Assembly: GCA_002690455.1 (NCBI GenBank)
Contig: NZET01000022.1
Location: 93,665 to 150,666 of the forward strand
Source: Kiloniella sp.
Lineage (GTDB): Bacteria > Pseudomonadota > Alphaproteobacteria > UBA7985
Direction of reading: 5' to 3'
Length of the DNA stretch: 57,002 bases
Part shown: positions 1-57,002 of the stretch, in pieces
Layout of the letters: each line of letters starts with the position of its first letter
How positions within the stretch are numbered: the first letter of the stretch is position 1
Notes under the pieces: model-generated
What the model was told of the DNA's origin: nothing
What the model saw: the letters and a program-made list of their open reading frames with translations, nothing else
The model's database searches: none
Program-made: the position numbers and the translations under genes

Positions 1-164
1 GAGGCGATGGAGTAGGCGCGCAGCAGTGGTTTGCCATTGTCGCCGGGCAGACCGATCATCACAAATTCACCCGAGCGAAAGCGGAAGCCGGCCGGTCTCG
101 TTATGCGAAAGCGAAACAACCGGTCGGTGTAGTGCTGGGTTTCAAGTACAGTTTGCTCGAACAT
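1..164 (-). CDS. fpr: Ferredoxin--NADP(+) reductase, N-terminal part (cut by window edge)
   Basis: The first 54 residues run off the left edge. They show the start of the FAD-binding beta-barrel of the Fpr family (a stretch GEFVMIGLP) and end in RAYSIA at residues 49-54, the R-x-Y-S motif that contacts the flavin phosphate. Fpr enzymes pass electrons between NADPH and ferredoxin or flavodoxin in the cytosol. It lies downstream of the sulfite reductase genes on the same strand, so it may supply electrons to sulfite reductase; that is inference from position. The ATG has no strong Shine-Dalgarno sequence, and a hexanucleotide repeat lies 31 bp upstream of it. The family call is firm; the rest of the protein cannot be seen. 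Confidence 0.85.
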   Translation of the reverse strand, partial: MFEQTVLETQHYTDRLFRFRITRPAGFRFRSGEFVMIGLPGDNGKPLLRAYSIA

Positions 165-194
165 GCGGGGTTATTCGGTCCTCGGTTATACTCT

Positions 195-230
195 CGGCTT
201 CAGCCTCAGCCTCAGCCTCAGCTTCAGTCT
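195..230. repeat. Hexanucleotide tandem repeat (CAGCCT-like, 6 units)
   Basis: Six 6-bp units follow one another: CGGCTT, CAGCCT three times, CAGCTT, CAGTCT. They fill the gap between the stop codon of the DUF934-rhodanese gene and the start of fpr, i.e. the 5' untranslated side of fpr. A change in copy number would alter the leader of fpr without changing any protein. Confidence 0.8.
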
Positions 231-241
231 TTGCCGTAATG

Positions 242-1063
242 TCAGTCCTGGTTCCACGGCAGATTTGCCGCCTTCCAGCCGTTAAGCATGCCACGTCGGC
301 CAGCGGCGTTCTTCGCGCCTTCAAAGCCATCTGAAACATTGGTGAGGTCTTTGTAGCCAGCCTCTTTCAGCGCCTCTGCAGCGGCGAGGCTTCGGACACC
401 AGAACGGCAGAGGACAAAAATCGGCGTTTCTTGTGTCAGGCCGGCTTCGCCGACTTCTTCCAGAAAGGTGGGGTTGGCAGCGCCGTAGGGAAAGGTCTGC
501 CACTGAATGCCGATGCTGCGGTTAAAGGCTGGGCGGCCGACAAACTGCCATTCGGCGGTTGTCCGGACATCGAGCAAAACGGCGTTTAAGGTGTCCTGCA
601 GAACCTCGTAGGCCTCGGCGGCAGTCAGCGACTGTATGTTCACGCGGTGCCTGTGCCTCTCGTCCCAAATAGAAGGTGCTTTGCCTGACTTTGTGTAGAG
701 CTGATTGGGTGCCACATCTGTCGCGGAACGCCAAGCCTCCTCCCCATGGCGGCTGACCAGTTCATCGCTGAGGTGGATCTCTGAAAAGCCACATTGGAAG
801 GCCATGCGCGCCTGATCCGGGACCAGTGTGCCAGTGGCGATGATGCGAAAACCTTCGCCGCGCTCGCGTCTGGCGCGACGGGCGTAGGAAAACCCACGAC
901 CATCATGGGTGCTGGGGAAGTTAAAGGTCAGGCAATCCTCCGTACAGGCACCGAAGGATTGTTCCTGCAACCCTGGCTCGCCGCCATCAACGCGCATCCC
1001 GGCCTCGACAACAGGGCCTTCGTGGTGGTCAAAGGCCGTACCGTATTCCTTAAGCACCCACAT
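242..1063 (-). CDS. DUF934 - rhodanese fusion protein of the sulfite-reduction operon
   Basis: 273 residues. The N-terminal ~110 residues match the DUF934 family, found next to sulfite reductases: DGRGFSYAR at 54-62 and a CGF stretch at 91-93. Residues ~145-265 are a single rhodanese domain with LLDVRT at 163-168 and the active-site loop CRSGVRS with Cys219. Rhodaneses move sulfane sulfur via a cysteine persulfide. DUF934 proteins normally end after the first domain, so this is a fusion. The start is ATG at 1063, because AAGGAGG sits 6 bp upstream and it overlaps the cysI stop by only 14 bp; a longer frame would overlap cysI by 83 bp. Probably translationally coupled to cysI. A role in channelling reduced sulfur is inference. 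Confidence 0.85.
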   Translation of the reverse strand: MWVLKEYGTAFDHHEGPVVEAGMRVDGGEPGLQEQSFGACTEDCLTFNFPSTHDGRGFSYARRARRERGEGFRIIATGTLVPDQARMAFQCGFSEIHLSDELVSRHGEEAWRSATDVAPNQLYTKSGKAPSIWDERHRHRVNIQSLTAAEAYEVLQDTLNAVLLDVRTTAEWQFVGRPAFNRSIGIQWQTFPYGAANPTFLEEVGEAGLTQETPIFVLCRSGVRSLAAAEALKEAGYKDLTNVSDGFEGAKNAAGRRGMLNGWKAANLPWNQD

Positions 1064-2699
1064 AGACGGCCTCCTTGAACGGTGCTTTGCCAACCCGGGC
1101 ATAGGTGTCGGGAAAGCGTTCATCGGCGTCACGGCGCAGGCTCAGGTAGGTATCCAGTACCCGTCCGATGGCCATAGGAACCTGCTCCCGATCAAAGCCC
1201 GGGCCCAGCACTTCGCCGACGGCGGCGCTTTCATCCGAACGCCCGCCCAGTGTGATTTGGTAGTTTTCCTTCTCGGCCTTGTTCAGACCAAGAATGCCGA
1301 TATTCGCAGCGTGGTGATGGCCACACGCGTTGATGCAGCCGGAAATGTTGAGGGTGATAGGCCCAAGTGCGTCCTGCGCTTCCCGGTCTCGCAGCATGGT
1401 AGACAGTTCCTGCGCCACCGGTATCGACCGCGCGGTGGCCAGACCGCAGTAATCCAGTCCGGGGCAGGCAATGATATCGCTCGCTTCACCAATGTTGTCT
1501 TCGGCCAGCCCGATATCTTGCAGTCCTCTGAACAGTTCGGGCAATTCGGCAGCCCGAACATATGGAAACACGACGTTCTGGCGGTGGGTAATGCGCAACG
1601 CACTTGCGGAGAAGTCATCGGCGAGGTCGGCCAGTGCCTTCATCTGCGCGCCTGTGACATCTCCGGGAGTCCCGCCCTTGGGTTTGACAGAAATCTGTAC
1701 CACCGCCCAGCCGGGCACACGATGAGCGGCGACATTCTGGCTGATCCACGCCTGTAGCTCTGCTGGCAAAGCACTTTGGTCGAGGCTCTCAGTCGGTTCC
1801 ATGGCCGGCTGTGAGTCCTCAAACTGCTCTCGGATCCGCGCGTACTCATCTACGGCGGACTGGAATGCGGCAATGTCCATGCCTGCCAGCTCTGCCCGCA
1901 CTTCGTCGCGATAGTCCTCCAACCCAAGTTCTTCGACCAGGATTTTTATGCGGGCCTTGTATTTATTGTCCCTTCGGCCGTGCAGGTTGTAGACGCGCAG
2001 CATGGCATCGAGCAGTGGCAGCAGGTTAGGCAGAGAGACTGCCGCCTCGAACAGTTTTGCAACGCGCGGCGTCCGGCCCTGTCCGCCACCGACGTAGAGA
2101 TCAAACACGGGCGCGCCAGCGGCATCAACCTTGGCCCAGATGCCGATGTCGTGAAACTTGATCGCTGCCCGGTCTTCAGCTGACCCAGTCACAGCAAACT
2201 TGAATTTTCGTGGCAAGAAAGCGAACTCGGGGTGAAGCGTCGACCACTGCCGGAGCAGTTCAGACACCGGTCGCGGGTCGACAAACTCGTCCGCCGCAAC
2301 ACCGGCAAAGGGGTCAGAGGTGACGTTGCGGATGCAGTTGCCAGAGGTCTGAATGGCGTGCATCTGAACCGAAGCCAGATGATCGAGAATATCGGGTGTA
2401 TCGGTCAGCTTAGGCCAGTTGAACTGGATATTCTGCCGGGTGGTAAAGTGGCCGTATCCCTTATCATACGTTTCGGCGATGTAGCCAAGCTTGCGTAATT
2501 GCGTGCTATTCAATTCACCATAGGGAATGGCAATGCGCAGCATGTAGGCGTGGAGTTGCAGGTACAGCCCGTTCTGCAGGCGTAGCGGACGGAATTCCTC
2601 CTCGCTGAGCTGGCCGTTCAGGCGGCGTTCGACTTGATCCCGAAATTCGCGCGCGCGTTGTTCAACAAAGGCCTGATCATGAGTGTCATACGTGTACAT
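1050..2699 (-). CDS. cysI: Nitrite/sulfite reductase hemoprotein (assimilatory)
   Basis: 549 residues, the usual length for the siroheme / [4Fe-4S] subunit of assimilatory sulfite reductase, which reduces sulfite to sulfide with six electrons in the cytosol. Cluster and siroheme ligands are visible as C412-x5-C418 (CPGLDYC) and C455-x3-C459 (SGCINACGHH). The N-terminal half carries the ferredoxin-like repeat with GHFTTRQNIQFNW around 83-95. Basic residues typical of the anion site (R88, R124, K165, K167) are in place. Upstream are the DUF2849 and siroheme synthase genes; downstream DUF934-rhodanese overlaps its end. The family also contains nitrite reductases; the operon context favours sulfite. 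No flavoprotein CysJ gene is present, so electrons probably come from ferredoxin. Confidence 0.93.
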   Translation of the reverse strand: MYTYDTHDQAFVEQRAREFRDQVERRLNGQLSEEEFRPLRLQNGLYLQLHAYMLRIAIPYGELNSTQLRKLGYIAETYDKGYGHFTTRQNIQFNWPKLTDTPDILDHLASVQMHAIQTSGNCIRNVTSDPFAGVAADEFVDPRPVSELLRQWSTLHPEFAFLPRKFKFAVTGSAEDRAAIKFHDIGIWAKVDAAGAPVFDLYVGGGQGRTPRVAKLFEAAVSLPNLLPLLDAMLRVYNLHGRRDNKYKARIKILVEELGLEDYRDEVRAELAGMDIAAFQSAVDEYARIREQFEDSQPAMEPTESLDQSALPAELQAWISQNVAAHRVPGWAVVQISVKPKGGTPGDVTGAQMKALADLADDFSASALRITHRQNVVFPYVRAAELPELFRGLQDIGLAEDNIGEASDIIACPGLDYCGLATARSIPVAQELSTMLRDREAQDALGPITLNISGCINACGHHHAANIGILGLNKAEKENYQITLGGRSDESAAVGEVLGPGFDREQVPMAIGRVLDTYLSLRRDADERFPDTYARVGKAPFKEAVYVGA

Positions 2700-2710
2700 T
2701 TTCAGGACTC

Positions 2711-3049
2711 CTAGGCGGCTTTGGCTTCGGCTTTGGCTTCGGCTTTGGCTTCGGGCAGGCCAAAGGGCACACTCGGTCCGGCCAGACGGCGGATCTCACG
2801 CAGCTTCAGCGGTATTGGACTGAGGCTGTCCCCAGCCTGCAGCGCAATAAGATAGCTGCCGACGACGCGGTTCTCGCCTTCTTCTTTCTGGGCAGCATCA
2901 AGGAGCGCTTGCGCCTCGACCGCTCCTTTTCCTACGCACGCCTTTTTGATGTCTGTGGTCCAGTCGTGTTGCGCTGTCCAGAAAACGATATCGCCAGTAC
3001 GGACATCGTTGGCGGTCAGAACCGCTTTGGTGGGTAGTGGGGAGGCCAT
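2711..3049 (-). CDS. DUF2849 family protein
   Basis: 112 residues, matching the small DUF2849 proteins found almost always between cysG and the sulfite reductase gene in alphaproteobacteria. Their biochemical role is unknown; the constant position suggests a part in sulfite reduction. Visible features are LTANDVRTGDIVFW near the start and a YLIAL stretch. The C-terminus ends in an unusual AEAKAEAKAEAKAA tail encoded by three perfect 12-bp repeats, probably a repeat expansion at the gene end. The start is ATG at 3049, just after the cysG stop; a TTG two codons earlier is less likely. Confidence 0.85.
   Translation of the reverse strand: MASPLPTKAVLTANDVRTGDIVFWTAQHDWTTDIKKACVGKGAVEAQALLDAAQKEEGENRVVGSYLIALQAGDSLSPIPLKLREIRRLAGPSVPFGLPEAKAEAKAEAKAA
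2717..2752. repeat. 12-bp tandem repeat x3 in the 3' end of the DUF2849 gene
   Basis: Three perfect copies of GGCTTTGGCTTC (plus-strand reading) encode the repeated Ala-Glu-Ala-Lys tail of the DUF2849 protein. The unit length is a multiple of three, so copy-number change keeps the frame. Confidence 0.9.
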
Positions 3050-3051
3050 GT

Positions 3052-4119
3052 TCAAGCTGCCTTTCGTGCGGAAGGAGTGGTAGCGCGGCGTGCGTCCGGT
3101 CGGCGGTTCAGTGCACCCTCGACGCTCGGCATTCCGGGGATCAGGCGAGCGGTGAAGCCCGCCGCGCGAACTGCGGTCAACTCAGTCTGAGCCAGACTGC
3201 CGCTTCCGCTGACCAGCCTAGTCACCAGATGACCAGCCTGCAGATGCGCGAGCAGGACCTCTGTGGCGCCAGGTGCATGGGTCTCGATAACGGCCTCGCG
3301 GCGGGCTAATTCAACCACGCTACGGGCCACCAGCGGCTCAGTCAGAATGACGTCTGCGCGGTCCAGCGCCTGGTGCGCGGCGACCGCCAGCAAATCGACT
3401 TCGCCTGCGCCTGTACCGACGATGGTCAGTTGACCTGCAGCTGGGATAAACCCTATTCCAGACCGTTCAGGTGTTGTCGTTCCCGGGTGAGCTCCCGCGG
3501 GCAGGCTAGACAGAAGGTCTTGCCCCAATGCCTTGAGGTCTGCGGCATGGGTCAGACGCTGCTCCCGCGCACCATTAAAGAAGTGCCGCCAATAATCCCT
3601 TCTCGCTGACCCCGCCGGCAGGGTCTCAGCAACGGCTCTGCGCAAGCCGGCGGCGACCCGTGCGATAAGTCCCAGACTGGGTTCGAGCAGGAATTCGATT
3701 TGTGCCTTGATCCGACGCGCGAGCACCGGCGCTGTGCCCTCAGTCCCGATGGCGACTATAACGGGGTCTCGGTCAACCAACGCAGGCGTCGAGAAATCGG
3801 ATACTGCTGGCTGGTCTGCGGCACAAACGAGAATGCCCGCACCACGCAGACGCATTGCGAGCTGCGCGTCCAGCGCTTCATTGCCGGTTGCGGCATAGGC
3901 GAAAGCGATATTCGCGGGAAGGTCGAAACTTAGCGGGTTGGTACGCACACGGATGACACCGTCGAGCCCCACTACCGAGGCTTCGAAGTGGTGGGCGACT
4001 GCGATAACCCGAGCTTCGGTTTTGAGCAGAAGGCGAAGCTTTGCCGCGGCTTCTTCGCCACCGCCAAAAACCAGCAGGCTTCGTTCAGCAACGTTGATAA
4101 ACAGGGGAAAGGCTTTCAT
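3052..4119 (-). CDS. cysG: Siroheme synthase: precorrin-2 dehydrogenase/ferrochelatase with a truncated methyltransferase half
   Basis: 355 residues. Residues 1-210 are a complete Met8-like module: NAD-binding VFGGG at 17-21, the presumed catalytic Asp102 in CAADQ, and GTEGTAPVLAR at 125-135. This half oxidises precorrin-2 and inserts iron to give siroheme. Residues ~230-336 resemble only the first half of uroporphyrinogen-III methyltransferase (normally ~240 residues). The SAM-binding glycine motif is altered (GTGAGEVD), and the conserved GGDPF loop is replaced by VSGSGSLAQ. The methyltransferase activity is therefore probably lost and must come from another protein. Located first in the operon; DUF2849 follows directly. 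Two hairpins lie upstream, between this gene and the HU gene. Confidence 0.87.
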   Translation of the reverse strand: MKAFPLFINVAERSLLVFGGGEEAAAKLRLLLKTEARVIAVAHHFEASVVGLDGVIRVRTNPLSFDLPANIAFAYAATGNEALDAQLAMRLRGAGILVCAADQPAVSDFSTPALVDRDPVIVAIGTEGTAPVLARRIKAQIEFLLEPSLGLIARVAAGLRRAVAETLPAGSARRDYWRHFFNGAREQRLTHAADLKALGQDLLSSLPAGAHPGTTTPERSGIGFIPAAGQLTIVGTGAGEVDLLAVAAHQALDRADVILTEPLVARSVVELARREAVIETHAPGATEVLLAHLQAGHLVTRLVSGSGSLAQTELTAVRAAGFTARLIPGMPSVEGALNRRPDARRATTPSARKAA

Positions 4120-4202
4120 GGCTTACTCCGTGGAACGCTCACAGAATGTGCCAATTTCCTGAAAAATCACAATACAGGAGAAAAAATAAGCCCAAAATAA
4201 CG

Positions 4203-4245
4203 AAGGGCGCAAATTTCACAGCACAGCGTGCTGTCTTGCGCCCTT
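4203..4245. terminator. Long inverted repeat between the HU gene and cysG
   Basis: AAGGGCGCAA (4203-4212) pairs with TTGCGCCCTT (4236-4245), and an inner ACAGCA / TGCTGT pair continues the stem. Reading along the minus strand it is followed by TTCGTTATTTTGGG. It could be a second terminator after the HU gene or a structured 5' leader of the cys operon. Confidence 0.5.
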
Positions 4246-4270
4246 AAGAAGGAAAGTTTCCTGAAAGAAT

Positions 4271-4299
4271 GCGACCGAACTGAATTCAGTTTCGGTCGC
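4271..4299 (-). terminator. Probable terminator of the HU gene
   Basis: A nearly perfect hairpin (GCGACCGA ... TCGGTCGC around the palindrome ACTGAATTCAGT) starts 17 bp beyond the HU stop codon. On the minus strand it is followed by ATTCTTTC, a weak T-rich run. Confidence 0.65.
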
Positions 4300-4315
4300 G
4301 ATCGTCCAGCAGGTC

Positions 4316-4603
4316 TTAAGCCCCAGCCAATGCGTTCTTCAGCGCCGTGGATGCCTTGAAAGAGGCAACGCGCTTCTCCGGGATTTGGATCGCTGCACCC
4401 GTAGACGGGTTGCGGCCGGTGCGGGCAGCGCGGACTTCGGATTTAATGGTCGCGAAGGAGCCCATGGCGACATCGTTACCAGCAACCAGTTCCCCCTGAA
4501 TGGAAGACAGATAAGCTTCGATGATAGACTTGGCTTGAGCTTCGGACACGCCGGCACTCTTTGCGGCTGAGGAAACCACAGCGGTGTGAGCGGTTTTGGA
4601 CAT
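4316..4603 (-). CDS. hup: HU-family DNA-binding protein
   Basis: 95 residues, the normal size of an HU/IHF-type nucleoid protein. The DNA-binding arm is visible as ARTGRNPSTGAAIQIPEKR near residues 60-78, ending in the intercalating-proline region. HU proteins bind and bend DNA as dimers in the nucleoid. A clear AAGGGAG site precedes the ATG, and a hairpin terminator follows, so it is a monocistronic transcript. The serine/alanine-rich N-terminus is somewhat divergent from E. coli HU, and I cannot distinguish HU-alpha from HU-beta. Confidence 0.92.
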   Translation of the reverse strand: MSKTAHTAVVSSAAKSAGVSEAQAKSIIEAYLSSIQGELVAGNDVAMGSFATIKSEVRAARTGRNPSTGAAIQIPEKRVASFKASTALKNALAGA

Positions 4604-4811
4604 CGAGGTTACTCCCTTATGTTATGACGCAGTGGCGTCATCCCGATTGAACCTTTGGTTTACTCAATCTGCGCCGACAACAAAAGAGATTATGCGCTTT
4701 TTAACGCTTAAATGGGTGGTTTCGTGGGGAAAATCGTCTTTCTAAGCGCTCCAGACCCCCATGGTAGGGCGGGAATCCGGGTTCTTCAGCTCATTGTTCT
4801 CGGACGCAACC

Positions 4812-4848
4812 AGCTGGAAACCTGCTATTTTCTGCAGGATTTCCAGCT
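4812..4848. terminator. Strong hairpin between the HU and DUF3764-like genes
   Basis: AGCTGGAAACCTGC (4812-4825) pairs with GCAGGATTTCCAGCT (4834-4848), leaving one bulged base. It lies ~50 bp beyond the stop of the minus-strand gene 4898-5188, as a terminator would, but lacks a T-run on that strand; on the plus strand AATTTTCC follows. Confidence 0.5.
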
Positions 4849-4897
4849 AATTTTCCGGCATTTTCAGCGCGGCAGGCCTGGCGATCGTTAGCTTAGA

Positions 4898-5188
4898 TCA
4901 GGCGTCTGGGGTGAAGGCTTCGTCACCCATGATTGTTACCACGTTAGAATCCAAGATTGCGCCAGCAGCAGCTCGCTTTTCACGAAGTTCTTCGTGGGTC
5001 GCAAACGCTTTCATGGCTTCTGGCGAGTCAAATTCGATGATTACCATCATCTTGTTGTCATCGTCCTTTTGCGGGCCGGCAAAGACAAGACGCGCACCGA
5101 GCGCGTTCAGTTCGGCTTCGTTTTCGTAGTACATTTCTTTCCACGGCTTGAAACCACGTTCCAGATCTTGGGTCAGTTGGACAAACAT
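4898..5188 (-). CDS. Small DUF3764-like / ferredoxin-fold protein
   Basis: 96 residues. The pattern of an N-terminal strand (MFVQLTQD), a helix with a tryptophan (FKPWKEMY), a GARLVFAGPQ turn and MMVIIEFDSPEAMKAF is that of small dimeric alpha/beta-barrel proteins. It most resembles DUF3764, and the function is unknown. The start is the ATG at 5188: AGGAG lies about 6 bp upstream, whereas the TTG two codons earlier is too close. It stands alone, with a ~300 bp divergent region towards the GNAT gene. The fold is inferred from sequence pattern only. Confidence 0.6.
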   Translation of the reverse strand: MFVQLTQDLERGFKPWKEMYYENEAELNALGARLVFAGPQKDDDNKMMVIIEFDSPEAMKAFATHEELREKRAAAGAILDSNVVTIMGDEAFTPDA

Positions 5189-5486
5189 GGGCAACTCCTA
5201 TTTTTTTGCTGCGAATTAACTGTTGATTTAGTTTTATCGCATTAGTCCGGGAGTGCAATCGCCTGCGTTCTTCAACCGCAGAGCAATTCGGGTCGTTTTG
5301 ACCCTTATGTATCAGTGGGCCCAGCCCCTGCGTTTCCAAGCGTAAAAGGGGCCTATTTGCGCTATCTCTTCTGCGGGAGACTTTGCCCGGCTTGCCACCC
5401 TTTCCGTCGCGCTCTGGAAGGAATTGCGTTGTCTGGGGCTTAAAACATCTCTGTCACCCGTTAAAACCTATCCGAGAGATCGAACG
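5189..5486. other. Divergent intergenic region
   Basis: This 298 bp region separates two divergent genes and must carry promoters for both. A T-run (TTTTTTT at ~5201) follows the small gene's ribosome-binding site. I found no convincing operator, RNA gene or additional coding frame. Confidence 0.5.
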
Positions 5487-5939
5487 ATGACGACAACTGT
5501 CCATATTCGCCCGCTTCGCAAAAGCGACCATGCCGATTGGGCTCGGCTCTGGACCGACTACCTGGAATTCTATGATACTAAGCTGAGCGAGGAGGTTTAT
5601 CGGGTCTCGTTCGAACGACTTTTGGCCGATGACCCGCATGAGTACAGCGGGCTGATCGCGGAGGTTGAGGGGGAGTCGGTGGGGTTGGCGCACTTCCTGT
5701 TCCACCGATCCATGTGGACCATTGAGAACACCTGTTATCTGATGGATCTTTTCGTAGATCCTGCCATTCGGGGTAAGGGCATCGGCCGGTCACTGATCGA
5801 GGCGGTGCATAAGGCTGCCCGGGCTGCCGGCATCACAGAGACGTACTGGCAGACACAGGAGTTCAATTATAAAGGCCGCATGCTCTACGATCAGGTGGCT
5901 AGTCGGACGCCCTTCATCATCTATTCCAAGGAAGACTGA
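5487..5939 (+). CDS. GNAT-family N-acetyltransferase
   Basis: 150 residues with the complete GNAT fold: an N-terminal RPLRKSDHADWARLW segment, the central strand YLMDLFVDPAIRGKGIGRSL (motif A; the acetyl-CoA pyrophosphate loop is RGKGIGRSL) and a YWQTQEFNYKGRMLYDQV segment (motif B). Such enzymes move acetyl from acetyl-CoA to an amine; the substrate cannot be told. The start is ATG at 5487 rather than the longer frame, because the GNAT homology begins here and a purine-rich GAGAGAT precedes it. It is convergent with the hydrolase gene, with only 8 bp between the stops. Confidence 0.9.
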   Translation: MTTTVHIRPLRKSDHADWARLWTDYLEFYDTKLSEEVYRVSFERLLADDPHEYSGLIAEVEGESVGLAHFLFHRSMWTIENTCYLMDLFVDPAIRGKGIGRSLIEAVHKAARAAGITETYWQTQEFNYKGRMLYDQVASRTPFIIYSKED

Positions 5940-5947
5940 GACTGCGC

Positions 5948-7006
5948 CTAGCGGTCGTCGCACAGCATCCGAATGGCCCGCTGGTCCAGTCCGCGTAAGG
6001 GGCCATGACCGCCAAAGAAATACTCGTGGTATTCATTGACGATCATGTCGGACCGGTGTTGGAGCGCTTCGGCCAGCGCGCGGCCATTTTCGACCGGAAC
6101 AATGGTATCGCGGACGCCATGGTGGATCTGTACACGCTCGGGCATGAGGTCGGCAAAGTGCAGCGCCGATCCGCCGAGCAACTGCTGGCGGAGTTGGTTA
6201 AAGCTGGTCTCGCCGTCGTAGTAGCGCTGCACAAAGGCACCCGGCAAACTGTAGAACGGTCCGATCTCCTCACCCCGCAGGTGAGAAACGACGCCTGAAA
6301 GCATGTCCGGATAAGTCAACACGTCGGTGGGCCCGAAGACGTTGATCACGCGATCGACCCGCGGGTCGCGAACGCCGAGCATCAATGAAGTGCCGCCGCC
6401 GCGTGAGTAGCCCCACGCGCTGATGTCCGTGGGCTGCGCGCCAGGGTAGTTTTCGATCACCCCGCTGATCAGTGCCATGACGTCGATGACGTCGCGGTCG
6501 ATCAGGCTCTTTTCACCCGTGCTTTTATAGCTTTCTTCATACACACGGAGTTCTTCACCACGGAAGCTGGGCACGAGAACGAAGAAGTCGGCGAGACAGT
6601 CATGGTCATACTCTAGCGCCCAGTCGGCTTCGATACCTTCCCAGCCGCCATGGTTAAGTACGAGGATCGGAGCAGGTTGTCCGGGGCGGTAGTTTTCCGG
6701 CGTGCGAACGGCCGAAAAGTGCTGGTTGCCTTCGACCTGCTGGCTCACGATGTCGAGACGATATTCGGCATCTTCAAAGCTGTCTAAAACCTGCCAGTTG
6801 CTCGCCGGTGCCATCGGTTCAGCCCAGCTGTCGAGCAGGGCTTGACGTTCGGCCGCCGTCGGCGGGGAGAAGATCCGCTGTAGCGTTTCAGCCTGTGCGG
6901 GCTGCGACAAACTCAGTGCAGAAATGGCAGCAAACCCGGTGGTGGCGGCGGCCACTGCGCAAAAGAGAGGGCGGGCAAAGCTTTTGGAGGGCATTTTGTA
7001 CATCAT
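5948..7006 (-). CDS. Secreted alpha/beta-hydrolase (prolyl-oligopeptidase-like serine hydrolase)
   Basis: 352 residues. A basic start and hydrophobic stretch ending in PAQA form a signal peptide, so the enzyme is probably periplasmic. The hydrolase core shows VLNHGGW (oxyanion region), the nucleophile elbow GYSRGG, an acid in GVRDTIVP and a histidine in FFGGHGP, a complete Ser-Asp-His triad. The pattern is that of dienelactone hydrolase / S9-like esterases or peptidases; the substrate is unknown. The ATG at 7006 was chosen because the signal peptide follows closely; a second ATG is adjacent at 7003. It stands alone, divergent from the OYE gene. Confidence 0.82.
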   Translation of the reverse strand: MMYKMPSKSFARPLFCAVAAATTGFAAISALSLSQPAQAETLQRIFSPPTAAERQALLDSWAEPMAPASNWQVLDSFEDAEYRLDIVSQQVEGNQHFSAVRTPENYRPGQPAPILVLNHGGWEGIEADWALEYDHDCLADFFVLVPSFRGEELRVYEESYKSTGEKSLIDRDVIDVMALISGVIENYPGAQPTDISAWGYSRGGGTSLMLGVRDPRVDRVINVFGPTDVLTYPDMLSGVVSHLRGEEIGPFYSLPGAFVQRYYDGETSFNQLRQQLLGGSALHFADLMPERVQIHHGVRDTIVPVENGRALAEALQHRSDMIVNEYHEYFFGGHGPLRGLDQRAIRMLCDDR

Positions 7007-7154
7007 GTCTCTGTATGGTTCCTGCTTGTGATGAGTTCCTGCATTCCCTAACCTTACACAATGTTCACCAAGGAACATTTACAAGCCAGTTTAGGTTTCT
7101 TGCTACCAACATCTTTGTCTGATCCCGGACATCTTCCGATGAGGACCTTTTGCT

Positions 7155-8291
7155 ATGCGGTCATCGCAACTGTTTTCGCCTATTACCCTAGGGGGGGTCG
7201 ACCTGAGCAACAGGATCGTGGTGGCACCCATGTGTCAGTACAGCGCCGATGCGGGCAGCGCCACGGACTGGCACATCATGCATCTGGGGCAGTTTGCGGT
7301 CGGTGGTGTCGGCCTGATCATGGTTGAGGCTACCGGCGTCAGCCCAGAGGCCCGGATCTCACCGGGTTGTCTCGGGTTATGGTCTGACGCCAATCAAGAT
7401 GCGCTGGCTCGTGTGGTTCGCTTCTGTGAAGATTACGGCAATGCGCGCATGGGTATCCAACTGGCCCACGCCGGTCGGAAGGCTTCGACCGACCTGCCCT
7501 GGTACGGTGGTGCGCCAATCCCGGCGGCCGATGAGCGGGGATGGCAGACGGTGGCCCCCTCGGCGTTGGCCTATAGCAACGCCTTCGAAACGCCGGTTGC
7601 GCTGGATGACGCCGGACTGGCGAAGATTGTTGACGACTTTGTCGCTGCAACCCGGCGCGCGGACGCGATCGGCTTTGACGTGGTCGAGGTCCACATGGCC
7701 CACGGCTATCTCATGCATCAGTTTCTCTCGCCACTGAGCAATAACCGCAACGACGCGTACGGCGGCGGACTGGAAGGGCGGATGCGCTTCCCGCTGGAGG
7801 TCTTCGCTGCTGTCCGGGGCGTTTGGCCAAGGAACAAGGCGCTGGGCGTGCGGATTTCGGCGACCGATTGGGTCGAGGGTTCGAGCTGGACTGTCAAAGA
7901 AGCCAGCCTTTTTACCGCCGCGCTCTACGATGCTGGTGCCGACTTCATCGATGTTTCCAGCGGCGGTAACTCCCCCGCGCAGCAGATCGAGGCGGGACCA
8001 GGCTACCAGACCGGCTTTGCGGCGACCATTCGGCGCGAAGTCGGCATACCCACGATGGCTGTGGGGCAAATCACCGAACCGCGACAGGCGGAAGCGATTC
8101 TGCGCTCCGGGCAGGCTGATATGGTCGCGCTGGGACGTGGTATGCTATTCAACCCGCGCTGGGCCTGGCACGCGGCCGAGGCGCTAGACGCCGAAGCGAC
8201 CTTTGCCCCGCAGTATATGCGGTCGAGCCGCGCTCTGCGAGGAGAGCCAGTGCCGGGCAATCCACCCGTGAAAGGGCGCAAGAGCGATTGA
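7155..8291 (+). CDS. NADH:flavin oxidoreductase, Old Yellow Enzyme family (YqjM class)
   Basis: 378 residues of an FMN-binding TIM barrel. Visible marks are Cys27 in APMCQYS (typical of the YqjM subclass), the HAGRKAS segment, and VHMAHGYLMHQFLSPLSN followed by NDAYGG, the active-site and FMN region. These enzymes reduce activated C=C bonds using NAD(P)H; the natural substrate is rarely known. Full length compared with the family. The next gene is ~220 bp away and unrelated, so it is probably transcribed alone. Confidence 0.93.
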   Translation: MRSSQLFSPITLGGVDLSNRIVVAPMCQYSADAGSATDWHIMHLGQFAVGGVGLIMVEATGVSPEARISPGCLGLWSDANQDALARVVRFCEDYGNARMGIQLAHAGRKASTDLPWYGGAPIPAADERGWQTVAPSALAYSNAFETPVALDDAGLAKIVDDFVAATRRADAIGFDVVEVHMAHGYLMHQFLSPLSNNRNDAYGGGLEGRMRFPLEVFAAVRGVWPRNKALGVRISATDWVEGSSWTVKEASLFTAALYDAGADFIDVSSGGNSPAQQIEAGPGYQTGFAATIRREVGIPTMAVGQITEPRQAEAILRSGQADMVALGRGMLFNPRWAWHAAEALDAEATFAPQYMRSSRALRGEPVPGNPPVKGRKSD

Positions 8292-8514
8292 TGCTCAGTG
8301 GGCAGCGCCCTGCTGACTTGAACCAAACTCCGAGCGCGCGCGTTGGTCTGCCGTTGGAGACTCGGGCGCTTGGGTGCCAGTCCAGGCCTGGCTTGAGCGG
8401 CTTATGACCGGGTTTCAACAGTGTGCTTCCCAATGGCATCAAGCTGATTATACTTAGGGCAACGCCACTTCTGTAGTGTTTAACGGCGCTCGAAACGAAC
8501 CCGGACACGCAGCG

Positions 8515-9615
8515 ATGACCGTGACTGCCCCCAAGTCTTCTCGTCTCAGTTGGCTGACTTCGACGCCCTCCGCCAACCCTTTACGCGCGTCGAGCCTGTT
8601 GATGATGCTGATCGTTGGCTTGGGCCTCGCCTTGGCCGTTTTCGTGGCGTTGCCGTCAACGGCGCTTGCGCAGAAGCAAGCGAGGCCGGGTGAAAGATCC
8701 TGCAAGCCGGTCGATATAAAGACCACCATCACCGTTGAGGAAATCTTTGACGTCGACGTGCGCAATACGTCATTCAAGGCCATTCTAAATCTGAATTTCC
8801 GCTGGCGTCTGCCCCCGCAAGCACCAGCCTTGCTGAAGGTTCACGAGGTTTACCAGTCCAGCGATGTCAGCAGCGAAATCTGGCAGCCTATCTATACGGT
8901 TCGGGCTAGCCGTGCAGCCCCGGTGGTCGACTACTCATATTTCTACATGACCCGCGATCGCTACGGTGTAAGGCAGGACCGGATCCTGACAGATGTCATT
9001 ATGACGGATGAATTCCGCGACTTTCCCTTTGGCCGCATTCCGCTCGAGATCCAGCTGGAGACGCTGACGAATATTGCCTACAAGAGCGATATCAAGCTAT
9101 GCCGGACTTACAGCCTGTCATTGGCAGACGTGGATCCTTTAGTGGTGGGGCCATGGCGGCTAGCGGATGTCGGCAACAGTACGGCGAGCGACGTGGCGTT
9201 GACCATGCGCCAGTATCTGCGACACACCCCAGTGTTTATCCTCTTCAAGATCATCATCCCGATCCTCGTGCTGACGCTGATATCCGTCATCACTAACCTC
9301 AATGTTGGGCGCACGAACGACGCCGCACGCTGGACGGTGGTGCAGGTAACGATCATCCTCGTGCTCATAACGCTGCGTTTTGCCCTCGACAACGTGCTTC
9401 CAGAAGAAAGCTATCTGACCACCGCCGATAAGATGTTTGCTATGGCCCTGATCGCCGTATTTTTTGCGATTATCAGTAGTATCTGTCTGCACCTGCTCGT
9501 TGACAACTTCACGCGTTGGAAGGAGCGCCGGATCAAAACGGTTTATCGCTTCGGATCAGGGGTCTTCTACCTCGGACTTGCACTGTTGTTTTCGGTTTGG
9601 TGCGGTTGGCTTTAG
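8515..9615 (+). CDS. Prokaryotic pentameric ligand-gated ion channel (Cys-loop receptor family)
   Basis: 366 residues. A signal peptide ends at STALA (~52). The extracellular domain (~64-235) has strands like those of GLIC/ELIC: VDIKTTITVEEIFDVDV, then NLNFRWRLPP, and RDFPFGRIPLEIQLET at 168-183, the equivalent of the Cys-loop region (FPFD in most members; the Asp is Gly here). Four membrane helices follow: M1 (~240-260) with the family proline in KIIIPILVL, M2 (~274-293), the M2-M3 loop LPEESYLTTADKM (295-307), M3 (~308-329) and M4 (~346-363) ending at the C-terminus. Family members form pentameric plasma-membrane channels opened by ligand or protons. Ligand and ion selectivity cannot be told; an Arg pair of residues (R272 and K341 region) flanks the inner mouth. 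ATG at 8515 gives a normal signal peptide. Confidence 0.86.
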   Translation: MTVTAPKSSRLSWLTSTPSANPLRASSLLMMLIVGLGLALAVFVALPSTALAQKQARPGERSCKPVDIKTTITVEEIFDVDVRNTSFKAILNLNFRWRLPPQAPALLKVHEVYQSSDVSSEIWQPIYTVRASRAAPVVDYSYFYMTRDRYGVRQDRILTDVIMTDEFRDFPFGRIPLEIQLETLTNIAYKSDIKLCRTYSLSLADVDPLVVGPWRLADVGNSTASDVALTMRQYLRHTPVFILFKIIIPILVLTLISVITNLNVGRTNDAARWTVVQVTIILVLITLRFALDNVLPEESYLTTADKMFAMALIAVFFAIISSICLHLLVDNFTRWKERRIKTVYRFGSGVFYLGLALLFSVWCGWL

Positions 9616-9804
9616 CCAGTCAGTCTTGGCGCATAGGCTGCCAGCACTGAAAACAGCGCAGATCCGCCGACGCCGTGCAGTATCGAAGTCATTTATCCCG
9701 ATCCGTGCAATCAGGCTGTTTCTGACTGTGGCCTGAGCCGAGGTCCAACGCCCATTCAATTCACGGTAGGACTCACTTTCGAACAGAACATAGAGTTCGG
9801 GTGA

Positions 9805-9878
9805 TGGACCATACAGGATTCGAACCTGTGGCCTTCCGATTAGGAATCGGACGCTCTATCCTGCTGAGCTAATGGTCC
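9805..9878 (-). tRNA. tRNA-Arg (anticodon CCT)
   Basis: A full cloverleaf reads on the minus strand: acceptor stem GGACCAT / ATGGTCC, D-arm TTAGCTCAGC, anticodon stem TCCGA / TCGGA around the loop TTCCTAA (anticodon CCT) and the T-arm with GGTTCGAATCC. The discriminator base is A, and the 3' CCA is not encoded. It stands alone between the channel gene and the aminopeptidase. Confidence 0.96.
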
Positions 9879-9973
9879 ACTGCAAAACGCTTTATCGGTA
9901 CGCATCTTAGTCGGAAAATCGGATCCGTCCAAGTCGGTGTTTTGGCCTCAACCCTTTGGTGACACGAGCCTGA

Positions 9974-10927
9974 TTACCACGATTTCGCCACTTCGACGGC
10001 CGTGGTCAATGCTTCGGTGATCGCAGGTTCGGCCGCCGAGTGTCCCGCCTGCTGCACGACCTGTAGGTCAAGCGCAGACCACCGCTGTCGCAGCGCGAAT
10101 GCGCCTGAGATCGGACAAATCATGTCAAATCGGCCGTGGACCAACACGCCGGGAAAATCAAAGCCACCTGCAGGGACGCAAGACAGCGCCCCGAGGTTGG
10201 GGTCGTCAAAGAAGCAGTTGTTGGCAAGGTAGTGCACTTCGCAGCGAGCCATGCGCCAGGCCGCTTCAGATGCGCCAAAGGACCCGCCGCCAGCCAGAGA
10301 TGAGCAGGCACTTTCGTAGCGTGTCCAAGCCTCACCAGCTGTCAGCCTCACCCGGCGATCCCGGTCATCAAGCCGATCGCGATAACCCGCCAGCGGGTCG
10401 TTGCGGTGGTGTTCGGGTAAGGCTTCAAGCCAGCGGCGGTGGGCGTCTGGGTAGAACCGGCTTAGCCCATCGAGGAACCAATCTCGGTCAGCCCTTCGCC
10501 CCAGAAACAGCCCACGCAATATCAATCCGCGCACGGCTCTCGGGTGCTTGCCCGCATAGGCCAGCGCCAGCGTCGCGCCCCACGAACCGCCGAAGACAAG
10601 CCACTGATCAACGCCCAGGTGCTGACGCAGTGCCTCAGTGTCTTCGACCAAATGCCAGGTCGTGTTGGCCCGCAGGCCGCCGCCCGGCGTTGAGCGACCG
10701 GCGCCCCGCTGGTCAAACTGGATGACACGATAATGGTTCAGGTCAAAAAAGCGCCGAGTCCAGGCATTGGCCCCTGCGCCCGGTCCGCCATGCAGGCAAA
10801 CCAACGGCATGCCTTTAGGATTGCCCACTTGCTCGTAGTAAAGGCTGTGGCCATCCGTGACCGGAAGATAACCGCGGTCGAAGGCGTGTTCACCTCGTTC
10901 CCGCTTTGAGTGTTCGACCTTGTCCAT
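9974..10927 (-). CDS. pip: Prolyl aminopeptidase (proline iminopeptidase, S33)
   Basis: 317 residues. The start of the catalytic domain shows GYLPVTDGHSLYYEQVG, then LHGGPGAG (oxyanion hole), FDQRGAGRS and the nucleophile elbow GGSWGATLAL. Near the C-terminus are the acid (HGRFDMICP) and the histidine (QAGHSA). These are the hallmarks of prolyl iminopeptidase, which removes N-terminal proline from peptides in the cytosol. The ATG at 10927 leaves 51 bp to the divergent pmbA start, which must hold both promoters. A longer frame starting at 10987 would overlap pmbA and is unlikely. Confidence 0.92.
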   Translation of the reverse strand: MDKVEHSKRERGEHAFDRGYLPVTDGHSLYYEQVGNPKGMPLVCLHGGPGAGANAWTRRFFDLNHYRVIQFDQRGAGRSTPGGGLRANTTWHLVEDTEALRQHLGVDQWLVFGGSWGATLALAYAGKHPRAVRGLILRGLFLGRRADRDWFLDGLSRFYPDAHRRWLEALPEHHRNDPLAGYRDRLDDRDRRVRLTAGEAWTRYESACSSLAGGGSFGASEAAWRMARCEVHYLANNCFFDDPNLGALSCVPAGGFDFPGVLVHGRFDMICPISGAFALRQRWSALDLQVVQQAGHSAAEPAITEALTTAVEVAKSW

Positions 10928-10978
10928 GCTGCACTCTATATCAGTGCAGAACAGCAAGTTCTCAAGGTGAAAGCGACC

Positions 10979-12346
10979 ATGACCCAATCAAACTCTGCGC
11001 GTGCTACTTCTGTTTCACTCGACCTCGAAGACCGGGTTGGAGCCCTGATCGACCGTGCGCGGAAGGCGGGTGCTCATGCCGCAGATGCTTCCGTATTTGG
11101 CAGCGACCAGATTTCCGTAGGCCGCCGTCTGGGAAAAATCGAGACGCTGGAACGGGCTGACAGCGCTGGTGTCGATCTACGTGTCTTTGTCGATGGGCGG
11201 GTCGCGCAGGTCAGCGGCAGCGATTTGTCTGATCATGGACTGGCGCGCCTTGCCGAGCGCGCAGTCAGTATGGCCCGTTTCAGTCCGCAGGATCCGTTTG
11301 CCCAGTTGGCTGAGCAGGGGCAACTGGCCACCGATTGGCCTGCGCTGGAGACTGCAGACCCTGTCGAACCATCGACGGATGTGCTGCTTGGAATGGCCGA
11401 AGCCATGGAAGATGCTATGCTGGCGGTTGAGGGCGTGACCAATTCTGGCGGCGTTTCAGCGGGCTGGACCAAGTCGTCGTTGGTTATGGCGACGACCAAC
11501 GGTTTTCTCGGTTCGGTACAGGCAACGCGCACTGGCATTTCTGGCAGCGCGATCGCCGGCAGCGGCGAGGCACAAAAGCGTGATTTTGACTACGACGTCG
11601 CGGTTTTCGGCGAAGACCTCGGCGACCCGGCTGCAGTCGGGCGGGAAGCTGGTACCCGTGCCGTCCGGCAGCTGGGCGCGCGGCCTGGTGCGACGGCTAA
11701 AGTCCCGGTTATCTTCGAGCCACGCGTAGCGGTGCGTATGCTCGGCCTTCTCACCGGGGCGATCAATGGCGAGTCCGTTGTGCGAGGCACGAGCCTGCTG
11801 GCTGATCATATCGGAGAGATCGTTATATCGCCCGAACTCTCGGTGCACGAAGACCCCTTTCGAGCGCGCGGGCAAGGCAGTCGCCCTTTCGATGGTGAGG
11901 GCCTGCCGGTTCGGCCAAGGGCGATTTTCGAGAACGGTGTTCTGCAGACCCACCTGCACAACCTCGCCACCGCTGCGCAGGCCGGGGTCGAGCCCACGGG
12001 GCACGCCAGCCGTGCAGGCGCGTCAATCGGTGTCGGCCACGCAAACGTATGGCTCAGCCCGGGCTCTGTGTCGGTCGAGGACATGTTCGCAACGGCGGGC
12101 GAAGCCTTCTACGTTACGTCGCTGATGGGGCAGGGTGCAAATATGATTACGGGTGACTACAGCCAGGGCGCGACTGGCTTCTGGGTTCGTAATGGACAAC
12201 TGGCTGAACCGGTAGAGAGCATGACGCTTGGCGGGCGTCTGCAGGATATGTGGCGATCGATGTCGGCGGCTGATGACCTGACCTTCTTTGGTGGAATGGG
12301 GACGCCGACGGTGCAGATGGATGGTCTCACCGTTGCCGGCGCGTGA
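10979..12346 (+). CDS. pmbA: PmbA/TldE metalloprotease-like subunit
   Basis: 455 residues, typical of PmbA (TldE). It forms a heterodimeric protease with TldD that trims modified peptides such as microcins. PmbA lacks the zinc-binding HExxxH found in TldD, and none is seen here. Visible family segments include GVDLRVFVDGRVAQVSGS near residues 60-78 and an end with NGQLAEPVESMTLGG. The start is ATG at 10979, preceded by AAGGTG; an upstream in-frame start would overlap the divergent pip gene. Its partner tldD lies at 15925-17343. Confidence 0.93.
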   Translation: MTQSNSARATSVSLDLEDRVGALIDRARKAGAHAADASVFGSDQISVGRRLGKIETLERADSAGVDLRVFVDGRVAQVSGSDLSDHGLARLAERAVSMARFSPQDPFAQLAEQGQLATDWPALETADPVEPSTDVLLGMAEAMEDAMLAVEGVTNSGGVSAGWTKSSLVMATTNGFLGSVQATRTGISGSAIAGSGEAQKRDFDYDVAVFGEDLGDPAAVGREAGTRAVRQLGARPGATAKVPVIFEPRVAVRMLGLLTGAINGESVVRGTSLLADHIGEIVISPELSVHEDPFRARGQGSRPFDGEGLPVRPRAIFENGVLQTHLHNLATAAQAGVEPTGHASRAGASIGVGHANVWLSPGSVSVEDMFATAGEAFYVTSLMGQGANMITGDYSQGATGFWVRNGQLAEPVESMTLGGRLQDMWRSMSAADDLTFFGGMGTPTVQMDGLTVAGA

Positions 12347-12434
12347 GCGTGCGGATGCGCTGTGGCGGGCCCAAAGAGCCGGCCAACATTCCGGCTGGTG
12401 ATCGGCTCAAGGAACAGACTGGGAGAGATGTGGC

Positions 12435-13670
12435 GTGGCGCGGCTTCTGACCGTACTGTCAATCATGTTGGCGCCGCTGCTGGTGCTGAGCCTGCTGTTG
12501 CGCGGGGAGCCAGTCGCACGAATTGCCGAGCGGCTTGGGCGACCGCCGCCCCTGTGGTTGGAGAAACCTGGAAGAACACGGAAGACCAAACCCCCGACGG
12601 TCTTATGGTTTCACGGTGCATCGGTTGGTGAGGTTCGCGCTGTGCTGCCGCTGGTCCTCGATTTTGCCGGCCGGTTAGCCGCCGGAGACCGCGTACTGGT
12701 GACGGTGCAGAGCGCGCAAGGTTATGGGGTTGCAGCAGAGGCGCTGGCAGAGGTCTCGTCGGTTGCGGTTGCTATGGCTCCCCTGGATCATCCCGGCGTC
12801 ATGGCGCGGTTCTGCAGGCGCCATAGTCTGCGTGGACTGATCCTTTATGAGAATGAGATCTGGCCGGGGTGGTTGGCGAAGCTGCGATTGAGGGGGGTGC
12901 CAGTGGTGCTGCTCGACGCATCGCTGTCCGCCCGTAGCCTGCGGTTTTGGGCGCAACGACCGGGGCTTTCGGCTGTTGTGCGGGCGGGGCTGGACCGGGT
13001 GACCACGGCCACAGCCGAGCAAGCCAGGGCGCTGGAGATGATGGGCTGGGGCCCTGTGCAAGTGGTACCACCGTTGAAGCTGGTTGGTTCAGCGCTTCCG
13101 GTCGACCATGAGGAACTTGCCGCTTGGCACCAGTGGCGGCGGGGCGGGGCGGCGCTGGTGGTCTTTGCTAATGTCCACGCCGGTGAGATTGAAGCCATCA
13201 AGGCGATCTGTGCCACGCAGGCAGTTTCGGGCGGGCAGATCATCATTGCGCCACGGTACCCGGAGACGGTAGAGCGCTTCCGCTCCATCCTTGGGGGGGA
13301 GGGGCCAGAGCTGGCCTACTGGACTGGGTTCGGCACGCTCGGTACGCTCTATGCGCTGGGCGGTACAGTTGTGATGGGAGGCGGCTTTGATCCAAGGGTC
13401 GGTTCCCACAACCCAATGGAGGCGCTGCGATCAGGCTGCGCCGTGGTCTGCGGGCCGCATGCTGGCAAGCAGTCTGCGATAATTGAATTGCTCAAAGCGG
13501 CGGGGCTGATCGCCTGCTGGCCGGACTGGCCGTCGTTCGAGACTGGTGAAGAAACGGAGCGCGGTGGTGTGAAGACCGACCAACTGGCAGCCCTGGCTGC
13601 TCAGGCGGAACAGGCGGCCAAGGCTGCCATCACGTCTGCCATGGGAGCTATGGTCAACGGACCTGATTGA
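12435..13670 (+). CDS. waaA: 3-deoxy-D-manno-octulosonic acid (KDO) transferase
   Basis: 411 residues. WaaA joins KDO to lipid A precursor at the inner membrane. An N-terminal membrane anchor (residues ~3-22) is followed by WFHGASVGE at 58-66 with the catalytic Glu66, ENEIWPGWL, an IIIAPRYPETVERF segment and GGGFDPRVGSHNPMEAL, which are the acceptor- and donor-site motifs of this GT-B enzyme. GTG at 12435 is chosen because GGGAGAG precedes it and the membrane anchor follows; the next ATG is ten codons later. In many relatives lpxK follows waaA, but here a block of palindromic repeats follows and lpxK is absent. Confidence 0.93.
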   Translation: MARLLTVLSIMLAPLLVLSLLLRGEPVARIAERLGRPPPLWLEKPGRTRKTKPPTVLWFHGASVGEVRAVLPLVLDFAGRLAAGDRVLVTVQSAQGYGVAAEALAEVSSVAVAMAPLDHPGVMARFCRRHSLRGLILYENEIWPGWLAKLRLRGVPVVLLDASLSARSLRFWAQRPGLSAVVRAGLDRVTTATAEQARALEMMGWGPVQVVPPLKLVGSALPVDHEELAAWHQWRRGGAALVVFANVHAGEIEAIKAICATQAVSGGQIIIAPRYPETVERFRSILGGEGPELAYWTGFGTLGTLYALGGTVVMGGGFDPRVGSHNPMEALRSGCAVVCGPHAGKQSAIIELLKAAGLIACWPDWPSFETGEETERGGVKTDQLAALAAQAEQAAKAAITSAMGAMVNGPD

Positions 13671-13691
13671 GTTGAACTGTATCGATTGGGT

Positions 13692-13740
13692 TGCGCGTGG
13701 GAGATTTGTAAGCCGCGAAGCGGCGTCAAATCGAGCGCGC
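13692..13740 (+). repeat. Palindromic element, type A copy 1 (GCGAAGC apex)
   Basis: This 49-bp element recurs at 32684-32732 (one mismatch) and, inverted, at 56885-56933. It folds as three stacked stems: an outer TTGCGCG / CGCGCAA, a middle GATTTG / CAAATC and an inner GCCGC / GCGGC closed by the triloop GAA. It starts 22 bp after the waaA stop, in a gap between convergent genes. Confidence 0.9.
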
Positions 13741-13762
13741 AATTGTTGGTCATTACCGAAGT

Positions 13763-13810
13763 GCGCGGGGGAGGGCCGACGGCCGCGAAGCGGCCAAGGG
13801 CCGAGCCCGC
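13763..13810 (+). repeat. Palindromic element, type B (variant stem, same apex)
   Basis: It aligns end to end with the type A element: GCGCG.GGGAG at the left, GCCGCGAAGCGGC in the centre and CGAGC.CGC at the right. The middle stem is GGCC / GGCC instead of GATTTG / CAAATC, so pairing is kept while the bases differ. It lies 22 bp from type A copy 1, same orientation. Confidence 0.8.
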
Positions 13811-13873
13811 CATCATCTGCCGCAGGCTAAAAGCCTCGGTCTTCAGCGTCGAAGACCAGGTCGGGTCTGTACG

Positions 13874-15451
13874 TCAGAGCAGAGAGCCCTGGTCTTCGTC
13901 TTCAGGCTTTTGATATCGTTTGTGCTGACCTTTGGGCTTAGGTCTTGGCGCTGGAGAGGGGCCCTTTTTCACACCGGCAACGACGTCTACTGGGCCATCG
14001 AGGAAGTGCAGCTGCAATCGATCGCCTACAGCGATGTCCGCAGCGCGCGGTACGACGTCCCCGCTCTCTGTGCTAACCCAGACGTAGCCCTGCTCCAACA
14101 ACCGCTCTCGGCTCGACGCAAACGAATCCAGCAAACGCTGCACGTGAGCCAGCGCCTGCTGTTGTTGCTCGATGCGCCGCCTTGCCGCCTGTTGCATTCG
14201 TTCCGAAAACCGCTGCGCAGCAAAGCTCTGTGATCGTGCGCGATTCAGCTGTCCTGCCGCAGTGCTCAGGCGTTCCTTCAAGCCCTCTGCCAAATCGCTC
14301 ATTCGTTGCAAGCGCTCCCGCGGGTGGCGTACCCTCGCCGCTAGCGTGTCCAGCTGGCCTTTCTGCGTTCGGACCGCTGCCTGTAACCCCCGGTCCAGCC
14401 GTTGATCGAGCATGTCGAGCGCCTGTCGCCTTTCCTCGAGCAGACGGTTTGGATTAACCAGCCCGCGCGTCAATCCCGCCAACTCGGTCCGCGTCTGCTG
14501 AGCCTTGCGCTGCAACCCGCGGCCGAGCCGCGCGCTGGATTCCTGAATCCCGAGCAGCAAATCCGTGCGCACCGGGACTGCCATTTCTGCCGCGCCGGTT
14601 GGCGTCGGTGCGCGTCGATCGGCAACGAAGTCAATCAGCGTGGTATCTGTTTCGTGTCCCACCGCGGAAATTACCGGAATCGTGCTCTCAGCTACCGCCC
14701 GCACCACGACCTCTTCGTTAAAGCCCCACAGGTCTTCCAACGACCCACCGCCTCGTCCCACGATCAGCACATCTGGTCGCTGTACCGGCCCGTTGGGCGT
14801 AATCGCATTGAAGCCTGCCACCGCTGCGGCAATGTCGGCCGCTGCTTTCTCGCCCTGAACGGCCACGGGCCACAGGATCACATGGCGTGGAAAGCGGTCA
14901 GCGACCCGGTGCAGGATATCGCGGATCACTGCTCCGGAGGGAGACGTCACCACACCAATCACCCGGGGCAGAAAGGGCAACGGTCGCTTACGATCGGCCT
15001 CGAACAAGCCTTCGGCCATGAGTCGCTTGCGGCGGTCTTCGAGCAGCTTCAGCAGCGCCCCTTCGCCTGCGAGTTCCATTTGCTCGATTACGACCTGGTA
15101 CTTCGAGCCACCCGGGAACGTCGTCAGCTTGCCGGTGACGATGACTTCCATACCCTCTTCGGCGCGCAGGCCCAGCTTTGAAACTGCCCCCCGCCAGCAT
15201 ACGGCGTCGATGACGGCTTTCTCGTCTTTCAGTGTGAGATAGAGGTGTCCTGAACGATGATAGTTGGGGCGGGAAATCTCGCCGCGCACCCGCACCCGGT
15301 CAAAGGTGGTCTCGATCGTGCGTTTAACCGCCTGCGCGACCTCGGAGACGCTCAGCTCAGGGGCGTTATCGCCTGGCTGAGGCTTCCCGGTGGCGACTGC
15401 CTCGGGCACGCTCTTGCCCTTGGCTGGGTTGTCGAAATCGAAGATATCCAT
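13874..15451 (-). CDS. xseA: Exodeoxyribonuclease VII large subunit
   Basis: 525 residues. An N-terminal OB-fold (SVSEVAQAVKRTIETTF, then VRGEIS and HLYLTLKD) is followed by the catalytic domain with GVVTSPSGAVIRDIL, GRGGGSLEDLWGFNEE, AVGHETDTTLIDFVADRRA and PTPTGAAE, all standard XseA motifs. A long coiled-coil region (~330-450) and a C-terminal barrel follow. With XseB it degrades single-stranded DNA from both ends. The small subunit gene is not in the window. The end carries a Lys/Pro/Glu-rich tail. It is preceded by tadA with 17 bp between them, so the genes probably share an operon. Confidence 0.96.
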   Translation of the reverse strand: MDIFDFDNPAKGKSVPEAVATGKPQPGDNAPELSVSEVAQAVKRTIETTFDRVRVRGEISRPNYHRSGHLYLTLKDEKAVIDAVCWRGAVSKLGLRAEEGMEVIVTGKLTTFPGGSKYQVVIEQMELAGEGALLKLLEDRRKRLMAEGLFEADRKRPLPFLPRVIGVVTSPSGAVIRDILHRVADRFPRHVILWPVAVQGEKAAADIAAAVAGFNAITPNGPVQRPDVLIVGRGGGSLEDLWGFNEEVVVRAVAESTIPVISAVGHETDTTLIDFVADRRAPTPTGAAEMAVPVRTDLLLGIQESSARLGRGLQRKAQQTRTELAGLTRGLVNPNRLLEERRQALDMLDQRLDRGLQAAVRTQKGQLDTLAARVRHPRERLQRMSDLAEGLKERLSTAAGQLNRARSQSFAAQRFSERMQQAARRRIEQQQQALAHVQRLLDSFASSRERLLEQGYVWVSTESGDVVPRAADIAVGDRLQLHFLDGPVDVVAGVKKGPSPAPRPKPKGQHKRYQKPEDEDQGSLL

Positions 15452-15468
15452 CCCTGGGGCTTACCAGT

Positions 15469-15912
15469 TCAGCGCCGTTGGGCAAAGAAGGCTGAAAGAA
15501 GTTCTCCACAGCGGCCCTCTTCCACCCCGGCGATGACTTCCGGCGCATGGTGGCAGGTCGGCTGGGCGAAGACCCGCGGCCCGTGGTCAATTCCACCGGA
15601 TTTAGGATCAGCAGCGCCATAATAGACCCGACGCACCCGGGCCAGCGAAAGCGCGCCAGCGCACATGGGGCAGGGTTCCAGCGTTACGTATACGTCGCAG
15701 CCATCCAGCCACTTTTGGCCCAATACCCTGCTGGCCTCAGCAAGCGCAAGCATCTCCGCATGAGCGCTGGCGTTTTGATCGGATTCAACACAGTTTCCCG
15801 CTGCGGCGATGACCACACCGTCACGGACGACAACAGCGCCAACCGGCACTTCACCTTTCGCACCTGCGGCCTCCGCCTGTGCGAGCGCATCTTCGATGAA
15901 GGCCAGCGTCAC
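15469..15912 (-). CDS. tadA: tRNA-specific adenosine-34 deaminase
   Basis: 147 residues. The deaminase zinc site is present: HAE (catalytic His and Glu) and PCPMC with its two cysteines. The flanking VTLEPCPMCAGALSLARV and YYGAADPKSGG segments are typical of TadA, which converts A34 to inosine in tRNA-Arg(ACG). I chose GTG at 15912, because GAGG lies 10 bp upstream; TTG at 15918 is also possible but too close to that site. It begins 12 bp after the tldD stop, so translational coupling is likely. Confidence 0.9.
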   Translation of the reverse strand: MTLAFIEDALAQAEAAGAKGEVPVGAVVVRDGVVIAAAGNCVESDQNASAHAEMLALAEASRVLGQKWLDGCDVYVTLEPCPMCAGALSLARVRRVYYGAADPKSGGIDHGPRVFAQPTCHHAPEVIAGVEEGRCGELLSAFFAQRR

Positions 15913-15924
15913 GCTCAAAGGACC

Positions 15925-17343
15925 TCAGACCTGGGTGCCACCGACGGTTATCGCGTCGATTTTGCAGGTTGGCTGGCCCACGGTCACGGGCAGACTTTGA
16001 CCCGCTTTGCCACACATGCCCACGCCCTTCTTTATCTCGAGGTCGTTGCCGACCATCGATACACGGCGCATGACCTCGGGGCCGTTACCGATGAGGGTCA
16101 CACCTTTGATGGGTTCGGCAATCCGGCCGTCTCGGATCCGGTAGGCTTCAGTGATTTTAAAGGTGAACTGGCCGTTGGTAATATCGACCTGTCCGCCGCC
16201 AAAGTCGACGGCGTAGATGCCATCGCGGACCGAAGCGATAATCTCGCCCGGGTCATCCTGCCCGGCTGCCATAAAGGTGTTCGTCATTCGAGGCATGGGC
16301 GCGTGGGCGTAAGACTCTCGGCGGCCGTTGCCTGTTGCTGCCACCCCCATCAGTCGAGCGTTCATTCTGTCCTGCATGTAACCGACCAGCCGTCCGTTCT
16401 CGATCAGAACGTTATTCTGAGTCGGCGTCCCTTCATCATCGATGGCCAGTGAGCCACGATGGTCGGTCAGCGTGCCGTCATCGATGATGGTTACCCCAGG
16501 GGCCGCGACCATTTCACCCATCATGCCGGCATAGAGCGAAGTCTGCTTACGGTTGAAGTCGCCCTCCAGCCCGTGGCCGACCGCCTCATGCAACAAAACG
16601 CCAGGCCAGCCGGGGCCACAAACCACAGTCATCTCACCCGCGGGGGCTTCAACAGCCTGCAGGTTGACTTCGGCCTGTCGGATGGCCTGTGCGACGGCTT
16701 CTTCCCAGGCCAGCTCTCCGATATGCGGGTCAAGTGCCGTGCGCCCGCCGAGCGCAAACCCACCCGCCTCGCGCTTGTCACCATCCTGCAGCATCACCGA
16801 CACCCGCATCGACGACATCGGGCGGGAATCGCTGACACGGAAGCCGCCGGGGCGGAGAACTGTCACGTCTTTGTGGGCGGTCGAAAGTGATACTGTTACC
16901 TGCCGCACTCGGGGGTCTTTACCTCGGGCGTGGGCGTCAATGGTCTGGGCCAGCGCCACCTTTCTCTCAAAGCTCGGTCCGGCGTCGATCACGTCCTCGT
17001 CGGTATAGGGGCGCTGGTTGGTGCGCTTTGGGTCAAGCGCCAGCGTGCCACCGCCCGAACGCGCCGCCGCGGCCGCCGTCTCGCCTGCGCGGGCCAGCGA
17101 CGCCTCGGTGACCTGATCCGAGTGCGCGTAGCCGGTCAGTTCACCGGCCACTGCGCGCAAACCGAAGCCGCGGTCTTCGTCATAGGATGCCCGCTTCAGT
17201 CGACCGTCATCGTAGACCAGCGTCTGCGCCTTGGTATGTTCGAGATAGAGCTCGCCGTCATCGGCGCCGAGCAGCGCCGACTCCAGCTGTGAGAGGGCAA
17301 AATCTGGGTCGAGGTCGAGATCCGGCAGCAGAGGCAGGCCCAT
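15925..17343 (-). CDS. tldD: TldD metalloprotease subunit
   Basis: 472 residues, full length. The zinc-binding HEAVGH at 252-257, followed by GLEGD, marks it as TldD, the catalytic half of the TldD/TldE heterodimer; PmbA (10979-12346) is the other half. The complex cleaves modified peptides and is needed for microcin B17 maturation and CcdA degradation in E. coli. C-terminal VGMCGKAGQSLPVTVGQPTCKI is the usual TldD end. It is divergent from coxB, an order common in alphaproteobacteria, and is followed by tadA and xseA. Confidence 0.95.
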   Translation of the reverse strand: MGLPLLPDLDLDPDFALSQLESALLGADDGELYLEHTKAQTLVYDDGRLKRASYDEDRGFGLRAVAGELTGYAHSDQVTEASLARAGETAAAAARSGGGTLALDPKRTNQRPYTDEDVIDAGPSFERKVALAQTIDAHARGKDPRVRQVTVSLSTAHKDVTVLRPGGFRVSDSRPMSSMRVSVMLQDGDKREAGGFALGGRTALDPHIGELAWEEAVAQAIRQAEVNLQAVEAPAGEMTVVCGPGWPGVLLHEAVGHGLEGDFNRKQTSLYAGMMGEMVAAPGVTIIDDGTLTDHRGSLAIDDEGTPTQNNVLIENGRLVGYMQDRMNARLMGVAATGNGRRESYAHAPMPRMTNTFMAAGQDDPGEIIASVRDGIYAVDFGGGQVDITNGQFTFKITEAYRIRDGRIAEPIKGVTLIGNGPEVMRRVSMVGNDLEIKKGVGMCGKAGQSLPVTVGQPTCKIDAITVGGTQV

Positions 17344-17594
17344 GATGTCATCGTCCTAAGCAAAGGTGAGTTGCGAAAAGGCTAAAGCTCAACAGGATAT
17401 GGTGCCGAGTCAAAGGGTTTCGAGGCCTCAAAGGCAAGATTAATCCGCGTCAATCCGCCCTGCGGCCCACCTATGACTTTGCTTGTGAATTCATGTCGTC
17501 TAAGAGAAGGTCAAACTGGAAGCAATGGAGCAGGATCGTATCCCGGTTGGCTCGGCTTTCGTTAATGAACATCATTGTTAAGCAAGCAGGTCCC

Positions 17595-18545
17595 ATGGTG
17601 CGGATTTTCAAATCTATATTGCTCGCGTTGTCCGTTGTGGCGGTCGCGGCGACAGAAGCCCAGGCTCAGGTTACGGTCCAGGGTATTCCGGCTGAATACG
17701 GTCTCAGCTTCCAGGAGCCGGCAACGCCGATCATGGAACGCGCCGTCGGGCAGTTCAACGTGTTCATCCTGCCACTGATGGCGGCGGTGACAGTTTTCGT
17801 TCTGCTTCTTCTTCTGTGGACCTGCTGGGCGTTCCGTGAGCGCGATGGCCACCAGGCGAACAACGTCACCCACAACACCACCATCGAGATTGTCTGGACT
17901 GTTGTTCCGATTCTCATTCTGGTTGTCATGTTCGTACCGGCGATGCGGTTCCTGTACTACAACGAGAATGGCCCGGACATGCTCATCAACGGTGAGCGTG
18001 GCAACGACACGCACGCTGAACTTGTCATGCAAGTCACCGGCAACCAGTGGAACTGGACCTACGAATACTTGCTTTACCGGGATGAAAATGGCGTGGAGAC
18101 CGATGTCTCCGGACTGGAATTCACCGCGAATATGCTTCCACAGGACGCGCTGCTTTCTGACCCGCGTCGCGATGGCAGCCTGTACAAGGGCGAAACCGAT
18201 TATCACGTGGTAATTCCAAGCAACACCGTAGTGCGGTTCAACGTAACCGCTTCTGACGTGCTGCATGCCTTTGCGATGCCGGCTTTTGGTGTGAAGGTGG
18301 ATGCAATCCCGGGTCATATGAACAACACCTGGGCGCTGGTGAACCCTGGTAAAGAAGGCCTGTACATCGGCCAGTGCTCTGAAATCTGTGGTGACCGTCA
18401 CTCCTTTATGCCGATTGCCATCGACGCCCTGCCCAAGGACGAGTTCCTCGCCTGGGTCGGCACTGCGAAGAGTGAACTGGAAGGCGGCGCGATAGGTCCG
18501 TCCCTGCCGGCACGCTACGACAATCAGGTTGCTGCGGCGAATTAA
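17595..18545 (+). CDS. ctaC: Cytochrome c oxidase subunit II
   Basis: 316 residues. A signal peptide (KSILLALSVVAVAATEAQA) is followed by two membrane helices (~50-75 and ~95-115) and a periplasmic cupredoxin domain. The CuA ligands are visible in GQCSEICGDRHSFMPI (two Cys, His, Met) with an upstream HAFAMPAFGVK. A TWNWTYE-like aromatic stretch (NQWNWTYEY) marks the electron-entry patch. Together with CtaD and CtaE it forms the aa3-type oxidase that reduces O2 and pumps protons. I chose ATG at 17595 because it gives a normal signal peptide and has CAGG upstream; ATG at 17565 is possible. It heads the cox cluster. Confidence 0.95.
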   Translation: MVRIFKSILLALSVVAVAATEAQAQVTVQGIPAEYGLSFQEPATPIMERAVGQFNVFILPLMAAVTVFVLLLLLWTCWAFRERDGHQANNVTHNTTIEIVWTVVPILILVVMFVPAMRFLYYNENGPDMLINGERGNDTHAELVMQVTGNQWNWTYEYLLYRDENGVETDVSGLEFTANMLPQDALLSDPRRDGSLYKGETDYHVVIPSNTVVRFNVTASDVLHAFAMPAFGVKVDAIPGHMNNTWALVNPGKEGLYIGQCSEICGDRHSFMPIAIDALPKDEFLAWVGTAKSELEGGAIGPSLPARYDNQVAAAN

Positions 18546-18563
18546 CGCCCGGCTGATTTAAGG

Positions 18564-18585
18564 CCGACCCCGGTCGCGGGGTTGG
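18564..18585 (+). terminator. Hairpin between ctaC and ctaD
   Basis: CCGACCCCG pairs with CGGGGTTGG around a GTCG loop, just after the ctaC stop and before ctaD. With no T-run it is more likely an mRNA-stabilising or attenuating hairpin than a full terminator. Confidence 0.5.
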
Positions 18586-18658
18586 TCTAAACCGAAACTA
18601 CGACGCAACGATAAAGTCCAAGACCACTACTTACGGCCAAGGATTCAAGGAAGAGACT

Positions 18659-20278
18659 ATGGCTTACGCAGCAGATCACGCCGCTGACCACCACGACCAC
18701 AAGCCAAACCCATTCTGGCGGTGGTTTGGCTCGACCAACCACAAGGACATTGGCACGCTGTATCTGGTGTTCTCGGTTTTCACCGGGATCATCGGCGCCG
18801 CGCTTTCTGTCGTTATGCGGATGGAGTTGTCTGACCCAGGCGTGGAATTCCTCGTCAAGGAAAACGGCGACCCCAACGGTCACTTCTGGAACACCATTAT
18901 CACCGCCCATGGGGTAATCATGATTTTCTTTGTGGTCATGCCCGCACTGATCGGTGGCTTTGGTAACTGGTTTGTGCCGTTGATGATTGGTGCGCCAGAT
19001 ATGGCCTTCCCGCGTATGAATAACATCTCGTTCTGGCTGCTGGTTCCAGCGCTGGGCTTTGGGATCCTTTCCGCTGTGGTAGGCGGGGGCGCTGGCACAG
19101 GCTGGACCTTCTATCCGCCGCTATCAGTCATGCAGCCTGACAAAATGTCGGTTTCGTTTGCGATTTTTGCCCTGCACATGGCCGGTGCGTCGTCCATTAT
19201 GGGGGCGATAAACTTCATCACCACGATCCTGAACATGCGTGCACCTGGCATGACCCTGCACCGCATGCCACTGTTTGCCTGGGCCATGTTGGTTACGGCC
19301 TTCCTGCTGCTTTTGGCCGTACCGGTTCTCGGCGGTGCCATCACTATGCTGCTGGCAGATAACGCGCTTGGCACCTGTTTCTTCTGCGCCGAAGGCGGCG
19401 ACCCGGTCCTGTTCCAGCACCTGTTTTGGTTCTTCGGTCACCCCGAAGTTTACATCATGATCCTGCCGGCTTTCGGTATCGTCAGCCACGTGGTCAGCAC
19501 GTTCTCCCGCAAGCCTATCTTCGGTTACTTGGGCATGGCCTACGCCATGGTGTCGATCGGCTTCATCGGCTTCGTTGTCTGGGCTCACCACATGTATACC
19601 GTTGGTATGCCGACCAATGTTCAGGCCTACTTCACCCTGGCGACCATGGTCATTGCGGTTCCAACCGGTATCAAGATCTTCTCCTGGATCGCGACGATGT
19701 GGGGCGGCTCGATTCGCTTCACCACCCCGATGCTCTGGGCTGTCGGCTTCATCTTCCTGTTTACACTCGGCGGCGTGACCGGCGTCATGCTGTCCATGGC
19801 CCAGTTCGACAAGACGCTTCACGACACCTACTTCGTGGTTGCGCACTTCCATTACGTTCTGTCCATGGGCGCGGTCTTCGCGATCTTCTGTGGCTGGTAC
19901 TACTGGATCGGCAAAATGTCCGGCCGTCAGTACCCCGAATGGGCAGGCCAACTGCACTTCTGGACCTTTTTCGCGGGCGTGAACCTGATCTTCTTCCCTC
20001 AGCACTTCCTGGGCCTACAGGGTATGCCGCGTCGCTACATCGACTACCTCGACACGCAGGCGTTCTACAACGCAATCTCTTCCTGGGGGGCTTACCTGTC
20101 GTTTGCTTCGACCCTGTTCTTCCTAGGTATCGCGATTTACACACTGGTGGCCGGTCGCCGCGTTGGCGACAACTACTGGGGTGATGGTGCGACCACGCTG
20201 GAGTGGACGGTTTCTTCCCCACCGCCGTTCCATACCTTCGATGACCTGCCACAGATTGAGCCTGAGGCAGCGCACTAA
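18659..20278 (+). CDS. ctaD: Cytochrome c oxidase subunit I
   Basis: 539 residues with 12 membrane helices. The heme-copper core is complete: low-spin heme His in AHGVIMIFF, CuB/Tyr helix [23 protein letters not shown] and the two heme ligands in [20 protein letters not shown]. The K- and D-channel residues typical of A-type oxidases appear intact ([10 protein letters not shown] and the HPEVY tyrosine). It binds heme a, heme a3 and CuB. A good AAGGA site precedes the ATG. The N-terminus is rich in His and Asp (AADHHDHK). Confidence 0.98.
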
Positions 20279-20289
20279 GAAGGAGTACG

Positions 20290-21264
20290 ATGTCCAGCAT
20301 CGTCGATCAAAACACCTCGGCGGCCGATGGCTATGAAGACTCAGCCATCACCGCCGCCGAGTTGAGCGAAAACGACGCGCCACAGACTGGGTCCGTGGCG
20401 CGCGCTTATTTCCAGCTGCTGAAACCGCGGGTCATGACCCTTGTGGTCTTTACTGCAGCGGTTGGCTTGTGGCTTGCGCCCGGCGAGATCGAGGCTTGGC
20501 GCGCCCTTCTCGGGCTGCTGACCCTCGCGGTCGGGGCCGGGGCCTCAGGCGCGCTAAATATGTGGTATGACCGCGATATTGATGCGCTCATGTCGCGAAC
20601 GGCCCGGCGCCCCATCCCCAATGGCGACGTCGGCCCCAGTGCAGCGCTGGTCTACGGACTCGCACTGTCCATTGGTTCAGTGATTGCCTTGGGTCTGGTG
20701 ACGAACTGGGTCGCCGCTGGCATCCTTGCCTTTACCAACGCTTTCTACGTCGTCATCTACACGATGTGGCTCAAGCGCCGGACGGCGCAGAACATTGTCA
20801 TTGGCGGTGCAGCAGGTGCCTTCCCTCCCATGATCGGTTGGGCCATGGTTTCGGGTGATATTTCGTGGGTAGGATTCGTGCTCTTCGGCCTGATCTTCCT
20901 ATGGACCCCGCCGCACTTCTGGGCGCTGGCGCTGGTTAAGGAGAGCGAATACGGCGCGGTCAAAGTGCCCATGCTGCCGAACGTTGTCGGCGCGCAGGAA
21001 ACCAAGCGCCAGATCGTAATCTACACCGCCGCTATGTCGCTGATCGGGCTCGTCCCTTTCGTATTGGGCGCAGCGGGGTACATCTATTTCGTCGTGGCGC
21101 TGGCCTTTGGCGGCCTGTTCATGGTCAACGCCTGGCAGCTGTTGCGGGGGGACTCGCTCGCACCGGCCAAACGGATGTTCGGCTTCTCGATCTTTTACCT
21201 GTTTCTGCTGTTCGGGCTGTTGCTCGTCGACGCCCGCAGCCACGTCAGCCTGACCTGGTCATGA
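20290..21264 (+). CDS. ctaB: Protoheme IX farnesyltransferase (heme O synthase)
   Basis: 324 residues, a UbiA-family membrane prenyltransferase. [14 protein letters not shown], the aspartate motif [15 protein letters not shown] and the second motif in [19 protein letters not shown] are visible; these bind farnesyl diphosphate through Mg2+. It attaches a farnesyl group to heme B, giving heme O for the oxidase. AAGGAG precedes the ATG, 11 bp after the ctaD stop, so it is cotranscribed with the oxidase. Confidence 0.97.
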
Positions 21265-21309
21265 GCCAGCGCCATCGGTCAGCCCGTTTTCTGCTAGGAG
21301 TGTGACGCC

Positions 21310-21468
21310 ATGTCGAACAAGAAAGATACGAAAGACCAAAATCGCCGCCCAGAGTGGATTAAGGGTCGAGCCCGCGGCAATCTGATCATCTTCGCGGTAC
21401 TGGCCATCTTCGTGCTGGGTTGGTACGGCTATTTCCTGATCAACACCGCGATGCGAGCACAGCCGTAG
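21310..21468 (+). CDS. Small single-span membrane protein of the cox cluster
   Basis: 52 residues, ATG to TAG, with AGGAG nine bases upstream. A charged cytosolic start (MSNKKDTKDQNRRPEW) is followed by one hydrophobic span from ~24 to ~45 (NLIIFAVLAIFVLGWYGYFL). Many alphaproteobacteria have such a short protein (often called CtaF/CoxF-like) between ctaB and ctaG; its role is unclear, perhaps in oxidase assembly or as a minor subunit. Position, size and topology agree with that family, but the sequence alone is too short to prove it. Confidence 0.75.
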   Translation: MSNKKDTKDQNRRPEWIKGRARGNLIIFAVLAIFVLGWYGYFLINTAMRAQP

Positions 21469-21508
21469 CGCTTCCGCTGCCGCAAACCCTAGGCAGGACT
21501 GCTAAAGC

Positions 21509-22093
21509 ATGAGCACACAGACCCCCCCCATTCGCCGCTCAGGGCGCGGTAACACGCGCGTGCTGCTGCTGTCCCTCGGGGTGATCGCCGGCATGCTGGC
21601 GCTCGTTGCCACGGCACCGGCGGCTTACCGTAAGTTCTGTGAGATCACAGGCATTTCCGGCACAACGCAGGTCGCTGAAGCCAGTGATGCTGAGGCAGCG
21701 GCCGAGCGTGCAAGCCTGGCAGGTGGACTGGGCGAGATCGAAGTGTTGTTCACCGCCAGCGTTGACCCCAGCCTGCCATGGAAATTCCGGCCCAAACAGC
21801 GCACGGTGCGCCTGCCTATTGGAGAGCAAGGCGAAGTTGCATACGAGGCTGAAAACCGCTCCCGCACTCAGACGACACTGGGCACGGCAACCTTTAACGT
21901 GACCCCGCTGCAAGCCGGTCGCTACTTCTCCAAAATTCAGTGTTTCTGTTTTGAAGAACAGCAACTGGACCCCGGCCAGTCGGTTGATATGCGGGTGTTA
22001 TTCTATGTTGATCCGGCGATCCGCAATGACCCGGATTTGAAAGATTTGCGCCAGATCACACTTGCTTACACCTTCTTCAATGCCAATGACTGA
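21509..22093 (+). CDS. ctaG: Cytochrome c oxidase assembly protein CtaG (Cox11 family)
   Basis: 194 residues. One N-terminal membrane anchor (~14-34) is followed by a periplasmic immunoglobulin-like domain. The copper-binding motif is intact: KIQCFCFEEQ, with C-x-C. PWKFRPKQRTV and MRVLFYVDP are other family segments. Cox11/CtaG delivers copper to the CuB site of subunit I. It lies between the small membrane protein and ctaE. Confidence 0.97.
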   Translation: MSTQTPPIRRSGRGNTRVLLLSLGVIAGMLALVATAPAAYRKFCEITGISGTTQVAEASDAEAAAERASLAGGLGEIEVLFTASVDPSLPWKFRPKQRTVRLPIGEQGEVAYEAENRSRTQTTLGTATFNVTPLQAGRYFSKIQCFCFEEQQLDPGQSVDMRVLFYVDPAIRNDPDLKDLRQITLAYTFFNAND

Positions 22094-22215
22094 TTCCCGG
22101 TCGGAAGCTTCCGCAAAATTGCAGGGGTCGAAAGCGCCCGAAGCCCGTTGCGCGCCAGCGCTCAGACGCTTAAAAGACGTTTCGAATACTAACTTCAGCA
22201 CAAGGACATCCAGCG

Positions 22216-23073
22216 ATGGCAGACGCGCATCACGGTCCGAACCACGACTATCACCTTGTTGACCCGTCCATCTGGCCACTCACGACATCGCTGAGTGTCG
22301 GTGCCTTACTCTTTGGACTGGTGCTGCTGTTCCATTTTGACCCGAATACAAACTACGAAGGGTTGATGGCGACCCTGATAGACGTTCGCTGGTTTATTGT
22401 CGGGCTCGCAGGCGCGGGAATGATTGCCTCGGTGTTTGGCTGGTGGGGTGATGTGATCAAAGAGAGTCGGCAGGGGGACCATAAGCCGATTGTGCAGCTG
22501 GGCCTGCGCTATGGCATGCTGTTCTTCATCGCCTCGGAAGTGATGTTCTTCTTCGCCTTCTTCTGGGCCTACTTCAATTTCGGCGTGACCGAAGAAGCCT
22601 GGCCGCCGAAGGGTACCGAAGCCTTCAACCCAATCGATATGCCGCTTTACAACACCGTGATTCTGCTGCTCTCCGGTGTTACGGTGACTTGGGCGCATGA
22701 GGCCATTCGCTATGGCAATCGCTCAGACTACCTGATCTCTCTGGGTCTGACTGTCGTCCTTGGTGTATTGTTTACCGGGATGCAGGCGGTGGAATACATC
22801 GAAGCGTTCTCCGTCTTCGGCTACGGCCCAGACGCAGAGGGTGTCGTTCGAACCTACCCATCTGTATTCCTGATTGCGACCGGATTTCACGGCGCTCACG
22901 TGATCATCGGCACGACCTTCCTAGCCGTGTGTTGGTTCCGGGGACTGGCCAACAACATCACCAAAGAAAAGCACTTCGGATTTGAAGCGGCGGCTTGGTA
23001 CTGGCACTTCGTCGACGTGGTGTGGCTGTTCCTTTACGTTTCCATTTACTGGGGCATTTTTGATCGCGGCTAA
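22216..23073 (+). CDS. ctaE: Cytochrome c oxidase subunit III
   Basis: 285 residues with seven predicted membrane helices. Family signatures include HHGPNHDYHLVDPSIWP at the start, a conserved carboxylate in ASEVMFFFAFFWAYF and TGFHGAHVIIGT followed by WYWHFVDVVWLFLY. Subunit III stabilises proton uptake by subunit I and completes the three-subunit core. AAGGA lies nine bases before the ATG. The gap to ctaG (122 bp) holds no other clear gene. Confidence 0.97.
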   Translation: MADAHHGPNHDYHLVDPSIWPLTTSLSVGALLFGLVLLFHFDPNTNYEGLMATLIDVRWFIVGLAGAGMIASVFGWWGDVIKESRQGDHKPIVQLGLRYGMLFFIASEVMFFFAFFWAYFNFGVTEEAWPPKGTEAFNPIDMPLYNTVILLLSGVTVTWAHEAIRYGNRSDYLISLGLTVVLGVLFTGMQAVEYIEAFSVFGYGPDAEGVVRTYPSVFLIATGFHGAHVIIGTTFLAVCWFRGLANNITKEKHFGFEAAAWYWHFVDVVWLFLYVSIYWGIFDRG

Positions 23074-23142
23074 AGCCGCTGGTCGTTTGGCCGTCATGAG
23101 CCGGCGGGTGTTGTCTTTCCGGGGCGCGGTGGAGTTTCTGAT

Positions 23143-23889
23143 ATGAACCGCGCCTTCGGCTCCCGTCACTTCCGTCCCCGCCCCATTCTCTACTGTCTGG
23201 CGCTTCCATGCTTCGTGCTGCTGTGCAGTCTGGGCCTATGGCAGCTGCAGCGGTTAGCATGGAAGAATGATCTTTTAGCAGCGCAGATTGCGCGGGAGGC
23301 CACGCCGCCGCGGAATATCACCGCCGCCGCTGTGCTGGCTGATTTGTCCGATTTTACCGGTGTGCGCCTGAGCGGCGACCTTGACCTCTCCCGATCTATT
23401 GGCTTCTTCGGCCGAACCGCGAACGGGCGGCAGGGGCGGGATTTCTACGCGCCACTCACGCTGGCCGATCAGCAGATCGTCTGGATCAAGCTGGGTTGGC
23501 GCCAGACCGATCCTGACATCAACGCCGGCACCCAGGCGGGATTGCTCAGCGGCACCTTGCCCGACGGGCAGGTCTATCAGGGTGGCTGGCGCGGCAACCC
23601 GCGCTTTTACCCCGGCAACCAGCCCGAGCGCGACCTCTGGGCTGTGGCTGAGCCCGCAGCTCTCTCCGCCCACGTCGGCCTCGATCCCGAGCAGACGCTG
23701 GCTCAGCTGGTTGAACTTACCCAACCCCTGATGGCCAGTGGGGGCTTCGTGCCGACCCCCACGGGCAGCGAACTTCGTAACCCCCATCTCAGCTATGCGG
23801 TACAATGGTTCAGTTTCGCAGCGCTGCTGGCGCTGTTCGTCGCTTTGCTCAGCTTTCCTCGTCGCCCGGAAAAGGAACCAACGCCATGA
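23143..23889 (+). CDS. SURF1-family cytochrome oxidase biogenesis protein
   Basis: 248 residues with a membrane helix at each end (~14-33 and ~225-242) and a periplasmic loop between, the SURF1/Shy1 layout. GLWQLQRLAWK near the first helix and LRNPHLSYAVQWFSFA before the second are the conserved segments. SURF1 helps insert heme a into subunit I. The stop overlaps the next start (ATGA). A DUF983 gene is often found just before SURF1 in relatives, but none is present here. Confidence 0.92.
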   Translation: MNRAFGSRHFRPRPILYCLALPCFVLLCSLGLWQLQRLAWKNDLLAAQIAREATPPRNITAAAVLADLSDFTGVRLSGDLDLSRSIGFFGRTANGRQGRDFYAPLTLADQQIVWIKLGWRQTDPDINAGTQAGLLSGTLPDGQVYQGGWRGNPRFYPGNQPERDLWAVAEPAALSAHVGLDPEQTLAQLVELTQPLMASGGFVPTPTGSELRNPHLSYAVQWFSFAALLALFVALLSFPRRPEKEPTP

Positions 23890-25376
23890 CCGCCTATGCT
23901 GCGCTTGAAGCGCTTAACGCCCGCGCTGGAACCCTTGGCGAAGCACTGTCGATCCTGCACTGGGATCAACAGGCAATGATGCCCGCCGGTGGTAACGATA
24001 GCCGGGGCGAACAGACCGCGCTGCTTGAGACCATGATCCACGAAATTGCTGCTGGACCGGCCATGGGGGAGGCGATCGAAGCTGCCTCAGCTCAGAATGA
24101 CCTCGACCCCTGGCAGCGTGCCAACGTCGCCGAGTCCCGTCGTCGATATCTGCGAGCAACGGCGCTACCGGCGGAGCTGGTTGCGGCAAAGGCCCGCGCT
24201 GAGAGCCAGGCCTTCGCCGTGTGGCAACAGGCCCGACCTGCCGATGACTTTGTGGCGGCTCTGCCCGCGCTGCGCACCTGTTTCAATCTTGCGCGACAGG
24301 CGGGGCAGGCCATCGCCGACGCCACGGGACAGCCGCTTTATGAAGCGATGATCGCGGGCTTTGAACCTGACTTGAGCGTTGCCGAAATTGATGCTGTGTT
24401 CGACGACTACGCCGCGTTTCTGCCTGACTTCCTCGACAATGTGCTGGCCGCACAGCATCGACGTGAACCGCCGATACCGCTGGAGGGGCCTTTTGACATC
24501 GAGCTGCAGAAAGCAGCGTTTCAGGACATTATGGGCGCGCTTGGCTTTGATTTTGACCATGGTCGACTCGATACGTCGGCACATCCGTTTTGCGGCGGGA
24601 CGCCGTCCGACGTGCGTATGACCACCCGCTATAGCGACGGGGCCTTTCTCGATGCGATGATGGGGGTAGTGCATGAAACCGGACACGCGCTCTACGAGCA
24701 GGGACTGCCTGCGCAGTGGGCGCGCCAGCCGGTGGGGCAGGCAAGGGGGATGGTTCTGCACGAAAGCCAGTCGCTGACCATCGAGATGCAGATCGTGCGT
24801 TCACAGGCGTTTATGACCTTCGCCGCGCCAAAGCTGGCGCAAGCCTTCGGAAAATCTGGCCCGGCCTGGAGCGCGGAGAACCTCGCCAGCCACGCCGCAA
24901 GGGTGGAGCGCAGCTTCATTCGGGTAGAGGCCGATGAAGTGACATATCCTGCGCACGTGATCCTGCGCTACCGCCTTGAGAAGGCGATGCTCACGGGTGA
25001 TCTGGACCTCGCCGACTTGCCGCAGGCCTGGGGCGACGGGCTGGAGGCGTTGCTTGGCATTCGACCACCGTCTGACCGTGAAGGTTGCTTGCAGGATATC
25101 CACTGGTACAGCGGGGCTTTCGGCTATTTTCCGACGTACAGCCTCGGAGCCATGTGTGCCGCACAGGTCTTTGCCGCCGCGCGGGAGCAGCTTGGCGAGG
25201 TTGAGGCCCAGATCGAGGTTGGTGATTTCGCCCCGCTATTGAACTGGTTGCGCACCAACATCCACAGCAAGGCTTCGTCTGGATCTACAAACGAAATTCT
25301 GATGGCTGCGACCGGCTCTGCCTTACGCACAGATGCGTTCAAAGCGCATTTGCAGCGGCGTTACCTCGATGGCTAA
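23886..25376 (+). CDS. Carboxypeptidase Taq (M32 family)
   Basis: 496 residues, the usual M32 length. The zinc site HETGH is present in GVVHETGHALYEQGLP, with the third ligand glutamate in the downstream HESQS segment. The N-terminal ALSILHWDQQAMMP and the later DVRMTTRY and HVILRYRLEKAML segments are typical. M32 enzymes are cytosolic metallocarboxypeptidases. The ATG at 23886 overlaps the SURF1 stop by four bases and has AAGGA upstream; earlier in-frame codons lie inside the SURF1 gene. This gene sits between surf1 and thrC, which are usually neighbours in alphaproteobacteria. Confidence 0.93.
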   Translation: MTAYAALEALNARAGTLGEALSILHWDQQAMMPAGGNDSRGEQTALLETMIHEIAAGPAMGEAIEAASAQNDLDPWQRANVAESRRRYLRATALPAELVAAKARAESQAFAVWQQARPADDFVAALPALRTCFNLARQAGQAIADATGQPLYEAMIAGFEPDLSVAEIDAVFDDYAAFLPDFLDNVLAAQHRREPPIPLEGPFDIELQKAAFQDIMGALGFDFDHGRLDTSAHPFCGGTPSDVRMTTRYSDGAFLDAMMGVVHETGHALYEQGLPAQWARQPVGQARGMVLHESQSLTIEMQIVRSQAFMTFAAPKLAQAFGKSGPAWSAENLASHAARVERSFIRVEADEVTYPAHVILRYRLEKAMLTGDLDLADLPQAWGDGLEALLGIRPPSDREGCLQDIHWYSGAFGYFPTYSLGAMCAAQVFAAAREQLGEVEAQIEVGDFAPLLNWLRTNIHSKASSGSTNEILMAATGSALRTDAFKAHLQRRYLDG

Positions 25377-25452
25377 GCTGCACGCCAGAGGAAGGTCGGC
25401 CGCAGCGGCATGCCACCTGTAACGGAAGAGCGAAGGCAGGAAACAGAGCACC

Positions 25453-26844
25453 ATGCAGTACATCTCAACACGCGGCGCGGCGCCTGAACTTGGGTTTGAC
25501 GAAGTTCTGCTTGTCGGATTGGCAAACGATGGCGGGCTTTACGTTCCCAAGACCTGGCCGCAAGTCAGCACTGAGCAGCTCCACCAGTGGTCGACGCTGA
25601 GCTATCAGGCGCTGGCCGTTGAGGTCATGCTGCCCTTTGTCGAGGACAGCATTCCGCGAGACGACTTTGCTGTGCTGGTGGACCGAGCCTATTCAACCTT
25701 CCAGCACTCTTCGGTGACACCGCTCAAACAGCTCGATTCTAATCTGTACCTGTTGGAGTTGTTCCACGGCCCCACGCTGGCCTTTAAGGACTGCGCGCTG
25801 CAACTGCTGGGACATCTATTCGACCACGTGCTGGAGCAGCAGGACCGCCGCGTTACCATTGTCGGCGCGACGTCTGGTGATACGGGCTCGGCAGCGATCG
25901 AGGCGATCAAGGGCCGTGCGCGCGCCGATATCTTTATCCTGTTCCCTGAGGGTCGAGTAAGCCCGGTGCAGCAGCGGCAAATGACAACAGTTAGAGCCGA
26001 GAACGTGCATGCGCTGGCCATCGATGGAACCTTTGACGACTGCCAAGATCTCGTTAAGGCCATGTTTGCCGACAAAGGATTCCGTGAAAAGGTCAATCTT
26101 TCCGCCGTGAATTCAATCAACTGGGCGCGCATCATGGCTCAGATCGTCTACTACTTCTGGGCCGCACTCCGCTTAGGAGCGCCAGAGCGAGAGGTCGATT
26201 TCTGTGTTCCCACGGGTAACTTCGGAAACGTTTTTGCGGGTTACGCCGCGAAGCAGATGGGCCTGCCTATGGGGCGGCTGATGGTTGGTTCGAATCGCAA
26301 TGATATCCTGACCCGCTTTTTCGAAAGTGATGACATGAGCACGCGCGCGGTTGAGCCAAGCCTGAGCCCGTCCATGGACATCCAGATATCGTCGAATTTT
26401 GAGCGTTACCTCTTCGACCTTCTCGACCGTGACGGAAAGGCGACAGGTCAAACTATGACCGATTTCCGCCGGACCGGCCGGATGCAGGTGGGTCAGGGCG
26501 GCTGGAACCGCGCCAAGTCCGAATTTCATGGATTTTCGCTGAGTGATTCGGCCTGTGTGGCGGCCATGCAGCACTGGCACAAAGCCGCTGGCGAAGTGCT
26601 TGATCCGCACACAGTGATCGGGGTCCAGCACGCGGCTGAGTTTGGTACCGTTGAGCGGCCTGCGGTCGCGCTGGCGACGGCGCATCCGGCAAAATTTCCT
26701 GCAGCAGTGAAGCGGGCGCTGGGGTTTGAGCCGGCGCTGCCTTCGCATCTCACTGACCTTTACGACCGACCCGAGCAGTTCTCCGTGCTGGCCAACGTGC
26801 TCGAAGACGTGCAAAACCACGTTCTGACTAACCGGCGGGGCTGA
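25453..26844 (+). CDS. thrC: Threonine synthase
   Basis: 463 residues. A PLP-dependent lyase that makes threonine from O-phosphohomoserine. The PLP lysine lies in FHGPTLAFKDCALQLLG, and the phosphate loop is ATSGDTGSAAIEA. NSINWARIMAQIVYYF and VPTGNFGNVFAGY are also typical. The N-terminal YISTRGAAPELGFDEVLL is the class-specific start. It lies between the oxidase cluster and an M16 peptidase, as in many alphaproteobacteria. Confidence 0.97.
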   Translation: MQYISTRGAAPELGFDEVLLVGLANDGGLYVPKTWPQVSTEQLHQWSTLSYQALAVEVMLPFVEDSIPRDDFAVLVDRAYSTFQHSSVTPLKQLDSNLYLLELFHGPTLAFKDCALQLLGHLFDHVLEQQDRRVTIVGATSGDTGSAAIEAIKGRARADIFILFPEGRVSPVQQRQMTTVRAENVHALAIDGTFDDCQDLVKAMFADKGFREKVNLSAVNSINWARIMAQIVYYFWAALRLGAPEREVDFCVPTGNFGNVFAGYAAKQMGLPMGRLMVGSNRNDILTRFFESDDMSTRAVEPSLSPSMDIQISSNFERYLFDLLDRDGKATGQTMTDFRRTGRMQVGQGGWNRAKSEFHGFSLSDSACVAAMQHWHKAAGEVLDPHTVIGVQHAAEFGTVERPAVALATAHPAKFPAAVKRALGFEPALPSHLTDLYDRPEQFSVLANVLEDVQNHVLTNRRG

Positions 26845-26892
26845 GGCCGTGCGCAGGTTCGTGCGCGATAGGGCGCGCGGGGGGGAGGGGTC

Positions 26893-28167
26893 TTGAGCGT
26901 AACCATCAGCCAACTTAACAACGGTCTCCAGATCGTTACGGACGCCATGCCCGGTGTAGAGACAGTGGCTCTGGGACTATGGTTCAAGGTCGGTGCGCGC
27001 TACGAAAAGCCTGAATACAGCGGGATGGCCCACTTCCTTGAACATCTGCTGTTCAAGGGTACGGCCCGACGTTCTGCCTTTGCCATCAGTGAAGAAATCG
27101 AGGCAAAGGGTGGGTACCTAAACGCCTACACCAGTCGCGAGAGCACGGCCTTTTACGCCCGCATGCTGAGCAAGGATACAGCGCTGGGGCTGGACGTGCT
27201 GTCAGACATTCTGCAGAGCTCGGTGCTAGACGACCGCGATATCGAGCGTGAGCGCGCGGTCATTCTTCAGGAAATTGCGCAGGCTGAAGATGCGCCAGAT
27301 GACGTGGTGTTCACCGATTTTCAGGCGCAAGCCTTCATGAAACAGGGCCTGGGGCAGTCAGTGCTGGGTAATCAGCAGACTGTGGGACAGATTGATCGCG
27401 CGGCAGCATGGGAGTTCTGGCACCACCACTACCGCCCCGATAAGGCCATTCTAGTGGCCAGTGGCGGGGTCGATCACGATGACATCACCCGGCAGGCTGA
27501 AACCCTGTTCTGGCCCGATCGGGCGCAACGAGGGGCGCGGGAAATGCCGCCCGCAGCGCTCTACACGGGTGGAGTGCATTTGCGAAAACGCACGTTGGAG
27601 CAGGTGCACACTGTTCTAGGCTTCGAAGGCGCACCGTTAACGGAGGCTCGTTACTTCGCCAGCGCTGTGCTGGCGACACTGCTGGGCGGTGGGGCGTCAT
27701 CCCGCCTGTTTCAAGAAGTGCGCGAACGAAGGGGGCTGGCCTATCACGTGGGTGCTCATACCTCGGGTTATGCCGATACCGGGTTGTTTTCCGTCTACGC
27801 CGGCACGGGGCAGGAGGCGGAGACCGAACTGCTCGGTGTTGTGATCGACGAATTCCAGCGCCTGGTCGAGGAGCCAATAGGAGAGGACGAGGTCGAGCGG
27901 GCTCGGGCGCAGATCCGGACCTCGTTCCTGATGGCGCGGGAGAGCACGTCGAGTCGAGCTGAAGACGCCGCGCAGCAAATGCTGGTCTACGGGATTCCGC
28001 GTTCTGTTTCGGATCTTATCGGGCAAATCGATGCGGTTGACGCGGCGGCCTTGCGGCAGGAGGCTGAGCTCATCCTCTCGACCCCCATGACACTGGCCGC
28101 CGTCGGGCCGGTTGACGATCCTGCGGCTTTGCAAAAGCTCACCGAGCGGCTGCACGTAGCGGGTTAA
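26893..28167 (+). CDS. M16-family zinc peptidase (mitochondrial processing peptidase type)
   Basis: 424 residues, two M16 halves. The inverted zinc motif is HFLEH in MAHFLEHLLFKGT (~46-58), with the distal Glu in the segment ERERAVILQEIAQAEDAP. GGGASSRLFQEVRERRGLAYHVGAH is the second-domain glycine-rich segment. Alphaproteobacterial members next to thrC resemble beta-MPP and probably degrade or trim peptides. The start is TTG at 26893, preceded by GGGAGGGG; no in-frame ATG exists near the family N-terminus. Confidence 0.92.
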   Translation: MSVTISQLNNGLQIVTDAMPGVETVALGLWFKVGARYEKPEYSGMAHFLEHLLFKGTARRSAFAISEEIEAKGGYLNAYTSRESTAFYARMLSKDTALGLDVLSDILQSSVLDDRDIERERAVILQEIAQAEDAPDDVVFTDFQAQAFMKQGLGQSVLGNQQTVGQIDRAAAWEFWHHHYRPDKAILVASGGVDHDDITRQAETLFWPDRAQRGAREMPPAALYTGGVHLRKRTLEQVHTVLGFEGAPLTEARYFASAVLATLLGGGASSRLFQEVRERRGLAYHVGAHTSGYADTGLFSVYAGTGQEAETELLGVVIDEFQRLVEEPIGEDEVERARAQIRTSFLMARESTSSRAEDAAQQMLVYGIPRSVSDLIGQIDAVDAAALRQEAELILSTPMTLAAVGPVDDPAALQKLTERLHVAG

Positions 28168-28198
28168 TCGCTGGTTGCCGCTCCTTGTTTCCGCCAGC

Positions 28199-28789
28199 TT
28201 ACTTGTCAGCAGCCGGGGGCAGGATTACGGCTTGTCCGCAGACAGCCTCGCCGTCCTGAACCATCATCATCGGATCCCCGTAGAGCTGGTATCCGTCCGC
28301 CAGCGCGGCAGAAATCTTTTCGCAGAATTCGCGGGTGTTCGGGCCGGTGAGAAAGCGATAGGCGAGGCGCTCGGTTGCAGCAGTGCCGCCCTCTTCACCT
28401 TCCAAGGGCTGAATGGATTCAATGCGAAACTGTGCGGTGGCATCATCAACGGTGGCCCAGGCCCGCTCCTGCCATTTGGCTTCAGCCTGCTCATAGCTCT
28501 CGAACGGTCCATGACGTTCGGGTATGCCGGCCCACTCCTTGAAGGATGTATCTTTGAAGCTACCACCGATCACCCAGAAGGCGCCCTTGCCGCCAGCGGT
28601 AAGGTCAACTTCCTCGATATGGAAATGAGCATTGGCGTCGTCGACAGTTTCCCAGGCCAGTTGCTGCCAGACCTTTAGCGCATTGTCATAGGTATCAAAG
28701 GGACCCTCGCGCACTTCTTGCGTGCCGTCGGCCAGATTTTTGAAGGCGGTTGATTCATAAACACCGCCCACGACCCAGAACTGCCGCAT
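28199..28789 (-). CDS. Tandem DUF4170 - DUF4170 - DUF1737 protein
   Basis: 196 residues made of three modules. Residues 2-61 (FWVVGGVYES ... GPFDTYDNA ... WETVDDANAHFHI) and 70-126 (FWVIGGSFKD ... GPFESYEQA ... WATVDDATAQFRI) are two copies of the DUF4170 unit, which is normally a separate ~70-residue protein. Residues 143-192 (YRFLTGPNTREFC ... DGYQLYGDP ... GQAVIL) match DUF1737, also usually separate. Functions of both are unknown; no catalytic motif is visible, and the small repeated fold suggests binding. AAAGGG precedes the ATG and directly abuts a (CAG)7 tract. Confidence 0.8.
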   Translation of the reverse strand: MRQFWVVGGVYESTAFKNLADGTQEVREGPFDTYDNALKVWQQLAWETVDDANAHFHIEEVDLTAGGKGAFWVIGGSFKDTSFKEWAGIPERHGPFESYEQAEAKWQERAWATVDDATAQFRIESIQPLEGEEGGTAATERLAYRFLTGPNTREFCEKISAALADGYQLYGDPMMMVQDGEAVCGQAVILPPAADK

Positions 28790-28804
28790 GTGTTTCGCCC
28801 TTTG

Positions 28805-28825
28805 CTGCTGCTGCTGCTGCTGCTG
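28805..28825. repeat. (CTG)7 trinucleotide repeat next to a ribosome-binding site
   Basis: Seven perfect CTG units (CAG on the minus strand) are followed by degenerate GTG/GCG units. The tract ends one base before the AAAGGG ribosome-binding site of the minus-strand DUF4170 gene. Confidence 0.9.
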
Positions 28826-28906
28826 GTGGTGGCGGCGGTGAGCCGCTCGGTTGCAGCGATCTCGTAGCCTTCCTGGCCGTCGCTGTCATCGCGCAAAGCG
28901 CGAGGG

Positions 28907-29512
28907 TCAGGCGTGTCCACCCACGGAAGCAAGTTGGCCCGGGTCAATACCGAGCTTGGCAATGGCTTGTTTCCAGGCGGGCTCATTCTCTGAGAGGAAA
29001 ATCAACTCGTGATCAGGCTCAATACTGATCCAGGCGTTGGCCTCCAACTCCTGCTCCAACTGCCCTGCGGCCCACTGTGAGCAGCCAAGCGCGATCAGGT
29101 AGTCAGCCGGTCCCTGCCCTTCGGCGATGTCCCGCAGGATCTCCACTGCCGTGGTCAGGCAGACCTCGTCGGTGACTTTCAACGTGGTATCGTGTTCGTA
29201 GTCGGGAGAATGCAAAACAAAGCCACGCTGTTCCTGCACCGGGCCGCCGCGCGTCACCCGCCCGCGGGGAGTCACGTTAGCGTCGATGGAGAGGTTCTCC
29301 AGCACTTCGGTGAAGGTTAGGCCGTGATGGCTGTGGTTTACGACCACGCCCATGGCCCCGTCTTCGCCGTGAAGACACATGTATATCACCGACTTCTCAA
29401 AGAGCGGGTCGCCGATGTGTGGCGTTGCCACCAGCAATTTGCCTTGCAGCCCATAGGGGGTGCTGGCGACGGAAAACTCCTGCGGTGGGGCGGTCGGCTC
29501 GGGCATACGCAT
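28907..29512 (-). CDS. AlgH / YqgE family protein (UPF0301)
   Basis: 201 residues. The core reads GKLLVATPHIGDPLFEKSVIY, then GAMGVVVNH, VTRGGPVQEQRGFVLH and ALGCSQWAAGQLEQEL, all characteristic of the YqgE/AlgH family. Members are cytosolic; the name comes from alginate regulation in Pseudomonas, and the molecular role is unsettled. The ATG at 29512 lacks a clear Shine-Dalgarno sequence; a second ATG two codons later is equally possible. It is divergent from the ScsB gene. Confidence 0.93.
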   Translation of the reverse strand: MRMPEPTAPPQEFSVASTPYGLQGKLLVATPHIGDPLFEKSVIYMCLHGEDGAMGVVVNHSHHGLTFTEVLENLSIDANVTPRGRVTRGGPVQEQRGFVLHSPDYEHDTTLKVTDEVCLTTAVEILRDIAEGQGPADYLIALGCSQWAAGQLEQELEANAWISIEPDHELIFLSENEPAWKQAIAKLGIDPGQLASVGGHA

Positions 29513-29583
29513 TAGACTAGGCGGCTCGCCGCATCTGTAAAGGCGCAAAACTGTGACATTCCGCTTCGCAGTCCATTAAGACG

Positions 29584-29609
29584 GTCGATGGTGGCTGTCG
29601 ATGGTGGCT
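29584..29609. repeat. 13-bp tandem duplication
   Basis: Two perfect adjacent copies of GTCGATGGTGGCT lie in the divergent region between the AlgH and ScsB genes, where promoters of both must sit. Confidence 0.85.
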
Positions 29610-29750
29610 CAGCGTGTCGTGAAGCGACAGTGAGGACGGAATTATCTATAGCTGGGTGCGAGGCAGGTCGTTGACCCGGACAAAGGCTGTCGTCGCCTGA
29701 GGGTGGAGCAGACAACGGTGTCAAACAGAGAGTGGGGGCCAGAAAGCAGA

Positions 29751-32012
29751 ATGTCATTCATGACGAGACAGCTGAACAGGCTGTGCGGACTGCCGCGCGC
29801 CTTGGCCGGGATTCAGGAGTGCATATCGACAACCAGACAGCGCTTCCGTGAGTCTGCACGCCGGACGCGGCGGCGTACTTTTGGCACTGTGACTGCTGCG
29901 GTTTTCAGCGGTGTGCTGATGCCAGTTGCGACGGCACACGCCGATGCCTCGTTCTGGATGCAGGGCTCACAAGCCGAAGTCCGAGTTATTTCCGCTTATA
30001 CTGCCACGGGTGAAACCGAGACTACGGTTCCGCTGGGACTTGAGTTCAAGATGAATGAGGGATGGCACATTTACTGGCGGACGCCCGGGGAAGCGGGTTT
30101 GCCCCCGGAGCTGGACTACGGTCAGTCGTTGAACGTTGCTGACGTTGTGTTTTCTTGGCCGGTTCCGACCCGGGATGTCGCTTACGGTGTCGAGACGTTT
30201 GTCTACAAGGACCATGTAATCCTGCCTTTCGATGTTAGTCTGGTCACACCCGGCCAACCGCTGGATCTTCGCGGGAAAGTCGATTTCTTGATCTGCGCTG
30301 ATGTCTGTATTCCTGACAGCGTTGCCGTTGACTTCAGTCTCCCTGGCGGACCTGCTGAAGTTGCGCGAGGAGAGGCTGCGCTACTCAATGCGTATGAGAC
30401 CCAAATTCCAGCAGACAACAACGGCGGTGTCGGCTTGCAGGTCGCGAGCATTCGCTTTGAGCCTGCCGTGGATCCTGACAACCCGGTCCTTGTCGGTTTT
30501 CTCAATACTCGCCTGATGTCCATGTTCGAAATGTTGGCACCGGATGTCTTTGCCGAAGTGCCGGAAGGTTTCAGCGTCCGCGAACCTGAGGTTACGCTTT
30601 CGACAGACCGGATGTCGGGTCTGGTGCGCTCGCCTGTTTTTCGGGAGAGCTGGGCCCCCACGACACTAGCGGCTGCTGATGCTGTTATCACAGTGGCTGA
30701 CGGTATCCGTGGTGTGCAATTGGCTGAATTCCGGCTACTCGACGGTTTTGATCCGACTGAGGCTTTGGTCGGTTTTGGGACCGGCTCGGGTGTCGGCGTG
30801 GCGGGATTGCCGCCGCTGGATCTGTCCCCGATGTCCGTGCTCGGCATTCTGTTACTGGCAGTGGTCGGCGGCCTCATCCTGAACTTCATGCCCTGCGTGC
30901 TGCCGGTTCTGTCACTCAAGATGTTTTCGGTGGTTTCCCAAGGAGGTCAGGCCGATGCACGCATCCGCCTGTCCTTTGCAGCCACTGCACTGGGAATCCT
31001 CGTCAGCTTTCTGACATTGGCACTGGCCTTTGCCGGGCTGAAGCTTGCTGGTGCCTCCTTTGGTTGGGGTGTTCAATTCACCCAACCGGCGTTCATTCTG
31101 GTGTTGCTGGCCGTGGTGATCAGTTTTGCGCTAAATCTCTTTGGGCTGTTAGAGATCCCCAATATTCCAGGATTGGGACGGCTAGGCGCGAACCAGCGCG
31201 GTTTCCTCGGAGACTTTACGTCCGGGGTACTGGCGACCCTGCTGGCCACTCCCTGTTCCGCGCCGTTCCTGGGCACCGCCATCGGTTTTGCGCTGGCGGC
31301 TCCCGTACCGATGCTAGTGTTGATCTTCCTGTTCGTTGGTGTCGGGCTGGCGCTACCGTACTTCGCCGTTATGACTTTTCCGCAGCTTGCGGCCGCCATG
31401 CCACGGCCGGGGCGGTGGATGTTGCGCCTTCGGCAAGTGCTGGCTCTGGCGCTGATAGCGACGGCTGTGTGGCTGACCGGTGTGTTGCTCAAACAGTGGG
31501 GTGTGACCTCTGACTTGCGGTGGCTGGCGGCCCTTTCTGCCGGTATAATCCTTGCCGCGGGGGCCTTATTCGGGCGTTGGGCGATTGCGGGCGTCGGTGC
31601 AGTTGGTGCCGCAGTGCCGCTGGCACTGGTGCTGATGATCAGCCCGCAGGCAACGGCATCCGCCGGAGCAACCTTTCAGCCGTTTTCGGAGTCCGCCTTG
31701 AACGCCGCACTAGACGACGGCAAGACTGTGTTCGTCGATGTAACGGCCGATTGGTGTCTGACCTGCAAGACGAACAAGATCCGGGCAATAAACCATGAAG
31801 ATGTCCAGGCGGCACTGTCTGCCGATGCTGTGGTCTCGCTACAGGCAGACTGGACCGCCTATGATGCCTCGATCACCGAGTATCTGGCAGCGAACGGGCG
31901 GCGGGCAATTCCTTTCAACGCCGTCTACAACCCAAAATCCCGTAAGGCTGAAGTTCTGCCAGAGCTGCTATCCCCCAAAGACGTGCTAGAGGCGCTTGCC
32001 CGAACGCAGTGA
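29751..32012 (+). CDS. Membrane thiol:disulfide reductase (DsbD/ScsB family)
   Basis: 753 residues in three parts. A periplasmic N-domain (~65-330) holds a CxxxC pair in LICADVCIPDS. Then comes an eight-helix membrane domain with the two reactive cysteines in NFMPCVLPVLSLKM and ATPCSAPFLGTAIGF. A C-terminal thioredoxin domain has the WCLTCK active site. This is the ScsB/DsbD layout, which carries electrons from cytosolic thioredoxin to periplasmic partners. The signal peptide core (TVTAAVFSGVLMPVATAHA) follows an unusually long basic stretch of ~43 residues, so the true start may lie further in. A peroxiredoxin gene follows. Confidence 0.9.
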   Translation: MSFMTRQLNRLCGLPRALAGIQECISTTRQRFRESARRTRRRTFGTVTAAVFSGVLMPVATAHADASFWMQGSQAEVRVISAYTATGETETTVPLGLEFKMNEGWHIYWRTPGEAGLPPELDYGQSLNVADVVFSWPVPTRDVAYGVETFVYKDHVILPFDVSLVTPGQPLDLRGKVDFLICADVCIPDSVAVDFSLPGGPAEVARGEAALLNAYETQIPADNNGGVGLQVASIRFEPAVDPDNPVLVGFLNTRLMSMFEMLAPDVFAEVPEGFSVREPEVTLSTDRMSGLVRSPVFRESWAPTTLAAADAVITVADGIRGVQLAEFRLLDGFDPTEALVGFGTGSGVGVAGLPPLDLSPMSVLGILLLAVVGGLILNFMPCVLPVLSLKMFSVVSQGGQADARIRLSFAATALGILVSFLTLALAFAGLKLAGASFGWGVQFTQPAFILVLLAVVISFALNLFGLLEIPNIPGLGRLGANQRGFLGDFTSGVLATLLATPCSAPFLGTAIGFALAAPVPMLVLIFLFVGVGLALPYFAVMTFPQLAAAMPRPGRWMLRLRQVLALALIATAVWLTGVLLKQWGVTSDLRWLAALSAGIILAAGALFGRWAIAGVGAVGAAVPLALVLMISPQATASAGATFQPFSESALNAALDDGKTVFVDVTADWCLTCKTNKIRAINHEDVQAALSADAVVSLQADWTAYDASITEYLAANGRRAIPFNAVYNPKSRKAEVLPELLSPKDVLEALARTQ

Positions 32013-32168
32013 CCGCGCCATTTCATTCCCTGGTGGTGCTGCTTGCCGCTATTCCCTCGGCTATCGGCCTTGCGCATGGTGCCAAAAGCCGCGAGCTTTC
32101 CGCCACAGTCTGGGGGGCTTTGGCGGGACACGCACCATATAGTGAGTATGGATTTGAGAGAGACCGGC

Positions 32169-32645
32169 ATGACCATCAGCGTAGGTGAAACCTTTCCGAA
32201 TGTAACCGTGAAGACCTGGGATGATGCTCCGGTCGACTTGTCTGTTGGCGACCTGATTGCTGGCAAGACGGTCGTTATCTTTGGCGTTCCGGGGGCGTTT
32301 ACCCCAACCTGCAGCATGCGCCATCTGCCAGGCTTCGTGGACCACTACGAGGCGATCCGGGCCAAGGGTGTCGACATCATTGCTGTGCACTCGGTCAACG
32401 ACCCGTATGTCCTTAACACCTGGAACAAGGATCAGGGGCACGAGGGTATTGAGACACTCGCAGACTGGGATGCAACCCTGGCCAAAGCACTGGGGGTCGA
32501 TGCAGATATGTCGAAGACCGGCCTGGGAACCCGTGCTGTGCGGTATGCGGCGATCGTGCGCGACGGCGAAGTGACATATTTTGAAACTGGCGGCTTAGAG
32601 GTCTCGGGCGCGGAGGCGATCCTGGAGGCCTTGGATGTGGACTGA
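32169..32645 (+). CDS. Peroxiredoxin (Prx5 / thiol peroxidase type)
   Basis: 158 residues. The peroxidatic Cys48 lies in PGAFTPTCSMRHLPGF, the signature of the Prx5/AhpE-like group, with the catalytic Thr45 and a later Arg. These enzymes reduce H2O2 and organic peroxides using thioredoxin or glutaredoxin. No signal peptide, so cytosolic. The ATG at 32169 was chosen because the family begins here and GAGAGAG precedes it. It is convergent with rnhA; a type A palindrome starts 39 bp after its stop. Confidence 0.93.
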   Translation: MTISVGETFPNVTVKTWDDAPVDLSVGDLIAGKTVVIFGVPGAFTPTCSMRHLPGFVDHYEAIRAKGVDIIAVHSVNDPYVLNTWNKDQGHEGIETLADWDATLAKALGVDADMSKTGLGTRAVRYAAIVRDGEVTYFETGGLEVSGAEAILEALDVD

Positions 32646-32683
32646 GGGTGTCGGAGCGCCTTACTCGTCTCAGCCGCAGTGTT

Positions 32684-32732
32684 TGCGCGTGGGAGATTTG
32701 AAAGCCGCGAAGCGGCGTCAAATCGAGCGCGC
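32684..32732 (+). repeat. Palindromic element, type A copy 2
   Basis: It is identical to copy 1 at 13692 except for one base in the first internal loop (GAAAG for GTAAG). The outer stem is even longer here: TTTGCGCG pairs with CGCGCAAA. It lies between the convergent peroxiredoxin and rnhA genes. Confidence 0.92.
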
Positions 32733-32868
32733 AAAAATGATTAAGAACGCAGCCCAGTTGACTGGTTTTAATCGGAGCGAGATCACTGTTGGCTAGAGCA
32801 GCCTGCATCTCTCGTTGTTCTTTATCTCACTCGTATTCGTTCGCGTCCCAATCCTCCTCCGCTAAAGT

Positions 32869-33300
32869 CTATGCCCGGGGAATCCCAGCCCGAGCCAGCT
32901 CGTCCGCTCGCTCGTTTTCCGGGTGGCCCGCATGGCCCTTGACCCAGCGCCATTCCACCTGATGACGATCTCGTGCCGCGTCCAGCGCTTTCCATAAATC
33001 TTCGTTTTTCACTGGCTCTTTCTTGGCGTTCTTCCACCCCCGACGCTTCCAGCCGTCGATCCAAGCTGTTATCCCGTCCTTGACGTAGACACTGTCTGTG
33101 GTCAGCACCACCTCACACGGACGGGTCAGTGCGTTCAGCGCCTCGATAGCGGCTGTCAGCTCCATGCGGTTGTTGGTGGTATCCTCCGACCCGCCGGAAA
33201 GTTCCCGCGTTGCGTCACCGAAGCGCAGTATCGCCCCCCAGCCGCCCGGACCCGGATTGCCACTACAGGCCCCATCGGTGAAGATCTCAACCCGGCTCAT
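32869..33300 (-). CDS. rnhA: Ribonuclease HI
   Basis: 143 residues. The four acidic residues of the active site are recognisable: Asp9 in [15 protein letters not shown], Glu in [13 protein letters not shown], Asp in TTDSVYV and the final Asp in NERADELA. The His loop ([13 protein letters not shown]) is present. RNase HI removes RNA from RNA-DNA hybrids. The start overlaps the ispH stop by four bases (ATGA), so the two genes are cotranslated. In many alphaproteobacteria thrB lies between ispH and rnhA; here it is missing. Confidence 0.96.
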
Positions 33301-34262
33301 TCCGATTCATCCCGCAACTCGCGTGGGACGTTAAAAAACACGTTCTCATCCCTCACGGTTTCCAGCCTGACCTCCACGTCGAACCGTTGGCGCAAAGCAT
33401 CTAGGATCTCGTCGACCAATACTTCTGGCGCCGATGCCCCAGCGGTCAACCCCAGCGACTTCAGGCCGTCAAGTGGCAGATTGGCGACGTCTGCACCCCG
33501 TTGCACCAGAAACGAGCGCGTGGCTCCCGCTTGTTGCGCCACGTCGACCAGACGGTTTGAGTTCGATGAATTCGGCGCGCCAACCACTAGAAATCCCTCG
33601 CAATCTGACGCGATCGCCTTCACCGCTTCCTGTCGGTTGGTTGTCGCGTAGCAGATATCGCCCGCATGGGGCTCGGTGATCTCGGGAAAGCGCTGCTTCA
33701 GCGCAGCGATGACCGTAGCTGTATCGTCGACAGACAGCGTTGTCTGAGTCACGTAGGCGAGCCCAGCCCCTGTTTCCGTTGCAATATCAGGCCAATCCAG
33801 CGCCTGAACCTGCTCCACCGTGCTGATCAGGCTGACAGCCCCCGGAGGCAATTGGCCCAGGGTGCCGATAACCTCCGGATGCCCGTCGTGGCCGATCAGA
33901 ATAACGCGCTTACCGCCCGCGTGGGCGCGCTCGGCCTCGCGGTGTACCTTGGAGACCAGCGGGCAGGTCGCGTCTACAAAGTGCATGTTACGCCGTTTGG
34001 CCTCCGCCGGTACGGCTTTGGGGACCCCGTGGGCGGAGAAGATGACGGGCCTGTCGGCTGGCGCTTCGTCCAGCTCGTCAATGAACACGGCGCCTTTGGC
34101 CTCCAGCCCTTCGACCACAAAGCGGTTATGGACGATTTCATGCCGGACATAGACCGGCTCGCCGTACCGTTTCAGGGCTCGCTCAACAATGTCGATGGCA
34201 CGCACCACCCCGGCACAAAACCCGCGCGGGGCAGCAAGTTTGACAGTCAGGGGAGGCTTCAT
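33297..34262 (-). CDS. ispH: 4-hydroxy-3-methylbut-2-enyl diphosphate reductase
   Basis: 321 residues. The last step of the non-mevalonate isoprenoid pathway, making IPP and DMAPP. The three cluster cysteines are visible: C16 in [13 protein letters not shown], one in [13 protein letters not shown] and one in [18 protein letters not shown] and [11 protein letters not shown] are other active-site segments. The enzyme needs electrons from ferredoxin or flavodoxin. It is preceded by yifB (117 bp) on the same strand and overlaps rnhA. Confidence 0.97.
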
Positions 34263-34379
34263 CCGGCCCTCCTTTCGGGGTTTCCAACAGGCCGTGCCGT
34301 TCGGGACAAGGCGTGTCAGTTTATCGCGCCGCGTGCCTGTTCGGTCGGGCGCTTACCAGATGTAGTGATGAACCCTGGC

Positions 34380-35915
34380 TCAGGCCAGCGCCAAGCGCCG
34401 GAAAGACAGCGCCTCGGCTATGTGCAGACGCTGGATCATCTCCTGCTCGTCGAGGTCTGCGATGGTTCGCGCTACCCTTAGCAGGCGGTGGTAACCTCGG
34501 GCAGAGAGGTTGAGCTGCTCGGCGGCTTCTGCGACCAGCCGCCGGCCGTCGGGTTCGAGTGCACAGTGGTCCTCAAGCCGATCACCCTCCAGCGAAGCGT
34601 TGACCGGTGGCTTATCCAGCAAGGTCTGCGACTCGTGCTGCCCGAAGCGGCGCGCCTGCAGCTCGCGCGCCCGTAAGACGCGCTCAGCGACGACGACGCT
34701 TGCGTCGCCGCTGGGGGCCAATCCCAGATCGAGGGCGGCCACGGCGGGGACTTCCAACACAAGATCAACGCGGTCATAGAGCGGTCCGCTGATTCTCGCC
34801 TGATAGTCCTGTCCGCACTTTGGTGCGCGGGAACAGGCTCGCCCCGGATCGGAAAGATAGCCACAGCGGCAGGGGTTCATAGCGGCAATGAACTGAAAAT
34901 GTGCGGGATAAGTGATGTGAGCGTTGGCCCGCGAGACTGTCATAGCCCCGGTTTCGATTGGCTGGCGCAAGGCTTCCAGCGTCCGACGATCAAATTCGGG
35001 TAATTCGTCGAGGAACAGGACCCCAAGATGGGCGAGGGTAACCTCGCCTGGCTTGGCTTTGGTCCCGCCTCCGACCAGCGCGGGCAGACTGGCAGAATGG
35101 TGTGGATCCCGGTACGGACGGCTGGACACCAATCCATCCTCGGTCAGGGTTCCGGCCAGTGAATGCACCATTGTCACTGACAAGGCTTCTTCGGCCGTCA
35201 TCGGTGGCAGCAGTCCGGGAAGGCGTGCGGCCAACATGGATTTGCCTGCGCCGGGCGGTCCGATCAGCAGCAGGTTATGGCCACCTGCGGCTGTAATTTC
35301 TAAGGCTCGCTTGGCAGTTTCCTGGCCCTTGATGTCCCGTAGGTCGAGGGCTGGCCGCCTCTCAATCTGATCCGAGCTTCGGACCTTAGGGCGCGGGATC
35401 TGCTGCCGACCCATGAGATGCTTCATCAGAGCCAGCAGCGACCTAGGCGCAATGATGTCAAGCTCAGGCCCGGCCCACGCGGCTTCCTGCCCCTGTGCTT
35501 CCGGACAGATCAAGCTTAGCCCCAGCCGGTTGGCGTGGATCGCCGCGGGTAAAGCGCCGACCACGGGGCTGATCGAACCGTCCAGCCCCAGCTCACCCAT
35601 GGCTAGCAGACCCTGCAGGCAGTCCGGGGCGAGGACTTCCATCTCGACCAGCAGGCCAAGCACAATCGGCAGGTCGAAATGCGTTCCTTCCTTGGCCAGA
35701 TCGGCTGGGGCAAGGTTGATGCTGACATGAGCCGGGGGCTGCATCAGCCCGAGTGAGGCCAGCGCGCCACGGACACGTTCCTTGCTTTCACCTACTGCGC
35801 GTTCAGGCAGGCCCACAATGGTCACCTTGGGCAGACCACTGGTCATCAGCACCTGCACGTCAACGGTTTGCACGTCGAGACCCTGAAACGAAACGGTTTT
35901 AATTTGCGCGACCAT
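34380..35915 (-). CDS. YifB/ComM family Mg-chelatase-like AAA+ ATPase
   Basis: 511 residues. An N-terminal Lon-protease-like S5 fold (VKTVSFQG-type start, then LPKVTIVGLPERAVGESKER) precedes the AAA+ core with Walker A GPPGAGKSMLA, Walker B LFLDELPEF and a zinc-finger-like stretch NPCRCGYLSDPGRACSRAPKC. ComM is a hexameric helicase helping branch migration in natural transformation; in non-competent bacteria the role is unclear. The ATG at 35915 matches the usual family start; a GTG two codons before is possible. Confidence 0.93.
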   Translation of the reverse strand: MVAQIKTVSFQGLDVQTVDVQVLMTSGLPKVTIVGLPERAVGESKERVRGALASLGLMQPPAHVSINLAPADLAKEGTHFDLPIVLGLLVEMEVLAPDCLQGLLAMGELGLDGSISPVVGALPAAIHANRLGLSLICPEAQGQEAAWAGPELDIIAPRSLLALMKHLMGRQQIPRPKVRSSDQIERRPALDLRDIKGQETAKRALEITAAGGHNLLLIGPPGAGKSMLAARLPGLLPPMTAEEALSVTMVHSLAGTLTEDGLVSSRPYRDPHHSASLPALVGGGTKAKPGEVTLAHLGVLFLDELPEFDRRTLEALRQPIETGAMTVSRANAHITYPAHFQFIAAMNPCRCGYLSDPGRACSRAPKCGQDYQARISGPLYDRVDLVLEVPAVAALDLGLAPSGDASVVVAERVLRARELQARRFGQHESQTLLDKPPVNASLEGDRLEDHCALEPDGRRLVAEAAEQLNLSARGYHRLLRVARTIADLDEQEMIQRLHIAEALSFRRLALA

Positions 35916-35953
35916 GGCCACGCATTAACACCTTTTACGTGTGTATGCGACGA

Positions 35954-37300
35954 CTAACTCGACTTTTGGAGGGGGTGGACATCGGTTGAGCGCAGAGCCA
36001 GCCAAGCCACGATACAGGCAGCAAAGATAAAGATGCCGCTCGACCAGAGCTGGATGCCGTAGCTTACGCCCCAGTCTTTAAGCAGACCCATGACCAGAGG
36101 ACCACTGGCAGAGATGAATACCATGACCGTGGTACTGAGCGTCCGCACCTTGCCGAGATGACGAACCCCGTAAAGCTCCGGCCACAGAGTGTTAAAGGTG
36201 GTGTGATACAGCGCCACCGACACGGCCAGCAGCAGCAGGCACAGAATCATGGCGACGAACGGCGTCATAGCCCCGAGCAGGATCAGTCCCAGCCCGAAGG
36301 GTGCCAGCGACAGCGGGAACAGCCTTGTTGCGGTGTAACGGTCAACCAACCAGCCTGCCACCGGGCTCAGTGCGAAGGCCGCGATCGGGTAGAACCCCCA
36401 GTAGTAGGGCCATAGGGCCGGATCCCAACCCTTTTCCTCAAGCACCGACACAATGTGGAAGAACAGACCGGTAAAAACCCCCGATTGAGCGATAATCATG
36501 GGAATGATCAGCCAGAAACGCGGATCGCGCAGAACCTCGCCACGGGTCCACTGCCGCCGGCGGGAGCCGGGGCTGACCCGTTCGCTGGCTTCATCGGCAG
36601 AAAGTCGCTGGGCAAGCGCTTGCTCTCGCGCGGGCATGTCGCGGAGCAGAATGGGCAAGGCAGGCAAGACGCTCAAACCAAGCAGAACGGTCATCACCAG
36701 AAACGCGCCCCGCCAGCCAATGTCGACTTCAAAGGCCGCAAGAACGGGCGGCAATGCCAATTGCCCGATCAGGTAGGAGGCGAGCAGGGGAAGCACTAGT
36801 TCACCCATGGCGTAGGCAACCCCAAGCAGCCCTGTGGCGCGGCCCTTGAAGCGGTCATAATACCGTCCCATCGCTGCGTTAGCGACATGGCCCATGAGTG
36901 CCTGACCGAACTGCCGCAGCAAGAAGAACGACAGCAGTAGCAGCACCCAGTGCGGTGTTGCTGCCATTGTCAGCCCGGCGACGATAACACCGATGATGAC
37001 CAGGGTGCCGATCCGCCTGAGCGGCATGCGGTCCACCAGGCCGCCCGACCATAGGATCAGGATGCCGCTGGCAAAGGTCGCAGCCCCGTAAATCTGTCCA
37101 TACTGGCCATCGCTGAGAGAAAAAGCAGCACGCAGCTCGGCGCCGAAAAAGCCGATCAGGTAGGTTTGGCCGATGCCGGACCAGAACACCAGTACGGCCC
37201 CAAAGCCTAGAAACCGGTAATCCGGCCAGCCCAGTTCCTGCCAGTTGGCGGGATCCCAGTCGCGACTAGCAGCAGCAGTTGCCCTCACCGGCTGGCTCAT
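35954..37300 (-). CDS. MFS transporter
   Basis: 448 residues with about 12 hydrophobic spans and the MFS loop between helices 2 and 3 ([13 protein letters not shown]), repeated as [14 protein letters not shown] in the second half. The two six-helix halves are joined by a charged loop (~205-235). The substrate cannot be told. The start overlaps the gshB stop by four bases (ATGA), so it is cotranslated with glutathione synthase, which is an unusual partner. A longer start would lie inside gshB. Confidence 0.9.
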
Positions 37301-38256
37301 GCGCTCAGCCGCTTTTCGATGGCGTCCCATATCAGCGCAGCGCCGTCAGTTCCGTCGAACCGTTGGAGTTCCTGCAGCCCCGTCGGCGAAGTCACGTTGA
37401 TTTCAGTAAGGCAGTTGCCAATTACATCGATGCCCACAAAGATGAGGTCACGTTCGCGGAGTACTGGACCCATGGCAGAGCAGATTTCACGCTCGACATC
37501 GGTCAGCCCCACGGGCTCCGCACGACCACCAACGTGCAGATTGGCTCGCGCTTCACCCCGCGCTGGGACGCGATTGATGGCGCCTACGGCCTCTCCATCA
37601 ATCAGAATGATACGCTTGTCGCCTTCCCGGATGGCCGGCAGATAGGCCTGTACCATCACCGGTTCCCGTGACGTGCCGAGGAAAGTTTCGAGCAAGGAAG
37701 TCAGATTCTCATCGCCCGGCTTGAGGTGGAATACCCCTGCGCCACCGTTGCCGAACAGCGGTTTGACAATGATGTCTCGATGTTGGTCACGGAAATCCAG
37801 GATCTCGGCCGGGTTTCGGCTCATCAGGGTTGGCGGCATGAAGCGTGCGAACTCGGTGACGAAAATCTTCTCTGGTGCATTACGAACAAAGGCAGGGTGA
37901 TTGACGCAAAAGGTCTGGTTCGGGCTCGCACCATGCACGCTTTCAAGCAGGTACGTCGCGGCAATGTACTGCATGTCAAAGGGGGGATCCTGACGCATTA
38001 AGACTACGTCAGTCTCGGCGCCCAGAGCAATACGCCGCTCTTCACCAAAGTGCGCATGATCTCCGGCAACCCGCTGCACGCTGACTGGCCGCATCAGCGC
38101 TGAGACGGCACCGTCACGGTAGCTCAACGCATCAGGGTGATAGACCTGCAGGCTATGGCCCCGCCTTGCTGCTTCGAGCATGAGCGCAAAGGTGGAGTCT
38201 GCGTCGATATTGACGCTTTCCAGCGGATCCATCTGTACGGCGACGCGCAGTGACAT
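37297..38256 (-). CDS. gshB: Glutathione synthase
   Basis: 319 residues, ATP-grasp fold. The N-terminal [21 protein letters not shown], the [10 protein letters not shown] segment, and ATP-binding [13 protein letters not shown] and [21 protein letters not shown] are all GshB signatures. It joins gamma-glutamylcysteine and glycine. The synteny with yraN, rsmI and the upstream genes is common in alphaproteobacteria, with the SirB1-like gene inserted between yraN and gshB here. Confidence 0.97.
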
Positions 38257-38289
38257 GGGGCAGACCTCCCAGCAAACTCGGTGGCCCCA

Positions 38290-39195
38290 TCAATTCAACT
38301 GACACAGCGCCTCGTCAAGCAGGGACTGAACGCGTGAACACAGGGCTGGTTCCTGCATCGTGGCTACGGCGTGTTCAAAGGCGAGGACGGCCGCGCGCGT
38401 GTTGCCTAGTTCCCAATGCAGTAATCCGGCTTCCTTCCAGACGACGCCATTGCCTGGGTCGAGCAGGAGAAGGCGTTCAATCACCTGAATTGCCTCCGCC
38501 ATCCGACCTTCGCGCAGAGCGCGCAGTTTAATGGCATTTTCCATACGGATAGTTACATCCATGTCGCTGATCCCTCGGGTGAACGACAGGTCCAGTTCAG
38601 CTGTTTCTCCGCAATGCCGCTTGAGGATAGTGCGTAGGTCATGCGCCGCTACTGGCGTGGCCCCTGCGCTGGGGTCAAAGATGACTGAACCGTCTTCTGC
38701 TTCCATACGCAGCAGAAAAGAACTGGGGAAGTTCAGCCCCTCGATTGAGAAATTGCAGCTTCTTGCGAGGTGGATGAACAGGATTCCAATACTCACGGGA
38801 AGAACATGTCGGTTCTGAATCACAGAGGCAAAATCGGCATTGTGGCTGGCGTCGTAGTTCTGCACGATGCCTCGAAATGCCCCCACTTCCATGACGCTCT
38901 GGGCCAGCCATTCAACCTGCTCTTCAACGGGGGGCTCGGCCTCATAGACGGCGACCCACTCACCGGCGAAGTTTGCCATTTCGTTCATAAGTTCGATAAC
39001 GTCAGCGAAGTCGGGCAGCGTGCGCTCGCCTTGCAGGCAGGCGAGGGCAGAGAGGTCCAGTGCGGCCTGTAGGATGGGGAAATCTCTGGGGTCGGTACAG
39101 CGGTGTGCGCGGAGACGCGCCACCAATTCTCGCTCCGTGCGCGGCGGCGCGATCAGCGGTCGGGGAACCCTGTGTTCACTCACAAACTCATCCAT
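38290..39195 (-). CDS. SirB1 family protein (transglutaminase-like + TPR)
   Basis: 301 residues. The SirB1 core lies at ~95-200 with NRHVLPVSIGILFIHLAR at 128-145 and GLNFPSSFLLR at 153-163. TPR-like helices follow (~215-290: ALREGRMAEAIQVIERLLLLDPGN). The domain resembles transglutaminases but lacks an evident catalytic Cys-His pair; the cellular role is unknown. It lies in the operon between yraN and gshB. Confidence 0.88.
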   Translation of the reverse strand: MDEFVSEHRVPRPLIAPPRTERELVARLRAHRCTDPRDFPILQAALDLSALACLQGERTLPDFADVIELMNEMANFAGEWVAVYEAEPPVEEQVEWLAQSVMEVGAFRGIVQNYDASHNADFASVIQNRHVLPVSIGILFIHLARSCNFSIEGLNFPSSFLLRMEAEDGSVIFDPSAGATPVAAHDLRTILKRHCGETAELDLSFTRGISDMDVTIRMENAIKLRALREGRMAEAIQVIERLLLLDPGNGVVWKEAGLLHWELGNTRAAVLAFEHAVATMQEPALCSRVQSLLDEALCQLN

Positions 39196-39230
39196 TATGC
39201 CTAGGATTCAATAACTTGGCCTGGGCCGGC

Positions 39231-39593
39231 CTAGGCCGTCCAAGCGCCCTCGATATGCTTGAGCTGACCATCCCCTCCAACAAAAACTGCATCAAATCGG
39301 AACAAAAACTGCGGTCCAAAGGCGTTTTTTGAGAGCCAGATGTGGGCAGCGTTCACAATTCTAGATTGTTGTCTGTGGCTAATGCGCTGAATGGCTTGGT
39401 CGATTGATCTGCTGGTTTTGACTTCTGTAAAGACAATCAGCCGTTTTTTGCGAGCGATGAGGTCGATTTCCCCCAGATCACAGCTCCAGCGCGAATCGAG
39501 TATTTCGTACCCCTGAGCCTGCAAAAATTTTTTTGCCGCCGCCTCGCCCCCTTGGCCAACGAGGGCGTTTACCTGCCCTTTCCAGGGTTCCAA
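39231..39593 (-). CDS. yraN: YraN family (UPF0102) nuclease-like protein
   Basis: 120 residues with a restriction-endonuclease-like core: GEAAAKKFLQAQGYEIL, then the acidic GEIDLIA at 41-47 and FTEVKTSRS at 55-63, the Asp/Glu-x-Lys nuclease motif. The biological substrate is unknown. No ATG lies near the family start. TTG at 39593 is used because AAGGAGG lies about 10 bp upstream, inside the end of rsmI; the neighbouring genes are nearly continuous. Confidence 0.9.
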   Translation of the reverse strand: MEPWKGQVNALVGQGGEAAAKKFLQAQGYEILDSRWSCDLGEIDLIARKKRLIVFTEVKTSRSIDQAIQRISHRQQSRIVNAAHIWLSKNAFGPQFLFRFDAVFVGGDGQLKHIEGAWTA

Positions 39594-39598
39594 AGTGC

Positions 39599-40438
39599 CT
39601 ATTCCTCCTTGGTGGATTCGCGCTTTTGGAGAATTATAGCACGTTGATACACGCTGCGCTTGGGTAAATTAAAGCGTTTCGCAACCTCTGCGGCAGCTTC
39701 CCGGACTGACAAAGATTGCAATACCTGTCCGAGGGCGGCATCGACATCCGCCTCGCTGGGGGCTTCAGGTGGCAAGGGGCCAGCGACGCACAGGCATATC
39801 TCGCCCTTCGGAGCGCCGCGTTCGTCATAATGTGCGGCAAGCGCGTCGAGCCGACCGCGCTTGGTCTCCTCATACTGCTTAGTCAATTCGCGGCTGACCG
39901 CCGCTGTGCGTGGACCGAAGACAGCCGACATGTCAGCCAAAGACGCGGCAAGCCGGTTGGGCGATTCATAGAAAATCAGCGTCGCTGGAACGGAGTCCAG
40001 CATGGCCAGCCACTTTTTGCGGGCGGTGGTTTTGCTCGGTGGGAATCCAGCAAACAGGAACCGGTCGCTGGGCAGGCCGCTGAGTTGTAGCGCCAGCAAT
40101 GCGGCATTGGGGCCGGGGATGCCCGTTAGGGGAAGGCCCGCATCGATCACGGCCCGAACAAGACGATAACCGGGGTCGGAAATCAACGGCATGCCCGCGT
40201 CAGAGACAAGAGCGATTTTCTGGCCCTCGTGCAGGCGCTTTAGCACGCCCTCGACCATTCGCTGTTCATTGTGATCGTGCAAGGCCATCAACCGCGTTTC
40301 AATCCCGAAGCGGGTGGTCAGTTTGCGGGTAACACGGGTGTCTTCACACAACACCAGATCAGCCTCTTGTAAAGCCGTAATCCCTCGGGGCGGCATGTCG
40401 CTAAGGTTACCGATGGGTGTGGATACAAGGGTCAGCAT
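39599..40438 (-). CDS. rsmI: 16S rRNA (cytidine(1402)-2'-O)-methyltransferase
   Basis: 279 residues, TP-methylase fold. Family segments include LVSTPIGNLSDMPPR at the start, EDTRVTRKLTTRFGI, SDAGMPLISDPGYRLVR and ESPNRL. It methylates the ribose of C1402 in the decoding centre. The C-terminus has the usual FNLPKRSVYQRAI region, a helix-turn-helix-like end. rsmI-yraN adjacency is typical. Confidence 0.96.
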   Translation of the reverse strand: MLTLVSTPIGNLSDMPPRGITALQEADLVLCEDTRVTRKLTTRFGIETRLMALHDHNEQRMVEGVLKRLHEGQKIALVSDAGMPLISDPGYRLVRAVIDAGLPLTGIPGPNAALLALQLSGLPSDRFLFAGFPPSKTTARKKWLAMLDSVPATLIFYESPNRLAASLADMSAVFGPRTAAVSRELTKQYEETKRGRLDALAAHYDERGAPKGEICLCVAGPLPPEAPSEADVDAALGQVLQSLSVREAAAEVAKRFNLPKRSVYQRAIILQKRESTKEE

Positions 40439-40442
40439 GGCA

Positions 40443-41609
40443 CTATGACTGAATGTAACCGGCTAGCGCGTCAATAACTGGCCTGCCCGCGCCTGTCACC
40501 TGCAGCCAGTCATCCTTGTCATCCGCCAGATACCCCTCGGCGCGGAGGGCTTCGAGTTTGCCGCGGGACAGTAGTCCTGGTGCCAATGCTTCAAAGTGGG
40601 TGAACGGCAATCCCTCGGTCAGCCGCAGACCGAAGGGTAGGGCCTCCGCCAGTCGCTGTTGGGGATCAAGTCTGTCTTTCGTGACCGTGGCATGACCCTG
40701 CGTTGCGACGTGTTTCAGCCAGACCGAAGGCGCGCGGTGCTGGCGAGTAGCGATTTTGGTTCCCTCGGTAGTCAGGCGTCCATGAGCACCGGGGCCAATG
40801 CCAATGTAGTCCTGATAGGCCCAATAGAGTCTGTTGTGGGCGCTCTCGAAGGCTGGATTTTCGGCGTGGTTGCTGACCTCGTAACCGGCGTAACCAGCGG
40901 CGATGAGCCGTGCCCGGGTCCATTGGTAGAAATCGGCAGTTTCATCATCGTCTTTTGGTCGGATGATGCCCTTTCGCGCCAACTGTTCAAAAATGGTGTT
41001 TGGCTCAATGGTCAATTGGTAGAGCGAGATGTGATTGGGCCTTAGGGCGAGAGCCTGATCAAGTTCTTCAGCCCACGCAACCTGGTCCTGCCGCGGCCGG
41101 GCGTACATGAGGTCAAAGCTGATGTTATCGAAGGCTGCGCGGGCCAGTTCCAAGGCCGCGAGCGCCTCATCGACACTGTGCTGCCGTCCCAGCGCGAGCA
41201 GCGCCTCGGCTCGAAGGCTCTGAATGCCCAGCGATAGCCGGTTCACCCCTGCGGCACGATAGCCGGCAAATCTTTCGGCACCGGCGCTGGTCGGATTAGC
41301 CTCTAGCGTGATTTCGATGTCGTTGAGAAAACCGATCTCCTGGCGGGCGGTGTCGATGATAGCCTCCACTGTCTCCGGTGCCATGAGCGACGGGGTGCCC
41401 CCACCAAAGAAAATGGAGGTCAGCCGACGCCCCTGCGCCAGTGGTGCGAAGTGGAGCAATTCTGTGCAGAGCGCTGACGCCCATTGGGCCTGATCCGTGG
41501 GCTGGTCAGGGTCGAGTTCGTGGACATTGAAGTCGCAGTAGGGGCAACGCTTCTGGCAAAAGGGCCAGTGCACGTAGAGCCCCAGGCGGAATTGATCCGG
41601 TTCAAGCAT
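40443..41609 (-). CDS. hemW: Radical SAM heme chaperone HemW
   Basis: 388 residues. The radical SAM cluster motif is C-x3-C-x2-C in [10 protein letters not shown], preceded by [16 protein letters not shown], the QLTIEPNT segment and a C-terminal HemW domain follow. HemW inserts heme into respiratory enzymes and was long annotated as oxygen-independent coproporphyrinogen oxidase; it lacks the fourth Cys of HemN. The ATG at 41609 overlaps the rdgB end by eight bases. Confidence 0.95.
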
Positions 41610-42204
41610 CTCTGAAGCAAGCAGCCACAAGCTGGCTGAAAGCATCGGCGCGGTGGCTCATCGCGTGCTTCTGCGCCGGATCCATTTCGCCAAAGGTCTG
41701 ATCGTACCCTTCCGGTATGAAGATTGGATCATAGCCAAAGCCGCGCCCGCCCCGGGGTGGGAACGTGAGCGTGCCGTGGATGGTTCCTAAAAAGGTCTCA
41801 TCGTGTCCGTCCGGCCATGCCAGCGTGAGGGCACAGACAAAGTGGGCGCCGCGGTCAGGATGTTCACCAAGTTCTGCATCCACCCGCGACATGGCCAGTG
41901 TGAAGTCCTTGTCCGGACCGGCCCAACGCGCCGAATAGATGCCCGGCGCACCACCGAGCCCACTGACCGCAAGGCCGCTGTCGTCGGACAGGGCTGGAAG
42001 GTTGGCAGCGCGGGCAGCGGCATGGGCCTTCAGGCGTGCGTTGCCTTCAAACGTGGCTTCGGTTTCATCGGGCTCGGGCAGGCCCAGGTCACCGGCAGAG
42101 ACCACTTCAACGCCGAAGGGTTCGAGCAGGGCAGCGATTTCAACGACTTTTCCAGGGTTATGGGTGGCGAGAACCAGTTTGGGTTCGAGGAAAGATCGGG
42201 GCAT
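41602..42204 (-). CDS. rdgB: dITP/XTP pyrophosphatase (RdgB/HAM1)
   Basis: 200 residues. It removes non-canonical purine nucleotides such as dITP and XTP from the pool. Family marks are [14 protein letters not shown] at the start, [27 protein letters not shown] in two segments, [17 protein letters not shown] and a [11 protein letters not shown] end. The ATG at 42204 fits the family N-terminus; the frame extends upstream into rph but has no support there. Adjacent to rph and hemW, as in many alphaproteobacteria. Confidence 0.96.
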
Positions 42205-42232
42205 GGTGTCTCGTCCGTCTGTGGTCGTTTCG

Positions 42233-42958
42233 CTACCCGGCCAGCGCGTGGTTTTGCGCCTCGACGATGTCTGCGACACCCTTTTTCGCGAGCGCCAGCA
42301 AGCTCATGAATTCAGTCTGGGCAAATGGGGTTTCCTCGGCAGTTGCCTGTATTTCAACGATCCCACCGTCAGCCACCATGACAAAGTTGGCGTCGGTCTC
42401 GGCGGTACTGTCTTCGGCATAGTCCAGATCGAGGAGGGGCGTGCCCTGACATATCCCACAGGAAATAGCAGCGAGCTGACCAGTCATGGGCGATTGTTTC
42501 AGCATGCCGATGCGTTCGAGGTGTCGAAAGGCCAATTGAAGCGCAACATAAGCGCCCGAGATGGACGCAGTACGGGTGCCGCCGTCGGCCTGAATCACGT
42601 CACAGTCGACTTTTACCTGCACTTCAGGGAGGCGGTGAAGGTCAACGACAGCCCGCAGCGAGCGGCCGATCAGACGCTGGATTTCCTGCGTGCGGCCAGA
42701 CTGCTTGCCACGCGCCGCTTCGCGGGCCATGCGCTGATCGGTCGAACGCGGCAGCATGCCGTATTCGGCCGTGATCCAACCCTTTCCGGTGTTGCGCATC
42801 CAGCCTGGAACGCTGTCCTCAACCGTCGCGGTGACCAGAACGCGGGTGTCACCAAACCCGATCAGGCAGGAGCCTTCGGCGTACTTATTTACGTCGGTTT
42901 CGATCGAGATGTCGCGCATCTGGTCGGCGCTGCGGCCGGAAGGGCGGGAAAAGGACAT
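42233..42958 (-). CDS. rph: Ribonuclease PH
   Basis: 241 residues. It trims the 3' ends of tRNA precursors using phosphate. Family marks: [20 protein letters not shown] at the start, the [13 protein letters not shown] loop, [17 protein letters not shown] (phosphate site) and [20 protein letters not shown]. The start is ATG at 42958, with GGAGTG upstream; an earlier frame extension has no family match. First of the rph-rdgB-hemW-rsmI-yraN run. Confidence 0.97.
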
Positions 42959-43019
42959 GGGCAGGACACTCCGTGTTCGGAACAAATGGGTCATTGGCGG
43001 CTGTTTTACAGCCTGTGGC

Positions 43020-43862
43020 TCAGATTTGAACGCGCCGATCTCGGACGACTGTCACCCGGTTCATGCACCGATAGGCGGGGTAGTAGTCCGCAACGGCGTA
43101 ATGCATGGTTATCCGATTGTCCCACATGGCAATGTCTCCGGCCTGCCACCGCCAGCGGACCTGCAGCTCAGGCCTGTTCATGTGGTTGGCCAGCCAGACC
43201 CGCAGGCTGTTTGACTCGTTGGTGGTGAGGCCACTGATATGGGTGACAAAGGCTTCGTTGAAGTTAAGGAACGGCCTCCCTGTTATCGGGTGGTGGTCGA
43301 CCAGCGGTCGCACCTGATGCCCGAAGCGGGGCAAAGCGTCGTTCAGGCGCTCTTCGGATGGCGTGTTCGTGCTGCCGTCAGAAAAGGTATTGCGGAAGTC
43401 GCCGAGGTCGTGGATCGCCTCTAGCTCCGACAAGTCAGTCTTCATGCCGTTGGGTAGGCGATCGTAGGCCGCGTAAAGACTGGACCACAGGGTATCGCCA
43501 CCCAGCTCCGGTACCGTGCGAGCCACCAGAATACTGGCGAAGGGCTGCACCCGCTTATAGGTCAGGTCGGTATGCCAGCTGTTGGTATCAGGGGGCGTGT
43601 CGCTATTGTTCTCCAGCTTTACGATATGGTCGTATCCGTCGACGCTCGGGTAGATAGGATGCGGCTCGTCGATCTCCCCGAAAGCCCGGGCAAAGGCGAG
43701 ATGCGCTGCTGGTGATATGTCTGTGCCTCGGAAGAAAATCACCTGATGTTCTAACAGGGCCTCATAGGCTGCATCCGCAAGTGCAGGCAGAGACGCTTCA
43801 TCGAATCCCGGTGTTTCAAGAATGGCCCCGAGAGCGGGGGAAAGTCGCTGTATTTTCAGCAT
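43020..43862 (-). CDS. TauD/TfdA family Fe(II)/2-oxoglutarate dioxygenase
   Basis: 280 residues. Metal ligands are His97 and Asp99 in NSWHTDLTY and the distal His254 in [13 protein letters not shown]; Arg265/Arg269 would bind 2-oxoglutarate. The [12 protein letters not shown] segment and [19 protein letters not shown] are typical. The family hydroxylates substrates such as taurine, sulfonates, alkyl sulfates or aryloxyacids; the actual substrate is unknown, although a sulfur-related role would fit the sulfur-assimilation genes elsewhere in the window. ATG at 43862 has AAGGA eight bases upstream; ATG at 43871 is too close to it. Divergent from hrcA. Confidence 0.9.
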
Positions 43863-43934
43863 CGCCCGCATCCTTTCCGAATGGGTTTAGGGTTTCGAGG
43901 ATCAAAACACTTATTGCCGTGAAATGACAGTGCG

Positions 43935-43963
43935 TTGACCCAGCCCGATCGGCTCCATACATA
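43935..43963 (+). promoter_or_regulatory. Putative promoter of hrcA
   Basis: TTGACC (43935-43940) and TACATA (43958-43963) are separated by exactly 17 bp. The expected transcription start would be at or near base 43970, which is the A of the hrcA ATG. No Shine-Dalgarno sequence precedes the gene. The elements could also be read as a weak RpoH-type site (GTTG ... CATACAT). Confidence 0.5.
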
Positions 43964-43969
43964 AGCTTT

Positions 43970-45049
43970 ATGAGCAAAAATGACGATCCGACGCAGACCA
44001 GCAGACCTGGGGCCCTTTCGGCGCGGGCACAGAGCGTCATGCGCAGTGTCGTGCGCCAGTATATGGAGACTGGCTCTACTGTCTCTTCGCGCTTTATTAG
44101 CAAGCTGCCAGACTTTGAGCTCTCTTCGGCTTCCATCCGCTCCGTGATGCTGGATCTCGAAGAAGCTGGACTGCTCTACGCGCCCCATACGTCCGCAGGA
44201 CGCATGCCGACAGAGGCGGGCTTGCGATTGTTCGTCGAGGGGCTGTTGGAACAGAACAACCTCAGTGACGATGACCGCGTGGATATAGAAATGCAGTGTC
44301 AGGTCGCGGGGCGCTCGCTCGAAGGCGTACTGGCCGATGCTTCGGGGGTGCTCAGTGGGCTGTCATCCTGCGTTGGGCTTGTCGTCGCGCCTACGGCCGA
44401 GGAGCCACTGCGCCATATTGAATTTGTGCCACTTTCGCCCGGACGGGCCCTTGTGGTGCTGGTGTTCGAAGGTGGCCAGGTGGAAAACCGCTTGCTGGAT
44501 CTGCCGCTGGGCTTTGCCAGCGATGCTCTGGTGCGGGCTGGGAACTTTCTTTCTGCGCGGCTGACGGGCAAGACTCTGACCGAAGCAGGCAAGGCTATTG
44601 CGCACGAAATCCGCACCAATCGCGCTGAGATTGACCGGTTGACGGCGTCGATTGTCGAGGCTGGTCTGGCGACGCGAGGTTCCGACAGTAAGGACGGTGT
44701 GCTTATCATCCGGGGACAGTCAAACCTGCTCAATGATGTCCGGCAGTTCGAAGAACTACACAAGGTCCAGACCCTGTTCCAGGCGCTGGAAACCAAGGAA
44801 ACCATGCTCAAACTGCTAGAGAGCACCGACACGGCAGAAGGGGTGCAGATCTTTATCGGTGAACAGACCGAGCTGTTCGGGCTTTCGGGATGTTCGATGA
44901 TTCTGGCCCCCTATCAGAACCAGTCTAAGCAGGTGGTCGGCGCCGTTGGTGTCATAGGCCCCATGCATATGAATTACGGGCGTATCATTCCCATGGTGGA
45001 CTATACCGCTCAGATCGTAAGTCGAGCGCTTGGCAACCCGATAACCTGA
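43970..45049 (+). CDS. hrcA: Heat-inducible transcription repressor HrcA
   Basis: 359 residues. A winged helix domain at the start (LSARAQSVMRSVVRQYMETGSTVSSRFISK, split by helix boundaries) and HTSAGRMPTEAGLRLFV lead into the GAF-like dimer domain ending in GVIGPMHMNYGRIIPMVDY. HrcA binds CIRCE operators and represses groESL and sometimes dnaK. No CIRCE palindrome is visible in the window, so its targets are probably elsewhere. It heads the hrcA-grpE pair, with 60 bp between them. Confidence 0.96.
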   Translation: MSKNDDPTQTSRPGALSARAQSVMRSVVRQYMETGSTVSSRFISKLPDFELSSASIRSVMLDLEEAGLLYAPHTSAGRMPTEAGLRLFVEGLLEQNNLSDDDRVDIEMQCQVAGRSLEGVLADASGVLSGLSSCVGLVVAPTAEEPLRHIEFVPLSPGRALVVLVFEGGQVENRLLDLPLGFASDALVRAGNFLSARLTGKTLTEAGKAIAHEIRTNRAEIDRLTASIVEAGLATRGSDSKDGVLIIRGQSNLLNDVRQFEELHKVQTLFQALETKETMLKLLESTDTAEGVQIFIGEQTELFGLSGCSMILAPYQNQSKQVVGAVGVIGPMHMNYGRIIPMVDYTAQIVSRALGNPIT

Positions 45050-45109
45050 ACCGTTAGCTGGTGTGCCAGTGCCCATCCCTATAGTGCTGAATAATTGAGG
45101 AAGACATTC

Positions 45110-45793
45110 GTGTCCGACCAGAACGATACACCCGAGGTTGATCCCGAAGACATCAGGGCTGCGGAAAAGGCAGCAGGCATCGAAACCGTGCCCGAAGGCA
45201 CTGAAGACCTGCCCCCTGAAACGCCACCCGAGGACCCGACAGAGGCGGAGCTGATCGTCGAATTGCAGGCTCAGCTGGTCGAGGCCAAGGCCGAGCGCCT
45301 GCGCGCTGTTGCTGAAGCGGAGAATACCCGCAAGCGCGCCGAGCGCGAGGTCTCCAACGTTCGCAAATATGCCGCGGAGCCGTTGGCACGTGACTTCCTA
45401 CAGGTTGCTGAGTTCATTCGCATGGCGCTGCAGAGTGTCAGTGAAGAACAGGCCGATGCGGATCCACTGCTGAAGAACCTGCGTGTCGGGGTCGCCATGA
45501 CTGAAAAGACGTTGCTCGACGCCTTTGAGCGTAATCATGTCACCCGGATCGTCGCGAAACAAGGGGATGGCTACGACCACAATCTGCATGAGGCGATTTC
45601 GCGCGTAGACGCGCCAGAGGGCGTTGAAGCGGGTCAGATTGTGCAGATGGTCGGTGCTGGTTATCGCCTGCATGACCGCCTGATCAAGCCAGCGACCGTT
45701 GTTGTTGCGCAGGCCGCAGAGGCCGCGACTAAGGCGGCGACGGAGGCCGTGGACGCGGCGGAGGTGGGCGGTGAAGGTGACAACAACGCCTGA
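45110..45793 (+). CDS. grpE: Nucleotide exchange factor GrpE
   Basis: 227 residues. An acidic N-terminal stretch rich in Glu and Pro (~1-50) is followed by a long coiled coil (ELIVELQAQLVEAKAERLRA) and the beta-wing with GVAMTEKTLLDAFERNHVTRI and AGYRLHDRLIKPATVVV, the standard GrpE C-terminus. GrpE releases ADP from DnaK. The start is GTG at 45110, with GAGGA upstream. An alanine-rich tail follows the last conserved segment. Confidence 0.95.
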   Translation: MSDQNDTPEVDPEDIRAAEKAAGIETVPEGTEDLPPETPPEDPTEAELIVELQAQLVEAKAERLRAVAEAENTRKRAEREVSNVRKYAAEPLARDFLQVAEFIRMALQSVSEEQADADPLLKNLRVGVAMTEKTLLDAFERNHVTRIVAKQGDGYDHNLHEAISRVDAPEGVEAGQIVQMVGAGYRLHDRLIKPATVVVAQAAEAATKAATEAVDAAEVGGEGDNNA

Positions 45794-45835
45794 GCGCTAT
45801 GCGCGAACTGGGCAGCCTTGGGGCAATTGTGACCA

Positions 45836-45862
45836 TTGCGACCGAATTGGCAGTTCCTATAT
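45836..45862 (+). promoter_or_regulatory. RpoH (sigma-32) type promoter upstream of dnaK
   Basis: TTG (45836-45838) is followed by 17 bp and CCTATAT (45856-45862), matching the alphaproteobacterial RpoH pattern CTTG-N17-CYTATNT with one mismatch. It would give a leader of ~155 bases. A weaker second candidate starts with CTTGAG at about 45874. Confidence 0.6.
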
Positions 45863-46022
45863 CTCCTATGAACCTTGAGAGCGGCTGCGGCCGTTCATTC
45901 TGACATTAATGGTGCTGTGGACCGGCTCTAGGGAGAGCGGCGCAGTGCGCCTTGAAGGGACTGGCGGCTGGGGCTTCATGTAAGGCCAGCACGATCGTCC
46001 GCTTTAGAAAGGATGAGACGTT

Positions 46023-47981
46023 ATGAGCAAAGTCATCGGTATTGACTTGGGTACCACCAACTCCTGTGTCGCGGTCATGGAGGGGTCAAACACCCGCGTG
46101 ATCGAAAGCGCAGAGGGCGGTCGTACGACCCCCTCAATGGTGGCCATGAGTGATGGTGGGGAACGACTGGTGGGTCAGGCAGCAAAGCGCCAGGCCGTCA
46201 CCAATCCTGCGCGCACCCTGTATGCAATCAAGCGCTTGATCGGCCGACGGTTCGAAGACCCACAGACCAGCAAGCATGACGAAATGGCACCGTTCAATGT
46301 GGTTAAGGCCGACAACGGTGATGCCTGGGTGGAGGTCGACGGCGAGAAGTACTCACCCAGCCAGGTCTCAGCTTTCATCCTCGGAAAGATGAAGGAAACC
46401 GCAGAGGCTTACCTGGGTGAAAATGTGACAGAGGCCGTTATCACGGTTCCCGCCTACTTTAATGATGCCCAGCGTCAGGCAACCAAGGACGCCGGAAAGA
46501 TCGCTGGGCTCGACGTTCGCCGGATCATCAACGAACCAACCGCAGCTGCTATGGCCTATGGGCTGGAAAAGAAGGGCGAAGGCACGATTGTTGTTTACGA
46601 CCTCGGCGGCGGCACTTTCGACGTTTCTGTACTCGAAGTCGGTGATGGCGTGATCGAGGTGAAGGCGACTAATGGCGACACCTTCTTGGGCGGTGAAGAC
46701 TTCGACACCCGGATTATGGACTACCTTGCCGATGAGTTTCAGAAAGAGAACGGTATCGACCTGCGAAAGCAGACTGACGCTCTCCAGCGTTTGAAAGAGG
46801 CAGCAGAGAAGGCGAAGATAGAGCTGTCGTCGTCGATGGAAACTGAGGTCAACCTGCCCTTCATCACCGCTGATGCCACGGGTCCGAAGCACCTGATGAT
46901 CAAAATTTCACGGGCCAAGCTTGAAGCCCTGGTCGACGACCTGCTCCAGCGGACCATGGATCCGGTAAAGAATGCGCTTAAGGACGCTGGTCTTGCCGCG
47001 GGTGACATCGATGAGGTGGTCATGGTCGGTGGGATGACCCGCATGCCCAAGGTTAAGGAGCTGGTCAAAAGCTTCTTCGGCAAGGAGCCGAACCAGGGCG
47101 TGAACCCTGATGAAGTTGTTGCCATCGGGGCGGCAGTGCAGGGTGGTATTTTCCAGGGTGACGTGAAAGACGTGCTCCTGCTGGACGTTACGCCGCTTTC
47201 GCTGGGCATCGAAACGCTTGGTGGGCAGATGACGCGTCTGATCGATCGAAACACCACGATCCCGACCTCCAAAGGGCAGACTTTCTCGACCGCGGCTGAC
47301 AACCAGTCGGCGGTGACAATTCGCGTGTTCCAGGGCGAGCGCCCCATAGCCGCGGATAACAAACTGCTAGGCCAATTCAATCTTGAAGGTATTCCACCCG
47401 CGCCGCGTGGTGTCCCGCAGATCGAGGTTACTTTCGATATCGACGCCAACGGGATCGTATCGGTCGAAGCCAAGGATAAGGGCACCGGCCGAGAGCAGAA
47501 GATCACCATTCAAGCGTCAGGAGGTCTTTCCGATGATGATATCGATCGCATGGTCAAAGAAGCAGAAGCGAATGCAGCCGACGACCAGAAGCGCAAAGAT
47601 CTGATCGAAGCGCGCAACGGTGGCGACAGCCTCGTTTATCAGTCAGAGAAGACTGTCAAGGATAACGCAGACAAGATCGACGAGGCGGCTCAGGCGGACA
47701 TCGGCGAAAAAGTCGAGGCGCTGAAGGCGGCGCTGACGACCGAAGATCTCGACGACATTCGTGCCAAGACCGAGGCTCTGTCCGAGGCTATGATGGCGGT
47801 CGGAGCCTCAATCTACGGTGATCCAACGGCGGGTGCTGGCGGTCCGGGTGGCTTCAACCCCGAAGACATGGCTGGCGGTCCTGACATGGGCGCAGATGAT
47901 GTCGTAGACGCTGACTTTGAAGAGGTTGGCGGCGATGACCAAGCCGGCGAAAGCGCCGACGCAGAAGACCACGACAAGTAA
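46023..47981 (+). CDS. dnaK: Chaperone protein DnaK (Hsp70)
   Basis: 652 residues, full length. Nucleotide-binding domain: [16 protein letters not shown], then the second phosphate loop [14 protein letters not shown] and [17 protein letters not shown]. The interdomain linker is visible as [19 protein letters not shown], and the lid ends in a Gly/Ala/Asp-rich tail with [10 protein letters not shown]. DnaK folds and rescues proteins with DnaJ and GrpE. AAGGATGAG precedes the ATG. It is downstream of grpE but has its own heat-shock promoter. Confidence 0.99.
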
Positions 47982-47995
47982 TCAACCAAGGCGCG

Positions 47996-48027
47996 GCCAG
48001 CCGGGTTCGAAAGCCCGGTTGGCTGGC
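47996..48027 (+). terminator. Hairpin between dnaK and dnaJ
   Basis: GCCAGCCGGG and CCCGG-TTGG-CTGGC pair around TTCGAAAG with a four-base bulge. It sits 15 bp after the dnaK stop and lacks a T-run, so it probably lowers dnaJ relative to dnaK or protects the dnaK mRNA end. Confidence 0.55.
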
Positions 48028-48083
48028 TCCACGATCGTCATTCGGGCCGGTTGGCTCAGACTTCGGTCAGGAGGTCCGGCACC

Positions 48084-49217
48084 ATGTCAAAACGCGATTA
48101 CTACGAGACTCTGAATGTCTCCAAGTCTGCTACAGAGAAGGAACTCAAGTCGGCTTTCCGCAAGCTGGCGATGGAGCACCACCCCGACCGCAACGCTGGA
48201 AATGCTGAGGCTGAGAGGATCTTCAAGGAGGTAAACGAGGCCTACGACGTGCTCAAAGACCCGCAGAAGCGCGCAGCGTATGACCAGTTCGGGCATGCGG
48301 CCTTTGAGCAGGGCGGGGGCGGCAACCCCTTTGGCGGAGGCGCCGACGCAGCCGGTTTTGACGGCTTCGGCGATATTTTCGAAGAGATGTTCGGTTCGGC
48401 CTTCGGCGGTCGGCGCAGCGGCGGCCGCAGCCAGCCCGGCCGAGGCTCGGACCTGCAATATAACATGACAATTAGCCTCGATGAGGCCTTCGAGGGCAAA
48501 ACCGCCCAGATCAAAGTGCCGTCGGCTGAGTCCTGCTCAGTCTGTTCAGGCTCCGGCGCCAAGCCAGGGACGAGCCCGACAACCTGTGGCACCTGTGGCG
48601 GTCGTGGCCGGGTCCGGACGCAGAACGGCATCTTTGCCATGGAGCGCGGGTGTCCGACGTGCCAGGGACAGGGGCAGGTGATTAGCGACCCCTGCCGAAG
48701 CTGTGGCGGCGCGGGTAAGGTTGCCAAGGACAAGCAACTGTCGGTCAACATTCCGGCGGGTGTCGAAGATGGTACCCGCATCCGTCTCGCAGGTGAAGGT
48801 GAACTGGGGCAGCGCGGCGGTCCTTCCGGTGACCTCTACATTTTCCTCAACATTCGGGAACACGACCTGTTCGAACGTGAATCCCAACACCTTTTCATCG
48901 CCATGCCCATTTCGATGACGACCGCCGCGCTTGGTGGTGAAATAGAGGTGCCAAGCATCGACGGCGCCCGCGTAAGGGTCAAAATCCCGTCCGGCGCGCA
49001 ATCGGGGCAGCAGTTGCGTCTGCGCGGCAAGGGCATGTCGATCTATCGCCGGACCGAGCGCGGTGATCTGTATGTTCGGGTCGAGGTCGAAACCCCCACC
49101 AATCTGACCAAGCGCCAGCGTGAGTTGCTCGCGGAGTTCGAGGAAGAAGGCAACGCGCATTCGCCCCTAGCCGCGAAGTTCCTGAACCAGGTTAAGGGCT
49201 TCTTCAACGCAGATTAG
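48084..49217 (+). CDS. dnaJ: Chaperone protein DnaJ (Hsp40)
   Basis: 377 residues. J-domain with the HPD tripeptide (AMEHHPDRN), a glycine-rich linker (~75-120) with many GG pairs, then a zinc domain of four CxxCxGxG units: [24 protein letters not shown] and CRSCGGAG. The client-binding C-terminal domain includes [22 protein letters not shown] lies nine bases before the ATG at 48084. It is cotranscribed with dnaK. Confidence 0.98.
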
Positions 49218-49282
49218 CGTTTGAACACGTCTCACAGGAATGCTTAAATACGGCATCCAACGACGAAGACGGAGAAGAAGGG

Positions 49283-49786
49283 ATGTTCACCGAGCTCTAC
49301 ACGCGGCAGCTCGCGGGCTACGCCAGCTATCACACAGATATGCGCAATGAACTGACCCACTTCATTGGTATTCCGCTGATTGTCATCGGGGTGCTGTTTG
49401 TTGCTTCTTGGCCTAAGCTTTTCGGCCTGCCACTGTCTGTCATTGTCTTCGTTGGTTTTGCGGCCCTTTGGATCAGTATGGATTGGCTGATTGGTGGGAT
49501 CGTAGCGCTGCTTTCCCTGCCCTTTCTGTGGCTCGGTGTCACCTGGTACGACCCACAATTATCGGTCATGTGGAAGATTATCTGGGCCGTCGGGCTGCAG
49601 GTGGTTGGCTGGGGTTTCCAACTGGTCGGGCACCACTTCGAAGGCAAGCGTCCTGCGCTGCTTGACAATTTGTTTCAAGGCATGCTTGGGCCAACGTTTC
49701 TGGTCTATGAAGTAGTACATCGCCTGGGGCTGAAACAGAAACTGAAGCAGAACGTGGACGCAGAACTGCAGCGCCTGGCCCAATAA
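49283..49786 (+). CDS. DUF962 / Mpo1-like membrane protein
   Basis: 167 residues with about four hydrophobic spans. YHTDMRNELTHFIGIPLI near the start and FQLVGHHFEGKRPALLDNLF in the second half carry the conserved His residues of the Mpo1/YGL010w family. Yeast Mpo1 is an Fe-dependent dioxygenase for 2-hydroxy fatty acids; bacterial members are untested. GGAG precedes the ATG. It follows dnaJ with 65 bp between, but no functional link is evident. Confidence 0.85.
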   Translation: MFTELYTRQLAGYASYHTDMRNELTHFIGIPLIVIGVLFVASWPKLFGLPLSVIVFVGFAALWISMDWLIGGIVALLSLPFLWLGVTWYDPQLSVMWKIIWAVGLQVVGWGFQLVGHHFEGKRPALLDNLFQGMLGPTFLVYEVVHRLGLKQKLKQNVDAELQRLAQ

Positions 49787-49854
49787 ACCGGCTGATCACA
49801 CTCTTTGCGACGTGCGAAGGTGGGGCAGCCCCATCACAGGATATCGGCCGAACC

Positions 49855-50424
49855 ATGATTCGTCGCTTGCTGCCCTGGGCCAGTTTCGGCCTGCTCGTCG
49901 CGGTTGCCTTCTTTGTGGGTAGTCAATTCTGGCGCGCGTCTCAGTTGCCTGAAACCCTTACAGCAGCGGTCGAAGGGACGACACAGGCACCACCGGCCGC
50001 CGTTTGGCTTGTGCTCAACACCGCTGGGGTCCTGACCGAGCGCTTCGACGAGGTCGAGGTCTACGATCTGTTGGAAGATGATCTGGGCTTGGGCGCATGG
50101 ACCACGCGACATGAGGACCGCAATTACCTCACTCGCTTTACACGCATCGAAGCGGTTCAGGGGGGCAATGGTGACGACGGTGACGATGGGCCGTGGGTTT
50201 ACAGTTACCGCATCGACGCGGAAGACGTGCCGGTCCAGACTCTGCGTGAGGTTCGCTTTGTGGGGCAGGGCGACGGCAGCACGGTGATCACGGTGACCGA
50301 TCAGCTGACCATCGAGGACTCAGGCCTACGCCTGTGGATGGGAGTGCTCGGGATCGATAGCGGGGCGAAAAATGAACTCAAGGCACTGACCAGCCTGGCA
50401 GTCAGTGCCAGTGCTGCGCTCTGA
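49855..50424 (+). CDS. Membrane-anchored SRPBCC-like protein, function unknown
   Basis: 189 residues. One N-terminal helix (LPWASFGLLVAVAFFVGS) anchors a soluble part that looks like a START/SRPBCC lipid-binding fold: PPAAVWLVLNTAG, then WVYSYRIDAED, strands EVRFVGQGDGSTVITVTDQLTI and a final amphipathic helix GAKNELKALTSLAV. The central Gly/Asp run (GGNGDDGDDG) is probably a loop. No catalytic motif is visible. It stands between DUF962 and the convergent asd gene. Confidence 0.6.
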   Translation: MIRRLLPWASFGLLVAVAFFVGSQFWRASQLPETLTAAVEGTTQAPPAAVWLVLNTAGVLTERFDEVEVYDLLEDDLGLGAWTTRHEDRNYLTRFTRIEAVQGGNGDDGDDGPWVYSYRIDAEDVPVQTLREVRFVGQGDGSTVITVTDQLTIEDSGLRLWMGVLGIDSGAKNELKALTSLAVSASAAL

Positions 50425-50459
50425 ACCACGGCGAGCCTTGGCGACCAGCACCTTCACAC

Positions 50460-51488
50460 TCAGATAATTTCGAGTTCGACGAGCTTTTCCGCAATCTGCA
50501 CGGCGTTGAGTGCTGCGCCTTTGCGCAGGTTGTCTGCTACGCACCAAAACGCCAGCGCGTTCTCCGCCGTGATGTCTTCGCGAATCCGGGATACGTAGAC
50601 CATGTCTTCACCAGCTGCCTCTTTGGGCGTGACGTAGCCCTCGTCCTGGCGATAGTCCACCACCACGCAGCCTTCCTGGTCGGACAGCACCTGCCGGGCC
50701 TGCTCCACGGTCAGAGGGCGATCGAATTCGACGTTAGCGGCGACTGCATGGGAGATGAACACCGGTACGCGCACACAGGTCGCCGTCAGCTTGATCGACG
50801 GATCGAGGATCTTCTTGGTTTCGACCGCCATTTTCCACTCTTCCTTCGTGCCGCCGTCATCCATGAACTTGTCGATGTGCGGAATGGCGTTGAAGGCAAT
50901 CTCCTTGGTCAAGTGCTCAGGCTGTACGGGTTCGTTGACGTAAACACCGCGGGTCTGTCGGAATAGCTCGTCCATCGCGTCTTTGCCCGCGCCAGAAACT
51001 GACTGGTAGGTCGAGGCCACCACGCGCCGAATGCCGGCAGCTTCGTGCAGGGGCTTGAGCGCGACCACCAGCTGGATGGTAGAGCAATTCGGGTTGGCTA
51101 TAATATTCTTGCGGTCCGCCTGCTTCGCCCAGTCGAGCAGCACTTGGGGGTTAACCTCCGGCACCACAAGCGGGCAGTCCGGGTCCATCCGGAAATGCGA
51201 CGTATTGTCGATTACGATGGCACCGGCGGCTGCGGCGATGGGGGCGTATTGGGCTGAGATTGCTCCGCCGGGGGAGAACAGCGCGACATCAACGCCGGAG
51301 AAATCGAAATGCGCCAGATCTTCGATCTTCAAGATCTTGTCTTCGCCGAAGCTAACTTCCTGGCCGACCGACCGACTGGAAGCGACGGCATGGACGCGAT
51401 CCACCGGGAATTGCCGCTCACTCAGGATCGATAGAATTTCGCGACCGACATTGCCGGATGCGCCGACGACTGCAACGTTATAGGCCAT
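50460..51488 (-). CDS. asd: Aspartate-semialdehyde dehydrogenase
   Basis: 342 residues. NADP-binding GASGNVGREIL at the start, the catalytic Cys135 in ANPNCSTIQL, and a second-half segment GTKEEWKM with downstream ligands. It makes aspartate semialdehyde, the branch point to lysine, methionine and threonine, so it feeds the ThrC pathway also present in this window. It follows leuB on the same strand with 17 bp between, a common alphaproteobacterial pair. Confidence 0.97.
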   Translation of the reverse strand: MAYNVAVVGASGNVGREILSILSERQFPVDRVHAVASSRSVGQEVSFGEDKILKIEDLAHFDFSGVDVALFSPGGAISAQYAPIAAAAGAIVIDNTSHFRMDPDCPLVVPEVNPQVLLDWAKQADRKNIIANPNCSTIQLVVALKPLHEAAGIRRVVASTYQSVSGAGKDAMDELFRQTRGVYVNEPVQPEHLTKEIAFNAIPHIDKFMDDGGTKEEWKMAVETKKILDPSIKLTATCVRVPVFISHAVAANVEFDRPLTVEQARQVLSDQEGCVVVDYRQDEGYVTPKEAAGEDMVYVSRIREDITAENALAFWCVADNLRKGAALNAVQIAEKLVELEII

Positions 51489-51505
51489 GGTTGTATTTAT
51501 CCTGA

Positions 51506-52618
51506 TTATTCGGAAATGGTCTGGTTCAGCTCTGCGAGCACTGCGTCGCCCATGCCGGTACAGGACACCAGCGTCGCCCCGTCGGACATGATATCACCCG
51601 TGCGGGTGCCGGCGCCGAGTACAGTGTCCACGGCAGCCTCAAGCATGTCGGCATCATCGCCCCGGTCGAGCGAATAGCGCAGGGCCATGGCGAATGACAG
51701 GATGCAGGCCAGTGGGTTGGCCTTATTCTGACCGGCGATGTCCGGGGCTGATCCGTGAACGGGTTCATACAGGGCGTGTGACTTACCCGTGGTCTCGTCT
51801 TTCGCACCGAGCGAAGCCGAGGGCAGCATGCCCAATGAGCCTGTCAGCATAGCGGCAACATCGGAGAGCATGTCACCGAACAGGTTATCGGTTACGATGA
51901 CGTCGAATTGCTTGGGTGCACGCACCAGCTGCATCCCGCAGTTGTCGGCCAGGATGTGTTCGAGTTTCACGTCTGCAAATTCGTTGTCGCGAACCCACTG
52001 CACCTCTTCTCTCCAGAGGATACCAGACTCCATCACGTTGTTCTTTTCCGACGAGTGCACAAGGTTACCGCGCTTGCCGGCCAGATCGAAGGCGACACGC
52101 GCCACACGGCGGATTTCCTCGGTGTCGTAAACCTGCGTGTTGATGCCGCGGCGCTGCCCGTTCGGAAGGTCGGAAATGCCGCGCGGCTCCCCGAAGTAAA
52201 CCCCGCCTGTCAGCTCCCGGACGATCATGATGTCCAGGCCAGCGACCAGTTCTTTCTTCAGTGATGATGCTTCAGCCAGTGCATCGAAGCAGATAGCTGG
52301 GCGCAGGTTTGCGAAAAGCTCCAGATCCTTCCGCAACCGCAGCAGACCCCGCTCCGGGCGCAAGGAGAAGTCGAGACTGTCGTATTGTGGTCCACCGACA
52401 GCCCCAAACAGCACGCAATCAGCGGCAAAGGCCTTGTCCATGATCGCGTCGGTAATCGGCGCACCATAGGCGTCAAAGGCGGCACCGCCAACCTTGTCCT
52501 CGGTGATGTTGACGTCGAGACCACGGTTGTCGCCAAACCAGTCCACGATCCGTCGGACTTCGTTCATTACTTCCTGACCGATGCCGTCACCGGGAAGCAC
52601 GAGGATATTTTGCGCCAT
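51506..52618 (-). CDS. leuB: 3-isopropylmalate dehydrogenase
   Basis: 370 residues. Third step of leucine synthesis: it oxidises and decarboxylates 3-isopropylmalate using NAD+. [14 protein letters not shown] at the start, [22 protein letters not shown] (in segments), [11 protein letters not shown], and the metal and NAD site [17 protein letters not shown] and [18 protein letters not shown] are family signatures. It heads the leuB-asd pair, divergent from the SH3-domain gene. Confidence 0.97.
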
Positions 52619-52896
52619 AGTCTGAGGCCCTTGTTTTCTAACAATTTCTTTCGCTTTCCGGTGTAGGTGGCGCGTCGCGGGCTGTCCACGGGTCCAGCCC
52701 TGTCTTTCCGGTTGGACTGTGACGAGCCAGACGCAGGCCGCCCCAAGGCTTCTTCAAACGTTACCGGCCCAGCAAATCGTGCCCTGACTTTGCCGGCGAA
52801 CGGACATTCGCATAATGCAGCTTCCAGTTGGCAGAAAATTGCAGTTTAAATCAAAATTGACCATCTATCTGCATTGTCGCACCGGGGCTTTCCATC

Positions 52897-53921
52897 TTGA
52901 AACACAATTGGGCGTCACATCTACTCGCCGGGCTATTGGGCTTTGGGCTCCTGCTGTTCTTCATTGCCGTGATGGCGGTTGGTGGACGGGTCGCGCTGGC
53001 ACAGAGTGTTGGCTTCGGCACAGAATTAGGAACCGGATTTGGCGCCGAAGCGCGGGCGACAGGCACGCCGTTGTCTTCGTCGACCTTCGGCACCTATCTT
53101 GCCACCACCGCCCGTGAACGCTCTACCCAAAGGCTTATCGCAGAATCTCTGATGACTGGCACAACGCTGAGCGTTGGCGAGGGTCAACCGGCTACCGGTG
53201 CGGGGGTGGGCAACGACCTGAATTTTCAACTCCGGCTGGTTCACTCGGTTCGGTTCGGTTCCCACTGTTCGACGACCGCTGCTATTTCCAGTTTTTTGTC
53301 GACGCTGAGGACTCGACCCTATTGGACGGCGCTTTGCTGGAGCTGGAACTGGTGCAGGATGGCCGGGTTATCAGTCTGACTCGAGTTGAGGTGGCCGACC
53401 TCAGTGGGCGGGCGCTGAGCCGCCGCATTCGGGAATTTGCCTTTGATGGCCCTTGTCGTCTTGACGGTCTTCGCTTGATCCGGGCGACAGGCGCTTTTCG
53501 GCCAGCCGGCGTTAATTACACGGTCCCTGTCGACCTGTTGGAAACCAGCAGCGTGACAATGGCGGAGTTCAGGCCACTGCCCATTGTGTTGGGCGCTGAT
53601 AAGCCACTTCCACGCGCGACATCCATTGGATCCGACACGAGTGCGGCCTCAGTCACAGTCGATCATCAGCCGAGCGCTTCGATCAACGTGACCGGGACCG
53701 TTACTCGGCAACCTTCGTTTGATCAACTTGAACGGTCTTGCGTCGCAACCCGTTCTAACCTGCGCACTGGCCCGGGAACGGACCACGGTATTCAGGCTGT
53801 TTTGGGCGAGGGGGAAGTTCTCTACATCCAACGTCGGACGCCCGATGGCCGTTGGAACCAGATCATCACCCCCGGTGGAATAGAGGGTTGGGTTTATTTC
53901 ACCCTGATCCGCGGTTGCTGA
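52897..53921 (+). pseudogene. Secreted SH3-domain protein gene interrupted by a frameshift at a 5-bp repeat
   Basis: The first frame (from TTG 52897) encodes a signal peptide with a hydrophobic core ending in RVALAQS and a low-complexity Gly/Thr region. The second frame, open from 53118, encodes a continuous domain through DDRCYFQFFVDAEDS, LLELELVQDGRVISLTRVEV and a C-terminal bacterial SH3 domain (SNLRTGPGTDHGIQAVLGEG ... GWVYF). The switch falls at three tandem CGGTT units (53246-53260). Removing one unit restores a single frame of ~340 residues joining both parts. So the gene is either inactive, phase-variable, or carries an assembly error. Function unknown; SH3b domains often bind cell wall or ligands. 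Divergent from leuB. Confidence 0.7.
53246..53260. repeat. Pentanucleotide repeat (CGGTT)3 at the frameshift point
   Basis: Three perfect copies of CGGTT sit exactly where the reading frame changes in the SH3-domain gene. Two copies would restore one frame; three shift it. Confidence 0.85.
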
Positions 53922-53940
53922 CGCTGTGCCGTGACCCGTG

Positions 53941-53988
53941 CCCAGATCCCTGCCCAGATCCCTGCCGAGATCCCTGCCGAGATCCCTT
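53941..53988. repeat. 12-bp tandem repeat x4 upstream of the lipoprotein gene
   Basis: Units: CCCAGATCCCTG twice, CCGAGATCCCTG, CCGAGATCCCTT. They lie between the SH3-domain gene and the lipoprotein ATG, ending 37 bp before it, so they may lie in its leader or promoter. Confidence 0.85.
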
Positions 53989-54025
53989 CAATTCCTCCTC
54001 AACTGTGAAAGGCTGAAGAACCACC

Positions 54026-54286
54026 ATGAACAGGATCAAGAAACTCTCTGGATTTGCCCTAGTCGGAGCAGCTGCCCTCGCTCTGGCTGCCTGTGGACCA
54101 GGCGACCAGCGTCTCTGTACCGAGGCAAACTGGTATCAGACTGGTGTGCACCATGCCCAGCAGGGATGGGAGAACCGATACCGGCATCTGGAAGAAATCT
54201 GTGCGAAAATCGGCGTCATCCCGGATGCAGTGGAGTACGACCGTGGTTATCAGGATGGGCCGACCCTTCCGCGGCTAAGCTTTTGA
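54026..54286 (+). CDS. Small lipoprotein, DUF2799-like
   Basis: 86 residues. A lipoprotein signal peptide ends in LALAAC, with the Cys to be lipidated at ~23. The mature part (NWYQTGVHHAQQGWENRYRH, then GVIPDAVEYDRGYQDG) has the spaced Tyr, Gly and Cys of the DUF2799 family, whose function is unknown. GAAAGG lies about a dozen bases before the ATG. Probably anchored in the outer or inner membrane facing the periplasm. Confidence 0.75.
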   Translation: MNRIKKLSGFALVGAAALALAACGPGDQRLCTEANWYQTGVHHAQQGWENRYRHLEEICAKIGVIPDAVEYDRGYQDGPTLPRLSF

Positions 54287-54583
54287 CGCACCTGCTGACT
54301 GTCCACGATTGAGTCTCACAAGCGGTTCATCGTAAAAGCTTGAATTCCGGTGTCCGCTTAGAGTCGTCGTGTGCCTTGCCTCAGCGTGGCTTCTGCGCGG
54401 CGTTTGTCTGGTATTCGCCCCGGCGCCGACGGCCGGTTGGCCAAACGTGACGCGTTGGCCGGGCTCTGTTCTGCCAACAGGGCATGGCAAAGCCGGTTGT
54501 CCTGTTGTTGCTTCTGCGACAGGCTGTCCTCTCATTGGTTGAACGATGCAGAATGCGGGCAACACGGAGCAGGGACCACGAGC
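54287..54583. other. Intergenic leader of the methyltransferase gene
   Basis: This 297 bp region contains a short stem AAGCGG / CCGCTT (about 54322-54360) and a hairpin GGCCAA / TTGGCC (54439-54460). I compared it by eye with SAM-II, SAH and cobalamin riboswitch patterns and found no convincing match. An in-frame upstream extension of the gene passes through here but lacks homology. Confidence 0.4.
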
Positions 54584-54620
54584 ATGAGCACCAGCATGAG
54601 TGCGAGCACGAGCACGAGCT
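54577..54620. repeat. Imperfect hexamer repeat (GAGCAC-like) at the start of the methyltransferase gene
   Basis: Six or seven degenerate 6-bp units of the type GAGCAY span the ribosome-binding region and the first codons and encode alternating Ser with Met, Thr or Ala. Copy change would keep the frame. Confidence 0.6.
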
Positions 54621-55657
54621 TGCAGGGACAGCCGACGGGCGCGGGGATCGAAGACCTACTGGGCGAAAAATTGTTCCTGCTGGCTGACGGGGCGACCGGT
54701 ACCAATCTGTTTGCCATGGGATTGGAGAGTGGTGAGGCGCCTGAGTCCTGGGTGCTTCAGCATTCTGATCGTGTTCAGGCGCTGCACCAGTCCTTTGTAG
54801 ATGCAGGCAGCGACCTGTTTCTTACCAACACCTTTGGCGGTACACGGCATCGGCTGAAGCTTCACGGCTTGGATGCTCAAGTCGGTTCGCTCAATCGTCG
54901 GGCAGCGCAGCTCGCACGAGAGGTGGCGGACAAGTCCGGTCGGCAGGTCATCGTCGCCGGCTCCGTCGGGCCCACTGGGGAAATCCTCGCCCCGCTGGGC
55001 AAGCTCGACCGTGCTGATGCGATCGCCAGCTTTGCTGAGCAGATCGAGGGTCTGGTCGAGGGTGGGATCGATCTGGTCTGGATCGAGACGATTTCTGCAC
55101 CCGACGAACTCGAAGCAGCGGTCGAGGCGGCTCGGGGGTTTGATATTCCTGTGTGCGCCACGATGAGTTTTGACAGTGCCGGGCGCACCATGATGGGCCT
55201 GACCCCGCGAGCTTTTGCCGGGCTGGCGGCCGACTTTCGCCTCGATGGCTTTGGCGCCAACTGCGGCGTGGGTGCAGCGGATCTCATGAGTTCTGTGCTG
55301 GGGTTCATGGATGCTGCGCCGGCCTGTCCCGTGATTGCTAAAGCAAACTGTGGCATCCCCCGCTACCAGGACGGGGCGATCGTCTACAGTGGGACGGTCG
55401 CCCAGATGTCGGCCTACGCCCTTCTCGCCAGGGCCGCGGGTGCCCGGATCATTGGCGGATGCTGTGGCACCAAGCCCGAGCATATCGCCGCGATGCGTAA
55501 GGCCCTGGATCGCAACAACAAGCCAGATTTTCGCGTGCTTGCGATCGAGATGGCTTTGGGTGAAATGTCCGACGGTGCGCGGCGAATCGCTACGGGACAG
55601 GATGAGCTTCAGGCTTCCTCCCGGAGAAGCGGGGCCGCGCGCCGGCGCCGCGGCTGA
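54584..55657 (+). CDS. bmt: Betaine/homocysteine S-methyltransferase family protein
   Basis: 357 residues. LLADGATGTNLFAMGL at the start, LFLTNTFGGTRHRL, then the zinc ligands in GANCGVGAADL (Cys) and GGCCGTKPEHI (two Cys) are the BHMT / MetH-N signature. It transfers a methyl group from betaine or a related donor to homocysteine, giving methionine. The first ~14 residues are a Ser/Thr/Met repeat encoded by GAGCAC-like units, and the end is an Arg-rich tail (RRSGAARRRRG). The ATG at 54584 is chosen as the first start near the domain. The exact methyl donor is unproved. Confidence 0.85.
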   Translation: MSTSMSASTSTSLQGQPTGAGIEDLLGEKLFLLADGATGTNLFAMGLESGEAPESWVLQHSDRVQALHQSFVDAGSDLFLTNTFGGTRHRLKLHGLDAQVGSLNRRAAQLAREVADKSGRQVIVAGSVGPTGEILAPLGKLDRADAIASFAEQIEGLVEGGIDLVWIETISAPDELEAAVEAARGFDIPVCATMSFDSAGRTMMGLTPRAFAGLAADFRLDGFGANCGVGAADLMSSVLGFMDAAPACPVIAKANCGIPRYQDGAIVYSGTVAQMSAYALLARAAGARIIGGCCGTKPEHIAAMRKALDRNNKPDFRVLAIEMALGEMSDGARRIATGQDELQASSRRSGAARRRRG

Positions 55658-55673
55658 CCGGAACGTAGACCCC

Positions 55674-56738
55674 GTGCAGGAACCAACACCGGTTGAGCAG
55701 CTCGATGCGCTATGGTCACAGGAGGGACGCCTGGCAACGCTTGCGGCCGTCATGATGGCGTATGCGCGCACGCTCGGTCCAGTGGGTCATGGTTCGACGG
55801 AGCCGGTTACGCCTGACACACGCGATGGGAGGCACAGGCGCGAAGATAGTCTGAGCGACAATCGCGAGAATCATCCAGACCTCGTCCACGTGCGCGCGGA
55901 TGACGACGATAATGCGGCCAGCATTCTTGCTTGTGCAGAGGCGCTAGAGGCTGCTCTTTGTTCCGAAGATTTCGATTTCGAACTGGCTTTGGCTGAGCTG
56001 AGCACTCGTCGAGCGCATCTCATCCTGCTGGAACAGGCTGGAATGCACGTTGCTGAAGGCGTTGATACGGGGCTCGTGACGCTTCTCGATGATCCAAGCC
56101 TCTATGACACAGCACTCATGTTGATATGCCAGGATAGTCTCGGCCTCCTGGTGGCGGAATGGGGGAGGGTAACCGAGGGGCTTTTGACGTTGGTTGAAGT
56201 GCACCAGCTGGATGCTGCGGGTTTAGCTCTGGCGCAACACCTCCAGGCCGCGTTGCAAGGGCAGATGGTGCTTTCGGCGACACGGGATGCTTTGCCATGC
56301 CAAATGCCAGCGGGCGTGGTGTCTGCAGGGGCGTTGGCCGAGGAACTGGGCTTGCAGGTTCCCGATCTTCCATGGTCCGTCGATCCTTGGCCTTTGACAG
56401 ACATCGCGACGGCGCTCGCCAGCGCGGGGCCAATGCTGAATGCTTTGGGCGGGGGTGACGGAAACGGGGCGATGCTGCGTCAGGCGGTGGAGAACCTCTT
56501 CGACGCGACGGCGAAAGGAGAGGGCGCTCCCTTTGGTCGAGCTGTTGAAGAAGGGCTGGGGCAATCTTTTGCGGTGGCACTTGAACGCGTGCTTGCCGTC
56601 AATAAGGTTCTGGATCGATGGGAAAAGCCTGCTTTCGTGCCAGGCGCGCTGACAGCTGAACAGCATGGACTGGTACAGGGAGCGTTGGCCCGTGCGCGGG
56701 CTCTGCTTGAATTGGTGGGAGAGGGGGAGGCGGGCTGA
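55674..56738 (+). CDS. Hypothetical protein, unrecognised
   Basis: 354 residues from GTG at 55674. It is acidic and mostly helical by composition, with an early loop RADDDDNAASILAC and long Ala/Leu-rich stretches such as LAQHLQAALQGQMVL and ALARARALLELV. No domain, signal peptide or membrane span is evident. ATG at 55602 would overlap the methyltransferase gene by 56 bp and adds residues that look like a frame shadow, so GTG is preferred with moderate confidence. It follows the methyltransferase with 16 bp between and may be cotranscribed. Confidence 0.65.
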   Translation: MQEPTPVEQLDALWSQEGRLATLAAVMMAYARTLGPVGHGSTEPVTPDTRDGRHRREDSLSDNRENHPDLVHVRADDDDNAASILACAEALEAALCSEDFDFELALAELSTRRAHLILLEQAGMHVAEGVDTGLVTLLDDPSLYDTALMLICQDSLGLLVAEWGRVTEGLLTLVEVHQLDAAGLALAQHLQAALQGQMVLSATRDALPCQMPAGVVSAGALAEELGLQVPDLPWSVDPWPLTDIATALASAGPMLNALGGGDGNGAMLRQAVENLFDATAKGEGAPFGRAVEEGLGQSFAVALERVLAVNKVLDRWEKPAFVPGALTAEQHGLVQGALARARALLELVGEGEAG

Positions 56739-56780
56739 GATTCTTACTTGACCTCGTTGTCTTTCAGGTGAGCTTCAGAG

Positions 56781-56831
56781 TGCGCGACGCCTTGTCGAAG
56801 ACCGCGAAGCGGTCGAGACAAGGCCGGCGCA
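56781..56831 (+). repeat. Palindromic element, type C (same apex, different stems)
   Basis: TGCGC / GCGCA outer stem, GCCTTGTC / GACAAGGC middle stem and GACCGC / GCGGTC inner stem closed by GAA. It shares the central CCGCGAAGCGG with types A and B but none of the middle stem sequence. Confidence 0.8.
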
Positions 56832-56884
56832 ACCATTCCCAGATAAAACTTAGCGCAGCGCGTGTTGATTGAAAAGCTCGCGTG

Positions 56885-56933
56885 GCGCGCTCGATTTGAC
56901 GCCGCTTCGCGGCTTACAAATCTCCCACGCGCA
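56885..56933 (-). repeat. Palindromic element, type A copy 3 (inverted)
   Basis: A perfect 49-bp reverse complement of copy 1 (13692-13740). It lies 53 bp after the type C element in the opposite orientation, in the gap beyond the last gene. Confidence 0.93.
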
Positions 56934-56943
56934 GTGAATCGGA

Positions 56944-56966
56944 CACGCCGGGCTAAGCCCGGCGTG
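56944..56966. repeat. Perfect GC-rich hairpin
   Basis: CACGCCGGGC pairs fully with GCCCGGCGTG around TAA. It follows the type A copy by 10 bp but has a different apex, so it is a third kind of palindrome in this gap; it could act as a terminator. Confidence 0.75.
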
Positions 56967-57002
56967 ACGCTGTCTCGCATTTACGGAGTTGCGCGGGGGC
57001 GG

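Follow-up and report, generated by a model that had tools for sequence, protein, structure and literature searches.

A genus-confined family of unlike-paired 51-nt palindromes, similar to REP/BIME repeats, marks the end points of inversions in a marine alphaproteobacterial lineage

Short intergenic palindromes of the REP type have been known for decades. Five palindromes with a common centre, found in the gene gaps of an alphaproteobacterium (Kiloniella sp.), raise the question whether they form such a family, how they came to lie where they do and what they do there today. The window, i.e., the whole stretch of 57,002 nt that was analyzed, lies on contig C6 of a draft genome of 1.69 Mb that is 63% complete; beyond it, the analysis covered search hits and selected stretches of the draft and its relatives. 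Sequence inspection and a covariance model (R1) recovered all five palindromes of the preliminary description as 51-nt units; of the positions given there, two were off by 1–2 nt. Two units lie side by side in the same orientation: a subtype A element at 13692..13742 (+; R1 score 75.4 bits; middle stem GATTTG/CAAATC, apex CCGCGAAGCGG), starting 21 nt past the stop of a waaA-like gene, and a subtype B element at 13762..13812 (+; 66.0 bits; middle stem GGGCC.../...GGGCC), with the xseA stop 61 nt away on its other side. A second A element (32684..32734, +; 76.0 bits) occupies the convergent gap between a peroxiredoxin-like gene and rnhA. Further along, a subtype C element (56781..56831, +; 53.5 bits; middle stem GCCTTGTC/GACAAGGC) and its inverted partner, an A element at 56883..56933 (−; 76.2 bits), form a +/− pair around a spacer of 51 nt (56832–56882). 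The same A copy forms a −/+ pair with a sixth element (TGCGCGGGGGCGG, 56990..57002, +), which is cut off by the contig end and lies 56 nt away, about the usual spacer length for this arrangement. A hairpin of the kind typical of −/+ spacers, CACGCCGGGC-TAA-GCCCGGCGTG, is located at 56944..56966. One additional exact core, at 42715 (−), falls within a coding region and is treated as a chance occurrence.

The unit is an imperfect palindrome with three stems on one axis, namely an outer stem, a middle stem and an apex hairpin. Its ends are constant, with the consensus TGCGCG...GCGCCA or GCGCAA: TGCGCG is present in 108 of 131 distinct copies and a 3′ CCA or CAA in 110 (CCA in 69). Outside the 51 nt, conservation drops within 2–3 nt on both sides. 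The outer stem of 5 bp, GCG(C/T/G)G, adjoins the constant ends and is separated from the middle stem by an internal loop, GGA/GAG in A and B; a second internal loop reads taa/gt in A and gaa/aa in B. Middle stems are GATTTG/CAAATC in A, GGGCC/GGCCC in B and CCTTGTC/GACAAGG in C, besides rarer forms such as GCTTTG/CAAAGC, and the sister species G004 carries others that pair as well (CGTTTTC/GAAAACG and CGGGTTC/GAACCCG). The middle stems had been said to differ completely and yet to pair, which holds with the exception of one G.G mismatch in the B copy at 13762.

The accompanying claim that the structure is kept by paired changes was likewise borne out. Over 17 pairs, covariation reached 0.327 versus 0.139 after shuffling for the genome's own copies and 0.294 versus 0.111 for those of relatives, although the individual cells are not independent events because much of the covariation is between subtypes. 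None of 500 shuffles matched the score in either set, and no slid version came near. Within subtypes, pairs 14-39 and 15-38 co-change in places in B, and pair 13-40 does so in A. The register that sets columns 4–8 against 45–49 in the outer stem shows covariation at 7-46; for A and B, the alternative 2–6/45–49 does about equally well, and C has an offset of its own. Single-strand folds were significant for A and C both as DNA and as RNA (RNA z about −5), whereas the B copy at 13762 was non-significant as DNA (z −1.05), owing to its very high GC content. Two B copies of 33 nt, L099:2853-2885 and L085:4358-4390, are without exactly the apex, as expected of a deletion between short repeats flanking a hairpin.

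At the apex lies GCGAAGC, and d(GCGAAGC) is a known stable synthetic DNA hairpin in the aptamer literature. The heptamer is retained in 112 of 131 distinct copies, a count from copies found by a model that favors GCGAAGC. The preliminary description had regarded the apex as fixed, which stems in part from how the copies were found: a model search also recovers copies in which the outer apex pairs vary with compensation, altering both sides while leaving GCGAAGC intact (GACGGCGAAGCCGTC, GGGCGCGAAGCGCCC, GGTCGCGAAGCGACC and GAGCGCGAAGCGCTC). Counted by eye, loop changes to AAA, GAG and GAC were as common as those keeping GNA; thus, no selection for a GAA or GNA loop is evident from the data, and this explanation was dropped. 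The elements resemble d(GCGAAGC) in sequence and differ from it in a loop that varies here with no GNA preference. A special role of the mini-hairpin as single-stranded DNA, as first proposed, is therefore weakened, the more so as folding as DNA and as RNA could not be separated. No paper tying the d(GCGAAGC) mini-hairpin to REP elements was found in a literature search.

Inside the window alone, enrichment is modest, with 8 cores at one mismatch against 3.6 ± 1.8 expected, and repeats are frequent at contig ends, as would be seen if GC-rich palindromes had arisen by chance or through an error of assembly. Genome-wide, however, the exact CCGCGAAGCGG core occurs 74 times in the 1.69-Mb draft compared to 3 times for a reversed control. 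The scan with a covariance model that had been proposed as a check pointed the same way: R1, built from 47 copies, returned 87 hits at a threshold of E ≤ 0.1, so that further copies exist far beyond chance. The boundaries of the 51-nt unit are sharp, and the same family is present in the independent assemblies MED803 (G002; 81 exact cores) and SP156 (G005; 60 exact cores). An origin by chance or artefact is already refuted by these data, and we assign it practically no probability.

The family does not extend beyond a single genus: among 116 relatives scanned, it was present in all six genomes of the genus and in none of the 110 outside it. R1 hits in the remaining genomes of the genus numbered at least 51 each in MED803 and SP156, and 11, 7 and 3 in the other three; three of the six species are copy-rich, and copy number ranges from 3 to more than 80 between sister species. 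Named members are marine MAGs, i.e., SP156, labelled Geminicoccus sp., and MED803 and MED834, both labelled Rhodospirillaceae. The family is well defined and comes from an uncultured marine lineage. Inspection led to the exclusion of named hits in Puniceicoccales and Geobacteraceae, in which the palindromes around the same core are different ones. In the Puniceicoccales MAG Roe453_bin18 (loci L057 and L109), unrelated palindromes, GCGGTCCGCATCCGCGAAGCGGATGCGG, with GGGAG before them, share the CCGCGAAGCGG core.

Copies less than 450 bp apart were counted as neighbors, which gave 86 cases. The two copies were inverted in 78 of them; the A and B elements at 13692 and 13762 are one of the eight same-orientation exceptions. 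The inverted pairs include 51 AB, 16 AC, 4 BC and 3 AA pairs, with no BB or CC pair, so that A stands opposite B or C in 67 of 78. Same-type inverted pairs were observed 3 times against 29.4 expected, a deficit reached in 0 of 20,000 permutations. Spacer lengths cluster at 51 and 57–60 nt in −/+ pairs and at 51–56, 102–103 and 123–125 nt in +/− pairs, and the spacers hold internal hairpins whose stems vary yet pair. Two other kinds of palindrome were noted here. One lies beside A copies in spacers (CACGCCGGGC..GCCCGGCGTG or GGACAGGCCGCG..CGCGGCCTGACGTC) and has a variable pairing stem and a CGTC-like flank. The other (GCTCAAAACGCTTCGCTTTGAGC and relatives, ACTCAAA..TTGAGT) occurs in +/− spacers and between genes (L199 80-215; spacers of L048 and L010).

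The unlike-pair rule might reflect instability instead of a mechanism of spread, if identical neighbors, inverted or direct, were deleted by hairpin processing or slippage. Same-type neighbors are indeed absent in either orientation except for the three A/A pairs, which have spacers of 178–210 nt. Also in keeping with deletion, the two B copies of 33 nt have cleanly lost the apex, and the same idea has been put forward for heterodimers of other REP families (PMC3733652). B–C neighbors, however, number 4, compared to about 12 by our own estimate from the B and C frequencies with same-type pairs removed, and this shortage suggests that A has a distinct role. We therefore consider instability a serious but not the probable source of the rule; it can be combined with the explanation that we favor below.

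None of the copies in the fetched loci overlaps a predicted gene, as judged from gene calls of a simple codon-usage script that is adequate for placement and is not a curated annotation. Of 44 clusters, 18 are convergent, 13 tandem, 5 divergent and 8 at contig ends. Convergent placement, at 18 of 36 resolved clusters, thereby exceeds its share among the junctions of the window (6 of 48; P ~5e-8, binomial; 2e-4, Fisher). This agrees with the initial view that all elements lie in gaps after gene ends and at least two of them between convergent genes: the sites at 13692/13762 and 32684 are convergent, and the pair at 56781/56883 lies past a gene end at the contig edge. A recurrent neighbor gene as carrier was rejected, as no group among the 80 adjoining proteins exceeded three members.

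Such placement could also be expected of selected RNA elements, in which the hairpin ends or protects the transcripts of convergent genes and is kept for this function, not by spreading. Copies often lie 3–60 nt past a stop, the stems are maintained by paired changes, and the RNA folds of A and C are as strong as given above. This reading is nevertheless unlikely in our opinion: orthologous gaps in three sister species are without the element and no substitute was seen there, orientation relative to transcription looks random at tandem sites, and the make-up of sites changes freely. Moreover, a T-tract lies beside just 12 of 210 copies on either strand, and on this ground an intrinsic terminator consisting of a hairpin followed by a T-tract was rejected. 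Rfam matches at gathering score in the window were restricted to one tRNA, with none for the element.

The elements had further been likened to REPs mobilized by RAYT transposases. In classical REPINs, a Y1 transposase acting on single-stranded hairpins moves an inverted pair, and its gene would have to be missing from the drafts. Inverted pairs with hairpin spacers, intergenic sites and expansion in some species match REPINs (PMC3116915, PMC8266576). However, searches with Y1_Tnp (PF01797) and with the RAYT model NF047646 gave no match at E ≤ 0.1 in the six genomes of the genus, which are drafts of 63–96% completeness including two at 94% and 96%; E. coli and other controls do match. The GTAG guide was found within 12 nt upstream of 1 of 210 copies. 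In published REPINs, doublet copies are more conserved than singles, whereas here paired copies were no more alike than single ones in the comparison of A (92.5% versus 91.3%, P 0.27) and B (86.5% versus 91.1%, P 0.83), with few single copies available. Since both tag and RAYT are absent, mobilization by a RAYT is not supported, and we regard it as very unlikely.

In the general sense, the family nevertheless belongs with REPs and BIMEs, as it consists of many intergenic imperfect palindromes that form inverse mosaics of subtypes with a linker. In the BIMEs of E. coli, a y REP combines inversely with z1 or z2 via a linker, giving y-z1 and y-z2 mosaics (PMC8266576). Our elements share with them the short intergenic palindrome, the internal mismatch loop and the three subtypes, with A corresponding to y and B and C to z1 and z2. 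E. coli units, however, measure 29–37 nt, compared to 51 nt and three stems here, and the present family has no GTAG, no RAYT gene was found with it, and it is restricted to one alphaproteobacterial genus. The REPINs of Pseudomonas fluorescens are similarly intergenic inverted doublets with a spacer hairpin that shows compensatory changes (PMC3116915), but those doublets have been described as belonging to one REP group, whereas here the two ends are unlike and no RAYT is seen. The CGTC REPs of Alphaproteobacteria, described by Di Nocera et al., have no dedicated transposase and abundant unlike dimers (PMC3733652). To these our elements are close in host range, in the missing dedicated transposase, in common heterodimers, in mostly convergent or tandem sites and in many CCA ends (PMC3733652). 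CGTC REPs differ in having a single stem of 8–9 bp and a 5′ CGTC/TGTC/CCTC tag, compared to three stems here. CGTC occurred within the first 12 nt of 0 of 131 distinct copies; the CGTC-like flank lies on the spacer hairpin beside A, not on the element. As neither the CGTC tag nor the single short stem is present, we regard these elements as a new REP/BIME-like family that belongs to neither of the two tagged superfamilies.

Taken from sequence comparison, the most probable explanation is that these are old mobile paired repeats, genus-specific and BIME-like, which by now are passed down at fixed sites, decay and serve as sites of recombination. The unit of spread would have been the inverted unlike pair, A with B or C, around a hairpin spacer of set length. 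The spread itself probably took place in the common ancestor of the copy-rich three, driven by an enzyme since lost or unrecognized. Today, copies would mostly be inherited in place, with exchanges of one for another (B for C), tandem duplication and erosion. Inverted A copies would provide the homology through which recombination flips the intervening DNA. A present cellular role, if there is one, would most likely be that of a bidirectional hairpin at transcript 3′ ends.

Comparison of orthologous gaps between sister species, some of which were too diverged for alignment, often revealed differing make-ups, e.g., B+ / B+A− / A− or B−A+ / C−A+, and one tandem double pair. Orthologous sites are empty in three of the six species. 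In the distant sisters G001, G003 and G004, the order waaA/xseA and peroxiredoxin/rnhA is kept, and the gaps are short and element-free. An insertion with a clean target site or a target duplication was not found among four places examined. One pair of sites among them turned out to be coding, and in another case units had been added in tandem to a C-like copy that was already there. The latter, at G005:C32 99529-99974 (compared with G002:C30 at ~34.24 kb), was the best insertion candidate: both species share a diverged C-like copy with another apex, and G005 gained B, A and a second C.

Three inversions between sister species, of 19, 11 and 3 kb, are newly described here, and both end points of each lie at element sites. 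In G002, it is the peroxiredoxin gene that lies opposite the waaA end, and rnhA has xseA opposite it. Hence, the ~19-kb segment from xseA to the peroxiredoxin gene (13743..32683; 13.7–32.7 kb), which has an element site at each end in the window, is inverted there. G005 probably has the same inverted order, as the end of its contig C32 equals the start of C10, being the same stretch around an A copy. The two ends of G005 C10 hold inverted repeats that are nearly identical and surround A copies. Neither G002 junction shows an element any longer, so that element-mediated recombination of the 19-kb segment is an inference. The second inversion, of 11.2 kb on contig C17 (4.4–15.65 kb) relative to G005:C37, has its end points at A copies, and the third, of 3.2 kb on C3 (24.0–27.3 kb) relative to G002:C39, is bounded on either side by inverted A copies in each of the two genomes. 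Over the whole of C6 (150 kb), gene order breaks at two places only, both of them element sites; on C23, by comparison, it breaks at 54.2 kb (~52–61 kb region) relative to G005:C5 without an element. The inversions on C3 and C17 came to light in loci chosen for their elements, so that the excess at element sites is suggestive and not measured.

The literature describes as open why unlike units form pairs in many REP families and by what means families lacking a RAYT move (PMC3733652). The strict unlike-pair rule, the lack of a RAYT match in six genomes, empty sites, copy numbers from 3 to more than 80 and the inversions make both questions testable by comparison of close strains. A bolder reading, to which we give little credence, takes the family as a RAYT-independent REP system. 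In it, the obligatorily unlike ends would make a mobile recombinogenic unit, pairs would be spread by an unknown enzyme, and inverted A copies would flip segments, with element sites as the genus's main inversion end points. A doubled arrangement was observed on contig C20 of G000 (17571-18002 and 46676-47107), where the same B..A pair, together with spacer and right flank, is present in two places, one of them the contig end; it represents either a recent duplication or an assembly artefact.
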